Part shown: positions 1 through 64,000 of the stretch, in pieces
How the letters are laid out: each line of letters opens with the position of its first letter
Numbering within the stretch: position 1 is the first letter of the stretch
Source of the DNA: Thelephora terrestris
Taxonomy: Eukaryota; Basidiomycota; Agaricomycetes; Thelephorales; Thelephoraceae
Assembly (NCBI GenBank): GCA_015956445.1
Contig: WIUZ02000003.1
Span: forward strand, 1,798,001 to 1,862,000
DNA length: 64,000 nucleotides
Direction: 5' to 3'
Program-made: the position numbers and the translations under genes
Notes under the pieces: model-generated
What the model was told of the DNA's origin: nothing
Seen by the model: the letters and a program-made list of their open reading frames with translations, nothing else
Databases searched by the model: none

Positions 1-167
1 ACAGAATGAAAATAAAATAACTACCTACATACATATGGCAACAACTATGGACAACAAATAAATTAAGCACTTCGTTCACTTGTCTAAAAATTGCACACAA
101 CCAACATGGACGAAAAGAAAGCTATCAGTGAGGTCTCCAAGCGACATTGCAGAACGCGCGGGAAGTA

Positions 168-2575
168 TCAAACCCCCAACGGAATGGGCCCCGCGTTCTG
201 TCTAGATGGGTTAAATTCCATACCCTTAGACACGCCTGCGTTGGGTCCGGTATGCGTAGTCGGAGTCTGATGGTGCGACCCCCTCCTAGCTGTGGGTAGC
301 GGTCTCACCCAGTATTTGACGAGCCCTCCCTTAGTCGAGGTCACCACCGCGCTCGAGATGAACTTGACGTCAGTCAAAAGTTCCGCGTCAAATGACTTGA
401 CGAGGACGGGCTGAACAACTGCCACTTCGTTTCGTGACGGCGATGGGTGGTAGTGTGGGAGCGGCGGGAACTTGCCGTCGGCAGATCCGTCAGGTGGAAG
501 GTTCACAATCGAGTCTCCCCGACGACGGATGGCTAAGGAAAGGCTCGAGGCCATAGATAGTCTCTGGTGGTGAGTTGCCTGGAAGGGTATGGTGAGTAAC
601 GCGAATTCAGAGACCAAGCAAACAAAGACTAACCTTAGGTCGGTGGAGTGATCCACTGGAGAAATCCCACTAAGGCACGTGGTCAGTCACAAAGGTGTAG
701 AAGTGGAATCCTCAAATACCAAGATGAATTTGTTATCCTCCCCAACACTTCCGAACCGATACGTTCTCCCATCAGATCGAATCTCGTCGAAAGCCAATCC
801 CGATACGAATGAAGAATGTCCCTGGCATCTGGCAACTACCCGTTGTTCCCAGGGCGAGTAGATCGTTATCAGGTCGTCTTGACCACCGGTCTAATCAGAG
901 GTGTCATCGCAATTGAATCTAAATTCAAGCTAAATGCTTACCAATATGAACCTACCATCAGGCGACCACGCAACAGCTGTCAGCGCACCGAAATATGAGG
1001 CGTAGCAGTCAACGAGCCTGAGAGGGTTGAGTACAATGATATACCCAGGAGGTGATCGTGGTGGAACTCACTGCTCCGCCATAGCGTCAATCACCCGTAA
1101 ACAACCATCCTCAGAAATCGCCGCGACGTATTTCACATCCGGTGAGAACACAAAATCTAGCAGATGTCAGCGCGCCGTCGGGAAACCCATCGCATGAGTC
1201 TAACCTACGACGCTCCGCTTGGACACCCTCCAATGGCTTACGGGGTTCTTGGCCGACTTGTCCCGGTCTGACTTCCCAGCGCCGTTCGCGACGGATACAG
1301 GATGCCACGGAGGCAACGTGACAAATATGCTATCGAGCGGATTCCACTCTCCTTGTGATGAATTCGATAGAGATCCACTTCCGTTCGTAGAGGTAGAGGC
1401 CGTGGTGGAAGAGTGGGTCGGTTCTTGAGGAACGAAGGGTCCATCCTGACGGTCCCTGTCATACACAATGACAGTCCCATCTGCATGGGCTACAAGGAAG
1501 AGAGTCTGGGACGAGGGTACCCAGTGAACAGCTGTGCACCGCGAATTCGAGATACGGCCCTAAGGTACCCAATCAAAGCGTTAAAGGGGATCGACAGAAG
1601 ATCTGACCGAATTGAAGGGCGGTTTTGTGACGTACCTGTTTGTTCAGCCTACAGTATCTGTTCGATATTGGATCTGATTATGGCGAAGTTTGAGGGTCGC
1701 ATGGGAATATGTCAAGGAAAAGTTAACGCACCGAACCAGACGATGTCCCCAGTGTTGAACCCGATAATAACATCCATTCTGTCCGGGGAGGCCGTGGCGG
1801 GATTGACGTCGTGACATGTTGGGTAAGCAGAGAAGAACAGCCGAACGAGAGGCTCCTGTGGTCAGACAGGATGAATGGAGCTTCTTCGTGATCCCGAAAT
1901 ATATAACGAGTCAGAAGGTAGACGGACCTTGACTTTACTCCCTACTTCCGTCCATATAAAGCTCTTGAGATGGTTATAAAACACGTAGGTGACTTCTCCC
2001 TGGCGAGACTGCAGATGTTTCCCAAGCCCTTCTGCATTCTGAATTCTCGAGATGAAGGTAGATGACGTGGTACGAATGCTGTGTTTCGGACGAGCACTGG
2101 CTTTCTTCTTGCCCCCAGTAGCATTCGAGGGGGAATGAATGGAGAATATGGTATTCAGATGTTCGTGGACAGGAGGATTTGAGACCTCGGGTATGGGAGG
2201 GCTTCCCGCAGAGTGGTCTGGGGATGGATTTCCTGCATCATCCTGGGTATCACTGCTGGAGAGGCTGACTCCGTCCTCGCGTTCTCTTGTGGGGGGTTTG
2301 AGGTGGTTGTCCTTATCCTTGCTGGTGTCATCACTCTTGCCTTTGTCCTTCTTCGCGTCCTTTTCCTTTCCTCCGCCGAGCAACTGAGCCAGCGCCTGCG
2401 ACCCACTTGCCTTGTTATGTGCGGGGTATCTGATGAGAATCGTTGATAATTTTGTAGGGTATGCTGCCGACAGGGCGTTAGGGTTGATTGTGTGTGGGTT
2501 TAAGTTGGATGGCCTGTGTTCTTCGACGACGGAGTACACGCCCTCGGGAGCGACGAACGTCGAGTCGTTCTCCAT
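168..2575 (-). CDS. creC: CreC/WDR20-like WD40 repeat protein
   Basis: Probable partner and activator of a ubiquitin-specific protease (CreB in Aspergillus carbon catabolite repression; WDR20-USP12/46 in animals). The start [12 protein letters not shown] is the first ATG at 2573-2575, followed by [13 protein letters not shown] low-complexity KD/EK-rich linker comes next, then [15 protein letters not shown] and [13 protein letters not shown], which resemble the CreC pre-WD region. After introns the frame reads [12 protein letters not shown], then [15 protein letters not shown] (about 1800-1740), then [22 protein letters not shown] and, after a Ser/Asn-rich loop, [21 protein letters not shown], all WD-type blades. 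The last exon (168-656) carries [10 protein letters not shown] and ends in TGA at 168-170. Introns lie near 1640, 1150 and 660. The family assignment is by remembered similarity; the WD fold is clear. It runs divergently from the next gene, with ATGs about 170 bp apart. Confidence 0.8.
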
Positions 2576-2742
2576 CCGACGTAACCCTGCCTTCGTCGTC
2601 GTCTGGCCGGAGGTGTCAAGGAGGTGGCGGAGGCTGGCGCTGGGCGGTCGGGTCGGGTATTTGAGCAAGATGTAGGAGATCAACTCAAATCCGGATCTAA
2701 CCCACCTCCTTCCCTCCACTCCTCCCCCAACCGACAAACGTT

Positions 2743-4229
2743 ATGCTGCGTCCTTCCGCTCGGTATTGGGTCAAAGCTGCTCCGAGGTTATCAGTCCGTA
2801 GTCCTTGTCTTCTTTACACCGTAAATTCCCACTTAATTTCCTCAACCTAGGTCAGGACGGCGAACTCTCGGTGGGAATCGACTTCGGCCGGACCTCCACC
2901 CGCAGACGGTCGGCTCGATCTCAACCGGACGACTCTCCTACGCACAACCCGTGAATCTTCACTCAAGACCCCTGGTCTCAAGTGGGCGGACGATGCTCCC
3001 GCATCTACTTCGGATATTGGCGGAGGTCGCGAGACGCGGAAGATGAACACATACCAAGCCGTTCGGGATGCGATGAGCACAATTCTCACGAAAGACGACT
3101 CCGCCGTCGTGTTTGGAGAAGATGTGGGCTTTGGTGGAGTGTTCAGGTGTACACTTGGACTGGCCGAAGAGTTTGGGCGAGAACGAGTCTTCAATACCTC
3201 ACTCACGGAGTACGTTATATGCGCCCCTTCAGACTTTCGGAGCTTAATTTTGTTGCTTTCCCTCTGCAGGCAAGGCATAGTAGGATTTGGCATCGGATTC
3301 GCATCGATGGGCCAAACGGCAATAGCTGAGGTCCAATTCGCTGACTATATCTTCCCCGCATTCGATCAAATCGTTAGCGAGGCTGCTAAATTTCGCTACC
3401 GATCGGGAGGCCAGTACAACGCCGGGTCATTGACTATCCGGACACCAACTATGGCGGTCGGTCATGGAGGGCTATATCATTCCCAAAGTCCGGAAGGGTT
3501 CTTTATGGGTGCCTCTGGGATAAAGGTGTGCTTCTCTACCTTTTAGTCGGTTGCGTGACGGTGCATTACACGTCTTTTACGGTAGGTTGTGATCCCACGG
3601 TCGCCAATTCAAGCCAAAGGGCTTTTGATTTCTTCTATCCGAGATCCGAACCCCGTGGTATTTATGGAGCCGAAGATTCTATACCGCTCTGCAGTCGAGC
3701 AAGTGCCTATTGACGACTACTCGATTCCGCTTGGACAAGCTGAGACGTTGATACCTGGCACTGACGTCACTCTCCTCACATGGGGCACGCCCGTCTACCA
3801 TTGCGAGACTGCCATCAACTTCTTGAATGCCCCTCCTGAGGGGTTGGCGAAACATGTCCCAGAATCCTTGAGGAAAGCGAGGGTTGAACTAATCGACTTG
3901 AGGACTATCCTTCCTTGGGACGTGAAGACCGTCGAAGAGAGTGTCAATAGGACGGGAAGACTGGTCATCGTTCACGAAGCGGGCAAGACTGCTGGTGCCG
4001 GCGCAGAGATTGGGGCTGAGATCCAGCAGAGGTGCTTCTTGAGACTGAGGGCGCCGATCCAGAGGATCGCTGGATGGGAGTGAGTACCCTGGCGTCCCGC
4101 CACGATGACCTGGCTCGCTGACGTGTTTCACACATCTACAGTGTTCCCAACGGCCTTGCATACGAGAAGTTCCACATCCCAGACCCTGTCAGGATTATGG
4201 ATGGCTTGATCGAGACACTCTCATATTGA
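2743..4229 (+). CDS. 2-oxoisovalerate dehydrogenase E1 subunit beta (BCKDH E1-beta)
   Basis: Beta subunit of the thiamine-diphosphate-dependent E1 of the mitochondrial branched-chain 2-oxoacid dehydrogenase complex, which oxidatively decarboxylates the keto acids of Leu, Ile and Val. The core [12 protein letters not shown]...[17 protein letters not shown] (3043 on), [50 protein letters not shown] and [15 protein letters not shown] matches the animal enzyme almost blockwise. The C-terminal transketolase domain follows ([32 protein letters not shown]) and it ends in TGA at 4227-4229. Introns lie at about 3211-3270, 3526-3584 and 4081-4140. The proposed first exon 2743-2762 (MLRPSAR) joined at 2856 gives an arginine-rich leader suited to mitochondrial import; this 5' end is the least certain part. 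The length fits the family (about 370-400 aa). Confidence 0.92.
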
Positions 4230-4801
4230 CGCTCTACCGTGAGGATTTTCAGCGTCGCTCGAATACCCACAGTCGCATTTGTAACATATTCCCAAGCATA
4301 TTGTAAAGACCAAACTATCCTGAAGGCCGGATGAATTGTCAATGCCCTGGCAACGAGGAACAGAGGTCTGCTGGCGAAGGCGACCGGACCCCTTGGAGCC
4401 CTTGATAGGCTTCGATCGAGCTCCGGCCGACAGTTCAAACCCATCGTTATTGAGTTATCGTACCGAAATTCTCGTCCTGTCCTCGAACTGCCCACTCGTC
4501 CTCAACGTTGCGTTACAAATACTGTGTCCGCGAAGCCTTGAAGGCTGTTATGTGCAGTCATGTTTCATTGTTCACCAAGTCAATAGCGGGCGTGTTGGGG
4601 ACCACCGGGGTTCTTCTCAAGCTTCTCACCAGAGCAAAGGGTCCGGGAGGTCGAAACGTTTGAAATTTGATCCTCGGCCGCACAAAGGGCGATTCACATC
4701 AGCTAGTCGCCAGAATTGGCAAACTGGGGGCGGCAATACTTGGTATTTAGGCCTGACCAGCAGGCTTTTGCCTTATTCTGCGATCTCCCATCTCCATCCT
4801 C
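4230..4801. other. Intergenic, no gene seen
   Basis: The stretch between the E1-beta stop and the P450 start shows no ORF with recognisable family features. It presumably holds the 3' end of the first gene and the promoter of the P450. Confidence 0.5.
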
Positions 4802-7260
4802 ATGGACTATAGTAAGACCGTCGTCGTTGCCGTGGTGGTCCCAGCCATATGGCTATTGCTCAAGAAGCTTAAACGGTCTGATATCGCTGATATGCACGGC
4901 CCTGATACCTCTGACACCTCCTGGTCATTCATCTTGGGTAGCATCGGTCTACGTATCAAACGCCGTTGAGATGTCCTGACTCTCCCCACAGGCCATCTCA
5001 AGTTAATGGCGCACTCCGAGTCTGGGGGTGTCGAAAAGTTGTTCTTAGATAACTACGGAAGTGTGGTCCGATTCAAAGCTCCATTCGCGGTGTGTCTACG
5101 ATATATATCTTAGCTTCCTTTGCTCTTGCTGACGTTTACCGGTGTTAGGAGAACCGACTTTGGGTCGCGGACCCTAAAGCGTTGCACCAGATTTTCCATG
5201 CCACAAGTTACCTCTACAGAAAGTCCGCGAGCTCTAGGGAGATGAACGCCATTATTGCGGACCCGGGGCTGTTGGCTGCAGACGGTAGAAACCAAACTTC
5301 GCATCAGACTTCTACTCCAGCTGATCTCATCAACAGGTGCTACCCATAGGAGGCAACGGAAGGCTATGATGCCTGCGTTTGGGCTGACTGCGTCGAGGGA
5401 GCTGCTTCCCCGTTTCGTTGAGGTCGTGGACAAGGCAAGTCGGTACCACTCATGTGTAGGGTGTTGGCTCACCGAGATGATTGTAGCTCGAGGTGATGTG
5501 GAAAGACCTTCTCGAAGAGTCCCCCGTCGAGCTGGTAGAAATAGACGTTGCGGGATGGCTCGGTCGAGCCGCTCTCGACGTGTCAGTGGTTTCCTATGGC
5601 TCTCCCGCCAGGTCCTATCTGACCCAGTTTTAGAATTGGAAACGGTGAGAACTGACCGAGGACGCAAGCACATATTCTCAACTCACGGTTGCTGCTAGCC
5701 GCTTTTGACTACGATTTCGGCGCGTTGGAAGGCACCGAAAACCCCCTGACACGGTCGTACCTCAATCTTCTGTATGTTGCATCACACATTCCTTATCTCA
5801 CAGTCTCGACTGCGCCGTTGCTGATGTCTAGCCCAACCCACTGCAAAACCACAGGTCCGTTGCCTTCGGGACAAAACCGCTTCCCAAGAACATACTCATC
5901 AGCGACGCGTCGCAATACCTCCCACGCGGTCTTTTGACTTGGATTTTCGAGAGGGACAAGAGCCCGGGAAGCGTCCGTATGCGCGAAAACAGGAAATATG
6001 CACGAGAGGTCGCAAAGGAGTTGATCGACACTAAACGGCAGAACATCGAAAATGGAGAAATGGGCAATGATGTGCTCAGCTTACTCAGTGAGTGTTTTGG
6101 GAGGCATCGGAGGTTTGCTAGCAAATTGCTCACCGAATTTTTCGAACAGTTGAGGGGAGCGGGGATGTCGATGGGGTAATGAATGACGTAGAAATTGCCT
6201 CGCAAGTTCGGTAGGTGGAGATATATGGTCCCAAAGGGGTAGCGAGTGACTTGTTTCATAGGACGATCATGTTAGCCGGCCAGGAAACGACCGCCAAGAT
6301 GGTTTGCATCTTAGACGTGACATCCATTCGTTGCATTCTTACCATCCCTGTAGATGTCTCAAATGCTTTGGGAACTTGCCAAGAACCCAGAGTACCAAAC
6401 CAAGCTCCGGGCGGAATTGGATGATTTCGTGTCTGTCAAGGGGAATGCAGACTTTACAGCAACCGATCTGGAATCGTTGTCCTATCTCAACGCTGTAATC
6501 AAGGTTTGTAGTCCCTTCGCCCCAGAGTTACGAATACAGTTTGACAGTGCGCAATAGGAAACGCTTCGCGTGCATACATCTGTGCCAGATATCATCCGGG
6601 AGGTCTCCGAGGATACTATGCTACCTCTCTCGAAACCGGTCATCGGTCGCTCGGGAAAGACATACAATGAGATATTTGTCCCCAAAGGATCTGTGATACA
6701 TGCCTCTCTAGCGGGGTACAACACGTATGTTTGGCACATTTAGTACGTTCGTTATGCGCCGAGGTGATCGATTCGTCTTGTAGGAACCCTGACGTGTGGG
6801 GCAGTGACGCCAGGGTCTTCAGGCCCGATCGGTGGTTTGAACAGGGTATGAAAAAGGCGGACACACCCCTCGGGATATATGGGGGCCTGTGAGATACCTT
6901 CCTGATCTTTTTTCTAAATTTCAAACGCCTATTTACCGGTTCCTGGGATTATAGAATGACGTTCTCTGCGGGCGAACGGAGCTGCATCGGGTGGAGATTT
7001 GCGTGAGTTGCCGATCCCCTGTTGCTACTCTCTCCAACCGGGCCTGAAGGCTGATAAATACCTCGTTTCCCAGTTTGATCGAGGCGCAAGCGTTCATGGC
7101 GCGTCTAGTTCGAGAGTTCCAGTTTTCAGTGGTGGAAGGAAAAGAGATCAGGATTTATAGGCCGGGTTTGCTGGAGCCGCTGGTGGTGGGAGAGGAGGAC
7201 AAAGGTGTCCAACTGCCGCTCAACGTCTCTGCTATTTGCAGGGGTGCGCATTTCCACTAG
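4802..7260 (+). CDS. Cytochrome P450 monooxygenase
   Basis: Heme-thiolate monooxygenase, probably ER-anchored. The start is ATG 4802: MDYSKTVVVAVVVPAIWLLLKKLKR is a short hydrophobic anchor followed by basic residues. Signatures in order: RRQRKAMMPAFGL (C-helix region), the I-helix oxygen-binding motif MLAGQETTAKM (about 6270-6300), MSQMLWELAKNPEYQTKLRAEL (J helix), ETLR as the ExxR motif (about 6558), FRPDRWF (PERF region), and the heme loop FSAGERSCIGWRFA (about 6962-7003, Cys ligand). It ends in TAG at 7258-7260. About ten introns, mostly 50-60 nt, are inferred. Introns in the middle (5440-5700, 6090-6270) are the least certain. The CYP family was not assigned. It is not adjacent to a recognisable biosynthetic backbone gene, so the substrate is unknown. 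Confidence 0.88.
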
Positions 7261-7429
7261 TAGATCCACTGACTTACGGATGGCAGCAATAACATGCTCC
7301 CTCCACAAATGCGGTGTCGGCGTTGCCGGGAGTGGGGTAGCCCAGCGGGGTTACGTATAGGTTTAAGACCATTGATCACAGAGCTAAGTAGGGCTGGCAG
7401 TCAGAGCTCTGATGACTGCCCAGAGATGG

Positions 7430-7740
7430 AACAAGATGGTGGACAGTCAACAATGAGCGCGAGGAGTTGAACAGCTGGAAGGTAGCAACGGATAATCGTC
7501 AAAGAAATGGACCCCCTAGATTGTGCTTGATGGGATGCCCGACGGCAATAGCAAACCAACACCAACGTCGATGATTCAAAGAATTTGTGCGTGAGTTTCT
7601 GCGGTCGAGAAGAGGGTCTTGAAAGATTGAACGAAGGAGTACCGGGGTGTTTCCGATGTGCTGATTCCCACCTTGGGCTCCGGATTCCTGGTCACACGCC
7701 ATCCGATCAGTTTTTCAAGCTGGGGTGGAATGGAATGTAG
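7430..7740. repeat. Third, partial copy of the GTPase upstream block
   Basis: This stretch aligns with 17425-17740 and in part with 13560-13660. Shared landmarks in order are GGCAACGGATAATCGTCAA, ATGCCCGAC, GAGTTTCTGCGG, GGGTGTTTCCGATGTGC and GGTCACACGCCATCCGA. It stops before the GTPase coding region. It is best read as a leftover of the duplication that also made the 13.5-kb and 17.4-kb copies; it carries no gene of its own. Confidence 0.75.
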
Positions 7741-7921
7741 TTAAGGGTGCCAAACCTCAACTGTCATGCTTACCCTTTGTCCAATGTGATGAATTTAGCT
7801 GGCCATGATAAGACTAACCTTCTGTTTTATGTATTCTTTCCCAGACTGAAAAAGATGATAGTTAGACCACATTGCATTTGCACCCCTTCCTATCCAAGAC
7901 ACATTCACAACAGAGAGGAAG

Positions 7922-10900
7922 TCAAAGTGACCACATCCAGTCACAGAGACAATAAACTATAGATTCTTTCTGAGGATACAGATGACAGAAATCAAAAATC
8001 AAAACCTCTCCAGTTCCATAGCCAGCAACCAGATATTGCCCGTCCCACTGTGCCACCATAGGTTTCACATACCTCCCAAACAGTTGGAAAACCACTTTTC
8101 CAGTGATTTTGTTTGTAATCCTAATGGGGTCTCTGGTAAATTGCAGACAAGATTCCTTTATGGGTGTATTGGGCAGTGGGGCTGGGGAAGAGCCTGAGAT
8201 TCCAAAGTCCCATCCTTGGATTGAAGAGTTCCCAAGTTCAATCCAGATTTTTGAGCCATCCAAATAGAAGAGATTCCCCCATGTCCAATGTTTTAACTTG
8301 ACTTTTCCCATGAGCTCCCCTGTCCATATTGACCACACTTCAATGACAGTGCCATCACCAAGACAAAGAACCTTTGACCCATCTCCTGATATCTTGAGGC
8401 TTTGACACTTTGGGACCTCTACTGTTTGGAGGTGTTCACCTTTCTCAGTGTCCCAGATGTGAATCTTCCCACTTTCATGCCAAACCATGATTAGCTTCCC
8501 ATCTGTCAGCTGGACATCTCTCAAGTTATTGCCAGCTGGGGTCTGGAAGAATGCTTTGCAGAGGCCAGTCAAGATATCCCAGGTCTTTACTATCCCATCA
8601 TTGTCACTTGAGATAACAATCCCATTCCCTGGGTTCAGACTGATAGACTTGATTGAAGCTGAAGTAGGTGGAGTGGACTTTTTATCAGAGACCACTGGGT
8701 CTGTTTGTGGAACACCAATCTTCCAAAACCTGACTGATTGATCCCAAGATACTGAGATCAGAGTGGAGGGAGCACAGAACATGATGTCCAGAATATAAGA
8801 TGGTGTGGTGAATTGCTCTATGGGGTGAGAATCTGGGCTGGTAGTATCCCAGACATAGATATTATTTTCAGCAGCAACTGCAACAAGCCTGCTGTCAGGG
8901 GAGAAATAGCATCTTTGAATGTCTCTACCAGCCACAGAGAATTCAGCTACAGTCACTCTAGAATCAGAGTGTTGAACTGTAACTGTGTTCCCATTGCAAA
9001 AAACAGATTGAATACCATCTGGGGAGAAAGCAATGTGGGAACCATCATATGCTGGACCAATCTGATGACCATTGATATTCCACTGCCAGACCTTTTTATC
9101 AGATATGGATATGAATTCTTGGGGGTTTGTTGGAGAGAAGGTGACATGATTTATCCACTGTCTTTGCTCAATGATACAGGTATGTTCCCCTGTCTGACAA
9201 TTCCACAAGAAAATTGTTCCATACATATCCCCTGAGGCAATCATAGCAGAGTTTGTTGAGATGGAAATAGAAAAGACCTGGGCTTTGTGACCATGGAACG
9301 TTCTGATGACTCCACCAGTTTGCACATCCCAGAGTTTGACAGTCTTGTCATAACTTCCAGAGATGAAAAACATCCCATCTGATGAGAAGGTGGAAGATCT
9401 AACAGCATCTGTGTGACCAGAAAAGACAGCAGTTTGGCTGCCAGTAACTGCATCCAGGATGATGATATTTCCAGATGACTGGCCAACTGCAACAGTGTTG
9501 TTCCAGTGCGAGATAGAATGTGGGTCACTGCCAAGAGAAACAGTTCGATAACATGTTCCCCACCCAAGTAGAGCTCCCCTGACCACCTTGAATACATTCA
9601 AGAATTCTGCACTGTAGCACTTTTGAAGCCATGATGAGGGAGGAGAAAATGGGAGGGCATAATGGTATATCTGAGAAAGAGAGTTGTGGATGTCATCAAA
9701 GTATTCCAACAGGAAGCGTTGGGTGTCATTTGTCCACTTGCACTCAATTCTTTCCTAAAGGACCATCAGTATGGCTTCCTGTAGATGGTTTCAATAGCAC
9801 TCACCAAAGCACACCATTGCTCAACATCATTCAGGGCATGAACTCCAACATCAAGCTTTCCTGTAAGCACAAGGACTTCAATCCAATACAACAAGCTGGT
9901 TGTAGAGAATTCATCTATGGCCTCTGCTATTTCCTTGGCATGGGGGCTGCTTCCAGGGATCTCCAGAAGGTGCTTAGTCCAAAAGTGGCAGGCATATTCC
10001 AGAGCATCTCCAATGTTATTATTTTTTAGGGTAGAAAGGTTCTCCACCTCACTAAGAACAGTGTGGTGCCCAAGGTCACAAATGTTTCTCTTCAACCTTT
10101 CCTTCATCAACCTCAGGCAGGACAGCAAAATTTCTGCATGAAGGACCTTTGGCTCTACAAAAAACCTTTCATCCCTGCACCGGCTGGCATCTGTGAGGAA
10201 GTCAGGAAATGACTTGTGAAAGGCTCGAACTGGGTCTGCTGTCTTCTCTGTTTCTGGTACAAGGAGGAGGGAATGGAGGGAGCAGAGGGTAGTACGGATT
10301 TCGGGCATTTTGAGAAGGTCTGAAAGTGCCCTCACTGAGAGAGGGTTGAACACCAGCACCACTGTTCCAAGAACAGTCTTGAACTCAGAGTAGAGTTTCT
10401 GATCATCTGGGTCAATACTGTGGAAGGCTTGCTCTAGGACTTTGGCGTAGAGGAGATCAACCCCTGACTTTGATTCATGGGCGGTGTTTTGTGGGAGGGA
10501 GGTGATGAGGGTGAGCCTTGCAGCAGGGGTGTAGTTTCGGCATGCAACAAATTTGATAACTGTGGAAGCGTATATGAAGAGACCCGCAGCCTTCTTGCAG
10601 AGAACATCAATTTCAGATGAAGTTGGCCATGGGTCTGTGAGGTTCCAGTCACTTCGTGTCTTGGCAATCTCGGCTAACTCAGTCCTGAAATACAGATTGA
10701 TATCTGCATCAACAGATGACTGTTTAACCTCATGCAGCTTGAGCACTTCTGTGATGGGGTGGAGTGACTTGAGACGGAACCCAGAGCGGATTCGAGGTTC
10801 AGGACGGCCAGTGATGAAGAATTTGACATTGGGTATTTGGTCTGTGTAGCAGGAAAGCATGGAAAGCATGGCAGAGGCAGGTTCTTCATCCTTGCACTCA

Positions 10901-12617
10901 TCAAGAGCGTCAATGATGATGAGGGTTGGGGTAGGGGAAGCTTTGAATGGGCCAATGATGAGTTCCTCCATCTGGGAGCAGAGGGACTCCCGTCCAACAT
11001 CTGGGATTGCTTTCAAGACCTCCAACAACTTCCCACGGAAAGAGGGATACTTGTAGGCAAGCTGGAAGGCAAGAGTTGGAAAGATTGTCTGGAGGTTACT
11101 CCGGTCCACAAAATCCCGAGAGCAGAAGAAGCTCGCCCCGAGTTTGCCATCCGCAAAGCTCATTTCGGCAAATGTTTGAGCAAGAGTGGACTTTCCCGTT
11201 CCGGCCAGGCCGTTCAGCCAGAAAACACGTTTATCCAGCGTGTCCGTCAACCAGCGTTGAATCTCTCCGAGTACATCCTGCCTCGTTCCCCTCAGGCATC
11301 CCTGCCTGTTCCTGCTACTGTAACCAGCGCCCGAAGTGTGACACATCCCATTGAGAAGGGTAAGGTCCACGGATTCCTATCCAACGATCAGCGCGTGAGG
11401 ATGAGGAGCAGGGAAGCGGGCCTTACAATAAGCTGGCAACTCTTGATGTAGAGACCTTGCTGTAATGAAGTCTGAAGCGAACGTCAGAGGTGCTGGGGAC
11501 CGCGGATATTGCCAAAACAAACCTGATATTGGATCATTGCATCACGGATGTCCTCGACTAGTCCGCGAACTTTATCGGCGTTGTCGACATTGGCGAAAAA
11601 ACCTTCGACCTTTCCTTGCTCCATGAGTCCGTGTAGATCTTGATCAACGTCTCGCAATTTGCTAATGATTCGTACGTCAGAGGCGGCACCTGATGTCAGA
11701 GGGTATGGACTTACCGTTCCAAAACGCCTCTCCTTGAATGTTCGTCGATATCACCCTGAGAAACGGGCGCGTAGAGCAACCTAGCGACTTCCTGGACCCG
11801 GGGTGCCAACAACTCTATGGATTGTTTGTTTGCCTTCATTCGCTAGTGTAAATATAAGTGCTGTGGATCGCGAGTGCGGAAGAAGGACTGTACCTCGTAA
11901 TTGTCCAATATAAAACAGAGACCTCCGGCGACAGACTTGAGTGGAACGAATGAATCTGCGGACTCTCTGACCCCAAGGAGGATTGTCTTGGCTACGGAAT
12001 ACGCGAGGGACTTGAGCTTCCCGGTGTCCTTGTCAGCATCTACCGCAGGCGATTCTATAGGGGGATTCGGGGGTCCCGTGTGTGTGCTTTGTTTTTCGCC
12101 GGAATCAGGCTGGAATGGAGTGGAACTGGTGGGCAGATCTGGATCGCGCGGAATAGCACGATTAGAGGGATGCTGAGGGAAGCAAATGGCCGCATACCGT
12201 TAGAATTCTGATCGTGAGAGGCCGAGGGCTCGATTGTTTGTAGAGTCGGGGCAACAGTGTTCAGATCTGGTGCTGGATCGGCGAGATGTGGTGCGACCGT
12301 GCTTTGTTTTTGGCTAGAATCAGGCTGGAATTGAGTAAAAGTGGAGGGAAAATCTGCGTCGGGCGGAAAAGCACGGTTAGACGGATCAGCTGGGAGTTAA
12401 ATGGCTTCATACCGTTGGAATCTTGAATGCGAGCGGCAGAGGGCCCAGGGGTTGGTGGGGTCGGGTCACCGATGGGAAGATTTGGTGACGACCCTGTGGG
12501 GCGTGGCGCGACGAGTTCAACTTCGTTTTGCTCGTCGATGGAACCCGCCTCGCTCCTTGCTCTGTTTCGTTCTCGATAACGGTTTTTTATTCTGCGGAAA
12601 AACTTTCGCAATCCCAT
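7922..12617 (-). CDS. NLR-like NACHT NTPase with WD40 repeats (NWD2 type)
   Basis: Fungal NLR-architecture protein, thought in the family to act in non-self recognition. The start ATG is at 12615-12617 (MGLRKFFRRIKNRYRERNR, a basic N-terminus). A Pro/Ser-rich leader and a helical region follow (KLKSLAYSVAKTILLGVRESADSF, about 12040-11960; further helices to 11500). NACHT: GCLRGTRQDVLGEI, Walker A GLAGTGKST (11185-11211), Walker B TLIIIDALDE, and the sensor-type FFITGRPEPRI. Then a helical linker and, from about 9500 down to 7990, a run of WD40 units (SGSYDKTVKLWDVQTG, VWDTTSPDSHP, VKTWDILTG, VEVWSIWTG). An intron at 9755-9804 (donor GTGAGT, branch-like CTGAT) joins ...EQWCAL to ERIECKWTNDTQ, so the NACHT and WD parts form one gene. 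Splicing near 11340-11500 is uncertain. Stop at 7922-7924. Confidence 0.88.
12080..12440 (-). repeat. Tandem duplication of an exon plus intron inside the NLR gene
   Basis: Two neighbouring units of about 212 bp (about 12080-12225 and 12292-12440) align through both coding and intron sequence. Both contain TGCTTTGTTTTT, an ATCAGGCTGGAAT block, GCACGRTTAGA and an ACCGTTRGAAT donor edge. They encode related peptides (FTQFQPDSSQKQST and STPFQPDSGEKQST), each starting right after its acceptor. Identity is roughly 70 percent by eye, so the duplication is not recent. Confidence 0.75.
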
Positions 12618-13559
12618 GTTGTCTTCAGTTCGGTGTCGATGGTGGGCTGATAAGAGATAGATGGCCTCGTGGCCTCATTCCGTTCTGGGAAACTACTAGA
12701 CGCTGGAAAATATTCAAGTTTCTTCCGGTCAGAGGAGAATTACATCTCAGGCTGGTTCAAACGACATCCCCCATTTTGCATTTCTCTCTCTCTCTCCGGG
12801 GCTGTGGAACGCCCAATGCCGACAATTACAATTGATAAACTGACTCCGACAAATTCGTGCGATTGCTGGTGGTCCTCTGGTGCGGCCTTCGTTGACTCCG
12901 AGGTAGATGCTACCGCCACTTCTCGCATCAACTTGGCTTCAGACGTTCTCACCAACACCAACGAATATGGCTCGTACTCGGCTCGTACGTCGAAACTGCA
13001 TCTGGCCCACGCCTGTGCCCAGCCAGCCCTCATCTCCGGCGCGCAAGGTCTCAGAGTCGTCGAACTGCTGGACATAAAGCTATCCTTCATTTCATACACG
13101 TTTTTATTCCACGTTATCTATCCGTTCGCAGGGAAAAACGCGAACGCCCGAAAGTTCAACGAAAGCCTCCCTCTGCCAAATGCCAGAAGCCTGCCATCAC
13201 TGAGGATCCTATGACCCCCACCGCCCGAACGAGCCAAGAGGCCCATCGTTTCATTCGTCACGTCCCCCTGTAAAGGATCGAAGCCTGGGCCCTCTCAGGT
13301 CGTGAGGGTTTCTCTCCTTCTCTTCGCCCTCGCGAGCTGATGCGAACGTCCCCGTACTTTGATCGGCTTGAGCTCTCAGAAGGGGAGGAGACAACGACGT
13401 TGTAATGAGGGTCAAGCGGTCAGATTTTTTCTCTGTCGTATCCGTAGAGAAGTGTTGCCAAACAATACAAGGCTTCCTACCGACATACCAACCCTTGGCA
13501 GTGTGCCGAAGGGTGACATCGATACCCAGTAGCTGACCGACAGTGCGCCATAGTCCGAT
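12618..13559. other. Intergenic stretch, no supported gene
   Basis: Upstream region of the NLR gene. A short CT-rich tract lies near 12780-12800. Open frames here (for example 12740-13099 on the minus strand) lack any recognisable domain or splice context and are not called. Confidence 0.4.
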
Positions 13560-14187
13560 CGAGATTGAATGAACCAGTACTGGGGTGTTTCCGATGTGCT
13601 GATTCCCACCTTCAAGGGCTCCGGATTCCTGGTCGCGCGCCATCCGAGCGAAGTCTGCAGAGGCTTAATACTGGCCCGGGAGATTTCGCTTGGGGTGAGG
13701 TTTGGCAAGAGCTCGAGTGTTCTCATACTTGAAGCAAAAATGGAGACGAGCGGAGCTTGTAGGCAGGACCCGGGATACTCGATTAGGAAGTCACGTGGCC
13801 ACCAACTCCGGCGACGCCGGAACCGGGAACGCGGCCATATGATACGCCCTTCTTCAATCCGGTTAAAGCGCATCTGAGCGCTCGAATTTCCAGCAACGTA
13901 CGATAAATCGCTTGAACCCTGTACTACTTCCAGGGCATCCATCCTGATCGCGTGAGCGCCCCCGAACGGTTTCGAGTGATGTTAACCTGATTCCCCTTCA
14001 AGCGTGATGGGTGCAACTGGAAGCGGCAAGACACCTGAATGGTTTGCACAGCCCTTCCCCACATCGTAGAACTGACTCGATACCCTCTTCCCAGTGTGAA
14101 CCCATTCGCGAGCTTTACCTCGTCTGTGCGCCATCTGGCGTTCGCTTCGACCTTCAGGTCCGAATGGCTGGCGAGATTGATGAACTG
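13560..14187 (+). pseudogene. Broken, internally inverted copy of the AIG1-like GTPase gene
   Basis: This block repeats 17660-18313, including the upstream region (TTCCGATGTGCTGATTCC, ACTTGAAGCAAAAA). The position of the start codon reads ACG (13896-13898) where the intact copy has ATG, followed by the same TACGAT...TCGCTTGAACCC. The first intron and the P-loop exon are present (GTGATGGGTGCAACTGG from about 14003). The next exon is in reverse orientation: the reverse complement of about 14093-14187 matches the intact exon beginning TTCATCAATCTCGCCAGCC. Lost start and inverted exon mean it cannot encode the GTPase. It is a decayed duplicate of a host gene. Confidence 0.85.
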
Positions 14188-14290
14188 GAGACCTATTTAA
14201 CGGGTCTCCTCGATTACGATACTCGGCGCTTTCCACGAGTTACATGGACGCCGGGTCGGTCGGAATGGAACGAGCGTCATTGACTGAGGG

Positions 14291-14938
14291 TCCCAGGGAC
14301 CGAAGCGGGGTTGCGGATAACCTGAGAACGTCGCGGGGTTAGCGCCCAGAACATTCAATTAGTATTCAAATCTTATCTTTCCTTCTGAGCTCTCAAATTA
14401 GAACTCATCCTCTTCAACACTCTTTTTCTAGCCCGGCGGTCGTCTCCCAGAACTTCACTGGAATTTTGGGGAACTAGCTTGGCTGCACACTCTGTTCTCC
14501 GAGCCGCCAGGTTTCTCGACCAAGAGTCCTCGACGACCGTCCGGAGCTCTTTTGGGCTCGGAATTTTTCTACTGCACAACTGGCAACCCAGCGCTTTGAA
14601 GTGAATGCAGGGTCTTATATCGAAACTCTCCAATTGTGTTGTGACCATGGAGTTAGTAACCCACGGCGGTGGGTAGTCTGCAGTCGTACTCGATAGGCCT
14701 TCATTATACGGATGCGCCGGTCAGGGACCTCGACTCGTGATCAATGATCGTGATCCAGTGCAAAGGCGAAAGATGGCGTTTGGGTTTCGAGGCGTGTATG
14801 AGGGGAACAGACCAGCAATTAAAGAAGCGCCAATCGGACAGGGTTCTTAAGTAGCCTTTGGTCTCTTGGATTCGAGTTTCTTTGCTCTTCCCCCGTTGTC
14901 AGCATCACGCCCTCCTCCAATCGGCAAGTCAGTCCCCC
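14291..14938. other. Intergenic stretch, no supported gene
   Basis: A 91-codon minus-strand frame at 14373-14648 contains a CIHFKALGCQLC stretch, but it has no family I recognise and no clear gene context, so it is not called. The rest is taken as upstream sequence of the DUF6533 gene. Confidence 0.4.
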
Positions 14939-16749
14939 ATGTCCTCCGACTTAGAGGTCCTCATTCAGATCGGAGATACTATGTAAGTCTGATCTCGCTC
15001 GGCATTTCGTTGCCTGCTAAAGCGGAAGGACTATAGCCTCTCAATCAAGGTATTTCGCCCTGGATCTCCGTCGTGTTAACCACGCCAATGACGGTCACGG
15101 TTTCAGTATTACGCGATCGCAACTTGCACAATACTTTTTTATGACCACCTGTTGACCCTGGCGGACGAGGTTCGTCAAGAACTTTCCCTAAGCATCCTTT
15201 GCTTCCCTACTAAGAGCCCGTGCCCCGGAAGATTGAATATATCTGGTCTGGAAAGAAATCATTGAGTGCATACCCCGCTTGGAACGTGTGCTCCTTTCTG
15301 AAAACCTTTGAGCAGTATTTTGGCTCTTTATTATGGTGAATATCGCCTTTCCCTTCGCGGTTCTTTCTTCTCTCTTACCCAAGGCAGAATAGGTACTTTC
15401 CCATCACATTTCAGCTTTGGCAAATCACAGGTATGTACTCGATCTCGTCATTGGGGCTCTGAGAGTATGTTAACTGTGATCTGCCAATAACAGCGGCCTA
15501 TATTCCGCACTTGGGCCCAAAGGTGGGTCTTGTTTAGTTCGAGACCGTGTCGAATTCATGTTAATATGATGCTCATTTAATCCCAGCTGTACGAATTACA
15601 ATCAACAGACGACTGAGATCTCCTTTCTCACATTTCTATCGAAACAGATGCGAGAAAACTTCGTGGTATTCTGTCTTTGCGCTGGTCGTTTGCACTTTCC
15701 TCGCACAAGTCGTATTGGCCCTCAGGTTCGGGACTGTTTCCTTTGTTCAGCGATGACGACGAGTCAATGACCAAGTATGTCATCGCAGGATTTATGCCGT
15801 TGCGATGAAACGCACTTCGGTCGTCATTGTGTTTGGGACTATTACGGTTTCTCAACTTGCGATTGGGATATGGACGACAACCTTTGCGGCGGAAGGGGGA
15901 GGTAAGGTCAAGTTCTCGTGTCAGGCGAACCACCTTCACTCAGGATGCCTATGCGCTCCGCTGCTATTGTGCTCACATAGTGCAACCGGCCCCACCGATA
16001 CCCCTCGACGCGTTCCAAATATGCATATTCACCCAGAATAGAAGCCTAGAGATTGCATACACAGCCCTCTCCCTTAGCTTTGGTCCGTATTGACGGTCTT
16101 CAAACTAAACCTAGCTGCGCCCTGACTCCGCTGAAAATTATGTGTAAAACAGACTTCCTCGCGTTCTCGTTGATAATTCTTTTGGCGGTCACAATGAGGG
16201 CGCCGGGGCTCAAGGTCCGAAGCATTTTGGAAACCATCGCGGAAGATGCAACGAAGTACTTCCTGATTATATTCACCTCCCATTTAGTGGTTGAGGTGAC
16301 CCTGAATCTCGAACAGGTGGGCATGATCGTTCCTCTCCCCAGATGGCAGCCACCGAGATGTTGACGTCCTATCTGTCCCTCTATAGCAAATGATTCGGCT
16401 ACTTCCGGCGCCGTAAGTCATCACCTAACCCACCCTACGTGCAACTATCCTCACTACGTCTTCCTTTACCACCATTAGAGGCAACGTCGTGTAAGCCCTC
16501 CACCTTGTTTCTACTTTCTTGCTTCAATGACCAATGGCCTATGTTAGATACATTCCTGTGATGATTTCGCGGATAATACTCTCGTTGAGAAAAGCCGCAG
16601 ATCCACTGCGAAAAAATCAGTCCCTTGGGGAATCATCCGACAGGACTAATCTCCCGAGCATGAAGTTCAACCACCCTCGGAGGGCCGCAAAAGGAAGGGA
16701 AGATGACATGACGATCGATACTTACTCCAGGTCGCAGACGGAGGTCTGA
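14939..16749 (+). CDS. DUF6533 family integral membrane protein (copy 1)
   Basis: Polytopic membrane protein of unknown function from a family that is expanded in Agaricomycetes. The start is ATG 14939 (MSSDLEVLIQIGDTM). The DUF6533 hallmark is YYAIATCTILFYDHLLTLADE followed after an intron by IEYIWSGKKSL (about 15105-15270). Later hydrophobic exons follow: CIFTQNRSLEIAYTALSLSFG, DFLAFSLIILLAVTM, and AEDATKYFLIIFTSHLVVEVTLNLEQ (about 16145-16315). The family's final helix and tail, MISRIILSLRKAADPL, comes before a charged cytosolic end and TGA at 16747-16749. At least seven introns are inferred. Exons between 15290 and 15950 are poorly resolved by eye. No enzyme motif is seen. Confidence 0.7.
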
Positions 16750-17429
16750 TAGAGGGGGGCCATTAGCCATAGGTGATATCATTGCGTGTAAAACAGGTCC
16801 TCTAGCTCCCTAAAAATATTAATCTTATACTCCTTTGTCTGATCCTAAGCCCTTGCCTAGATTTTCCAGCCTCTCGCTGCGCCCACTCCCTGACAAGATG
16901 AGTCTCGGGGGGCACGAGATGACGCGGGGTGGTGTTGTCGGGCCTTTAAGTATTCACGGGCATAAACCATTTTCCGACCGAGGGCGTATTGAGGGGTTAC
17001 GCGGGCGGAATTTCAATTGAGCAACATCAATTTCGATCCATTGAGTGTATACACGTGGAACGCCCGGGACGCAGTTTAAATATGCCTCCGCCAATGTGTT
17101 ATGGGAACACAGGAAGGGGGAATCAAACACGCGGGTTCGAAATCCGCACGAGGACCGGGACGATCACTGGGGAAAATTGCCTGGCTCAGGTGGATGGCGG
17201 GCGGAGTCTCGTAATACCGGTGGCCTTGGAAGAACCCTTATGTATGGTAACCTGCGGCGAGCTCCTAAAGCTGGGTTTGCGCGGCTCTTGCCGTATTCTT
17301 GCGAAGGACTCGGTCCGGATTGAACTGAGCGTTCACCGTGGCTGCGAGGAGTTGGAACGAGAATGACGGGAGGCTTTTGACCTTCAACAGGAACGTATCG
17401 GTATGACGGCCCGGGGATGGAATGAGATT
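16750..17429. other. Intergenic stretch, no supported gene
   Basis: No gene with recognisable features. A T-arm-like GGTTCGAAATCC occurs near 17133 without the remainder of a tRNA. Confidence 0.4.
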
Positions 17430-18117
17430 GTGCACGGTCAACCGTGAGCGCAAGGAGAACAGTCACTTGGGAGATGGCAACGGATAATCGTCAACGACAC
17501 GACCGCAAGCTCCGTTTCCGCACCAGGAGCTCACTGGACTTCTGCTTACTAAGATTTGACTAGTAGTCAAATGCCCGACTGCGATAGCGGACCAACGCCA
17601 AAGCCAATCAAAGAACTTGTTTTTGAGTTTCTGCGGTGAAGGGGAGGGTTTCGAAAAATCCAACGAAGGTGAGTGCTCGGGCGTTTCCGAGATGGCGATT
17701 CCCGCCTTGAGCTCTTTCCTGGTCGTACGCCATCCGAGCGAAGTCTGCAGAGGTTTGGATACCAGCCCAGGAGATTTCACTTGAGACGAGGTATGGCAAG
17801 AGCTCAAGTGCTCTCATACTTGAAGCAAAAAAGGAGACGTGCAGCGCTAGTGTGGGCAGTTCTCGGGATGCTCAATTAGGAAGTGGCCACCAACTCCGTA
17901 CGGCGAGGCCGGAACGCGGCTTCCACACACCAACGTTCTAGTCCGCCACACTCTGCCTGGTTCAAATAAGCTGGACCTTATATCCTGGGGGTCCCTAGCT
18001 GAGGGTCTCCTCCTCACCGTTGTTCACAAACCAGCTGACGACCTGGCATACGCTCTTCTTCACGCCTGAAACTTCTTCAATCTGGTTAAAGCAATCTAAG
18101 CGCTCGCATTTCCGCCA
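17430..18117. repeat. Upstream block of the intact GTPase gene, repeated at 13.6 kb and 7.4 kb
   Basis: This upstream region aligns with 13560-13895 and, in its distal part, with 7430-7740. It contains the shared GCAACGGATAATCGTCAA, GAGTTTCTGCGG and CTCATACTTGAAGCAAAAA landmarks. It directly precedes the GTPase start codon, so it is presumably the promoter region that was copied along with the gene. Confidence 0.75.
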
Positions 18118-19596
18118 ATGTACGATAGGTCGCTTGAACCCGGTGCCACCCCCGAGGCACCCATCCTAATCGCGTGAGTGTCCCCCCAGCGAGTCCGAGT
18201 GATGTTGTACTGATTCTCCTTCAAGCGTGATGGGTGCAACTGGAAGCGGCAAGACATCTGTATGGCTTGCACAGCTCTCCCACACATCGTGAAATTCACT
18301 TGACACCCTCTAGTTCATCAATCTCGCCAGCCATTCGAACCTGCAGGTCGGAGCGAGCTTGCGTTCGTGCACAGACGAGGTACAGCTCGCGGATGAGTTC
18401 ACACTCGACGGGAGGCATGTGGTCCTCGTTGACACTCCTGGGTTCGACGACACCACAAAGAGCGACACGGACGTGTTGAGGATGATCGCAGACTTCTTAG
18501 CTACGACGTAAGTGTGAACCCATCGGTCGCTCCCTTTCGTGCGAGGTCCTGAACGCCGGTGACTAGATACGAGAACATCAGGAAGATGGCTGTCAAATGT
18601 TTTTTGACGTGCACTTTTCGCGACTTCCCATCGCTTATTTGACACTTTATTACTATATTTGGTTCGTCAACTTCTCAAGATCCACGACATAACTTCTAGA
18701 AGTACGTACTTTTCCCTTCTTTCTGCCTTTTCTTGCAATAACTTATGAAAAGAATGAGAAAAGCCATAAAACACTCATTCCCAACTATCCTGATGAAGGG
18801 GTCGAAACTAGCGGGCGTCATCTACGTACATCGCATATCGGACAAACGCTTTAACGGGATCGCGGGGCGAAACTTCAAGATATTTCGCGAGCTCTGCGGA
18901 GAATCAAATCTCAAGAATGTCATCCTCGCCACGAACATGTGGGACGAGGTGCCACACGAGGTCGGCAAGGCTCGTGAGAGGGAACTCGCTTCCGTCTTCC
19001 TCAAGCCAGCCCTCGATAAAGGCGCTCAAATGGCCTGCCACCACAATACCGAACAATCAGCGCACGACATCATTCGCCGCATCATGAACAACCACCCGGT
19101 CATCCTTCAGATCCAACGCGAGCTCGTGGACGAGAGCAAAGACATCGCGAACACCGCTGCCGGGGAGGCAATCAACGTGGAACTAACAGAGGAGAAAAAA
19201 CGACACGAGGCCGCGTTGGATCAGTTGCTAGAGGAGACTATGCGGATGATTGAAGAGAAGAATGAGGAGACCAGGCGGGTATTGGAAGAGGAGAGGAGGA
19301 GTTTAGAGGAGGTGATGTGGATTGTGATGGAGGAGTCGGAGGAGATTGCTTCGCAGTATATCCAGGAGCTGGAGTGGACGGAGATGAAGATGCAGCACGT
19401 GGAGGCACAGGCAAGGCTCGACAGAGAACAAGCCGAGATGGAGCACAAGGTGCAGATGGTTTTGCTTAACGATCGCCTTCAGGAAGCAGAAGTCGAGGCT
19501 GAGCTCGAGCGACTGAACATGGAGCGCGAGATCAGACAGTTGGAGGCACAATTGAACTCGTCTGGGGGCAACGACAGTTCTTGTGTAATCATGTAG
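18118..19596 (+). CDS. AIG1/septin-like P-loop GTPase with coiled coil and CaaX box
   Basis: Probable membrane-associated GTPase of the fungal AIG1-like group. Exon 1 (18118-18173) gives MYDRSLEPGATPEAPILIA. Exon 2 (18226-18259) carries the P-loop VMGATGSGKTS. Exon 3 (18314-18507) gives FINLASHSNLQVGASLRSCTDEV (switch I-like Thr) and G3 VDTPGFDD. After a poorly resolved stretch (18508-18795) the frame resumes with GSKLAGVIYVHRISDKRFNGIAGRNFKIFRELCG and the G4-like ILATNMWDEV. Residues encoded from about 19170 form a long Glu/Arg-rich coiled coil (EEKKRHEAALDQLLEETMRM onward). The protein ends ...NDSSCVIM, a CaaX box with X = Met, predicted to be farnesylated. A broken duplicate lies at 13.6-14.2 kb. 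The region 18560-18745 may hold an insertion or unusual intron. Confidence 0.82.
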
Positions 19597-19920
19597 TAAG
19601 CAGTTTCCGGCCTGAGCGTTCCCTCTCGTTTGCGTAGATCATTGACGGATCCTCTGAAAGGTGAGCATATTTAAACGTACATTGCGGGGCACGACTTTAG
19701 CCTGTGAGCAGACCGAACTCACTCCAGCCCCCCAGGCGGTGTACTTAAATAGTAAATGGCAACAGTATGTACGCGCGACCGCATCTCCTGAGAGGGTACT
19801 CTCGCCCGGGGTTCCCTTACTGTACCACATGACGGCCGATTTACCGTGCAACCCTCTTGTATTTGAGGTAGTACGTAGCTCCACGTGGACGAGCCTAGAC
19901 AGACAGGTAAAGAGACATGA

Positions 19921-21719
19921 TTAGCACCAAGGCAGAATATCTTCTCCTCCACGCACCTCATAACTGTCGTTCATGTCCTGTACAGGCAAAGGATTGGGGT
20001 ATCTCCCATCCTCATCCACAAGCTCATACTCATACCTTGTCAAAAAAAAGGCTAAAACCAGCTTCATCTCCAGTTTAGCCGCCTTCGTCCCCGTACAAGG
20101 GTGCCGACCGGCTCCCCAACCGACGAATGGGTAGGCAGCGTCCGGGACCGGGTCGGGTCGTAGCCACCGACCAGGGTCATATTTCTCTGGTTCGGGGTAA
20201 TATTCCGGGTTCATGTTGGCGTCACTCGAAGGATACAAAAGGAAATCCCCCCGTTTGACCACCCGCCCATAGATATTAACGTCCTGACCCATGTTCCTGC
20301 GGAGGGCAATCACGGACAGAGAAATTCGTTGCGTCTCCCTAATGCAAGCATCAAGGATAGGGATTTCGTCTTCCCATGCTGAGATGGGGATGCTTTTGAG
20401 TTTTTCGTACAGCGTTGCAGAGGAAGGAGAGCCATCGAAGTGACGCGAAATCAGGTCCTGAATCTCCTCCTCGCACTTCTTTCTCCACTCTGGATGGATG
20501 ACGAGATGTATGAGCATCCAGCACGCTTTTTCGCGTGATATGAATATGTAGACGGTTTGTGGACTGTACTAGACGTTGGGACTCACAAACGACGCCCGTG
20601 TTAGAAATGGCCACGAAAAATATCCCCACGATTTCCTGCGGTGAATCAGGCTTCGCGTCATTTACGACCGTTAGAGAAACTTACCCCAACTATCCTTTCA
20701 GTCGCGTGGCCGTCAGCGATCATGATGTCGATAGCGTCACCGGTGGGCTCTGAGTGCCTCCTTTTCTCGACGTAGGCATATATCATGGCGGTCAATCTGG
20801 TGGTGGCCTCCTTTTTCTGTTTCCTAGCCGAGTTTGGGAGCCATGGTAAGAGCACGGAGGCGGGAGTATTGCCGGTATGGTGGGCCAAGAGCAGTTCTCT
20901 GATCTTCTTGAGGTCAACTTCGTTCTTCGTCAACTCGTCGCAAGTGGCTATACGAGCGTTCATGACGAAGATGAGCTTGAAAATAAATGTCACCCCAGAC
21001 ATAATAAGAACGAATCCTTCCGCGAAGGGACTCACGTCATAAATCTCAACGAATGGATCAATTCTTCCACTCTCGCCGCCGATTCCCCAGTTGTCAGCCT
21101 TGGCGATTATATCCTGCAGAAGCGTGGCGAGGACTGAGATGTAGGTGAGACCCAGACTTAAGGCCGGCAGCTCCAGAATCGCAGGTCACACTCACTGCTT
21201 TGTAAGCGGTTTTTGTTCAGGAGCTTGTTCAGCTTCTTGTTGAAGAGGGTGATGTCCTTATCCTCGGCTTCGAATTCTTTGCTGTCGGTAGAGACGGGCG
21301 ACTGGGGTCGTTCGAGTCAATAGGCCATTCGGTCGCTATGCAAACGAAACACGTACGATGCCCCCGAGGATCGTGTAACCGTGATGAAGGCTGAATCGTA
21401 CATTAGAATAAAATGACTTGCGAGCCTCCTCCCCGGTCAAAACAATGATTTTGTTGTGGTGCACGTTGAAAGAAAAGGACTTTCCCGGGTTCCGCTGCAA
21501 GTTCGACTGGATAAAGTCGTATCGCCGCTGAAAGAAGTTCCAAGCGTGGTAAAATTGGACGCCCCGCAGATTGGGGAATTCATGTTCCTGATCTTTAGAC
21601 GTCAGAGCATAACACACGGCGGCTGTCGCGAGGATAGTAGCCGCGCCAACGACGACAGCAACGAGTTGGTTGTCCCCTCCCGTGATGGATTGAAAGATAG
21701 CCGTGTTGAGGGTAGACAT
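19921..21719 (-). CDS. Cytochrome P450 (second)
   Basis: Start ATG at 21717-21719: MSTLNTAIFQSITGGDN, then a hydrophobic anchor (LVAVVVGAATILATAAVCYALTS). Downstream: FYHAWNFFQRRYDFIQ, SFSFNVHHNKIIVLTGEEARK, and the I-helix IVGIFFVAISNTGVV, which lacks the usual acidic-Thr pair. Then CWMLIHLVIHPEWRKKCEEEI, ExxR as ETQR (about 20330-20340), KYDPGRW, and the heme loop FVGWGAGRHPCTGTKAAKLEMK (about 20115-20080) with the Cys ligand. The stop is TAA at 19921-19923. Introns lie near 20520-20580, 20620-20690, 21010-21330 and elsewhere. The heme region GAGRHPCTG resembles the CYP51-like/CYP6001-like side of fungal P450s, but I did not assign a CYP number. A KDZ transposon end lies about 130 bp upstream of its ATG and may have displaced its promoter. 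Confidence 0.85.
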
Positions 21720-21852
21720 GAGCTCTGTAGTGGTGGCCAGAACGAGAAGGCCGTTATATGTGAGTGCTCGACGCGCGCGGGACGTGATGACAATTGGTCG
21801 AATAACGCGCAGTTTCCTTTTGGGGTTCAATGTTTGGGCAAGGACAAAACCG

Positions 21853-22178
21853 CCACCTCGTTCTCACGCAATTGCCGCCTCCGTAGGGGTGCTACGGTGT
21901 AAGAGGGTGCACCCTAACGAGGCAAATTCCTGATCAAGCCTCTCACCAGCGGTTTCACCGCCAAAAAACCCCATTATGGTATCCACCCTTTATCCCTTTT
22001 CGTAAAATGTTCCCGGTTACTGCAAGGTCCATAGAGCCGAACCACACGTGATACATTTTGTAGAACCACCCACAAGAACGAACCGGTGGGACTTGCCGGC
22101 CGAGAGGGATAGAGGTCCAGTGACGTAGCGCGTCAGATTCCAGTCGCGTTACAACGCGCTGAGTGGGCTATACACGCG
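21853..22178 (+). repeat. Left TIR of the KDZ element
   Basis: It begins CCACCTCGTTCTCACGC and ends near GGGCTATACACGCGT. It is the near-exact reverse complement of the right end and includes a small palindrome, GGGTGCACCC, 51 bp in. Differences from the right copy are scattered substitutions and one or two single-base indels. Confidence 0.9.
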
Positions 22179-22458
22179 TAAATACAAGATTATTGCACCG
22201 CCGCGAATTATATACGTGTAATCTCGTTTCCAAAGCCCCCCACAACAATACGCTGTGTGAATTAGTAGTGTTTTTTCCACCACGACTCGTGATCAACAAA
22301 GATCACACCGGCTTCGTGATTAGGGCAAGATATCATTTATTCATATCACAAATTCACGGTCAACACATATAACGAGTACTACAGAACGGACGATAGTAAC
22401 CGGGCACAAGAATTCTAAGAGGCGTTGTCTACGAGGTCGCCACGACGGGTCATTTCAA

Positions 22459-24337
22459 TCAATTCTCGGAGCTCCCCACAGCCAGGGAGGTTTGCGAGTG
22501 CTTGCCTTTTCGTTGTCTCTTTGGCTTCTTGGCTATGTGAGTGTTGAAAGAAAGGGGTGTAACAACCTCCTGCCAGCTCCGCTTTAACCCACTTGCATGG
22601 GAGATGTGTTGAGTTGGCTGTTCGATTGGAGGGGCCATAGTTGTCGTCGCAGTCACTTGGCATTGATTGCTTTGCGTGATCCCCATGGCGATGAGAGCTG
22701 GATCTACGTTCTGAAGTGTAGGATCAGCACGGATCATCATGGTGATCGTGTCAGGGTTTGGTGGCGATAAGGATGGAACGGCTATCGGCGCCGGCGCAGA
22801 GGCAAGGTTGGTGATGGGTGCCAATGGTGCACTTGCAAGGGTGTGAGAAGGGGGAGTTGGACCGAGGGCCAAACGGTCTTGACAAGGCAGTTCGGAGATC
22901 AGCATCATCTCGGTTGAGGATTGTGGTAACGCGAGTGCGGGAACAAGCTCTGCGGGAGGAGGAGGCATCAGTTCCATGGCAGAGGCGAACCGGTTGCTCT
23001 TCCATTCTTTCATTTCTTCTCCCGTAAGCCGTTGAAAACGAGTTGCTCCAGATTTCCACGAATTATACAGTGTATTGAGTTCGATGCTAGAGGTAACGCC
23101 GCTGGGGTTGCAGAACTTCTTGAGCGGCCAATTCTTCACGACGACATCGTATTTCTCAGTGATGAGATCATCGAACCGGTCGTATTCCATGCGCGTGATT
23201 CTGGCCCCAGTAACAGTTCCTGGGGTGACGTGTTCATCAGAAGTCCTTGGGCAAACTGCAAGTCGAGATACACCTACGTAGTTGTTCAAGAATCAACGAC
23301 GTCGTCTTCTTCTTGATCTCGAGTATTCTGTTCTTGGAATTCATAGCGACACCTGCAAGAGAAGATCAGGTCGGATCGTGAACCCGGCGGAGGCTGGGGC
23401 AATGATACCTTTGAGCCCAGTTATCACATAGGCCTCCATCTGAACTGCGAAGTCATCGATTGACCGGCCGAACGAGTCGGCAATGAATCCCTTCACGACG
23501 TCGGATGAGTAATATATGAACGGCTTCATGAAGTCTGTAGTCTTGGACCGGGAGGCGATGAGAAAGAACTCGAATCCAGTTCTCGCATGTAGTTGGGATA
23601 ACTGTGGGAGTTCCATGAGAACGAGTGATCTGTGATTGATGATCTAATAACGTGCGTGCTGCTTACCTCTTTTTCAACAGATTGCAATGTGCCCCTTGCA
23701 TCGTAGAATGCCCTGAGTGGGACGTTGTGCGTTCCGAGGCTCTTGGCTTCCCGTTCTTCCTTGATCTCCTCAACACACCCGGCGGTGACGCGAATGCGGT
23801 CCTCTTTGGATAGCGACTGCCAACGCGCACTAATCTCCTTTGTCACCGCCGTAAGGTTCACCACACCAGGGTTTTCTTCTGAAGACAAATCAGCTTAAGG
23901 TGCGTTGTTCTCGATGATTGTGCAACCCGCAAACCTTTTATACGCCTCAGTTCCAACTTCTGGAATGCGTTCCATCTACTGACCCCCCGTGTAGACCGTG
24001 ATTTGTGTGCTCGGTGGACAAGCTCGTTGTAATAGTGGTCCACACTATACTTGCCGAAGCGCTCCTTCAGTCCTTGAGCAAGTGCCTGGATCTTGCCCTG
24101 GGCCTCTCGGAGCGCGTCGCGGTAGTCGCGACGGTGTTGCTCGCGTTTTCTTGCCTGGAGGAGTCTGTCGCCAGCAGTGAAAACGCGCTTGCCTTGCGCA
24201 CGCCGTTGGAATCTCTGGCGCCATAGTGTGAACGGTTTGTTTGTGGCCAACCTAGGGGCTCTCTTGGATACCACCCGCGTTTTTGATATCGTGCTGGAGT
24301 CGGGGTCCAATCCTGGCTGTGGTGAGGGCGGAGCCAT
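22459..24337 (-). CDS. KDZ-associated HMG-box-like protein
   Basis: Accessory protein of the transposon; its role is unknown, and DNA binding is inferred. The start ATG is at 24335-24337 (MAPPSPQPGLDPD). A basic helical N-terminal part follows (LWRQRFQRRAQGKR; QARKREQHRRDYRDALREAQ). An HMG-like segment is split by an intron: SRGVSRWNAFQKLELRRIK, then NPGVVNLTAVTKEISARWQSLSKEDRI (24000-23800). Next come HNVPLRAFYDARGTLQSVEKE, LHARTGFEFFLIASRS, DDFAVQMEAYVITGLKG (23660-23380), and after another intron EKYDVVVKNWPLKKFCNPSGV. A long Pro/Ala-rich tail ends in the basic KKPKRQRKGKHS, a likely nuclear localisation signal. TAG/TAA-type stop at 22459. This arrangement recurs in basidiomycete KDZ elements as I remember them. 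Confidence 0.72.
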
Positions 24338-24633
24338 GGCAGTGTGGGCTGGGAGGAGGGTAAGCAGTCGGCGAAGGTGTCTTCTCCCTCATTTCGTGTC
24401 ACCAGATATATGTTGGTAGGCTCTTAGCAACAGGCATGTTTTACTTCAATTAGAAGTCAATATCCTTATTGCATGTTCCTCGTCGTCTACTAACCGACCC
24501 CTCTTTAGACAAGAAACTTCTTGGTTTGGGGTCGTTTCTGTCTCGCAGACAGGCATATGCACGTGTAGTGATACCAAGAAATATGTGACGTAAATTTCAA
24601 AGAAATGGAGATACATTTTGTTGAGTACAAAAA

Positions 24634-25791
24634 TTATTCGAGGGCCCAGAACCACTCCAACTCGACAATCGCCATCCCACACCCTTCAGCACGTGCAATA
24701 AACTCATCAATAGTGGGTGCATCAAAGGCTGAGACAATCTTTGAGATCTCCACGACCCCATAGCCGTGAGCGTCGAGATACATAGCACGGGTGTGACCTA
24801 GGACGCTGTGGTCCTCCGCCGTGATATGCGAGAGCACGCCCGATCTATCGGTGATCGTCCCAACGGTTCCTGCAATATTTCGGATAAACTTGTAGATGGG
24901 TCTCGCAGGAGCGCCCCGACTCTGAACTGTGAATGATGGCGGCGGTCGAAACGTAGGGTTCCGTCCTTCTTTTCGAAGGTGCGGGCTCTTGGAAGATGAG
25001 CCGAGGTTGCTGGAGCGCGTGGTACCTGATTACGATCAGCAACAGTCACCCTAGGTAAGAAGTTCCAACATACCGTAGAACTGTGTGGTCTTTCCCCCAC
25101 AAGCCGAGGTCGGGGGCGACATCCTTAGCTCCTCTGCCGTGGCAATCAGTGTTTGTGAAATTGAACATCATTTAAAATACCTACGTTCACTGAGAATTGA
25201 TAACGAGGATACAGTGAGGTGATCGAGGTCGGTTGTGACGGATGACAGCGAAGGGGATGGAGCTTTTATCTCAGGAAGCATAGATTTCTCCCCTTTGAGG
25301 GCCATGACCAATAACACGTCTTCGAATGTGTCCGTCTTGCGCCATGATGGATATAGGTGGTCTCGAGTCTGTAGGTCAACGAGACTTAGGGTGTGTCAGT
25401 ACACCACTTGCAAGAGAGTAGAGGGGACAAACTCTGCCGAGAATGATAAACCCCTGAAGCTACGGCCATTGAGGATTGCGAACCACGGGGTGACGTCACT
25501 CATGATAGACAAGCAATCAAGAGTTCGGTAAATCGCGCGTGCCAACTTTTTCTCATTTGAGAACCGAGCGCAGAGCTCCACAAGTGGAGCGTGGATCCTG
25601 CGAACGTCTTCGACGTCCTCGAGCGACCGGCACTGGATGTACAGTGGCAACAGACTCGCCCCCTTTCCTATGGTCTGAAGCATGGGTCTAGTGGAACAGC
25701 GGTTAACCCAGGGCAAGACAGAAGATAACTTTACTCACGGTGAAGCCTGATCTATCGTCTCCACCTGCGTTTCGCGGAGGACTGCCCACAT
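24634..25791 (-). CDS. Unrecognised spliced gene inside the KDZ element
   Basis: Start ATG at 25789-25791: MWAVLRETQVETIDQASP, then an intron with GTGAGT donor. The main exon reads MLQTIGKGASLLPLYIQCRSLEDVEDVRRIHAPLV... (about 25690-25410), then RDHLYPSWRKTDTFEDVLLVMALKGEKSM, a Ser-rich stretch, a short exon with RMSPPTSACGGKTTQFY, and a last exon with PIYKFIRNIAGTVGTITDRSGVLSHITAEDHSVLGHTRAMYLDAHGYGVVEISKIV ending in WFWALE and a stop at 24634. Five exons are inferred. I recognise no domain. The C-terminal exon has the alternating pattern of a small alpha/beta fold, but that is only an impression. Position and strand make it either a third KDZ accessory gene or captured cargo. Confidence 0.6.
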
Positions 25792-26982
25792 GCTTGCTGT
25801 GGTGGTGGTAGTTAGCAAAGAGGAGAGGGGAGAAAAGCGGGTGGAACGATTCTTTTTATTGTTGGCGACGTACTCCGGGATGTTGCGGTGTAGAATAGGC
25901 AAACCCGATTCCACAATGGGGAAGATGGGGTGGAAAAGCCACGACATCACCAATAGTGCACCTCAGCTAGTTCGAGGGCAGAGGGTGATGTTTAGGCATA
26001 GTAATTATCAGAGCGGTGGCGATCTTCGGTTGGCTAGTAAGCGAGGAATGGAGATCTGGGTACTTCTGGGTATATCTCCAGAGGTGATTATCAATCGCTG
26101 ATATGAACGCGCGCGGTGGACAACATAGTTGGTGTAGATAGCTAACATTAAATATGATATATGACGAACGACTATCTGTAAGATTCTAACGTCTATTGTG
26201 GGCGAACGAATGTCCAAGTTCTTGTTGGAATCCTATCTGTTGTGTTGGGTACCGCGGGTGTCAGTGACACTTCACATATCACGAACGAGTCGATTGCTGC
26301 ACTACGGCTGTTTTATTCAAGAGCGAGTTCCACATTACTGGCGTTGGGAAACTCTGCAACAATGCCTACATCAACCCCGCCACGCATTGGTGGAACCTGG
26401 ACAGTACATTATCTGGCTAAAATGGTGTATGGCGTATATCTAGATAGCGGCAAGTAGATCTTTTTGACGAAATGATTTTAAAGCAGATATGTCTACTTCA
26501 AACCGGATACATCTGTTTCGAATCAGATACGTATATTTGTCACCTTACATATATTCATCTAACATAGAATACAATTCTCTCCTCGCATTATATAGCATGT
26601 AAGATATAGGGTATATATTGAAGCGACTCACAGATTATCGAGACGCTTAATTTCACTTTGCTGGTTGCTCAGACTCGCCGATCGAAAACACCAATCAATG
26701 ATCTTCAGCTTCATATAAAGGCACGACACTAATTATCAAATCCTCAGACCTCTCGTGGCATGCCACTTGTGCTTACTCAAGATAGAGTTGGTGTGTAGGC
26801 TTGCTTTTAGCCGTATCTATGATATCATGCATATCGAGGGTGCTCATGTTAACGTTTGTCCGATACGAGACATCTCCCAAGTTATTGAACCTCAGACATT
26901 AAAGCATTCATTCTCTTGTAATATCGGGCTCAATGTCTCAATTATACGGTTCACGGACAAGATTTTGGACTGAATGTATCAC
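25792..26982. other. Gene-free stretch inside the KDZ element
   Basis: About 1.2 kb between the unrecognised gene and the end of the transposase gene. It is AT-richer than its surroundings. Near 26465-26540 two or three degenerate repeats of a GATACRTMTRTTTCRAA-like unit occur. No ORF with recognisable features was found. Confidence 0.4.
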
Positions 26983-29900
26983 CTACAAACTTGTAACGAA
27001 ATCTAGAATACTGTTGATTTGATCATGCTCGACGTCGTCTGCGTCTTCTCCCTCTGCCTCGTCGTCATCTACGTGGTCGTGCCTACCCAGTTCTCCATCC
27101 TCTCGAACAACTTGACAACCCTTCCTGTGCCCTAATGTTCTGTCACCAGTGAATCCATTGAGGTTGAAGACCTGCTGGATCTGGGCCAGGAGTAGAGCGT
27201 TCACATGTGCGCGGCGAGTAGAATGTTGCTTCACGGCTCCGAAGATGGGACTATTCTGTCTGGCGAGTTCCTCCAGGGTGGCGTGTTGTCGACGAGTTTC
27301 ATCATAGATGGACGTGAAGAGACGGCGAACCTCGACGTTGCACCGCTCGATCTCTTCACGTGCACGGCGAACACGAAAGAACTTTTTGATGGTTTCGCGA
27401 ATGACTGGATCGGCCCACGGTGCTTTGGTGATGTCACGTCGGGTGTTGCGCAAAAGACTGAACTCCTCCAAGAAGCTGTATCGTGAGACCTGCGCCCAGT
27501 CGAGCGGTGGGCGAGGGGGGTTGAGAGCCTGTGCGGCACGATTATAAGCCTCCGTTGCGCTGCGAATTGCCTTGCACCGCGTTTGCAAGGACTTTGCGAG
27601 ATGTGTACGGGCTTTGTAACCTGACCTGATCTCAGCCCAAGAAGATATAGAGAAGGTAAACGACCAACCAACGCCACTCAAGTTGAGTCTGTGTAGCTCA
27701 AATAATCGTTGTGTCACAAGACGTTGGAGGTTGTTGAGGGCTTGGTGGTACCGTCGTTCAGAGATGTAGCGAACCGTCTCGACATACTCCGGGGTGACTG
27801 GAGTCCAGCGATTGTCGATTCCCATGTGATCTTCGAGCTCGAGAACCTGGTGGAGGACCCTGTCGTATCGTTCACGCGCATAGCGTCGCTCGGTTTCCAG
27901 ACGGCGTGTTTTCGAGAGGTCGGATGTGTATGTCGATGACTTTGCCAAGGCCTGACTAGGAAGACTGAAATGATAATCGGTGGGAATGGCGTTGAGGAAC
28001 CGCGTCAACGAAGCATCAGCCTGGGACCTATGGGATATCAGCAACAACCGTCGACTTATGTAATTAAGACTTACTCAGTGGAATTGAGCTCCTGAAGGAG
28101 CTCGACGTACGCCATTGCATGGATATCCCACGGCGACTCTTCACCAACGGTCTCAAAGAATGAAACCTGTTCGCGATGCCAAGTCTCAAGATCAGTCGAC
28201 GAAATCCCCAACGCATGCATAGCTTCCTCAACAGCAGTCCCTTCGTCCTCGATAATAGACAGTGCCTGCCGGTAGTTGTTGAACAGCATTGAAGCCAGGT
28301 TCCGGTACTTGTCATCGTCCCACTGTTGGAAGAACATATCAATGAATACGCGGCGGTGGTAGGCTGATGCGTATCGAGTAACACCGGCAACTTGATTGGA
28401 TGAGCTGAAAATCCGTTCCATTGTCTCGAGATCCTCGATCCCCACTCCGTCAATGATGTTGGGGTGGTTTTGAGTTTGGCAGGCAAAATTGTGGGAGTAT
28501 CCGTGAAACGCGTTGACGCAACAGCGAGACTTTGACTCGGCAAACTGGGCTCCAAGTGTACTTGAAGAAATCGTCTTCTGGAAGACACAACCGATGTCAT
28601 ATCCAATCAATAGGCGAGGGCCAAGGGTGCGTAGAGCCCTAGCTGTCACCGCGAGTGGATACTTGGCCCTAGTTAAAGATAAGACAATAGTGAGACGCCG
28701 TCGATCAATCAATATTAAAACTTACTGTTCGCCACTCCGGATCATATCCGTAATCCATAAGATAAAGCCGTGACGGCAGGCACTCGCAAAGAGGCCAGTT
28801 TCTGCAAATATACCCCACACCCGCTTCTTCGAGTCCGATTGTGCGGCCTTCCAATTGTTGGCACAAGGACCAGGGTCAGCGCCACCATTTGTGCCCCGTT
28901 CCGTGATGTCGCCTTCAATATTGTCCTCGTCGTCACTGGCCGCATCTGCTGAAAGTGCTGATCCGGCGTCCCTTGCCCATTCATTCACCTCTTCAGCTGG
29001 AATGTAATAGTCACTGTCAATAAAGCACCGTGTGTCACCAACGTCTCGAGAACCAATTCTCGCGATTCTCTTCAAGGAGTCATTGCCGTCAAGAGCAAAC
29101 ATCCGCCGAAATAGAAGGTCGGGCTCATCTTCCAACTGCAAAAGATTAACCGTGCGTCAGAGTGATATGCAAGCAGGCACATACCTCGTAGGAGCATGCA
29201 GGGCAGGCATTCAGTACCCGCCAGTTGGGACCATCATGGCCGAGGGCTACCTTGACACGCTTGTCAACGACCCTGATGACTTCTAGATATGCGTCAAATG
29301 CATTCGAAAACCAGCGGCGGTATTTGGGGCGATATGGCACCTATCACGGAATGAGTGTAAGCGACATATGACGGACAAAATGCATACCATATAAAGGTCA
29401 GACACAACCTTGACAAACGCTTCAACGCTAAACGATGGTTTTCGCCGACGTAGTACTCGATAAAGTTCGAGTGTCTTGATGGATACTGCAACTGAGGGAC
29501 GGAACGGTGCATTCCCAATGAATCCGAGACCAGCGAGTGTCGATGCGGTGGTTTGATCCCCTGCACAGGAAACTTTGACTGACGTTGATAAGGTGTAGAG
29601 ATCGATGACGAGGATCTCAACCTCGGCTGTTGTTGTGAAGTCATTCGTTGGGAGCGAGGATTGTGAAGGAGGGAGTGGATCCTTGGTTTCGCTCGGATTT
29701 AACAGGGATTTGTTCGGGTCGAGGTCGTCCGGATACTTCCAACGAAGGTAGGCGTCTGCCATACTGTCAATGAGGGGTTCCCAGCTCTGGTGGAGGTTAT
29801 CGAGGCGGTGCCTCCAAGTCCGCTCATCGCGCCGGAATCTAGTGCTGGACAGAAAGTCAGCGGAGTAGCGCACATGCACGGTAGAACTTGCAATGGGCGC

Positions 29901-30280
29901 AGCGATTCTTGAAGCTCCTCAACAAATGCTTCATCTCCTTTGGTACAATCTCGTAGGTGTTCCACGTCAATCGCATCGGACACGTCGTCATCTTGATCAG
30001 GGCTATCAGCGGGCAGGTTGCCTTCAAGGTCCGCCATCGCTTTTTTCTCGCTCGGAGTAAGCACTGGTCGTAGTCAGTGTCCGAACTGTTACGGTTCGGC
30101 AGGATACGTACTTGAGATCTGCTCAAGGTGCCTCCTTTCGCTCCATGCTCGCTCAGCAGCCATATCAGCCATACCGTGTCGTACAGATGGCCCATTGCTA
30201 ATGAACCTTGATCCCGATGGCTGCGAAGTGTACACCGCACGCGAAATCGTATAAGACCTCTTCACCACATACCTGGGCAT
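26983..30280 (-). CDS. KDZ transposase
   Basis: RNase H-fold DD(E) transposase that mobilises the element. The start was taken at ATG 30278-30280; the first exon edge is uncertain. The N-terminal part is acidic (EGNLPADSPDQDDDVSDAID). Zone 29880-29280 holds FRRDERTWRHRLDNLHQSWEPLIDSMADAYLRWK and a weak CxC-type region (VLNACPACSYE). The transposase core has FRRMFALDGNDSLKR (first Asp about 29090), SDYYIPAEEVN, and RLLIGYDIGCVFQKTI (second Asp about 28598). Then CCVNAFHGYSHNFACQ, ETMERIFSSSNQVAGVTRYASAYHRRVFIDMFFQQWD, and LETWHREQVSFFE. The long helical C-terminal exon (28024-26983) has repeated ERRYARERYDRV-type coiled helices and ends with an acidic tail. Seven or more introns of 50-60 nt keep the frame. 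No internal stop was seen in the core. Confidence 0.88.
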
Positions 30281-30617
30281 AGTGGGGACGAGAGGGAAAG
30301 AGCGACGTGTCAAAGCGTGTCAAAATGGGAGGGGTTAGGTGTGAGAAAACACGCGATCGATGCAAGGCGCCATCATCACATGGCACAGCGAGCACAGATG
30401 CTCATGCAAGCAGTGCTTTCGATTCCTTTCCGTTGGTAATACGTAGGAACTGTCTGAGTGCATGAGAAAAAGACGAGGGCCTACAAAACAAAACACCCGA
30501 GGGGATTTCAGTGCCGAATACGAGGCAAATGGTTTGTGAACTTTGTGGGGGGCTTTAGATCATATGTATATTAATCTAAGATGCTAGCGAAGCAAAATAA
30601 TGCATAATCTAATGAAT

Positions 30618-30943
30618 ACGCGTGTATAGCCCACTCAGTGCGTTGTAACGCGACTGGAATCTGACGCGCTACGTCACCGACCTCTATCCCTCTCGGCCGG
30701 CAAGTCCCACTGGTTCGTTCTTGCGGGTGATTCCAGAGAATGTGTCACGTGTGGTTCGGCTCTATGGACCTTGCAGTAACTGGGAACATTTTACAAAAAA
30801 GGATAAAAGGTGGATACCATAATGGGGGTTTTTGGCGGTGAAACCGCTGGTGGGAGGCTTGATCGGGAATTTGCCTCGTTAGGGTGCACCCTCTTACACC
30901 GTAGCACCCCTACGGAGGCGGCAATTGCGTGAGAACGAGGTGG
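30618..30943 (-). repeat. Right TIR of the KDZ element
   Basis: Reverse complement of the left TIR. On the plus strand it runs from ACGCGTGTATAGCCCAC to GCGTGAGAACGAGGTGG. Beyond 30943 the sequence no longer matches the left flank. Confidence 0.9.
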
Positions 30944-31081
30944 GAAGGGAAGTTACTCGGACATCAGAGAAACCGTATTTGGAATGTACGGCTAGTTCGA
31001 TAAATTCCAAGAAATTACCCTTCCCTGCACAGACTGCCAGCAGTGTGGGTAATCTACCGGAGGTGTGAGGAACGGCCCTCA

Positions 31082-31089
31082 TGACGTGG
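31082..31089 (+). promoter_or_regulatory. TGACGTGG motif upstream of cis-prenyltransferase copy A
   Basis: TGACGTGG inside ATGACGTGGACAAC, 86 bp before the ATG. The same octamer or a one-base variant stands at the same distance before copies B and C. It resembles bZIP (CRE / unfolded-protein-response) sites; function is inferred. Confidence 0.4.
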
Positions 31090-31167
31090 ACAACAACCCT
31101 TGCAGCGCGCCATACATAACGGAGAAGTGGCCTTGGCACCGCCTCCCGATACTTTTATCTCTGCTGA

Positions 31168-32408
31168 ATGCTGTACTCTACCTATAACTCGGCGTCATCG
31201 ACGTTTCTCGGATCGTGGCTGATCAAGGTGCTCGCCGCTGGCCCAGTGCCTCAACATATCGCTTTCGTCATGGACGGGAACAGGCGGTACGCGAGGCAAC
31301 GGAATATGGCGGTCAAGGAGGGACATACGAGTGGATTCTACGCGCTCCAGAAGGTTCGTGCGCCATCTGTTCTGGTATACTTTGGGCTTCTCACGTGTTC
31401 TGTGCGGGTGGGGAGATAGGTAGTGAATATATGTTTTACGTTGGGCGTGGAATGTGTCACGGTGTTTGCGTTTTCGATTGAGAACTTCAAGAGGAGCGAG
31501 GAAGAGGTGGCGGCGTTGATGGAGCTCGCGGGGGCTTGCCTGTTGGAACTCACGAAACATGGGTACTTTCAGTTAACCACTACCCGTCTATCTTCGTGGC
31601 TGACGCATGTGTGGTTCCAGAGAACTCCTGGATCGGCATGGCGTGAGGCTGAACGTGTTAGGTAGAATCGAGATGTTGCCGGAGAACATACAGAAGAGTG
31701 TGCGTGATGCCCAGGAGATGACCAAGAACAATAACAAGTAAGTGATCCCGTGTCTTTCATTTCTTTGTCTGATGAGGAGTTCCCTTGAAGGTCTATCTTT
31801 AATCTTTGCATGCCTTACACCTCAAGGGATGAGATAACTACGGCAGTGCAACTTGCAGTTCGGGAGAAGGTGGCAAGTGGTCTGGGCGACGCAGAGCATC
31901 CGTTTGTGCCCTTGTGCTCGTCATCGTTTCATCCTGTTGACGATCGAGCGTGCTAGAATCACTGAGAGAGATATCGAGAGGTACATGATGACGACCCTTG
32001 GCGGTTCTCCTCCCCTCGATATCTTGATACGGTCGAGTGGTGTGAAACGACTCAGCGACTTTCTGATGTGGCAGGTATGTTCTAATTTCACGAGAAGCAG
32101 AGAACGTCCGTAGCGTGGCTCACAAATTGGTTGTAGGCTTCGGAGAACGTTCAGATTCATTTTGCTCCGACGCACTGGCCAGATTTTGGGTTTTGGGACT
32201 TGCTACCCGCAATCCTAGATTATCAGGCAAAAGCATGGAATCGGCAAGGAGACAGCCGGGGACCCAGGCGGTTGATGAGCTTCGGAATTGAGTGTGGTAT
32301 GTGCTTGGGTTGTGACGATTGGGTAATAAATTCGCTGAAAATCATTTACCAGTGGTGCTAGTAGTGACCGTAACCTTGCTCGCCTCGTTCACGCGGCTGC
32401 GAACCTAG
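31168..32408 (+). CDS. cis-prenyltransferase (dehydrodolichyl diphosphate synthase type), copy A
   Basis: Rer2/DHDDS-type enzyme that condenses isopentenyl diphosphate in cis onto farnesyl diphosphate to make the dolichol precursor at the ER. Exon 1 (31168-31353) starts MLYSTYNSASSTF and carries the catalytic block [20 protein letters not shown] (the Asp of MDGNRR). Exon 2 (from 31420) gives [23 protein letters not shown], then after an intron [19 protein letters not shown], then [19 protein letters not shown] 43-44 nt intron leads to [41 protein letters not shown], then HWPDFGFWDLLPAILDYQ. After a final intron the C-terminus is a short hydrophobic tail (VVLVVTVTLLASFTRLRT), TAG at 32406-32408. 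No RxG motif occurs at the end, as expected for the subunit that pairs with Nus1/NgBR. Confidence 0.85.
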
Positions 32409-33479
32409 CGGTGGCTTCCGTCCCTCATATACACTTGAAGAGAGCTGCTTACCGAGACCTCGACAGGACCCTACTGGTCGTGTGAGACCACTCCGGGAGG
32501 ATTAATCGCTAGTAACGTGCGATGGAAGAATGACTCTACCATGCATCAACGAGATCCTGGTTGGGTGATCAGTGTTGCTGTCGTAAATGAGTCCACGTTC
32601 GGTGACACTGCGCAGGAGTGATTGATTGAGTTTTTGCAAGTTGCGGATACATAACGGGCTTTCTGTCCTTCGAGGCTTGTCGGATAACACAGGCCCATCA
32701 GTGCTGGGGGTATCGGCCGACCCGAAATTTTTGTAGACGCAGGAAAGACGACCTCTAGAGGGGCCTCAAATATTTCACCAACTCTTTTGATGAGGGTCTG
32801 GAAGAGAACGCGGGAGTTGCGCCGTAAACAGAACGGAGGTCTCCGCTCCGCTCGGCGCTCGGCGATGTAATTTATCGGCCCGGGGCCCCGGCGGAACGGT
32901 TCCCCACCCGGAACGCGGATGTAGCCGAGTTCCGAATGGAAGTCCGTTACCGACTTCTTGAATCTTCTACCATCGCCACCACCACCGCTGCATCAGAAGG
33001 TTGTTGTCTACGGACATGCCAAAGGAACGTTCGGGTTTCTGGGCATCTTGTGATGGACCTCCTTACACCCACTCCGAAATTATGCGGCTTAGAGCCATGG
33101 GCGTCCGGTGCTGAAGAACTTTTATCGCAGCGCACACTGTCTCCGGCCCCCCCGCAAATTCAACCCACCGCTAATAGCGGAAAGTCAACAAAAGATTATG
33201 TGCTACAGTACTCTCTGGGGAAACAGCTTTTCCTGACATAAACAATTGTCACTGGGTGCACTGCTGGGGGAGGGCATTCTCTCGGAGACCATCGAAGCCG
33301 TGTTTTGAATGATTATAGGGAAGGGGTGTCTATCGGAAATCATGGAAACCATACTTTGTATGTGGTTTCGATAACTTTCGGGCAGCCACTCTTCCATGCT
33401 ATGACGTGGACAACAATTTAGTCGCGCAGCATACATAATGGAGAGGTGACCATCCCATCGATGCCTTTATCCCTGTTGA
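32409..33479. repeat. Duplicated downstream flank of cis-prenyltransferase copy A
   Basis: Segments at about 32510-32660, 32745-32850 and 32905-33040 align in order with 36380-36510, 36600-36700 and 36925-37055 behind copy C. Examples are TTCGGTGACRCTGCGC, CGTTACCGAYTT and TCTACGGACAYGCCA. It looks non-coding. Copy B has no such flank, so it was lost there or copy B arose from a shorter unit. Confidence 0.65.
33402..33409 (+). promoter_or_regulatory. TGACGTGG motif upstream of cis-prenyltransferase copy B
   Basis: TGACGTGG followed by ACAAC, 78 bp before the ATG at 33480, in the same context as in copy A. Confidence 0.4.
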
Positions 33480-34717
33480 ATGGCCGACCTCTTGAACTCC
33501 GCCTACGATTTGGTGCTGTCGACATTTCGATGGGGAGTGATAAAAGTACTTGCCATCGGTCCAGTGCCTCAACATATCGCTTTCATCATGGACGGGAATA
33601 GGCGATACGCAAGGCAACGAAGTATGGCGATAAAGGAGGGTCATACGAACGGGTTCCAGGCGCTTGAGAAGGTTCGCATGTCATCCCTTCTGGACGCTTT
33701 GGCTTCTCACGTGCTCTGTGGGATGCGAGATAGGTGGTGGATGTATGCTTAAAGTTGGGGGTGAAATGTGTCACAGTGTTCGCATTCTCGATTGAAAACT
33801 TCAAGAGGAGCGAGGAAGAGGTGGCGGCGTTGATGGAGCTCGCAGAAACTAAGCTGTTGGATTTCACGAAGTATGGTCATTTTTAGTTGGCCACGAGTGA
33901 TTTGTTGCTGACGTATGCGTGGTCTCAGAGCTACGCTGCATCGGGATGGCGTGAGGGTGAATGTGTTGGGCAGGATGGAGATGTTGCCGGAAAGCGTGCA
34001 AAAAAGTTTCCGTATCTCCCAGGAGATGACTAAGGACAATTTCAAGTAGGACCTCCCCTATTTTTCATCTCTTTTCGTCGAATTCTGATGACGAATCTCC
34101 TTGAAGGCATGTTCTTAATTTCTGCATGCCTTACACCTCACAGGACGAGATTACTACGGCAGTACAGTCAGCCGTCCAGGAGAAGGTGGTGAGCGGTCTG
34201 AACGACTTAGTGCATTCGTTCGCGCTCCTTATCCTCGTCACGGTTTTCTCACGTTGACGATTCAGTGCGCTAGGGTCACCGAAGGAGATATCGAAAGGTA
34301 TCTGATGACGACCCTTGGCGGCTCTCCTCCTCTCAATATCTTAATACGGTCGGGCGGGGCGAAACGGCTCAGTGACTTTCTGATGTGGCAGGTATGGTCT
34401 AATCTCACGAGGAGCAGAGACCGTCCCGTGGCTCATCGATTCTTTGTAGGCTTCGGAGAATGTTCAGCTGCATTTTATTCCGACATATTGGCCAGACATT
34501 GGGTTTTGGGACTTGTTCCCGATTATTATGGATTATCAAACGAAAGTGTGGAGTCGGCAAGAGGGTAAATGTGGATCCAAGCGATGGGCGAGCGTCGGAT
34601 TCGAGTGTGGTACGTGCCAGCGCCACGACGCTTGGTGAATTTGCTGAAAACCATTTACCAGTGGCGCTGATAGTAATTGTAACTTTGTTCGCCTCGCTCA
34701 CGCGGTGGCGGATCTAG
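33480..34717 (+). CDS. cis-prenyltransferase, copy B
   Basis: Start ATG 33480, [24 protein letters not shown], then [31 protein letters not shown]. After an intron: [41 protein letters not shown]; then [100 protein letters not shown], and the tail [18 protein letters not shown] (TAG 34715-34717). This is the most diverged copy: LDILIRSSG reads LNILIRSGG (the Asp of the family's DILIRxSG is Asn), one intron donor appears to be GC, and the exon 2/3 junction needs a different acceptor. It may have reduced activity or be on its way to loss; no definite stop interrupts it. Confidence 0.75.
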
Positions 34718-34857
34718 GAGTGGATTTGGCTCCCCCAAATTTCTTGGAGCGTTATCAGGAGTTTCTTACTTTGTCAAAATCACTTTCTCTTCGACCTTGT
34801 GCCAGCAGGTGCCGGCCCGTTGAATCGTGGGAACTCGATTGATCGGAATAGTCCCGA

Positions 34858-34865
34858 CGACGTGG
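34858..34865 (+). promoter_or_regulatory. CGACGTGG motif upstream of cis-prenyltransferase copy C
   Basis: One-base variant of the octamer before copies A and B, in the same GACGTGGACAA context, 71 bp before the ATG at 34936. Confidence 0.35.
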
Positions 34866-34935
34866 ACAAGTACCCGATCTGGCTGCGCGACATGATGCGA
34901 GAAGCGGTTACCCCTCGACTTTTCTTCTTCGTTAA

Positions 34936-36172
34936 ATGGCCGACCTTTTGAACTCTGCCTACGATTCGGTGTCTTCGACATTCAGACGAGGGCTGATCAA
35001 AGTACTTGCTGCTGGCCCAGTGCCCCAACATGTTGCATTCGTCATGGACGGGAATAGGCGGTACGCAAGACAACGGAACATGGCGATAAAGGAGGGACAT
35101 ACGAATGGGTTCTACGCGCTTCAGCAGGTTCGCACATTCTACATTCAGGCTACTTTGTTTCTCATGTGTTCGGCGCGGTGAGGTAGATTCTGGAAATATG
35201 TTTATTGCTGGGAGTGAAATGCGTCACGGTGTTTGCTTTCTCTATCGAGAACTTCAAGAGGAGCGAGGAAGAAGTGGGTGCGTTGATGGAGCTCGCGGAG
35301 ACTAAGCTGTTGGAGCTCACGAAGCATGGGTACTTTCGGTTACCAACACGTTTCTTCTTGTGGCTGACATGTATGAGGCTATAGAGAAATGCTGGATCAG
35401 CATGGCGTGAGGCTGAACGTGTTAGGTAGGATTGAGATGTTACCGGAGAACGTGCAGAAGAGTGTTCGTGTTGCCCAGGAGGTGACAAAGAACAACAGCA
35501 AGTGGGCCATCCCGTGTCTTTCAACTCTTTTGTCTGATTCTGATGACGAGTTTTCTTGAAGGTCTATCCTTAACCTCTGCATGCCTTACACATCTCGGGA
35601 CGAGATTACTACGGCAGTTGAATTAGCCATTCAAGAGAAGGTGGCAAGCAGCCTGGACGGGACAGAGCATCCGTTCGTGCCCTCGCTCTCACCACTGCCT
35701 TCCAATGTTGACGATTGAGTGTGCTAGAATCACTGAGGCAGATATCGAGAGGTACATGATGACGACCCTTGGTGGTTCTCCTCCCCTCGATATCCTGATA
35801 CGGTCGAGTGGAGTGAAACGCCTGAGCGACTTTTTGATGTGGCAGGTAAGCTCTGATATCCCGAGTACTCCATGTCATCCCGTAGCTCATGACTTCTTTG
35901 TAGGCTTCGGAGAACGTACAGCTTCATTTCACTCCGACATATTGGCCGGATATTGGGTTTTGGGACTTGCTACCCGTTATCCTGGATTATCAAGTGAAAG
36001 TGTGGACTCAGCAAGGGGGCGGTTGGGGCTCCGACCGGTGGGTGAGCCTCGGGATCGAGTGCGGTATGTGCCGGGGATATGATGATTGACCGATATCTTG
36101 GCTAAAAATCACCTAGTGGCGCTCGTGGTAACTGTGACCTTGTTCGCCTCGCTCGCCCGGCTGCGAACCTAG
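34936..36172 (+). CDS. cis-prenyltransferase, copy C
   Basis: The best-preserved copy. Exon 1 (34936-35127) reads [48 protein letters not shown]. Exon 2 (35187-35329) reads [30 protein letters not shown]. Exon 3 (35385-35501) reads [26 protein letters not shown]. Then [27 protein letters not shown], a 43-nt intron with GTGCCC donor, and [41 protein letters not shown]. The last parts are [34 protein letters not shown] and, after a final intron, the hydrophobic tail [18 protein letters not shown] with TAG at 36170-36172. All catalytic blocks of the DHDDS family are intact, so this is the copy I would expect to be functional. Same strand and exon plan as A and B. Confidence 0.88.
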
Positions 36173-38009
36173 CTTGGCTTCAGTCTCTTCTGTGGATCAA
36201 GCTTTCCAATGACGTTATCTTCTACGGTTCGAATTCTTGGTGCACAATACGCAACCCATAATTCTCCGACTGCCCTCCGCAATACATACTCCTGATAATG
36301 CAAAAAAGGCGCTCATTGAGATTTCGCATCACCACCGACAGGATCTTACTGGTCGCACGCAACGACGAGAGGATCGAGTAATCCGCCATGGGAGAATGAC
36401 TCTGCCGCGTGCTGCTTGGCGAGAACTCGGCTGGGTGGCTCTGTCGTAAAGGGGTCCGCGTTCGGTGACGCTGCGCGAGAGTGATCGATTCAGTCTTCGC
36501 TGGTTGTGGATAATCTTTCTGTGCGCTGGGGTTCATTGAATGACTTTCAACAGGGACATCAGCGCTGAGGGTGGGTACGGATCGCTCCCAAACTTCTAGT
36601 GGACGTAAAAGAGGTGATTTTCAGAGGGACCCCAAATATTGATTCTACAGATTTTTCCGGCACGATGCAGGAGAACGCGGCTTGTGCCGTAAACACACCG
36701 AACGCTCCATTCTACACGAGATGATGGCAGATCAGGGATTCGCGATTCGGACATTGGGTTACCTGAGCAGTCACCTACGTCAACCCGAGGCTGGAATCCA
36801 GCCTCGGGTTCAGATGCGTGGTGGACGCGGTTCAAGGCGGCGATGCCTCTAGAATTATCGGCTCAGCGTACTCCTCAACGAACAAGAAACGAGATCTCCT
36901 ACAGGTGGACACCGTAAGTTGATAGGCACATTCTGCACCCGGGATGTCAAAGTAGCTGAGTTCAGAATTCACGCTCGTTACCGATTTTCTTCCTTCACTC
37001 CCGCCACTACGTCTGCTCCGGAAGGCCGTCTTCTACGGACACGCCAGAGTAAGGTTCGGTGGTGAGAAATTTCTTCAACGCAACTCTAGCCCCCCCGCAA
37101 TAATCTTCAACCTGTCGCTGATGGTGGGATACCCCTATCCCCTTTAGCGAGGAAAGCCTGCTGCGAACGGCATCGCGTCCGGAACTCAAGTTCAATGTGT
37201 AGTACTTTTCTGTCTATCGATGGGCAGTCCTCGAAATGGGCGGAAACCACGCCCCCCGAAATTGCGCGGGGGAAGGTGAGTTGGTCGTTACGTGGGCACG
37301 GGCAGGCATTGGGGGAGGGGGGTGAATATTGAATGGCGATAAGTGATTGCCCGACCCCCTGCCTCACCCTCGCTCGCCGTATCGGGTAAATGTTCCGTCC
37401 TATTGGAGGCCCCGCCTGTATTCAATTGTTTTAAGGACGATGTTTCTCCCAAAGTCCACTTCCGCCCGTGCATGATACGCCTCAGGGGCATTCCGTAACA
37501 TATCTGGAACGCGTTAGCCAACGCCTTCCCTGCATCAAGAGTCAACATAGGACCTGTGCTGAGTGCTCGCGAGTCGGTTTCCCTGGTTCATCCTCCCCCT
37601 TGCCGCTTGTCACATCAGGGTCCATGTGTCACGCGGGCTCCGCTTCGGTTCAACCCCAGAGCATGGCTCGACACTCCAAAGCATTTGGGAACCCTGAGTG
37701 CCCTGATGCAATGCATTCCATGAAAAGATTCTGGCTGCCGTGGATGCCAAGGCGTGGAGTGGAAATGAAAAAAAAAAACGCTGGTTCCAAGTGCCCGAAA
37801 GTGGTAACACCGGATTCCAGCCCCCGCTTGAATGGAAATGGTAGGTATTGAATGTCTTGACTCGCGCTTGGCTCGTGGGAGCCCAACCCCTTGATGAGGG
37901 GCTTCAGTTGCCAACCCGCAGAGATATTATTGGTCGGCTAGCCAGAGAGGAAACACAGGATAAAACGGACAACAGTGGCCCGAAAACTTTACCTTTGCCT
38001 TCACCAACG
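36173..38009. other. Duplicated flank of copy C, then a gene-free stretch
   Basis: 36380-37055 repeats the flank behind copy A. At 36783-36803 lies a near-perfect palindrome, GAGGCTGGAATCCAGCCTC, that recurs at 53346. 37300-37325 is G-rich. The 127-codon frame at 37468-37851 is open but Cys/Ser/Pro-scattered, without family features and with a run of A near 37767. I do not call it a gene. Confidence 0.5.
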
Positions 38010-39896
38010 ATGGAACCCCTGCGACACGAATGCGACGCTCCGCCAGCTACCTCCAGCATGGCCATCGACAAACTGCCAAACAGTGCACCACCGAATCACA
38101 GTGCTTCACGCAGCGCCCAGCAGTTTCCGTCATTCGGTCACCAGCTGTTGGAGCACTTCAGTCTCGCCCCGGGATACGTCAACTTGAATAGCGGTTCGTC
38201 TTGATCATGCTTATCGCGCCTGTATATGGCTCCTGAACGATTTTATCCTAGGATCTTATGGGACCGTTCCTACTCCAGTCATACAGGCCTGCAAAGCCAT
38301 AACGGACGAGGTCGAGGCCAACCCTGACAAGTTCATGCGATTGAAATATGGCACGGCGCTGACACAGTGCCGTGAGAGAGTCGCAAGACTCATCGGCGCC
38401 AACTTGGATGAATGCGTCTTGGTCCCGAACGCCATTCATGGCATCAACACCGTGTTGAGAAACCTTAGCTGGAAGAAGGGGGATGTAATCATCAAAAGTA
38501 GTGCCCATGCTTCCCTGATATGAGTGACTGAGATATATTCCAGCGAGCGTAACCTACGACGCCGTCGACAAAGCGACACGATTTCTCGCGGACATCAATC
38601 CGCATCCTACGTTGGAAACGATCTCTATCAGCCCCCCGTACACGCTGGACAGGATGCTCAGGGCTTTTGAGGCAGGCCTCAAGAAGGTTCAGTCCTCTCT
38701 CGAGTACACGACACTCACAGAGCAGGGAGAACGACCGAAGATACTCGTCATCGTAGACGCACTCTCTTCCACCCCCGGACTACTGATGCCTTGGGAACGG
38801 GTGGTAGAGCTTTGCAAAACCCACGAAAACGTGTGGTCACTGGTCGACGCTGCTCACGCCATTGGTCAAGTCGTTGGAATTGATCTCAAAAAGATCCAAC
38901 CTGATTTCTTCATTTCCGTGAGTGATGCTCTTGGAGGACGATGGTCAACTTGGGCTGAGTCCCCCGTGATCCTACAGGACTGCCATAAATGGCTCCATTC
39001 GAAGCGTGGAAGCGCGGTTCTTTACGTACCACTGAGGTCCGTCCACTGACATCCGCGAAGCGGAGCGAGGTAACTCACAGCCCTGCAGGAACCAGCGTCT
39101 GATCAAGACCACTTTGCACCCATCTGCGGCTTACATCACCACTGAAGAATATGTCAATGATCCTTCGCTTCCCAGTCCCCCTAATTTTGTGAAACAGTTC
39201 GAGTGTATGTGGATATATCTCCATGCCGCATCTTCACCGCCTGATACATTTACGAAGGGATCGGGACCCACGACCCCGTTCTGTATCTCAGTATTGGACC
39301 AGGTTTGTTTCATGTGGTGAGGAGTCGAATATGCGCTGATGAGGTGTTTCGTCCACACAGCTCTGGATTTCCGCAAATGGATCGGAGGAGAAGTGAGAAT
39401 AAATGCATACTGCAAGGATCTCGCTATCAGGGGCGGACAGAGACTTGCAGAGGTCCTCGGGACGGAGGATATGGATAACACGCCCGACCATGAACTTACA
39501 TTAAACATGGTAAGAAACCAACTGACAGCATTGAAAAATGCGCCAAGGCTTACCTATTGCTAGGTCAACGTGAGGCTGCCGCTCCCTGCAACACCAAAGA
39601 GAGCAGTCAGAATCGCGATCGAGGAATTCTTTAACAGGAAGCTATTGCTTGACTGGAACACCTTCGCGCCGGCGTTTTACCACGATAACAACTGGTGGGT
39701 CAGGTGCTGTGCGCAAGTGTACAACGAAGTGAGCATTCTTCGCCGCGCGGGTGCCTCACAACGGGGACTAAATGAAATTTCTCCTCAGGTGAGCGACTTC
39801 GAGCACTTGGGCAGGGCATACAAGCACCTGGTCGCAGAAGCCATCCAAAATATCGTAGACGAGAAGGGTGAACTCAGGGAGGGCTGTACAGCGTGA
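38010..39896 (+). CDS. Class V PLP-dependent aminotransferase-like enzyme (isopenicillin-N epimerase / Egt2-like)
   Basis: Fold-type I PLP enzyme of the aminotransferase class V group that includes isopenicillin-N epimerase, cysteine desulfurases and fungal hercynylcysteine sulfoxide lyase (Egt2). Start ATG 38010 (MEPLRHECDAPPATSS). Blocks: FGHQLLEHFSLAPGYVNLNSG, intron, SYGTVPTPVIQACKAI; RLIGANLDECVLVPNAIHGINTVL; ASVTYDAVDKATRFL; KILVIVDALSSTPGLLMP; WSLVDAAHAIGQV (PLP-ring Asp and His); and PDFFIS joined across an intron to DCHKWLHSKRGSAVLYVP, whose Lys (38987-38989) is the Schiff-base residue. Later blocks: TTEEYVNDPSLPSPPNFVKQFEWIGTHDP, FRKWIGGE, and VRIAIEEFFNRKLLLDWNTFAPAFYHDNNWWVRCCAQVYNEVSDFEHLGRAYKHL. 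TGA at 39894-39896. The fungal subgroup's substrate is not settled. Confidence 0.85.
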
Positions 39897-40640
39897 TGTC
39901 GCCCAGATACCGGGGTACCGAAGGATAAGCTCAATATTATGAGGGGTCAATAACAAGATACCAGGAGGGTATGGCACAAATGCACTCGAGAGGTTGTATT
40001 GAGCTCTATTGAGCTTCGGTGACGAGAATCTATTGCATCAGCAGAACCTTTGTCCGTCGCGTACCATATGACCCCTAGATACGGTTCCTGTGCCAATCAA
40101 ACCTGTGATAATGTCCGGTTCGAGAGTGAAGTGAGCCTAAGTGCATGCACTGAATGTTGCTTGAACATCCGTATTGGACAGTATATTAGGAACCTTGCGA
40201 CACACTTCTGACGTCGTGGAGAAACGGAGTGTTTGCCTATTTGATAAACCTTGAACTCACTGTGAAGTTTGGGTTTCGTTTTCGGGCAACGAGGATTGGT
40301 TGAGATTTCGGGGTCTGCGCTTCCCCGCATGCAACAAACGGTCTTCCAACGCAAAGCGGACCCCAGAGATGGAGGGCCGGCCGGGTGCAAATGGTCCTGT
40401 CTGACAACCATCTTAAAGGGGCTTAGAATGAGGCTGACGTTGAGAAGCTAGAGATGGCAAACTGCACCCTCGTTGAGCTTCTGGAATGCCCACCAGTATT
40501 GCCTCGGGAGTCGGGGGACGGGTGAAAGAACCATTCCGGCCGGAATAGGCGCCTATCGATTGATCGTAGTGATCGCACTCTCCTTCCGAAATTCCACACG
40601 GAGCTCTGAATCCAATCCCGTGCGTGACGCTTTCCGCGGG
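39897..40640. other. Intergenic stretch, no supported gene
   Basis: No recognisable coding features; presumed 3' end of the aminotransferase gene and promoter of the AP-2 mu gene. Confidence 0.45.
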
Positions 40641-42552
40641 ATGATATCTGTACGTCCAAGTATACGACGCTGCTCAGTTTGACCCCTGCTGACCAGGGCT
40701 AAACAATTAGGCGTTCTTCATCTTCAATCAGAAGGGAGAGGTTCGTGGCACGGTGTGGAAAGTCGGCTAGGACCATCCTGAGCTCTCCGTGTTTTGAACA
40801 GGTTATCATCTCGCGACTCCTTCGACCCGACCTCAAGTAAACATGCATCTCCGTCTGAGCTTCAAACGAGCACGAGCTGACTGCATTCACCAGACGGTCT
40901 ATCGCAGATGTGTTCCGGATCCAGGTCGTCTCGAATAGCGACGTTCGCTCGCCTATCATCACCCTGGGCTCAACCAGTTTCTTCCATGTCAGGGTGAACA
41001 ATCTCTATGTTGTCGCAATAACCAAGTCAATATGCACCACACGTTCATATGATTCCTGCCAGGTTGATGCTTCCGTTACACAGGAACAATGCCAACGCGG
41101 CTATGGTTTTCGAGTTCTGTTACCGATTCATCTCCATCTGCAAGTCGTACTTTGGGAAAGTAGATGAGGAGTCTGTCAAGAACAACTTCGTGTTAATCTA
41201 CGAACTCATCGACGGTGTGTCGGTTATCTCGCTCTACTTTACGTCGAACGTGCGTTTATCCGACCCGCAAACAGAGATTGTCGACTTTGGGTACCCTCAG
41301 AACAGCGAAATTGATACCTTGAAAACCTTTATCATGACGGAAAGCATCGTATCTTCTGCAACGGCTGCGGTCAGTAATCTGCGCACGGCTTCCGCAACGT
41401 ATACTCAAGGCCACTCTAGGAAGAATCCTCAAAGATCACCACTCAAGCTACCGGTGCCACAAGTTGGCGCCGCACGGACGTTAAGTACAAGAAAAACGAA
41501 GCATTTGTCGATGTGGTCGAAACCGTAAACCTCAGCATGAGCGCGAAAGGTAACCCCTTCCCATGGTCACTCCTTTCAGATCTTTCAATACCGTTTTTAT
41601 AGGAAATGTTCTGCGAGCTGACGTAGATGGACACATCCTGATGAGAGCTTATCTCTCTGGTATTCCGGAATGCAAGTTCGGCCTGAACGACAAGCTGGTC
41701 ATAGACAAGAGCGAAAAGGGCCTCGGAGATGCTGTGGAACTAGACGATTGTCGATTCCACCAATGCGTACGGCTAAACGAATTCGACTCGACGAGGACGA
41801 TCAGCTTCATCCCACCAGATGGTGAATTCGAGCTGATGAGGTCGGAATTTGTGCTTGTCATCTCATCTCTGCTGGTGCTGACAATGAGGGTTCATGTAGC
41901 TACCGTTCCACGTCGAACGTGAAGCTTCCTATCAAAGTGCTAGCTACCGTCAACGAGATTGGAACCATCGGTGTCTCGTATATAGTCACGATCAAGACTA
42001 ACTTCGACGCGAAACTCTCCGCTTCCAACCTCGTCGTCAGGATACCTACTCCACTTAACACCACCAACGTCGAGTGCAAGGTTCCCAACGGCAAGGCCAA
42101 GTACGTACCCGCGGAGAACGTAGTTGTCTGGAAGTGAGGGTTTCGAAGGTCTCTGAGTACGAATCCTATTGACTCCCGAGACTTCCCCTCCCACAGGATC
42201 CAAAGAATGCAAGGCGGATCCGAAGTGACTCTTTCCGCCCACGCCACGCTCACGTCCACGACATCAAAACAGGTTTGGGCGAGGCCGCCGATCGATGTGG
42301 ATTTCCAGGTCTTGATGTTTACGGCCTCGGGGTTGATCGTGAGGTTCTTGAAAGTGTTTGAGAAGAGCAGTTATCAGAGCGTGAAGTGGGTGAGGTACTT
42401 AACGAAAGCGAGCGGTTCTTACCAGATCCGGGTGAGTAAAGCTGACCTGTGTGGAGGAAGAAATTGTGTTGATCAACGTCCTTTGTGTAGCTCTGAAACC
42501 CGTGCACACTCGTCCGCAGTTTCTTCGGGTACTTATCAATTGCTTCGTGTAG
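40641..42552 (+). CDS. apm4: AP-2 adaptor complex subunit mu
   Basis: Medium subunit of the clathrin adaptor AP-2, which binds cargo at the plasma membrane in endocytosis. Exon 1 is only nine bases (MIS, 40641-40649), then [110 protein letters not shown] and [20 protein letters not shown] (the N-terminal longin-like half). The linker leads to the mu-homology domain: [126 protein letters not shown]. About nine introns. The last exon (42520-42552), giving [10 protein letters not shown], is my best guess; most family members end within a residue or two of QIR. Confidence 0.93.
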
Positions 42553-43201
42553 TTATTCATATTCAGGGTCCAGGCGTCATCCTGGGATACTTTTTGCTAC
42601 CCTGTGGCTGCTTGTTGATTGGAACGCCATTCAAATGCCTTCTGGTGAATCCCGAAATAACCCCACCCGGTCCCACCTCTCCGTGAAGACGCTTCGCCGT
42701 GACTGAATGTCGCACTAGTACTTGCATCAATCAACCTCACGATCACCTATGGTCTCTAGCACTTATCACTTGTTTCGTTTGACACCTGTCGCTTTCAGTC
42801 CTTATCGGGTACCCATTCTGAGCGCAGCACCCTAGCTTGCAAATAAGCAACACTTTTCGCCACTTCGTCACTTATTTGAGTAAAATCGATGCTGACTGAC
42901 GCTGTAGCAGCTACCAAAGGTAATCTCCGAATCGAATACACTACGATAGTGTCAGGCGTTTCCTCCCGGTGCTGAGCGCTGAGGGATTGCGCGCTCCGAA
43001 TGAACAAGCATCGTCTTAGACTGCTACACCAAACAAAAAAGATATATGATAAACTAGTGACTACATAATTGCAAAATGATACATGACGAGGCGCTGTAAA
43101 GGGTCACAATTGGGACCCTTAACCCCCAGACGTGGACGCGCCTGGAGAACTCTTGAGATGGATGGCCAGCGACGCAGAAAGCGCGAGAGGCCTGTCCTGA
43201 T
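42553..43201. other. Convergent intergenic stretch, no supported gene
   Basis: 3' ends of the AP-2 mu gene (+) and the second DUF6533 gene (-) face each other here. Nothing else recognised. Confidence 0.45.
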
Positions 43202-44987
43202 TCAAGCTGTCCCCGAGACGCTAGGTTCATCCAAGCTTTTGGTGGTCTCCAGCCCGATTTCCTCATAAGCATCTGTCGTGACCTGGTCCGACTCCCCCCT
43301 CCTCGGCATCCTGAACCTACTTCTGGCCTGACTCTCATCAACCCAGTGCCGCGTGTGATCGCCAGTTTCTTCTTGCGCAAACTGCATTTCGTTCGGGCGA
43401 TGAACGGTCGTCATTTCCGAAAACGACCAACCGTCCTCGACCGTCGCGGCCTTTTTGAGGGAAAGCATCAGGCGTGCGATCATGATCGGAAGGAAGACGT
43501 CGTTCCCGACTGCGGGAAGGAGCTGGAGAGTGGGCTACGGAAAAGGGGGGTGTGAGGAACAGAGGTAGATCAGATTAGACGGAGTTCCTACCCGTTCAAA
43601 GATCAGGGTTGATAGGAAAATTAGGTGTGATGTGAAGATGACGAAGAAGTAGATGGTGGCGTCGTGTACGATCGTGTGGACTAAACTTGGCCTTGATGAA
43701 GACACCGAGCTGGAGCCTAAGCCGGTTCTAAGACCAGAACTGAATATGACAAAGAAAGCTGCTGAATCTGAAGCTGCGTGAGGCGCTATCGCGTGGAAGC
43801 GTAGACGGGCTTACCGAAGAAGAGGGAGATGGAGGTATACCCGATTTCGATGGGGCGGTGCCTTGCGAATACGCAAAGTCGGAAAGCATCCAGCGGGATC
43901 GGGGGAAGTACGACCGCTGTTGTCAGCAATCGCCGAGGACCGAAAATGCGCATTCGAAAGCGGTAGTGTAGGGTCAGAATTAGACGATGATGCGGATGCG
44001 TTCATAGAATCAGATCACCGATCGCGGAGAAAAGGGACATGAAGTTTGTTTCTCAGCGCCTCGTAAAGATGCAGGGTAGCAAAGAATACCCACCAGGGTT
44101 TGTTGCGCCAAGATAAGTAAGGTATATGCCAAGTGCCAGTTGAGGTATGGTCACTCCCGAAAAGAATGCCACTATCATCTTGTTCTTCATCGTCAAGGCG
44201 TATATCCTGGAAACCACGCAAATAAATCATCGACGGCGGGGGAAAAAACGCGTGAAATGACCTCATGGTTAGGAAGATCTGAGCCAGTAATGTGAGGAAG
44301 ACGAAGATTGCGATTTCAATCCACGCGGTGTTATTACACCTGAACGAGGTGGAAGGGATGAGGGTCACGAGGCGATGAACGAAGGGGAAATGAAAGTGCG
44401 CACATCTATTGTTGCGAAAGGCCATAAATTGGGTGAACGCTTAGACTCGTTTGACACGAATACACACCTCGTAGGTAAAGCCGGGCCACCAGACGACAAC
44501 GACTATCCAGGTTTCGTACAGGATTGGGACGTATCTGTTCTAAGGAGCCCCCGTGGCGGTCAGCGCGGGATCATGTGAAAAACAGCTTCAATGGATTTAC
44601 CACCAGGAAGATATAGAAAACTGAGCAATCCTCGGTAAGTCGACGAAGAGGGACCATCAGGTGTTGGGCTTACTCCATGGTTTCCTTCCTTTCCACGCAT
44701 ACCGGATCTACAAACATCAGCTGGTCGTTGGCATTGCAACCAGATTAGAACACACCTCGTCTGGAAGCGTCAGGAAGTAGTCGTAGAACAACAAGGTCAC
44801 TCCAGCAGCAGCGTAATACTTGATATTATCTCAACGGCTGTACGAAACGTTCGACCGTACCACAAACCTTGATGGACAGGCTGTTGGGGTAAAATCAACC
44901 AAAAGTTCACAGGAGTTCGTGTGAATGTAGGACGCACATGTCATACCCAGCATCGATCAGGGTTTGTAGGGCCGCGGCTGATGACAT
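43202..44987 (-). CDS. DUF6533 family integral membrane protein (copy 2)
   Basis: Start ATG at 44985-44987, MSSAAALQTLIDAGYDM. The DUF6533 hallmark KYYAAAGVTLLFYDYFLTLPDE (about 44840-44775) is followed across an intron by IRYAWKGRKPW. Downstream hydrophobic exons: RCNNTAWIEIAIFVFLTLLAQIFLTMR (44340-44260), SWRNKPWWVFFATLHLYEALRNKL (about 44100-44030), HTIVHDATIYFFVIFTSHLIFLSTLIFER (43680-43590), then IMIARLMLSLKKAATVEDGWSFSEM with a charged tail ending at 43202. It follows the same domain order as the copy at 14.9 kb but is clearly diverged, so the two are not a recent duplication. Exon edges between 44780 and 44400 are uncertain. Function unknown. Confidence 0.72.
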
Positions 44988-45692
44988 TACGCCAGGATGC
45001 ACAAGCGCAGTGTGACAAAGCGTGAGGGGTGCTGGTGGACCATCGGGATCCTGCAGGCTCGGAGTTTTGTATGCGGGGATGGGCGCTAGAATGCTCGGAT
45101 GAGACCCAGTCGGCGGAAAAGAGTTTTTGCAAAAACGCCAGAGCCGACTGTAATTGGAATAGTAACGAACGCCACTACTTACAATCAGATCTTTGTTGGC
45201 GAGGCCAATCGAACGCCAGTGTAATCAAAACTGGCCTCTTTGATCAAGGTCGACCCTGGCACGTTGCGACATAACTCCAAGGTCGGCAGCCCTCAAAACA
45301 AAACCAGATCTGATCTTGTTGGTGTGGATTTTCGGACGATAGAAGGAGATATGATGGCCCAAACCGCCATCAATAGCAAATCAGGAGGGCGTGCGCATAA
45401 ACGTTGAGCCATTTTTCCGATATAGAACCGGTGGCGGATTTTTTTGGGATGATTCAACAACGAAGTCGATCAGACTGAAGAGTGAACACAAAGGACTTTG
45501 ACAAGGTAGCCGTCCACTGTGGACAGTCTGAATTCGCCTCCGTAACGCTTTCGTTAAAGAACGCGGCAGGCATTCGGAGAAACCTTTGGGAAGCTTTAGA
45601 TACGATAGGCTCCGGTTTACCCCTGAGACTGTACCTGGTCGTACCCGCGTGGCTCCTGCTGCCATGGCCACTCGCTACGGCAGCATCTCCTT

Positions 45693-46056
45693 GACGTTGA
45701 GGGTTCGTGTTACCACCAGGTCGTAACGGACTGAGCGGTTGAAATAAGATTTGCGTACTTGGACTTGACGCCCATAAATCGAATGTCCGTTTACTTACCT
45801 CGCCTCTCACCAACCATTGGTGCCAAAGATCGGGAAGGAAGTAGTGAGGTTTCTTGACGGTAACCTTGCGTTCCTGCCGGTATCCAGTTGGATTTCAGAA
45901 GAGCGGGGTTACATAGCAGGATTTGCCTCGAGGGAGACATCGACGGCAAGAAGGCGGCCGGGTCGCGTGACGTGAGGGAACACCCGAATAGGCAGGGGTC
46001 ATCAACCACAGCGGGAATCACAGTGCAGCAAGTACAGGGTAAACTCTTATCGGCAT
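45693..46056 (-). CDS. Possible small spliced gene, unrecognised
   Basis: A minus-strand exon around 45870-45800 reads ERKVTVKKPHYFLPDLWHQWLVRGE after a CAG acceptor and ends at a strong GTAAGT donor. A possible start MPIRVYPVLAAL lies at 46056, and a possible last exon contains RKSYFNRSVRYDLVVTRTLNVKEMLP. The composition and splice sites look coding, but I could not join the last exon in a consistent phase and I know no matching family. The size would be about 60-70 residues. Its start would be only 35 bp from the divergent SAPS gene start. Confidence 0.3.
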
Positions 46057-46090
46057 CCTCGCTCGCCACCATTGGGATAGACCGGGTTTA

Positions 46091-49000
46091 ATGTTCTGGA
46101 GGTATTTCGCTCGACTTCTGCCCTTCACTAACGTTCGTCAACCGGTCGACGACTGCTAATCCGCTATCCTTCGTGACCAACACAGATTTCACCTTCCAAA
46201 TGGGTCTTCAATCGACAGCCTGCTGAACAAGGATAACGTGTCCCTCGAAGCGATACTCGACGAAGATGACCTGCTGCAAGAGTGCAAGGCCCAGAACACC
46301 AGGCTCATCGACTACTTCCAGCGCATAGATGTCCTTCACCGCTTGATGGGTTACGTGACTGGTCAAATAGACGGAGAGGAAAATGGTAGTTTCAAGTTGC
46401 GTTCCGTCTCGATGCCCCTCGCAGAGTCTGACGAATCAACTACAGGTATCCTTATGTCGCAACCGAAGTTTTATGCTGCGAGATCTGGTCAATTGTCGAG
46501 ACCTGCGTCAAACATTCTAACCAACTCCTCGTTCCGTTCTGGGAAACTGTCCTAGACCGCCCGGCCGAAGAGATGAAAACGCAGATGGTACTCGCTTCCC
46601 ACTTTACCAAGATAAACTCCGTATTCTTGGGGAAGAAGACGGCTGAGGTACGTTTCCAACCTCCTTCCCCACCCCTCTCCGTATTCCTTTTTCCGAAAGG
46701 GACCAAGTTTCATTTTATCAGATGTTAGCTTTCATCCAAGCACAGCCGTCAGTATTAGACAAGATTTTATATCACATCGAAACCCCCGCGTTTGCAGACC
46801 TATTGATGAGGATCGTGCAACTGGATGAACAACCTGTTGGCGTTGGCGTTCTCCAAGTGCGTTCCATTTACAGAACAACATCGGCTTCCGGTCTAACCCG
46901 CATATAGTGGCTTTCAGCGGAGGGTCTGATGTCCAAGTTAATTGAACGATTGTCACCAAAATATCCCAGTGATATGCATGCCGTGGTCTCGGAAGTCATC
47001 AAGGGCATCATTGCAATCGCGGCCCCTTCACCCGGTTCTGGCGTCTCGGAAGGTGACAGTCACGCTCCTCCGTCAAATCTCTTTGCCCGAGAATTGGCCC
47101 GGCGAGACAGTCTCTCGCAGCTTACCCAATACATCTTAACCCAATACGGTCCCGACCCTCCAACTCCAGGGGAGGCGGAAGGTTTCGAGTCTGAAAGTCT
47201 CCCGAACCACGAATCTTACGCTTCTGCTGTCATTCATTCAATCGGAATAATCGTCGAACTCATTCGGCAGAATAACTCGGACTATTTCGAACCCTACCTA
47301 TTCCATACTTTACGGAATCGACTCATTCAGTACCAGCAACAGATTCACACCTACTCCAACAAGGAGGGGCGGCAGTTATTGGAGAAGGCCATGCAGGAAA
47401 TGGTGGACCGCATGGGCGTCGTCCATCTTGGTCCATTGTTGGACCTGATGTCTGATCGCCTAGACGTCTTCCAAAGGTACCTGGTGCAGCCTCGGTCGCT
47501 TGTGAAGTAGTTTTATTCCTTACTCACCTACAGCTTCTGATCCGTGTTTATTCTAGACAGGAACAATATCAACAACAATTGGTGACATAATTCCCCTCAC
47601 CTTTGAACGGTACAGGATCTGCGAACTCTACGCTGAACTGTTGCACGCCTCCAATATGTCTATTTTGAACCGCTCGTCGGAGTTCGATCACTTGTACGAC
47701 GATATGGGACGACTGCAGGGTGGACTATCTTCACTGGAAGAGCTTGCGAAGGTCATTTCAACAGGGAACGACGCGGATAGGGATACAGACGCAATGGACG
47801 ACGACGACGATTCCATCGAACCTGCAAAAGAGCTACCGGTATCGACTGGACGCCCAACGTTATCGCTCGATTCTGACGAAGACATGATTGTCGAAGAACC
47901 TGGAAGCTCGGATGATGAAGAAATGGAGGAGATTTCGATGTCTCCTCCGCCTGTTAGCGCCCTCCTGCCCCCAGAACCGCCGTCTCCCGTCCAAGCCTCT
48001 CCTCAATCGGTTTCTCCCGTTTCAGGTAGCCCCACTTACACCACTGGTCAGAAGCGCAAGAGTACGGGATCCTGCGGGTCCGGTTCCATCAATCAGGCTA
48101 GTAGGAACTCGAGGCAAAGTTCGAAGAAATCTTTATCCTCAAGCGTGAGGACGAGTGTACCTGTGGGGGAGAGACTCAAGAAGAGATTTCTGGAGCTGAA
48201 CGTCTTGTCGACTTTGCTTGTGAGTTGCGTGCTCCGCTGCTAGACGCCAGAGGGCTCACCCATCCCTTTGGTAGGATTTATTCTTCGAGTTTCCATGGAA
48301 TAATTTCCTCCATAGCGTGGTTTACGACATAATCCACCAAATATTAACCGGACGAGACGAACGTGGGCATAACCGGGAGCTTATAGTTTCACTGTTCCGG
48401 GACGCCAAGATTACGCATCGAATACTAGAGGGTCAGAAGCAAAACGACATAGAAAGGTGATCCCAGATTTCGTCTTCTCAAGGTCAGGATCTGACGGGAA
48501 AATACATAGCGCAAAACCAAAAGGCCTGCGGTTAGGATACATGGGCCATCTAACACTCATCGCGGAAGACGTAATCAATACTATAGAACGCTCCTCACCT
48601 GACCTTGGTCCCATCATCTTAAAGTTCATACCTAAGCCCGAATGGGACGACTACGTCACCGGCCGTTTCCAAGAAACCAAAACCAAGGACACGAGCCTCC
48701 TCGGAGGAGGGAAACCTGCACTCTCCCTGACGAGATCCGGTAGTGCGGTTCCTTGGAAGGTCGATGAACAGGATATTGCCGCCACCTCCCCAAGCACCTC
48801 GTTCCCTGCAAGTGGAAGCGGGTTGAACGCCGTGGGAGCGGTCAAGGAGATCGCAAGTAAAGTCGCGGAGAGTCAAAAGGAGTTTAGAAAGAGCGTGGCG
48901 GAGAGGAGAGAGGTCAGCAGTGATTTCGAGCCCGGAGCTCTCGACGAGGGGAGCCTCGGGTCGAGTGACCAAGCTGGCCCTTCTCGGGTTGGGGTTGGTT

Positions 49001-49884
49001 TTTTCTTTACTTTTTGGAGCCGCTGGTGTTCACGCTTGTTTATGTTTTAGGCGTTCAAGTTCCCAGACGATTTCGGCTCCTCGGAGGATGAAGATTCCGA
49101 TGATGACGATGCAAGCGGTTGGTTGGCGTCATCGACGTTCAGGCCTTCAGCAGCCGCGCACGACCCAGAGGATATGACGTCACAAAGCACACTCCCCGTA
49201 CGTGATATTAGTAGTGACAGTGGTACGCCCCGATAACCCCTTCCTGTAGGATGCATTCTCTCCAAGGAGGCGAGGGATGGACCGCAGACCATTGTCGGAG
49301 GGGTTTGATGTGGGTGTCCCCTCGCTTGTTTCCTTCCAGCCGCGAATAACATGCTACAGGATGTCTTCGACCCCGCTCGACGTTATGGATCAGGCGAGGA
49401 CGACCATTTCGAAGCGGATGAGGTGAGTGCGAGCCGAATGGTCTCTTCATCATAGCTTTCATCTATCAACCTCACGCAGGACGATGGCTTTGGTCCGTTT
49501 TCAGACTCAGCAGCCACCAGTGACGCAGATCCTTTCACTTTTTCTACGTCATTCTCACGAGAGCTAGATGACTCTACGTTCGACACCTTTGGGGATTTTG
49601 GAGAGTTTCAAGCCGCCTCCGGTGGTGAAGGTGAACGAAGGCACGGGAGCCGAGGAGGAAGCGATTTGAGCGACTCAGGCGCTTTCGGAGATCTCGGGGA
49701 CTCGGCGGGGTCTAACGGATACGGTGAGATCGTGGGAACGGGAAGCGGAGAGATGGTGTCGAGTTGGGATAGCTGGACGATGGCGACGGCTAGTGGGTCG
49801 TTTGCGGAGGATGACGGGGAACTCTCGAATCGGGAACGTCAACGCCAACGGCGGGGAAGTGGGGGCGTCAGACCGTCAAAGTAA
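46091..49884 (+). CDS. SIT4-associated (SAPS) phosphatase regulatory subunit
   Basis: Homologue of yeast Sap155/185/190, S. pombe Ekc1 and animal PP6R, regulatory subunits of Sit4/PP6-type phosphatase. Exon 1 MFWR (46091-46101) splices to FHLPNGSSIDSLLNKDNVSLEAILDEDDLLQECKAQNTRLIDYFQRIDVLHRLMGYVTGQIDGE, the family's signature start. Then VPFWETVLDRPAEEMKTQMVLASHFTKINSVFLGKKTAEMLAFIQAQPSVLDKILYHIETPAFADLLMRI, LSPKYPSDMHAVVSEVIKGII, and SYASAVIHSIGIIVELIRQNNSDYFEPYLFHTLR. Next DIIPLTFERYRICELYAELLHASNMSILNRSSEFDHLYD, an acidic disordered stretch, VVYDIIHQILTGRDERGHNRELIVSLF, and LRLGYMGHLTLIAEDVINTIERS. The C-terminal third is acidic, Ser/Asp-rich and ends GSGGVRPSK (TAA 49882-49884). The last exons are duplicated at 59.7-60.4 kb. 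Confidence 0.92.
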
Positions 49885-50089
49885 CGAGGACTTGTTCTTG
49901 TTCTGCTTGTTGTGCCCGTCCGTTTTGGTTTTTATTTATCGATTTCTTCGTTTGCTTACATTCATTTGAGAGTCTGGAGACATCCGTTCTCCCTCTTTCT
50001 GTGGTCAACAACCCTTCATCTCCTCGTGTGAATCATTTCGATCGTTCTTGCTTGCCAGCATTGAAATACCTCGAAGACCGAAATATGTG

Positions 50090-50370
50090 GTCACTGAGCG
50101 GGGCAGAAAGTACTCTCACTCGCGTTCGCGGTTAAGAATGCAGACTCTGTGACACGTTGGAACTGACGCATGAGAACTCATGGAGGCCACGATACTAGCT
50201 TTTGGGCCGTTTTAGAGGCAAAAAAATCATGGCAGGTACCGAATGGTAACTGGGATTACGACATGCCAAATGGAGCACGAGAAAAAAAACAAGAATATAT
50301 TGTAGGAATGTACTAGGCAAAAAAAGGAGTTGAGAGGGCGATGGATTGAAAACGAAAACGGCGTGATTGA
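50090..50370. repeat. FunK1 downstream flank, repeated at 53.72-54.06 kb
   Basis: Aligns with about 53725-54060 through GTACTCTC, GCAGACTCTGTGACAC, GACGCATGAG, GGGATTACGACAT and AACAAGAATATATTGTA. With the coding similarity this shows that copies A and B of the kinase arose as one tandem unit including the 3' flank. Confidence 0.75.
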
Positions 50371-50382
50371 GCTACAAGCAAT

Positions 50383-52966
50383 TCAAGCGTGAATATTGAT
50401 CACGTTGGTCGGGGTCGGAATCGGAATCGCTTTGGGGTCGTAGCGGATGATGAGCCCTTCAAGTTCTCCGGATAGCCGACGGACCGGTTCGATGAATGAA
50501 GAGTAGTCGATGTTGTTCCCCAACGTTTCGTCGTCAAACGAATTATCGAAGTCACCCGCAGAAATCCAATGATACTGCCGTCTTACCTGGTTCCTCATAT
50601 AGAGGGACTTGCGCGCGAACCCGTCCATAAATTGCCACTGAAGCCCTTCTAACCACCAGCGGATGTCCTCGAAGCTTGGGGACAACTCGATGGGGTCTGA
50701 GCACAAAAAGAAGACAAACTTCTGGCTTCCAAGTATGTCGTAGTCCTGTTGCTTAAACCAGCCCTGATACGGACGGTAACCCCCTCGCATGACCATCTGC
50801 AATGGTCCCGTTGCGGACCCCACTTTCTCATTAGCCAACTCGTGGCGCCCGCACATCAGCAACATGACATAGAAGAGCGATTCCAGGTCGTGTCAATACA
50901 GGTGAGTGGCGCTCGTTCCCCTGAGCAACTCTTGCGCCATGTAGGGAGGCGTTCCGGTCCACTGCTGTGGTGTTTTGCCACAGTCGGTCTTAAGGTGCTC
51001 CGTCCACGACGAAAGGTCGTAGTCGGTAAGAACCCCATAGACTCTCCGACTTGGTTTCCCTTCCGCGTTTGGTTCCTCGCTAATACGACACATGATGTTA
51101 TTCGGGCTAGGGTCGCGATGAAGGATCCCAGGGTGATCGTGGAGCCAACGGTGAACTAGGAGGGTGTGAGGGGACGGTAGATGAGAAGCAAAGGGGGCAC
51201 GCACCACATGCAACGTCAACGAAAACCTGTCCAATTTCCTTCACATCCCCGAGTGACTTGAGAGGGTGCAGCTCTTCCTGAATGATGACTCGGAGGGCAC
51301 ATCGCTCATATACAAACTTTTCGCCCACAAACTCAGCGCCTTCGAACAGATTTGCGACTGACCCGAAAGTCGAGCCTGTGCCGAAATCGATGTTGCCTGC
51401 CCAAAACATATGAGGAAGGTGTTTTGTGGCCCATCTTCCTTCCGAATGTTCCGCTTCCTCCATAGCCTTCTTCAGGAAATCGCTCTCCGAAACCCGACCG
51501 GTGGTCGGCCAGCTGACCTTGACGACTAGCTTTTTCTTTGGCCACTGATCTGACATCGCTTTTAGCACCACTGTGGACCGCCCAATGGTCACTCGGTCAC
51601 GCGAGATAATATCGCCCAGGGTCACGGTGAACTCTTCCTGCGATCCATCTTTCATGACCTTCAGCTCGTTACCGTTCTGAACAACCTTGTTTTCCGGCGA
51701 GACCTGTGAGTTCCTCACCAGTTTGACGCTGCCCTCTACAAAGGTGTCCAGGATTCCGTTCTGCTTGAGTGATAGACAGTGGAAAGCGATGATGACGGCA
51801 ATGAATTGGTCCAATCCGTTGCCCTCGGAAAGGTTGATCGCCGAGGACACAAGGATGGCCAATCGGTTGGCGTGATACAGCTGGAGGCGATCACGGTCGA
51901 CAAGGCAGACGGTGGCGTGCGAGCGAAGCAGGGAGGTGGAGAACATCTCCAAAAGATAACTACAGACTTGTATGGCTGTATCGGATTTAGTTTTGGCTTC
52001 TGTTGTCGACGTGGAGGAACTTTTGTTTTCTTCATCCTCTCCACCAGCTTGGGGCAGGGTTTCATCCGTTTTGTCAACCCCAAAAGCGACGGGTCCCGTC
52101 CTAGGTCTCTTCGACGCCCGTTGGCTACCCGCAAGCGATCTCTCACGATGTCTCTTTTTGGATGAAGTAGATTCGAACCCGGTTGAGGACGTGGTAGGGG
52201 AGGCGGGTTCTCTTGGTTTGGATCGTAACGGGTCGCGGAGCGGCCCTGCGTGGCTCGAAATCGGATCGTTCCCTAATTCTCATGTCAGCCACAGTCTGCC
52301 AGGAAAAGAAGTTGTTACGGGCTTACCGTCGACAATCAACCTGGGCATGTGCTTTCCGTTGCATATTGTCCCTTCGAGTATTGGGGGATTGTTGGCCCAG
52401 TGGAGGGGCTGAGAATCCTCACGGAGAACGGCCATGTCGCTGGAGAAGCCAGCACCGTTGGTAACGCCAGTCCAAATCTCCCTCGGGTTGCCGGCGTGGG
52501 GGATCCCGGAGATACTGTCAAACTGACGAGCAGAAATGACGCCAATAATAGTGTTTGCAGTTTTCATCAACGGCTCGTAGAACGACCCTCCCGGTGAAGC
52601 ATAGTCCTCGCATCGCTGGCTATACTCTCTATGGTGCGTGCTGAACTTCTCGTCCGCTTTTACCGCTTCGATTGCAGGTCCCCATAGGGTCTTCCAGTCG
52701 GGAGGGACGTGTAGGGCAGACTTCAAGAAGGCCTCAAAATCGACAAAGACCCGGCTATCCAGACATTCATAGACGTCGTCGTAGTCCTCGCGCTTGTACC
52801 CCGAGTCGACGCTGCTCGTATCGCCATGGTCAGTGGATGACCGACAATCGCTTGGAGTGGATCCCAGCGAATCTAAAACGACACTGTGACCATCCTTCAG
52901 TGTCTCGAAGCGGCATTGATCAGGTTCTGCCTGCGGCAGGGATGGATGGGGTGGCGTGGCAGACAT
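50383..52966 (-). CDS. FunK1-type protein kinase, copy A (in-frame TGA in the C-lobe)
   Basis: Fungal-specific FunK1 kinase family. Start ATG 52964-52966, MSATPPHPSLPQAEPD. N-terminal module: RVFVDFEAFLKSALHVPPDWKTLWGPAIEAVKADEKF, FYEPLMKTANTIIGVI, and, across an intron near 52320-52270, a basic linker (KKRHRERSLAGSQRASKRPR). Then SYLLEMFSTSLLRSHATVCLVDRDRLQLYHANR (about 51970-51850), IIAFHCLSLKQNGILD, GRSTVVLKAMSDQWPKKKLVVKVSWP (VVKVSW holding the ATP-binding Lys), and VRIIQEELHPLKSL-type text. After an intron: VHRWLHDHPGILHRDPSPNNIMCRI (catalytic HRD...N), VYGVLTDYDLSSW (DYD for DFG), GTPPYMAQELL. The frame then meets TGA at 50893-50895, exactly before HDLESLFYVMLLM, and stays open to 50383. 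Either the C-lobe is lost or the TGA is tolerated. Confidence 0.8.
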
Positions 52967-54069
52967 TGGGAGAGGATGAGACGGGACAGGGGGAAGCATG
53001 CATCTGGGTGCGATGCAGCTTATATAGGTTTACCAATAGACAGAGCCATGTCTAGATCGTGTCTCTGGGCCTTCAAGATGGTGTGTCGCGACTGGGCGCC
53101 GCGGGAAACTGTGGGATGCCGCAGGACGCCGCTCGCTGTGACAGTGCTGAGTGAGGTGAGTCAAAATTGACGCATCACTGAATCCAGTCAACGTCGTCAA
53201 TTTTTTGCCGAACGTTCTTCGACGTCCCAAGGTGTAGAACAATGGGACGGACTCGCCAAACAGGACATGGCCTAAACAACGGCTGCGAAACGGTAAGGCG
53301 ATGGGATTTTCACTTCGATCGAGCATCATGCCATGTCCTCAATGTAGGCTGGAATCCAGCCTCGAATTCAGAGGCGAGGAGGACGCGATTCGGAAGGGGA
53401 TGATACCTACTACCTAGGGGGATGACGCCACCTCGATAGCTCTCAAGATCAATTATTGCCTCCCGCCTGGATTCCGTTCTTTCGTTATTCGTTCCCTGAG
53501 CTCCACACCCTGAGTAGCGGGACGTTCAACTTTGAATGCGTGCTGAGAGACCCCTCGCAAATCTTCGTAGTACACGCGATTTTAATGCGCAAATCTCTGT
53601 CTGGCATAGAATTTTGCACTTTCGGCGTTGTGTTGGGAGAATCATGGGCACCCAGTACATCCAACATGGGGACAGCAGGACGGGTTCAAACCCGACTTAA
53701 ATAACTCTGTCCCCGCGGTGCGGGAAGACCAAAATATAGTCACTGTGAGTGGGGCAGGAAGTACTCTCAGACCGTCTCGCTCGCGTTCATGGTCGGTGAT
53801 GCAGACTCTGTGACACTGTTGAAACCGACGCATGAGCAATTATGGAAGCCACGATACGAGCTTTTTGGCCGTTTGTAGGCAAAAAATCATAGCAGGTGCC
53901 GACATGGTAACCGGGATTACGACATAGCAAATGGAGCTCGAGAATTAGAAACAAGAATATATTGTATTTACTACCGGTATTAGCAGTTTATGGTTAAAGG
54001 AAGAGAATGTACTAGAAAAAAGGAGCTGGAAGAGGGAGGGGTTAGAATCGGGACAGTGTCGTTGAGCTG
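52967..54069. other. Region between FunK1 copies A and B
   Basis: Holds the upstream region of copy A, a second copy of the palindromic GGCTGGAATCCAGCC element (about 53345-53400, compare 36783), an 8-bp inverted pair GGGGACAG/CTGTCCCC (53668-53714), and from 53725 the duplicated 3' flank. No gene seen. Confidence 0.5.
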
Positions 54070-55357
54070 CGGCTCAATCATCAAGACAAATCGTGCTGGT
54101 CGGGGGTCTGAACCCTTTCGGGGTCGTAACGGATAACTAACCCTTCAAGTTTTTCCCCTAGCAGACGCCAGTTTGACGTTTCCCTCTACAACGTTGTCCA
54201 GATTTCCGTCCTGCTTGAATGAAAGAGAGTGGAAAGCGATGATGACGGCAATGAATTGGTCCAACCCGTTGCCCTCGGAAAGGTTGATCGCTGAGGACAC
54301 AAGGATGACCGATCGATTGGCGTGATAGAGCTGGAGACGACCGTGGTCGACAAGGCAGACGGTGGCGTGCAAGCGAAGCAGGGAGATGGAGAACATCTCC
54401 AAAAGATAACTACAGACTCGTATGGATGAATCGGATTGAGTTTTGGCTTCTGTCGTCGACGTGGAGGAACTTTTGTTTTCTTCACTCTTCGACGCCCGTT
54501 GGCTACCCGTGAGCGATCTCTCACGATGTTGTTTTGTGGACGAAATAGATTCGAAACCGGTGGTGGACGTGGTAGGGGAGGCGGGTTCTCTTGGTTTGGA
54601 CCGTAGCCCGGGGTCGTGGGGAGGCCCTGCGTGGTTCGAAATCAGATTGATCCCTATTCCTCATGTCAGCCACGGCCTGCCACGAAAAGAAGTTGTTACG
54701 GGCTTACCGTCGACAATCAACCTGGGCATGTGCTTTCCGTTGCATATGGCCCCTTCAAGTATGTGGAGATTGTTGGCCGAGTGGAGGGGCTGAGGATTCT
54801 TACGGGGATCCGCCGTGTCGCTGGAGAAGCCAGCGCCGTTGGTAACGCCAGTCCAAAGCTTCCTGGGATCGCCGGCATGGGGAGTTCCGGGAATACCGTC
54901 AAATTGACGAGCAGAGATGACACCAATAACAGTGTTTGCAGTTTTCATCAACGGCTCGTAGAATGACCCTCCCGGTGAAGCGAAATCCTCGCATCGCTGG
55001 CTATACTCTATGATGTGCGCTGAACTTCTCGTCCGCTTTTACCGCTTCGATTGCAGGTCCCCATAGGGTCTTCCAGTCGGGAGGGACGTGTAGGGCAGAC
55101 TTCAAGAAGGCCTCAAAATCGACAAAGACTCGGCTATCCAGACATTCGTAGACGTGTTCGTGGTCCTCATGCTTGTACCCCGAGTCGACGCTGCTTGTAT
55201 TGCTAAGTTCTTGGCCATGGTCAGTGGATGACCCACGAACGCTCGGAGTGGATCCCGGCGTATCGAAAACGACACTGTGACCATCCATAAGCGTCTCGGA
55301 GCGGCATTTATCAAGTTCTGCCTGTGGCAGGGATGGATGTGGTGGTGTGGCAGACAT
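54070..55357 (-). pseudogene. FunK1 kinase copy B, kinase domain deleted
   Basis: The start matches copy A (ATG 55355-55357, MSATPPHPSLPQAELDKCRSET) and the N-terminal module RVFVDFEAFLKSALHVPPDWKTLWGPAIEAVKADEKFSAHH is nearly identical. Just after it, two bases are missing relative to copy A (near 55010), shifting the frame. The rest remains alignable: MKTANTVIGVISARQFDGIPG, LIVDGK, and the EMFSISLLRLHATVCLVDHGRLQLYHANR segment (54400 on). At about 54165 the text jumps from the middle of copy A (equivalent of 51720) straight to its extreme C-terminus (equivalent of 50460), so the whole kinase core is deleted, about 1.26 kb. A non-functional remnant. Confidence 0.85.
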
Positions 55358-56387
55358 TGGGAGAGGATGGGACGGGAAGGGGGGAAGCATGCATCTGGGC
55401 GCGACGCAGCTTATATAGGTTTGCCAATCAACAGGGCCATGTCTGGATCGTGTCTCAGGGCCTCCCAGATGGTGTGTCGCCACGGGAAACCGTGAGATGT
55501 GACTGCCATGCCGCTCGCACAATGAGCTCATCAACGTCGTCAATGTTTTGCCGAACGTTCTTCGATGTCCCGAGGTGTAGAACAATGGGGATGGGACACC
55601 AAACAGGACACGGCCTAGACAACGGTTGCGAAACGGTAAGGCGATGGGATTTTGACCCCATCATTTTTTTGTCAGGGCCATCCTTCATACACACACGACG
55701 TTTATCCTAGTCATGGCACGGTCATGTTGCAGCTGAGCGCTTCGTCCAGAATCGTACACTTGGTGGATGGGGTATTTCCGACATACAGTTTCCAGAGAAG
55801 GCGCGCCGGGGTTGTTGATCCACGGTCAAATGATGCAGGCCGGGTTGTCTCCCTCGTGACCACGGCGCAGTCCGAGCCCACCTGGCGCCGCCGCGTCGGA
55901 GGTAGCTGTCCCGCTCAGGCTACCAGTTACACATTTCGTGGTCTCTACGATCGCCTTCCGTTTTGCATCCCCTGCGTGCAGGCTTTCATGCGGAAAACTG
56001 TCCTCCGTGTGCACGACCAATGGTATCTGGACCGGGAGATGATCAGATACCGAGACAGTTTCAAACGGGCCTCGCTGCAATAGCCCTCCTTGCCCGTTAC
56101 GGCTAGCGTGCTGCGAGATTCGAACTCACGTATCGCGGCGTCCACTGTCTTTGAGGATTGTGACTTTTGAGGCACAGGCCGGGAGAACCAGGGTTTCGGC
56201 GATGTATTGAACGGTGTGCCCGAAAACAATGACAGGATGGTATCAAATGCCTTACGGATCCGGACGTAGCATCGACAAATGGTTTTATGTAAGCAAATAT
56301 ACCAGAGAAATAAACAGATGGGCAATTGGGAAATGTGGAAATGTGGTGAATGGCATGGACGTTCGACGAGGCTACAAGTATAGAACT
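55358..56387. other. Region between FunK1 copies B and C
   Basis: Upstream part resembles the upstream region of copy A (GTCAATxTTTTGCCGAACGTTCTTC). Near 56113-56131 the minus strand reads like a tRNA T-arm, but no other tRNA part is present. The open frame at 55652-56083 has no recognisable features. Confidence 0.45.
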
Positions 56388-59052
56388 TCAGCCTGTAGGC
56401 GCACTGGTCAGGATCGGAAGCGGAATCACTCGGGGGTTGTAGCGGATGATGAGCCCTTCAAGTTGTCCAGATAGCCGAGGGACCTGTTCAATGGAGGAAG
56501 CATAGTGAATGTGGCCCTGCAACGTTTCATCGTCAAATGACGGAAAATCATCCGGAGAGTGTCCGAGGTATTGGTGGTTTTTTAGGTCGGCCACATACGA
56601 AGTCTTGAGGCTAAAGCCTTTCGTGAATTGGAATTGGAGGGGTTGTAACCATGCACGAAAGTCCTTGAAGCACGGGGACAACTCGATGGGCTCTGACGCC
56701 GTGAAAAAAACAAATTAGTACTTTCCAAGCTTGACGCAGTTCTGTTCTTTGAACCAATCCTGATACGGCCAATCTCCCCCTCGCATGACCATCTGCAGTG
56801 GTCCCCCTGTGGACCCGGGTTTCTCATAGCCCAACGTATGCCATCCAAACATCAGTAACATGACGTAGAAGAGCGATTCGAGGTCGTGTCAGTAAAGGTG
56901 AGTGGTGCTCGTTCCCCTTAGCAACTCCTCAGCCATATAGGGAGGCGTTCCGGTCCGCTGCTGCAACGTTTTGCTATAGTCCTTTTTAAGGGCCTTCGTC
57001 CACAACGAAAGGTCATAGTCGGTTAGCACCCCATAGACTCTCCGACTCAGGTTCCCTTCCGCGTCGGGTTCCTCGCTAATACGACACATGATGTTGTTTG
57101 GGCTAGGGTCGCGATGAAGGATCCCAGGGTGATCGTGGAGCCAACGGTGAACTAGGATGATGTGAGAGGACGGTAGATGAGAAGCAAAGGGGACACGCAC
57201 CGCATGCAACGTCAACGAAAACCTGTCCAATTTCCTTCACATCCCCGAGCGACTTGAGAGGGTGCAGCTCTTCCTGAATGATGACCCGGAGGACACGCTC
57301 CTCATACACAAAATTGCCACCCCCACCCACGAGCGTGGCGCTCTTGAACAGATTCGCGACCGACTCAAAAGTTGAGGCCATGCCGAAATTGATGTCGCCT
57401 GCCCACAAGACCTTAGGGAGGTGCTTGGCGGCCCATGTCGATCCCTCCTTCTGCGCCTCCTCAGCAGCCTTCGTCAGGAAGTTGTTCTCGCGAACACACC
57501 CGACGCTCGGCCAGCTGACCTTGACGACTATCTTTTTCCCCTTCCACTCGTCGGAGGTTGCTTTTAGCACCACCGTAGACCACCCGATGATCGCTGGGTC
57601 ACGCGAGATGACATCGCCCAGGGTCACGATGAACTCTTTTGATTCCTCGTTCAAGAGCTTCAGCTTGTTACCATGCTGAACGACCTTGTGGTCCGGCGAG
57701 ACCTGTGGGTTCTTCACCAGACTTTCGAGGTTCCCCTCTACAAACGTGTCCAGGATTCCGTTCTGCTTGAAAGAAAGACAGTGGAAAGCGATGATGACAG
57801 CGATGAATTGGTCCAACCCCTTGCCCTCGTAAAGGCTGATCGCTGAGGACACAAGGATGACCGATCGATTGGCGTGATAGAGCTGGAGACGATCGCGGTC
57901 GACAAGGCAGACGGTGGCGTGCGAGCGAAGCAGAGGGACAGAGAACATTTCCAGAAGGTAACGGCCGATTTGAAGAGCCGGTCCGGCCTGAGTTTTGGTT
58001 TCCGGAGCTGGCACAGAAGAACTTTCTTCAGGAGGCAAAAGCAATCTGGATGCCGTCTTGCTCTTCTTCGGCGCCCGCTGACTGTTTGGGTCCGATTCCT
58101 CAGCAGGTCGTTTCCTAGGCAAAGAAGATTCGGAACCGGTTGTCGACTTGTTAGGGGGTGTAGACCTGTTTTTCTGCCTGAAGGAACTCGCGTGGTTCAA
58201 AATCGGATCGACATCTGTTCCCCACGTAAGCCAGCACCCGCCACGGTGGGAACTTGGTACATGCTTACTGTTGACGATCAACCTGGTAATGCTCTCACCG
58301 TCGCATATGGCGGTATCGTTCGCTTTAACCTCGAGTGCATGGAGGGCGTTGGCCCAGTTGAGTGGAGAGGCGAGGGGCTTGTTGGCCTTTGGCTTGCTGT
58401 CCTCGGCCTTGCTGTCCTCAGCCTTGTTGTCTACAGCCTCGCTGTCCTCGGGCTTGCTATCCCCGGGCTCGCCTTTCTTGGAGGATCCAGGCAGCTGGCA
58501 GTCGTTGTGAAAAACAACCAAGTCGGGAGAGAGGTGGGCCTTGTTCATGACCCCGCCCCGAAGCTTTTCATGTGGGCTGGCGCGATAATACTGGGGAGTT
58601 CCGGAGATGCCGTCGAACTTGGACGGAGACACGACCCTGAGAACAGCGTCTGCATATGCCGCCAACGGTTCGTAGAACAGCTTCTCCAAATTGCTGCTCG
58701 CTTCGCAAAGGTTGCGGTATGCGTTGTGGTGGCCGATGAAACCCTCGTCCGCTTTTACCGCTTCGATCGCCGGACCCCATTTGGTCTCCCAGTTGGGGGG
58801 AACATGCAAGGCGGAGTGCAAGAAGACTTCGAAATCAACAAAGACTCGACTTCGAAGATCTTCGGTGATGTAGTCGTCGTAGTCGCCGCGGTCGTATCCC
58901 TCGACTCGGTCCGTGTCGCCTTCTAGATTCTTAACAACGGCTGAGCCACGATGACTGGGGGTGCTCTGCGGTACACGACGAGAAGCGCGTTCCGGTGTCT
59001 TGAAGGGGAGCTGATTCGGCTGGGCCAGTGAACGTGGCGGTGTGGTAGACAT
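56388..59052 (-). CDS. FunK1-type protein kinase, copy C (C-lobe interrupted)
   Basis: Start ATG 59050-59052, MSTTPPRSLAQPNQLPF. The N-terminal module is RVFVDFEVFLHSALHVPPNWETKWGPAIEAVKADEGF. Its insert has a repetitive run of PEDSEAVDNKAEDSKAEDSK type (about 58480-58390) that copies A and B lack. An intron at about 58268-58214 stays open when unspliced. Then ESDPNSQRAPKKSKTASRL (basic linker), YLLEMFSVPLLRSHATVCLVDRDRLQLYHANR, WSTVVLKATSDEWKGKKIVVKVSWP, VHRWLHDHPGILHRDPSPNNIMCRI, VYGVLTDYDLSLW, GTPPYMAEELL. As in copy A, TGA (56889-56891) precedes HDLESLFYVMLLM. A second stop follows about 50 codons later (near 56717), so the C-lobe is decaying while the upstream ~680 codons are intact. Confidence 0.78.
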
Positions 59053-59741
59053 GGGGAGGGCAAGGGAGGAGATGGGGGAAAAGCATGCATCTGCGCATCG
59101 CAGCTTATATAGGTCGACCAATTGACAGAAGTCGATGAGGGCCATCTCGGATAGCGTATCAGGCCAGATGGCATGTTGGAACCAAGCGCGACGGGAAACT
59201 GTGGGATGAGTGGCGGGTAAGGACGATCGGCGAATCAGATGAGTTCATCAATGTTCAACGGTCATTTGATGGCCAAATATGCACAAACAATAGCGAGGCC
59301 TTGCCAAACGGAACACGGTCTGGACAATTGTTCAAACGCTGAGGATATTCCCACACCCGCCATTTTTTGTCCCTTGAACCTCAACCATCCCACCACACGG
59401 CTTCTCACAGGTGATTACATTCACGCACGGCAGCCCATTCTCCCACAAACCCCAAAATTTTTCAATGATCCACTCGGCGGGCAGGGTCTCCCCAAGGCAT
59501 TGTTCCCGTTCTATTTGACGGACTTGCGCGCCGGGAGCCATTGATCCACGGTCTACGGTGAGCAACGAGTCAGATCGATGGAAAGCATTCTGACTCGGCC
59601 GACGACCGTGATTTTATGGTGTGCTTATGTGTCCCGGAGCATTCTTCTGCAGTGCGGGAGCTTCGTCCCTTGGACCCCACAAACCGGGCACATGAGCTGC
59701 ACGTTCGTAGGCGAGTCAGGATCTTCATCCTGTGTATCCTT
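59053..59741. other. Intergenic stretch, no supported gene
   Basis: Upstream region of FunK1 copy C, running into the duplicated SAPS tail. No other feature recognised. Confidence 0.45.
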
Positions 59742-60480
59742 CCTGGTAGGATGCATTCTCTCCAAGGAGGCGAGGGACCGCAAACCATTATCGAAAGGGT
59801 TCGATGTGGGTGTCCCCTCGCTTGTTTCCTTCCAGCCGCGAATAACATGTTTACAGGATGTCTTCGACCCCGGGCGAAGACGATCATTTCTCAGCGGATG
59901 AGGTGAGTGCGAGCTGTAGGGTCTCTTCATCATAGCTTTCATCTATCAACCTCACGCAGGACGATGGCTCTGGTCCGTTTTCAGACTCAGCAGCCACCAG
60001 TGACGCAGATCCTTTCACTTTTTCTACGTCATTCTCGCGACAGCTAGGTGACTCTACGTTCGACACCTTTTGGGACTCTGGAAAATTACAAGCCGCCTCC
60101 GGGGGTGAAGGTGAACGGAGGCACGGGAGCCAAGGAGGAAGCGACTTGAGCGACTCTGGCGCTTTCGGAGATCTCGGGGACTCGACGGGGTCTAACGGAT
60201 ACGGTGAGATCGTGGGAACGGGAAGCGGAGAGATGGTGTCCAGTTGGGATAGCTGGACGATGGCGACGGCTAGTGGGTCGTTTGCGGAGGATGACGGGGA
60301 ACTCTCGAATCGGGAACGTCAACGCCAACGGCGGGGAAGTGGGGGCGTCAGACCATCGAAGTAACGAGGACTTGTTTGTTTTGCTTGTTGTGCTTGTCCG
60401 TTCCGGTTTTCATTTCTTCATTTCTTCGTTGGCTTGCATTCATTTGAGAGCCTGGAGACATCCGTTCTGCATCTTTTTGT
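59742..60480 (+). pseudogene. Duplicated 3' end of the SAPS gene
   Basis: From GGATGCATTCTCTCCAAGG (compare 49245) to past the stop codon, this block repeats 49240-49985 at high identity, including an intron, the DDGSGPFSDSAATSDADPFTFSTSFSR exon, GSFAEDDGELSNRERQRQRRGSGGVRPSK and the 3' flank (ACGAGGACTTGTT). It lacks the first three-quarters of the gene. Small indels remove residues near FDPGRRRS compared with FDPARRYGSGEDD. With no start or promoter of its own it is a gene fragment. Confidence 0.88.
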
Positions 60481-60635
60481 GGCCTTCATCTCCTCGTATG
60501 AATCATTTTGATCGTTTTTGCTCCCAAGCAAAGATTACTATACCTCCTGTAGATCCGCGTCACGTGGAGCTCGGTGCTTTCCCCTTTGCGGTGGGCCCCC
60601 GCTTTGCTCGCCGCCTCCACCACCCCACGACCAAG

Positions 60636-62419
60636 ATGAGCACAGACACAGAGCCCGAGGTGGGACGGCCGATTTCCCAGCCCATACTCGCATTGAGCGA
60701 GAAGCTCGATGCTCAAGACTCGCTTGCAACAGCAACGTAAGTAGTCTTGTTGAAGCCCCTGAGCAGATCTACGAAACGACGACTTACTCCTGCTTCAGGC
60801 TTACACCCGTGGAGGTTGGTTACTATCACGCCAGCATGGTCATCTCTTTTCTTGATGTCTGACAAAAAGCACAGGTCAGTGCCACCGAAGGGACTGCTCC
60901 GTCGGTCGCTCCTGTGAACCTCCAGGTACAGAATGATTTTCAGCCCCCCGTCAACCGTCTGCCACGGGAGATCTTCATTTTTATCGCAATCTACGTTACT
61001 GCTGAAGACCGCACCTGCTACAAGATGTTGATCCATCTCACTCACGTTTGCGCTCAATGGCGTCATGTCCTGATAGCCTGTCCAACATTTTGGACTCACA
61101 TCCGATTTGGGGGAGCGGATATGACAAGCTCCATCGCGAGCCTGTTTTTCGAACGCGCGCAGCAGTGCGCGTTGGACGTGCACGTTTCTTTCGCACAATT
61201 CATCCCCAAGCGGCGCAAGCGGATACCACTAGCGCCAAGATTTCTGGTCATCCCAGAGCTTGCATCCGAACGACGGATAAGGTCCCTTTTCGCCTCAGAG
61301 CCTACTTGGGGCCAAACCCAGGGACTCTTGGGAGGGTGGACTGACGCGCTCTCCCAGATCCAGGAACTGGAGCTCACTACCGATGAAGAGCACCCACCCC
61401 CATCCACGCTCACCACCTTTGTTTGGGACGCTTTGAGGAGCCTGACGCTGGCGGGGTTTGCGGCTCCAGGGTTGCACAACATCAAGGCACCAAACCTCAC
61501 GGTGCTCAAGTTCTGGGACTCCTCTTACACACCCCTCTCTGTCGTGGCGCTTTTCGACTTCTTCGATGCCGCCCCTTCCCTGGAGGACGTCTCGATTGGG
61601 TCCTCCATGGTATACGAGTTTCCACCCTCGAACAGGAAAGTGACCCTCTCACATGTCCAACGGATCGATCTCTTCATTGGGGGCGCACCACGGATTGCCT
61701 CACACCTGACTTGCCCGTCCATAACATACACGAGATTGACAGACGCGCTTCCTGATGACCCTAATGATAGCCTTTTCCCGCCGGAGCTGCAGCGGTTGTT
61801 AGGACAATACTCGGTCAAGGAAATCATCAATGTCATCATGCGCGTTTTCGACCGAAACGAATGTCAACTTTGTTCCTTGGAATTTCGTGACCCCTCTGGC
61901 ACTACGTTCCGAACCACTCGCAAAACATTTAATCATGACCCACTCCAACCCGTTCCGGACGACGTGTGGCCGTTCCCTGTTCTCTTCGACCAAGCAATCT
62001 CTACATTGTTACCGCTCCCGCTAGGCCAAGTCGCTAGTTTCTCCGTCGATATGCGGGAAGCTTCCGATTTCGAGGTGGATTCAGACCACGTGAGGGGAAG
62101 TCTCGCGGAGGCGTTCGAAAAATGCAAAAACCTGCGGGCAGTGGTGTTGGAAAGCTATAGCCCTGGTCTCTTTCCTGACATCTCAGGAGAAAAAATGCCG
62201 CCCATTCGGGTTCTAGTCGTCAAACATCCCGAAGGAGTTGGATGGGAGGAGTTTGTCAACAATGTGACGGAGGCGGCACAGGCACGGCATTCCAGAGGCG
62301 CTCCACTCGACCGAGTCGAGATCATCACGACGGAGGAGCACCCCAAGGTGGAGCAGCTGGAGATTTTGGCCCAGGAAGTTGAGTATCGAGTAATCGAGAG
62401 TAACTATCCCTATCCCTAG
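60636..62419 (+). CDS. F-box-like domain protein
   Basis: Probable substrate adaptor of an SCF ubiquitin ligase or an F-box-like protein of unknown target, in a family strongly expanded in Agaricomycetes. Start ATG 60636 (MSTDTEPEVGRPISQPIL). Exon 1 ends 60736. Exon 2 is a 16-nt micro-exon (60799-60814, LTPVE). Exon 3 (60875-62419) is open for 515 codons. The F-box is near VNRLPREIFIFIAIYVTAEDRTCYKMLIHLTHVCAQWRHVLIACPTFWTHIRF (60945-61110); the Leu-Pro start and the C.WR..A...P.LW pattern are typical. The remainder is a Leu-rich, repeat-like C-terminal part (LTLAGFAAPGLHNIKAPNLTVLKFWDSS) as in other mushroom F-box proteins. Predicted length 553 aa. TAG at 62417-62419. Confidence 0.85.
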
Positions 62420-63381
62420 GAGCACCCCATGCCCAAGCCTCTGTCTGTTTCTCGCGTGCTGGTGCCTTTTGCGTTTCGTCTAATTTGGAGGAGCGCATCG
62501 ACTTGTAACATTTATGTTTCCCGTACGTTATCTCCTGTTCCATCATGTTCCTCTTGTTTGTATTCGTCCATGTGGCTGTACGTTTTCGTGTTTTGCGAAT
62601 TTCTTGAAACAATTGGCCCACCGCACACATTGGCAGTACCGGCCCAGTCGAATTCCACTGTTCATTTTCCGGAATACTGTTTGCGGTTCCGTCAGGAATG
62701 GGAGCTGAATGCTGCACGGATTCATCACAATGCGAACGCTTTTTCCTGCCTTTCCTGAATTGTCAGCCAATGCTCAAATATGTACATGTGCAACTGGGGA
62801 GAGGGTTTTTGGCGAAGGACGGATGTAAGAGGAGGAGCTCGAGATAAAACCAAAATAACGTGGGACATTGTGAGATGAAGTGAAGAATGTCGGCGGGTTG
62901 TAGGCCCGGGAGTGGAATGTGCGCATCAAGGTCCGATTTGCAGGCCTCATGCATATGCATCGGACAGTTCGCGTGGTACAACGTGAATCTGGGTGAAGTA
63001 TTCTGAAGTCCTGACTCAGTGACCAACGGGCCGGAATCGACCCCATCATGACGGTCACTGCTGCCACCGGTTCAACGTGAGGATGGGCTGTGGATACCGC
63101 GGGACTGTCAATCCCATCTCGAGAATCGTGTTAACTCGTGCCCACTTTCGTTGCGGTGGCAGAGGCGAAGTGGGGAAAGCCGAAGGCCAAGACGGACGTC
63201 AAGCTCCATCTGATGATACTACCCTGGCGCACAGGAACTTGACATGGCCTTCACCGTCGCCCCCGGAGCCATCATCGGGATGGAGCAACTTTGTGTACTT
63301 TGTCACCTCTCGACGCTGGATGGCCGTGCATGAGTACGCTGTGCGCGCCCCGGCTACAACCGAATGCCTAGTGGACGGTCT
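62420..63381. other. Convergent intergenic stretch, no supported gene
   Basis: 3' sides of the F-box gene and the edge gene. Short open frames here show no family features. Confidence 0.45.
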
Positions 63382-64000
63382 TCACAGTTTAGTCGCCGAC
63401 ACAGAGTCTCCGCGCGAAATGGTAGGTTTCTTGCCCTTGGCTTTCCGTGAGAGGTGACCTCGCGACCTACTTGTCAGAACTTCATCCTCTTCAACCTCAT
63501 CATCCGAAAGTTCAGAGCCGGACGCCGGCATATTCAGCCCCCATCGAGCCTTCAATTCCACTTGCGAGGTACTCTTGTGGCGCTCTTGCCATTTGGTCGA
63601 TAGATCGCTTTCAAATTCGTAGTCGTACGAAACGCATTTCATTCCCCAAACGACTATTCCCTGAATATCAGACCCAACCATGCGTCAACAATTCAAATAG
63701 AGCAAAGAATCGAGAGAGTTGTCGTGCCTCTTCTCCACGATTGAAAGCTCTGCGTATCTCGGCCTCCATCTTTTCTGCCAAGGCTCTTCTCGCACCTGGA
63801 GCCTTGATTGATTCGCATTTGGCTATCACTTGTGCTTCCGTTGGCTCCTCCTTCTGGGATTTGCGGAGTACGATTCGAGCGAGAGTGCGGTTTGCGAGCA
63901 GTGTGTCACCGAAGAACTTCAACCAAATTTCTCTCGTCTGCAATGGAACCGTTAATAATGATGGCTCGTGAATCGGGTAGGGTGTGTGCAGCACCTTTTC
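63382..64000 (-). CDS. Unrecognised gene, 3' part only (runs off the window)
   Basis: The minus-strand frame 64000-63668 reads EPSLLTVPLQTREIWLKFFGDTLLANRTLARIVLRKSQKEEPTEAQVIAKCESIKAPGARRALAEKMEAEIRRAFNRGEEARQLSRFFALFELL, a helical, basic stretch. A second frame reads IQGIVVWGMKCVSYDYEFESDLSTKWQERHKSTSQVELKARWGLN and an acidic/basic tail SDDEVEEDEV...SRKAKGKKP ending at 63382. An intron ending at the CAG near 63660 would join them, with a possible GTGGAG donor near 63740; I could not fix it. No domain recognised. The 5' end lies beyond 64000. Confidence 0.5.

Follow-up and report, generated by a model that had tools for sequence, protein, structure and literature searches.

The founding paper of the KDZ transposons is reportedly that of Iyer et al. 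2014. Three KDZ elements of Cryptococcus neoformans are mobile in the laboratory according to the accessible part of their description (PMC12810828): KDZ1 (~11 kb, 241-bp terminal inverted repeats (TIRs), 8-bp target-site duplications (TSDs)), KDZ2 (9.2 kb, 139-bp TIRs), and KDZ3 (10 kb, 169-bp TIRs), the latter two with TSDs of 4 to 8 bp. A previous sequence-only reading of the locus studied here held that complete KDZ copies are rarely described individually, which is only partly true, as KDZ1–KDZ3 were published with size, TIR, and TSD. Kojima 2025 (PMC12730594), in the sections available, gives 8-bp TSDs for Zisupton and describes two TET+ Kyakuja families from Laccaria with 7-bp TSDs and no TIRs.

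Rearrangements bounded by transposons have been described for other superfamilies. In the available part of the work on Galileo (PMC2775673), exchanged TSDs were taken as a sign of ectopic recombination, and the chimerism of the copies decided for recombination; according to its authors, a hybrid-element model differs only in giving identical instead of chimeric copies. For maize, the part of the literature drawn on here (PMC8225341) states that recombination results in copies with non-identical TSDs, and that reversed-ends transposition results in a new TSD.

Here we describe a KDZ element, copy A, from the window, that is, the whole 64-kb stretch of Thelephora terrestris DNA that was analyzed (C23:1798001-1862000; the assembly has 60 contigs totaling 40.6 Mb). 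The element is a new member of a known transposon superfamily, with an informative rearrangement.

RESULTS

Ends and superfamily of copy A

In a self-BLAST of the window, 21853-22193 aligned inversely to 30943-30604 (93.5% across 341 columns, E 1e-145), and within the element the TIR alignment covers positions 1-340 versus 1-339. The estimate of the sequence-only reading, ~326 bp and ~95% by eye, was close to these TIRs (340/339 bp, 93.5%). Its location for the element (21853..30943) was right, but each end was set one base too far out, because the second copy described below (copy B) matches 21854-30942 only. A terminal 13-mer marks the ends, beginning at 21854 on one strand and at 30942 on the other. 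This 13-mer is common to both ends of all four other related two-ended elements (Table 1); it had 21 exact matches, 16 of which are ends of copies A and B and the related elements described here, compared to two matches with a reversed-pattern control.

Copy A belongs to the KDZ superfamily by domain, TIRs, and TSD: it encodes a KDZ transposase domain (PF18758), its TIRs have a defined end, and its 8-bp TSDs appear only after pairing with copy B, where 8/8 positions agree twice. It does not fit the TET/JBP-carrying KDZ elements, as none of its three proteins had a Tet_JBP match. A Tet_JBP search of the whole assembly also returned no match, but the control was silent as well, and this search is hence uninformative on absence from the genome. 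With 340-bp TIRs and an 8-bp TSD, copy A also does not fit the pattern given for the two Laccaria families of Kyakuja (7-bp TSD, no TIRs). The proposal of a complete KDZ transposon with long TIRs and three genes was borne out by the self-BLAST, the PF18758 match, and protein-level conservation. Judged from its sequence, copy A appears to be an intact and probably autonomous KDZ cut-and-paste DNA transposon.

Table 1. Positions of copy A, its parts, and related elements (plain numbers are window positions; C-prefixed positions refer to assembly contigs)
Feature	Position	Length	Strand	Remark
KDZ element copy A	21854-30942	9,089 bp	- (strand of its genes)	Identity to copy B starts and stops exactly here, one difference
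Left TIR of copy A	21854..22193	340 bp	.	93.5% to right TIR, 21 mismatches and one gap
Right TIR of copy A	30604..30942	339 bp	.	Carries the sole A/B difference, 30788
A-left 8-mer	21846..21853		.	AAAACCGC, half of one TSD; partner GCGGTTTT (reverse complement) left of copy B
A-right 8-mer	30943..30950		.	GGAAGGGA, half of second TSD; partner TCCCTTCC right of copy B
Transposase gene	26983..30280		-	Hand-made model, 7 exons, 1,002 aa
Gene 2	24634..25683		-	Hand-made model, 4 exons, 300 aa; start and splice sites uncertain
Gene 3	22459..24337		-	Hand-made model, 5 exons, 547 aa; HMG box just below Pfam cut-off
KDZ element copy B	C23:1777982-1787070	9,089 bp	Opposite to copy A
Broken copy	C16:491873-495975
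Related two-ended element	C23:2047104-2056569	9,466 bp
Related two-ended element	C12:3371730-3386285	14,556 bp
Related two-ended element	C12:1777704-1788256	10,553 bp
Related two-ended element	C34:2480973-2491515	10,543 bp

A near-identical inverted copy and further relatives

Copy B lies 32,783 bp from copy A and differs from it at one of 9,089 bases, located in the right TIR. The identity of the two copies stops exactly at the element ends, so a segmental duplication was rejected as their origin. Together, A and B were the only complete copies of their subfamily found in the assembly, and copy A, with its near-identical second copy, is on sequence well placed as a candidate for a KDZ family with recent activity.

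On C16 there is a third copy, which is broken. It retains element positions 1-3751 and 4079-4428, including the left end; no further match was found in 5.9 kb past the break. When other copies were checked for ends lying elsewhere, as the sequence-only reading had advised, both copy B and the sole surviving C16 end stopped at the same base. The C16 copy differs from copy A at 61 of 4,101 compared sites, three of them transversions. Relative to A, 36 of its 43 C-to-T or G-to-A changes are at CpG, where CpG positions make up 516 of the 4,101, and 7 of the 15 changes in the opposite direction would create a CpG in the C16 copy. This pattern suggests the look of methylated-CpG decay.

One-ended relatives were present on C15, C56, and C59. 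Across the assembly, 125 KDZ domain matches were found, many of them split by exon.

Target-site duplications exchanged between copies A and B

A local TSD was rejected for both copies, since the 8-mers flanking copy A agree at 3/8 positions, as do those flanking copy B. The earlier observation that no local TSD is visible at copy A was thus correct. However, comparison between copies, each time as reverse complement, showed that A-left matches B-left at 8/8 positions and A-right matches B-right at 8/8, whereas the two remaining pairings agree at 1/8 each. The flanks therefore have the order X[B]Y' - 32.8 kb - X'[A]Y. For two exact 8-mers at fixed positions, the chance is ~2e-10, assuming equal base use. 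Flipping the segment between the copies yields GCGGTTTT[B]GCGGTTTT and GGAAGGGA[A]GGAAGGGA, and all four other two-ended relatives have perfect 8-bp TSDs of their own (ATGTACCC, GATGGGGA, TTGATTAT, CCGTGAAC). At the surviving C16 end, the outer 8-mer does not recur within the 9 kb examined.

As far as the sequence tells, the apparently missing TSD of copy A is explained by exchange with the near-identical inverted copy B. The view of copy A as a well-preserved element that unexpectedly has no TSD did not hold: 8-bp TSDs are present, exchanged with copy B. Such exchanged TSDs are the mark of an inversion between A and B, real or introduced by the assembly. An element without a visible TSD need be neither wrongly delimited nor decayed, as the partner may adjoin an inverted sister copy.

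Transposase and two partner genes

The three minus-strand genes of copy A are backed by protein-level conservation with the relative at C23:2047104-2056569. Splice models were built by hand from script-proposed donors and acceptors, the choice among them being guided by reading frame and conservation with this relative; the model of gene 2 is the least certain of the three. The transposase matched PF18758 over the full profile (positions 1-217/217, E 3.3e-77, 259.5 bits versus a cut-off of 26.6), and none of 14 control genomes matched in the PF18758 search. The motifs DGND, GYDIGC, CCVNAFHGYSH, and WHREQ were found at residues 336, 479, 506, and 620 of a single reading model of 7 exons and 1,002 aa with no internal stop, which agrees with their description as uninterrupted. 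DGND and GYDIGC may hold catalytic acidic residues of the RNase H fold. One stop-to-stop exon piece of the transposase gave CxC1 (E 0.047) and CxC3 (E 0.066), both below the cut-off; for the spliced model, neither was listed at E<=5. Residues 1-330 contain four cysteines.

The gene 3 protein scored 23.9 bits for HMG box (cut-off 25.4) and 22.0 for HMG_box_2 (cut-off 22.4). In a rough join of gene 3 from C23:2047104-2056569, HMG_box_2 reached 24.7, above 22.4, and HMG_box 25.3, just below its cut-off. The first 367 aa of gene 3 returned no match in a solved-structure search, and no Pfam entry matched the 300-aa gene 2 protein with E<=5.

DNA searches, in which locus counts are lower bounds, found the transposase at at least 9 loci (12 matches), gene 2 at at least 9 (18 matches), and gene 3 at at least 10 (42 matches). 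Among the nine gene 2 loci, the transposase is present at eight (the exception is the broken C16 copy) and gene 3 at all nine. C11 carries a transposase without the partner genes, and C10 carries gene 3 only. In A, B, and C23:2047104-2056569, the transposase is followed by gene 2 and then gene 3, with all three in the same direction, whereas at five loci (both C12 elements, C34, C15, and C56) the gene 2/gene 3 pair is reversed and points toward the transposase. From this difference in orientation we infer that the pair flipped as a block between subfamilies, a history suggested by the present arrangements. The recurring two-gene module offers a clue to the needs of KDZ elements of this lineage beyond the transposase. 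In a literature search, we did not find KDZ partner genes or a KDZ inversion; we do not claim that either is unpublished.

Surroundings of the two copies

An ORF has its first Met 135 bp downstream of the left end of copy A. This ORF seems to be the start of a cytochrome P450 gene, because a downstream ORF (19927-20568) matches PF00067 with 113.3 bits; the two ORFs nearer the left end of copy A had no P450 match. Just right of copy A, window 31081-36188 contains three tandem related stretches of ~1.2 to 1.4 kb that are 75-79% alike.

The B-left region (L068:1243-3087) has a paralogue beyond copy A, at window 43193-45113, which is 76-78% alike, while the B-right stretch (L014) had no match within the 64-kb window. 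Paralogue order was considered as an orientation test and discarded, as this B-left/B-right pattern decides nothing. The ORF from these paralogous stretches had no Pfam match. Several long repeats of up to 1.6 kb, 79-92% alike, occupy window 49239-60530.

Three of the four flanks (A-left, A-right, and B-left) were searched against the assembly; each had a single occurrence at high identity, and no second haplotype with an empty site was found with them. Rejoining the flanks in their presumed pre-inversion order neither restored nor broke a recognized gene; sites X and Y lie outside recognized genes and say nothing for or against the inversion.

DISCUSSION

Origin of the exchanged duplications

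Two insertions followed by inversion through recombination are, tentatively, the most likely single history of copies A and B. After binding to the long TIRs, the transposase would excise the element and integrate it elsewhere through a staggered cut, which would give the 8-bp duplications. Originally, one copy would have been flanked on both sides by X and the other by Y; the intervening segment of the chromosome would then have been inverted by homologous recombination of the two copies, with exchange of the inner flanks. Inverted copies with exchanged TSDs, as found in A and B, are what characterizes Galileo-type ectopic recombination. No chimerism is visible here, because A and B are all but identical (a 1-base difference). 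A real inversion would mean that 33 kb of this genome were rearranged by a KDZ element. Exactly the observed flanks are also predicted by an assembly misorientation, in which two ordinary insertions kept their own TSDs and the 32.8-kb segment between the inverted copies was placed backwards. Orientation between long inverted repeats is lost if reads fail to span the repeat, and the inverted repeats here are 9,089 bp long with one difference. However, the 2.7 Mb contig and the 60 contigs per 40.6 Mb hint at long reads, and the copies were kept apart as two sequences; we consider misorientation unlikely, while giving it real weight. If the inversion is not real, the case marks an assembly error exposed by a simple TSD check.

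It is rather improbable that the arrangement arose in one step, by an aberrant transposition in which one element, located at X, inserted into Y at a distance of 33 kb, duplicating itself and inverting the segment together. Such a step could be replicative, as in IS6-type elements, or could combine an end on one sister chromatid with an end on the other (hybrid element), and we regard these routes with the same doubt. It would leave the same X[B]Y'...X'[A]Y flanks and two identical inverted copies, requires one event instead of two, and fits A and B being the only complete subfamily copies found. In the available part of an IS6 review, intramolecular replicative transposition in trans gives the same flank arrangement (PMC7986276), and the hybrid insertion model, as far as the Galileo text presents it, gives identical, not chimeric, copies (PMC2775673). 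On the other hand, the four other complete relatives show ordinary insertions, and near-identity of A and B would result from recombination after a recent local insertion just as from one-step models. To our knowledge, no KDZ element has been shown to perform a duplicating, inverting transposition in one step; if this one did, KDZ transposition would go beyond plain cut-and-paste, with copy gain and chromosomal rearrangement achieved at once. Far less credible is reversed-ends transposition of two pre-existing copies into a third site, as in maize Ac/Ds. Element-bounded inversions are made in this way in hAT-like systems with 8-bp TSDs, according to the part of the source drawn on (PMC8225341), but only one new TSD pair is made, versus two complete exchanged pairs here, and both A and B are whole. 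Recombination, misassembly, and one-step transposition predict the same flanks, and the sequence does not separate them; the weights given to these three are judgements.

Comparison with known systems

The comparisons below draw on the available parts of the cited accounts. Cryptococcus KDZ1–3 resemble copy A in their KDZ transposase domain, similar size (~9.2 to 11 kb), TIRs, and, for KDZ1, 8-bp TSDs. Their TIRs are 139 to 241 bp, compared to the longer 340 bp in copy A, and their transposases carry a CxC1 domain, whereas that of copy A has no CxC1 above the cut-off. Copy A further differs from them in its two partner genes and in being known here from sequence alone. Zisupton shares the KDZ domain and the 8-bp TSD with copy A, and Kyakuja the KDZ domain and terminal CA...TG. 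The two TET+ Kyakuja families have 7-bp TSDs and no TIRs, whereas copy A has TIRs and no TET/JBP gene was found in it. Galileo belongs to the P superfamily and has 7-bp TSDs, in contrast to the KDZ copies A and B with 8-bp TSDs, and its inversion 2z3 in Drosophila buzzatii is known with chimeric copies and standard chromosomes, whereas A and B are known from one assembly. The two cases are nevertheless alike in that inverted copies bound the inversion and their TSDs are exchanged (PMC2775673).
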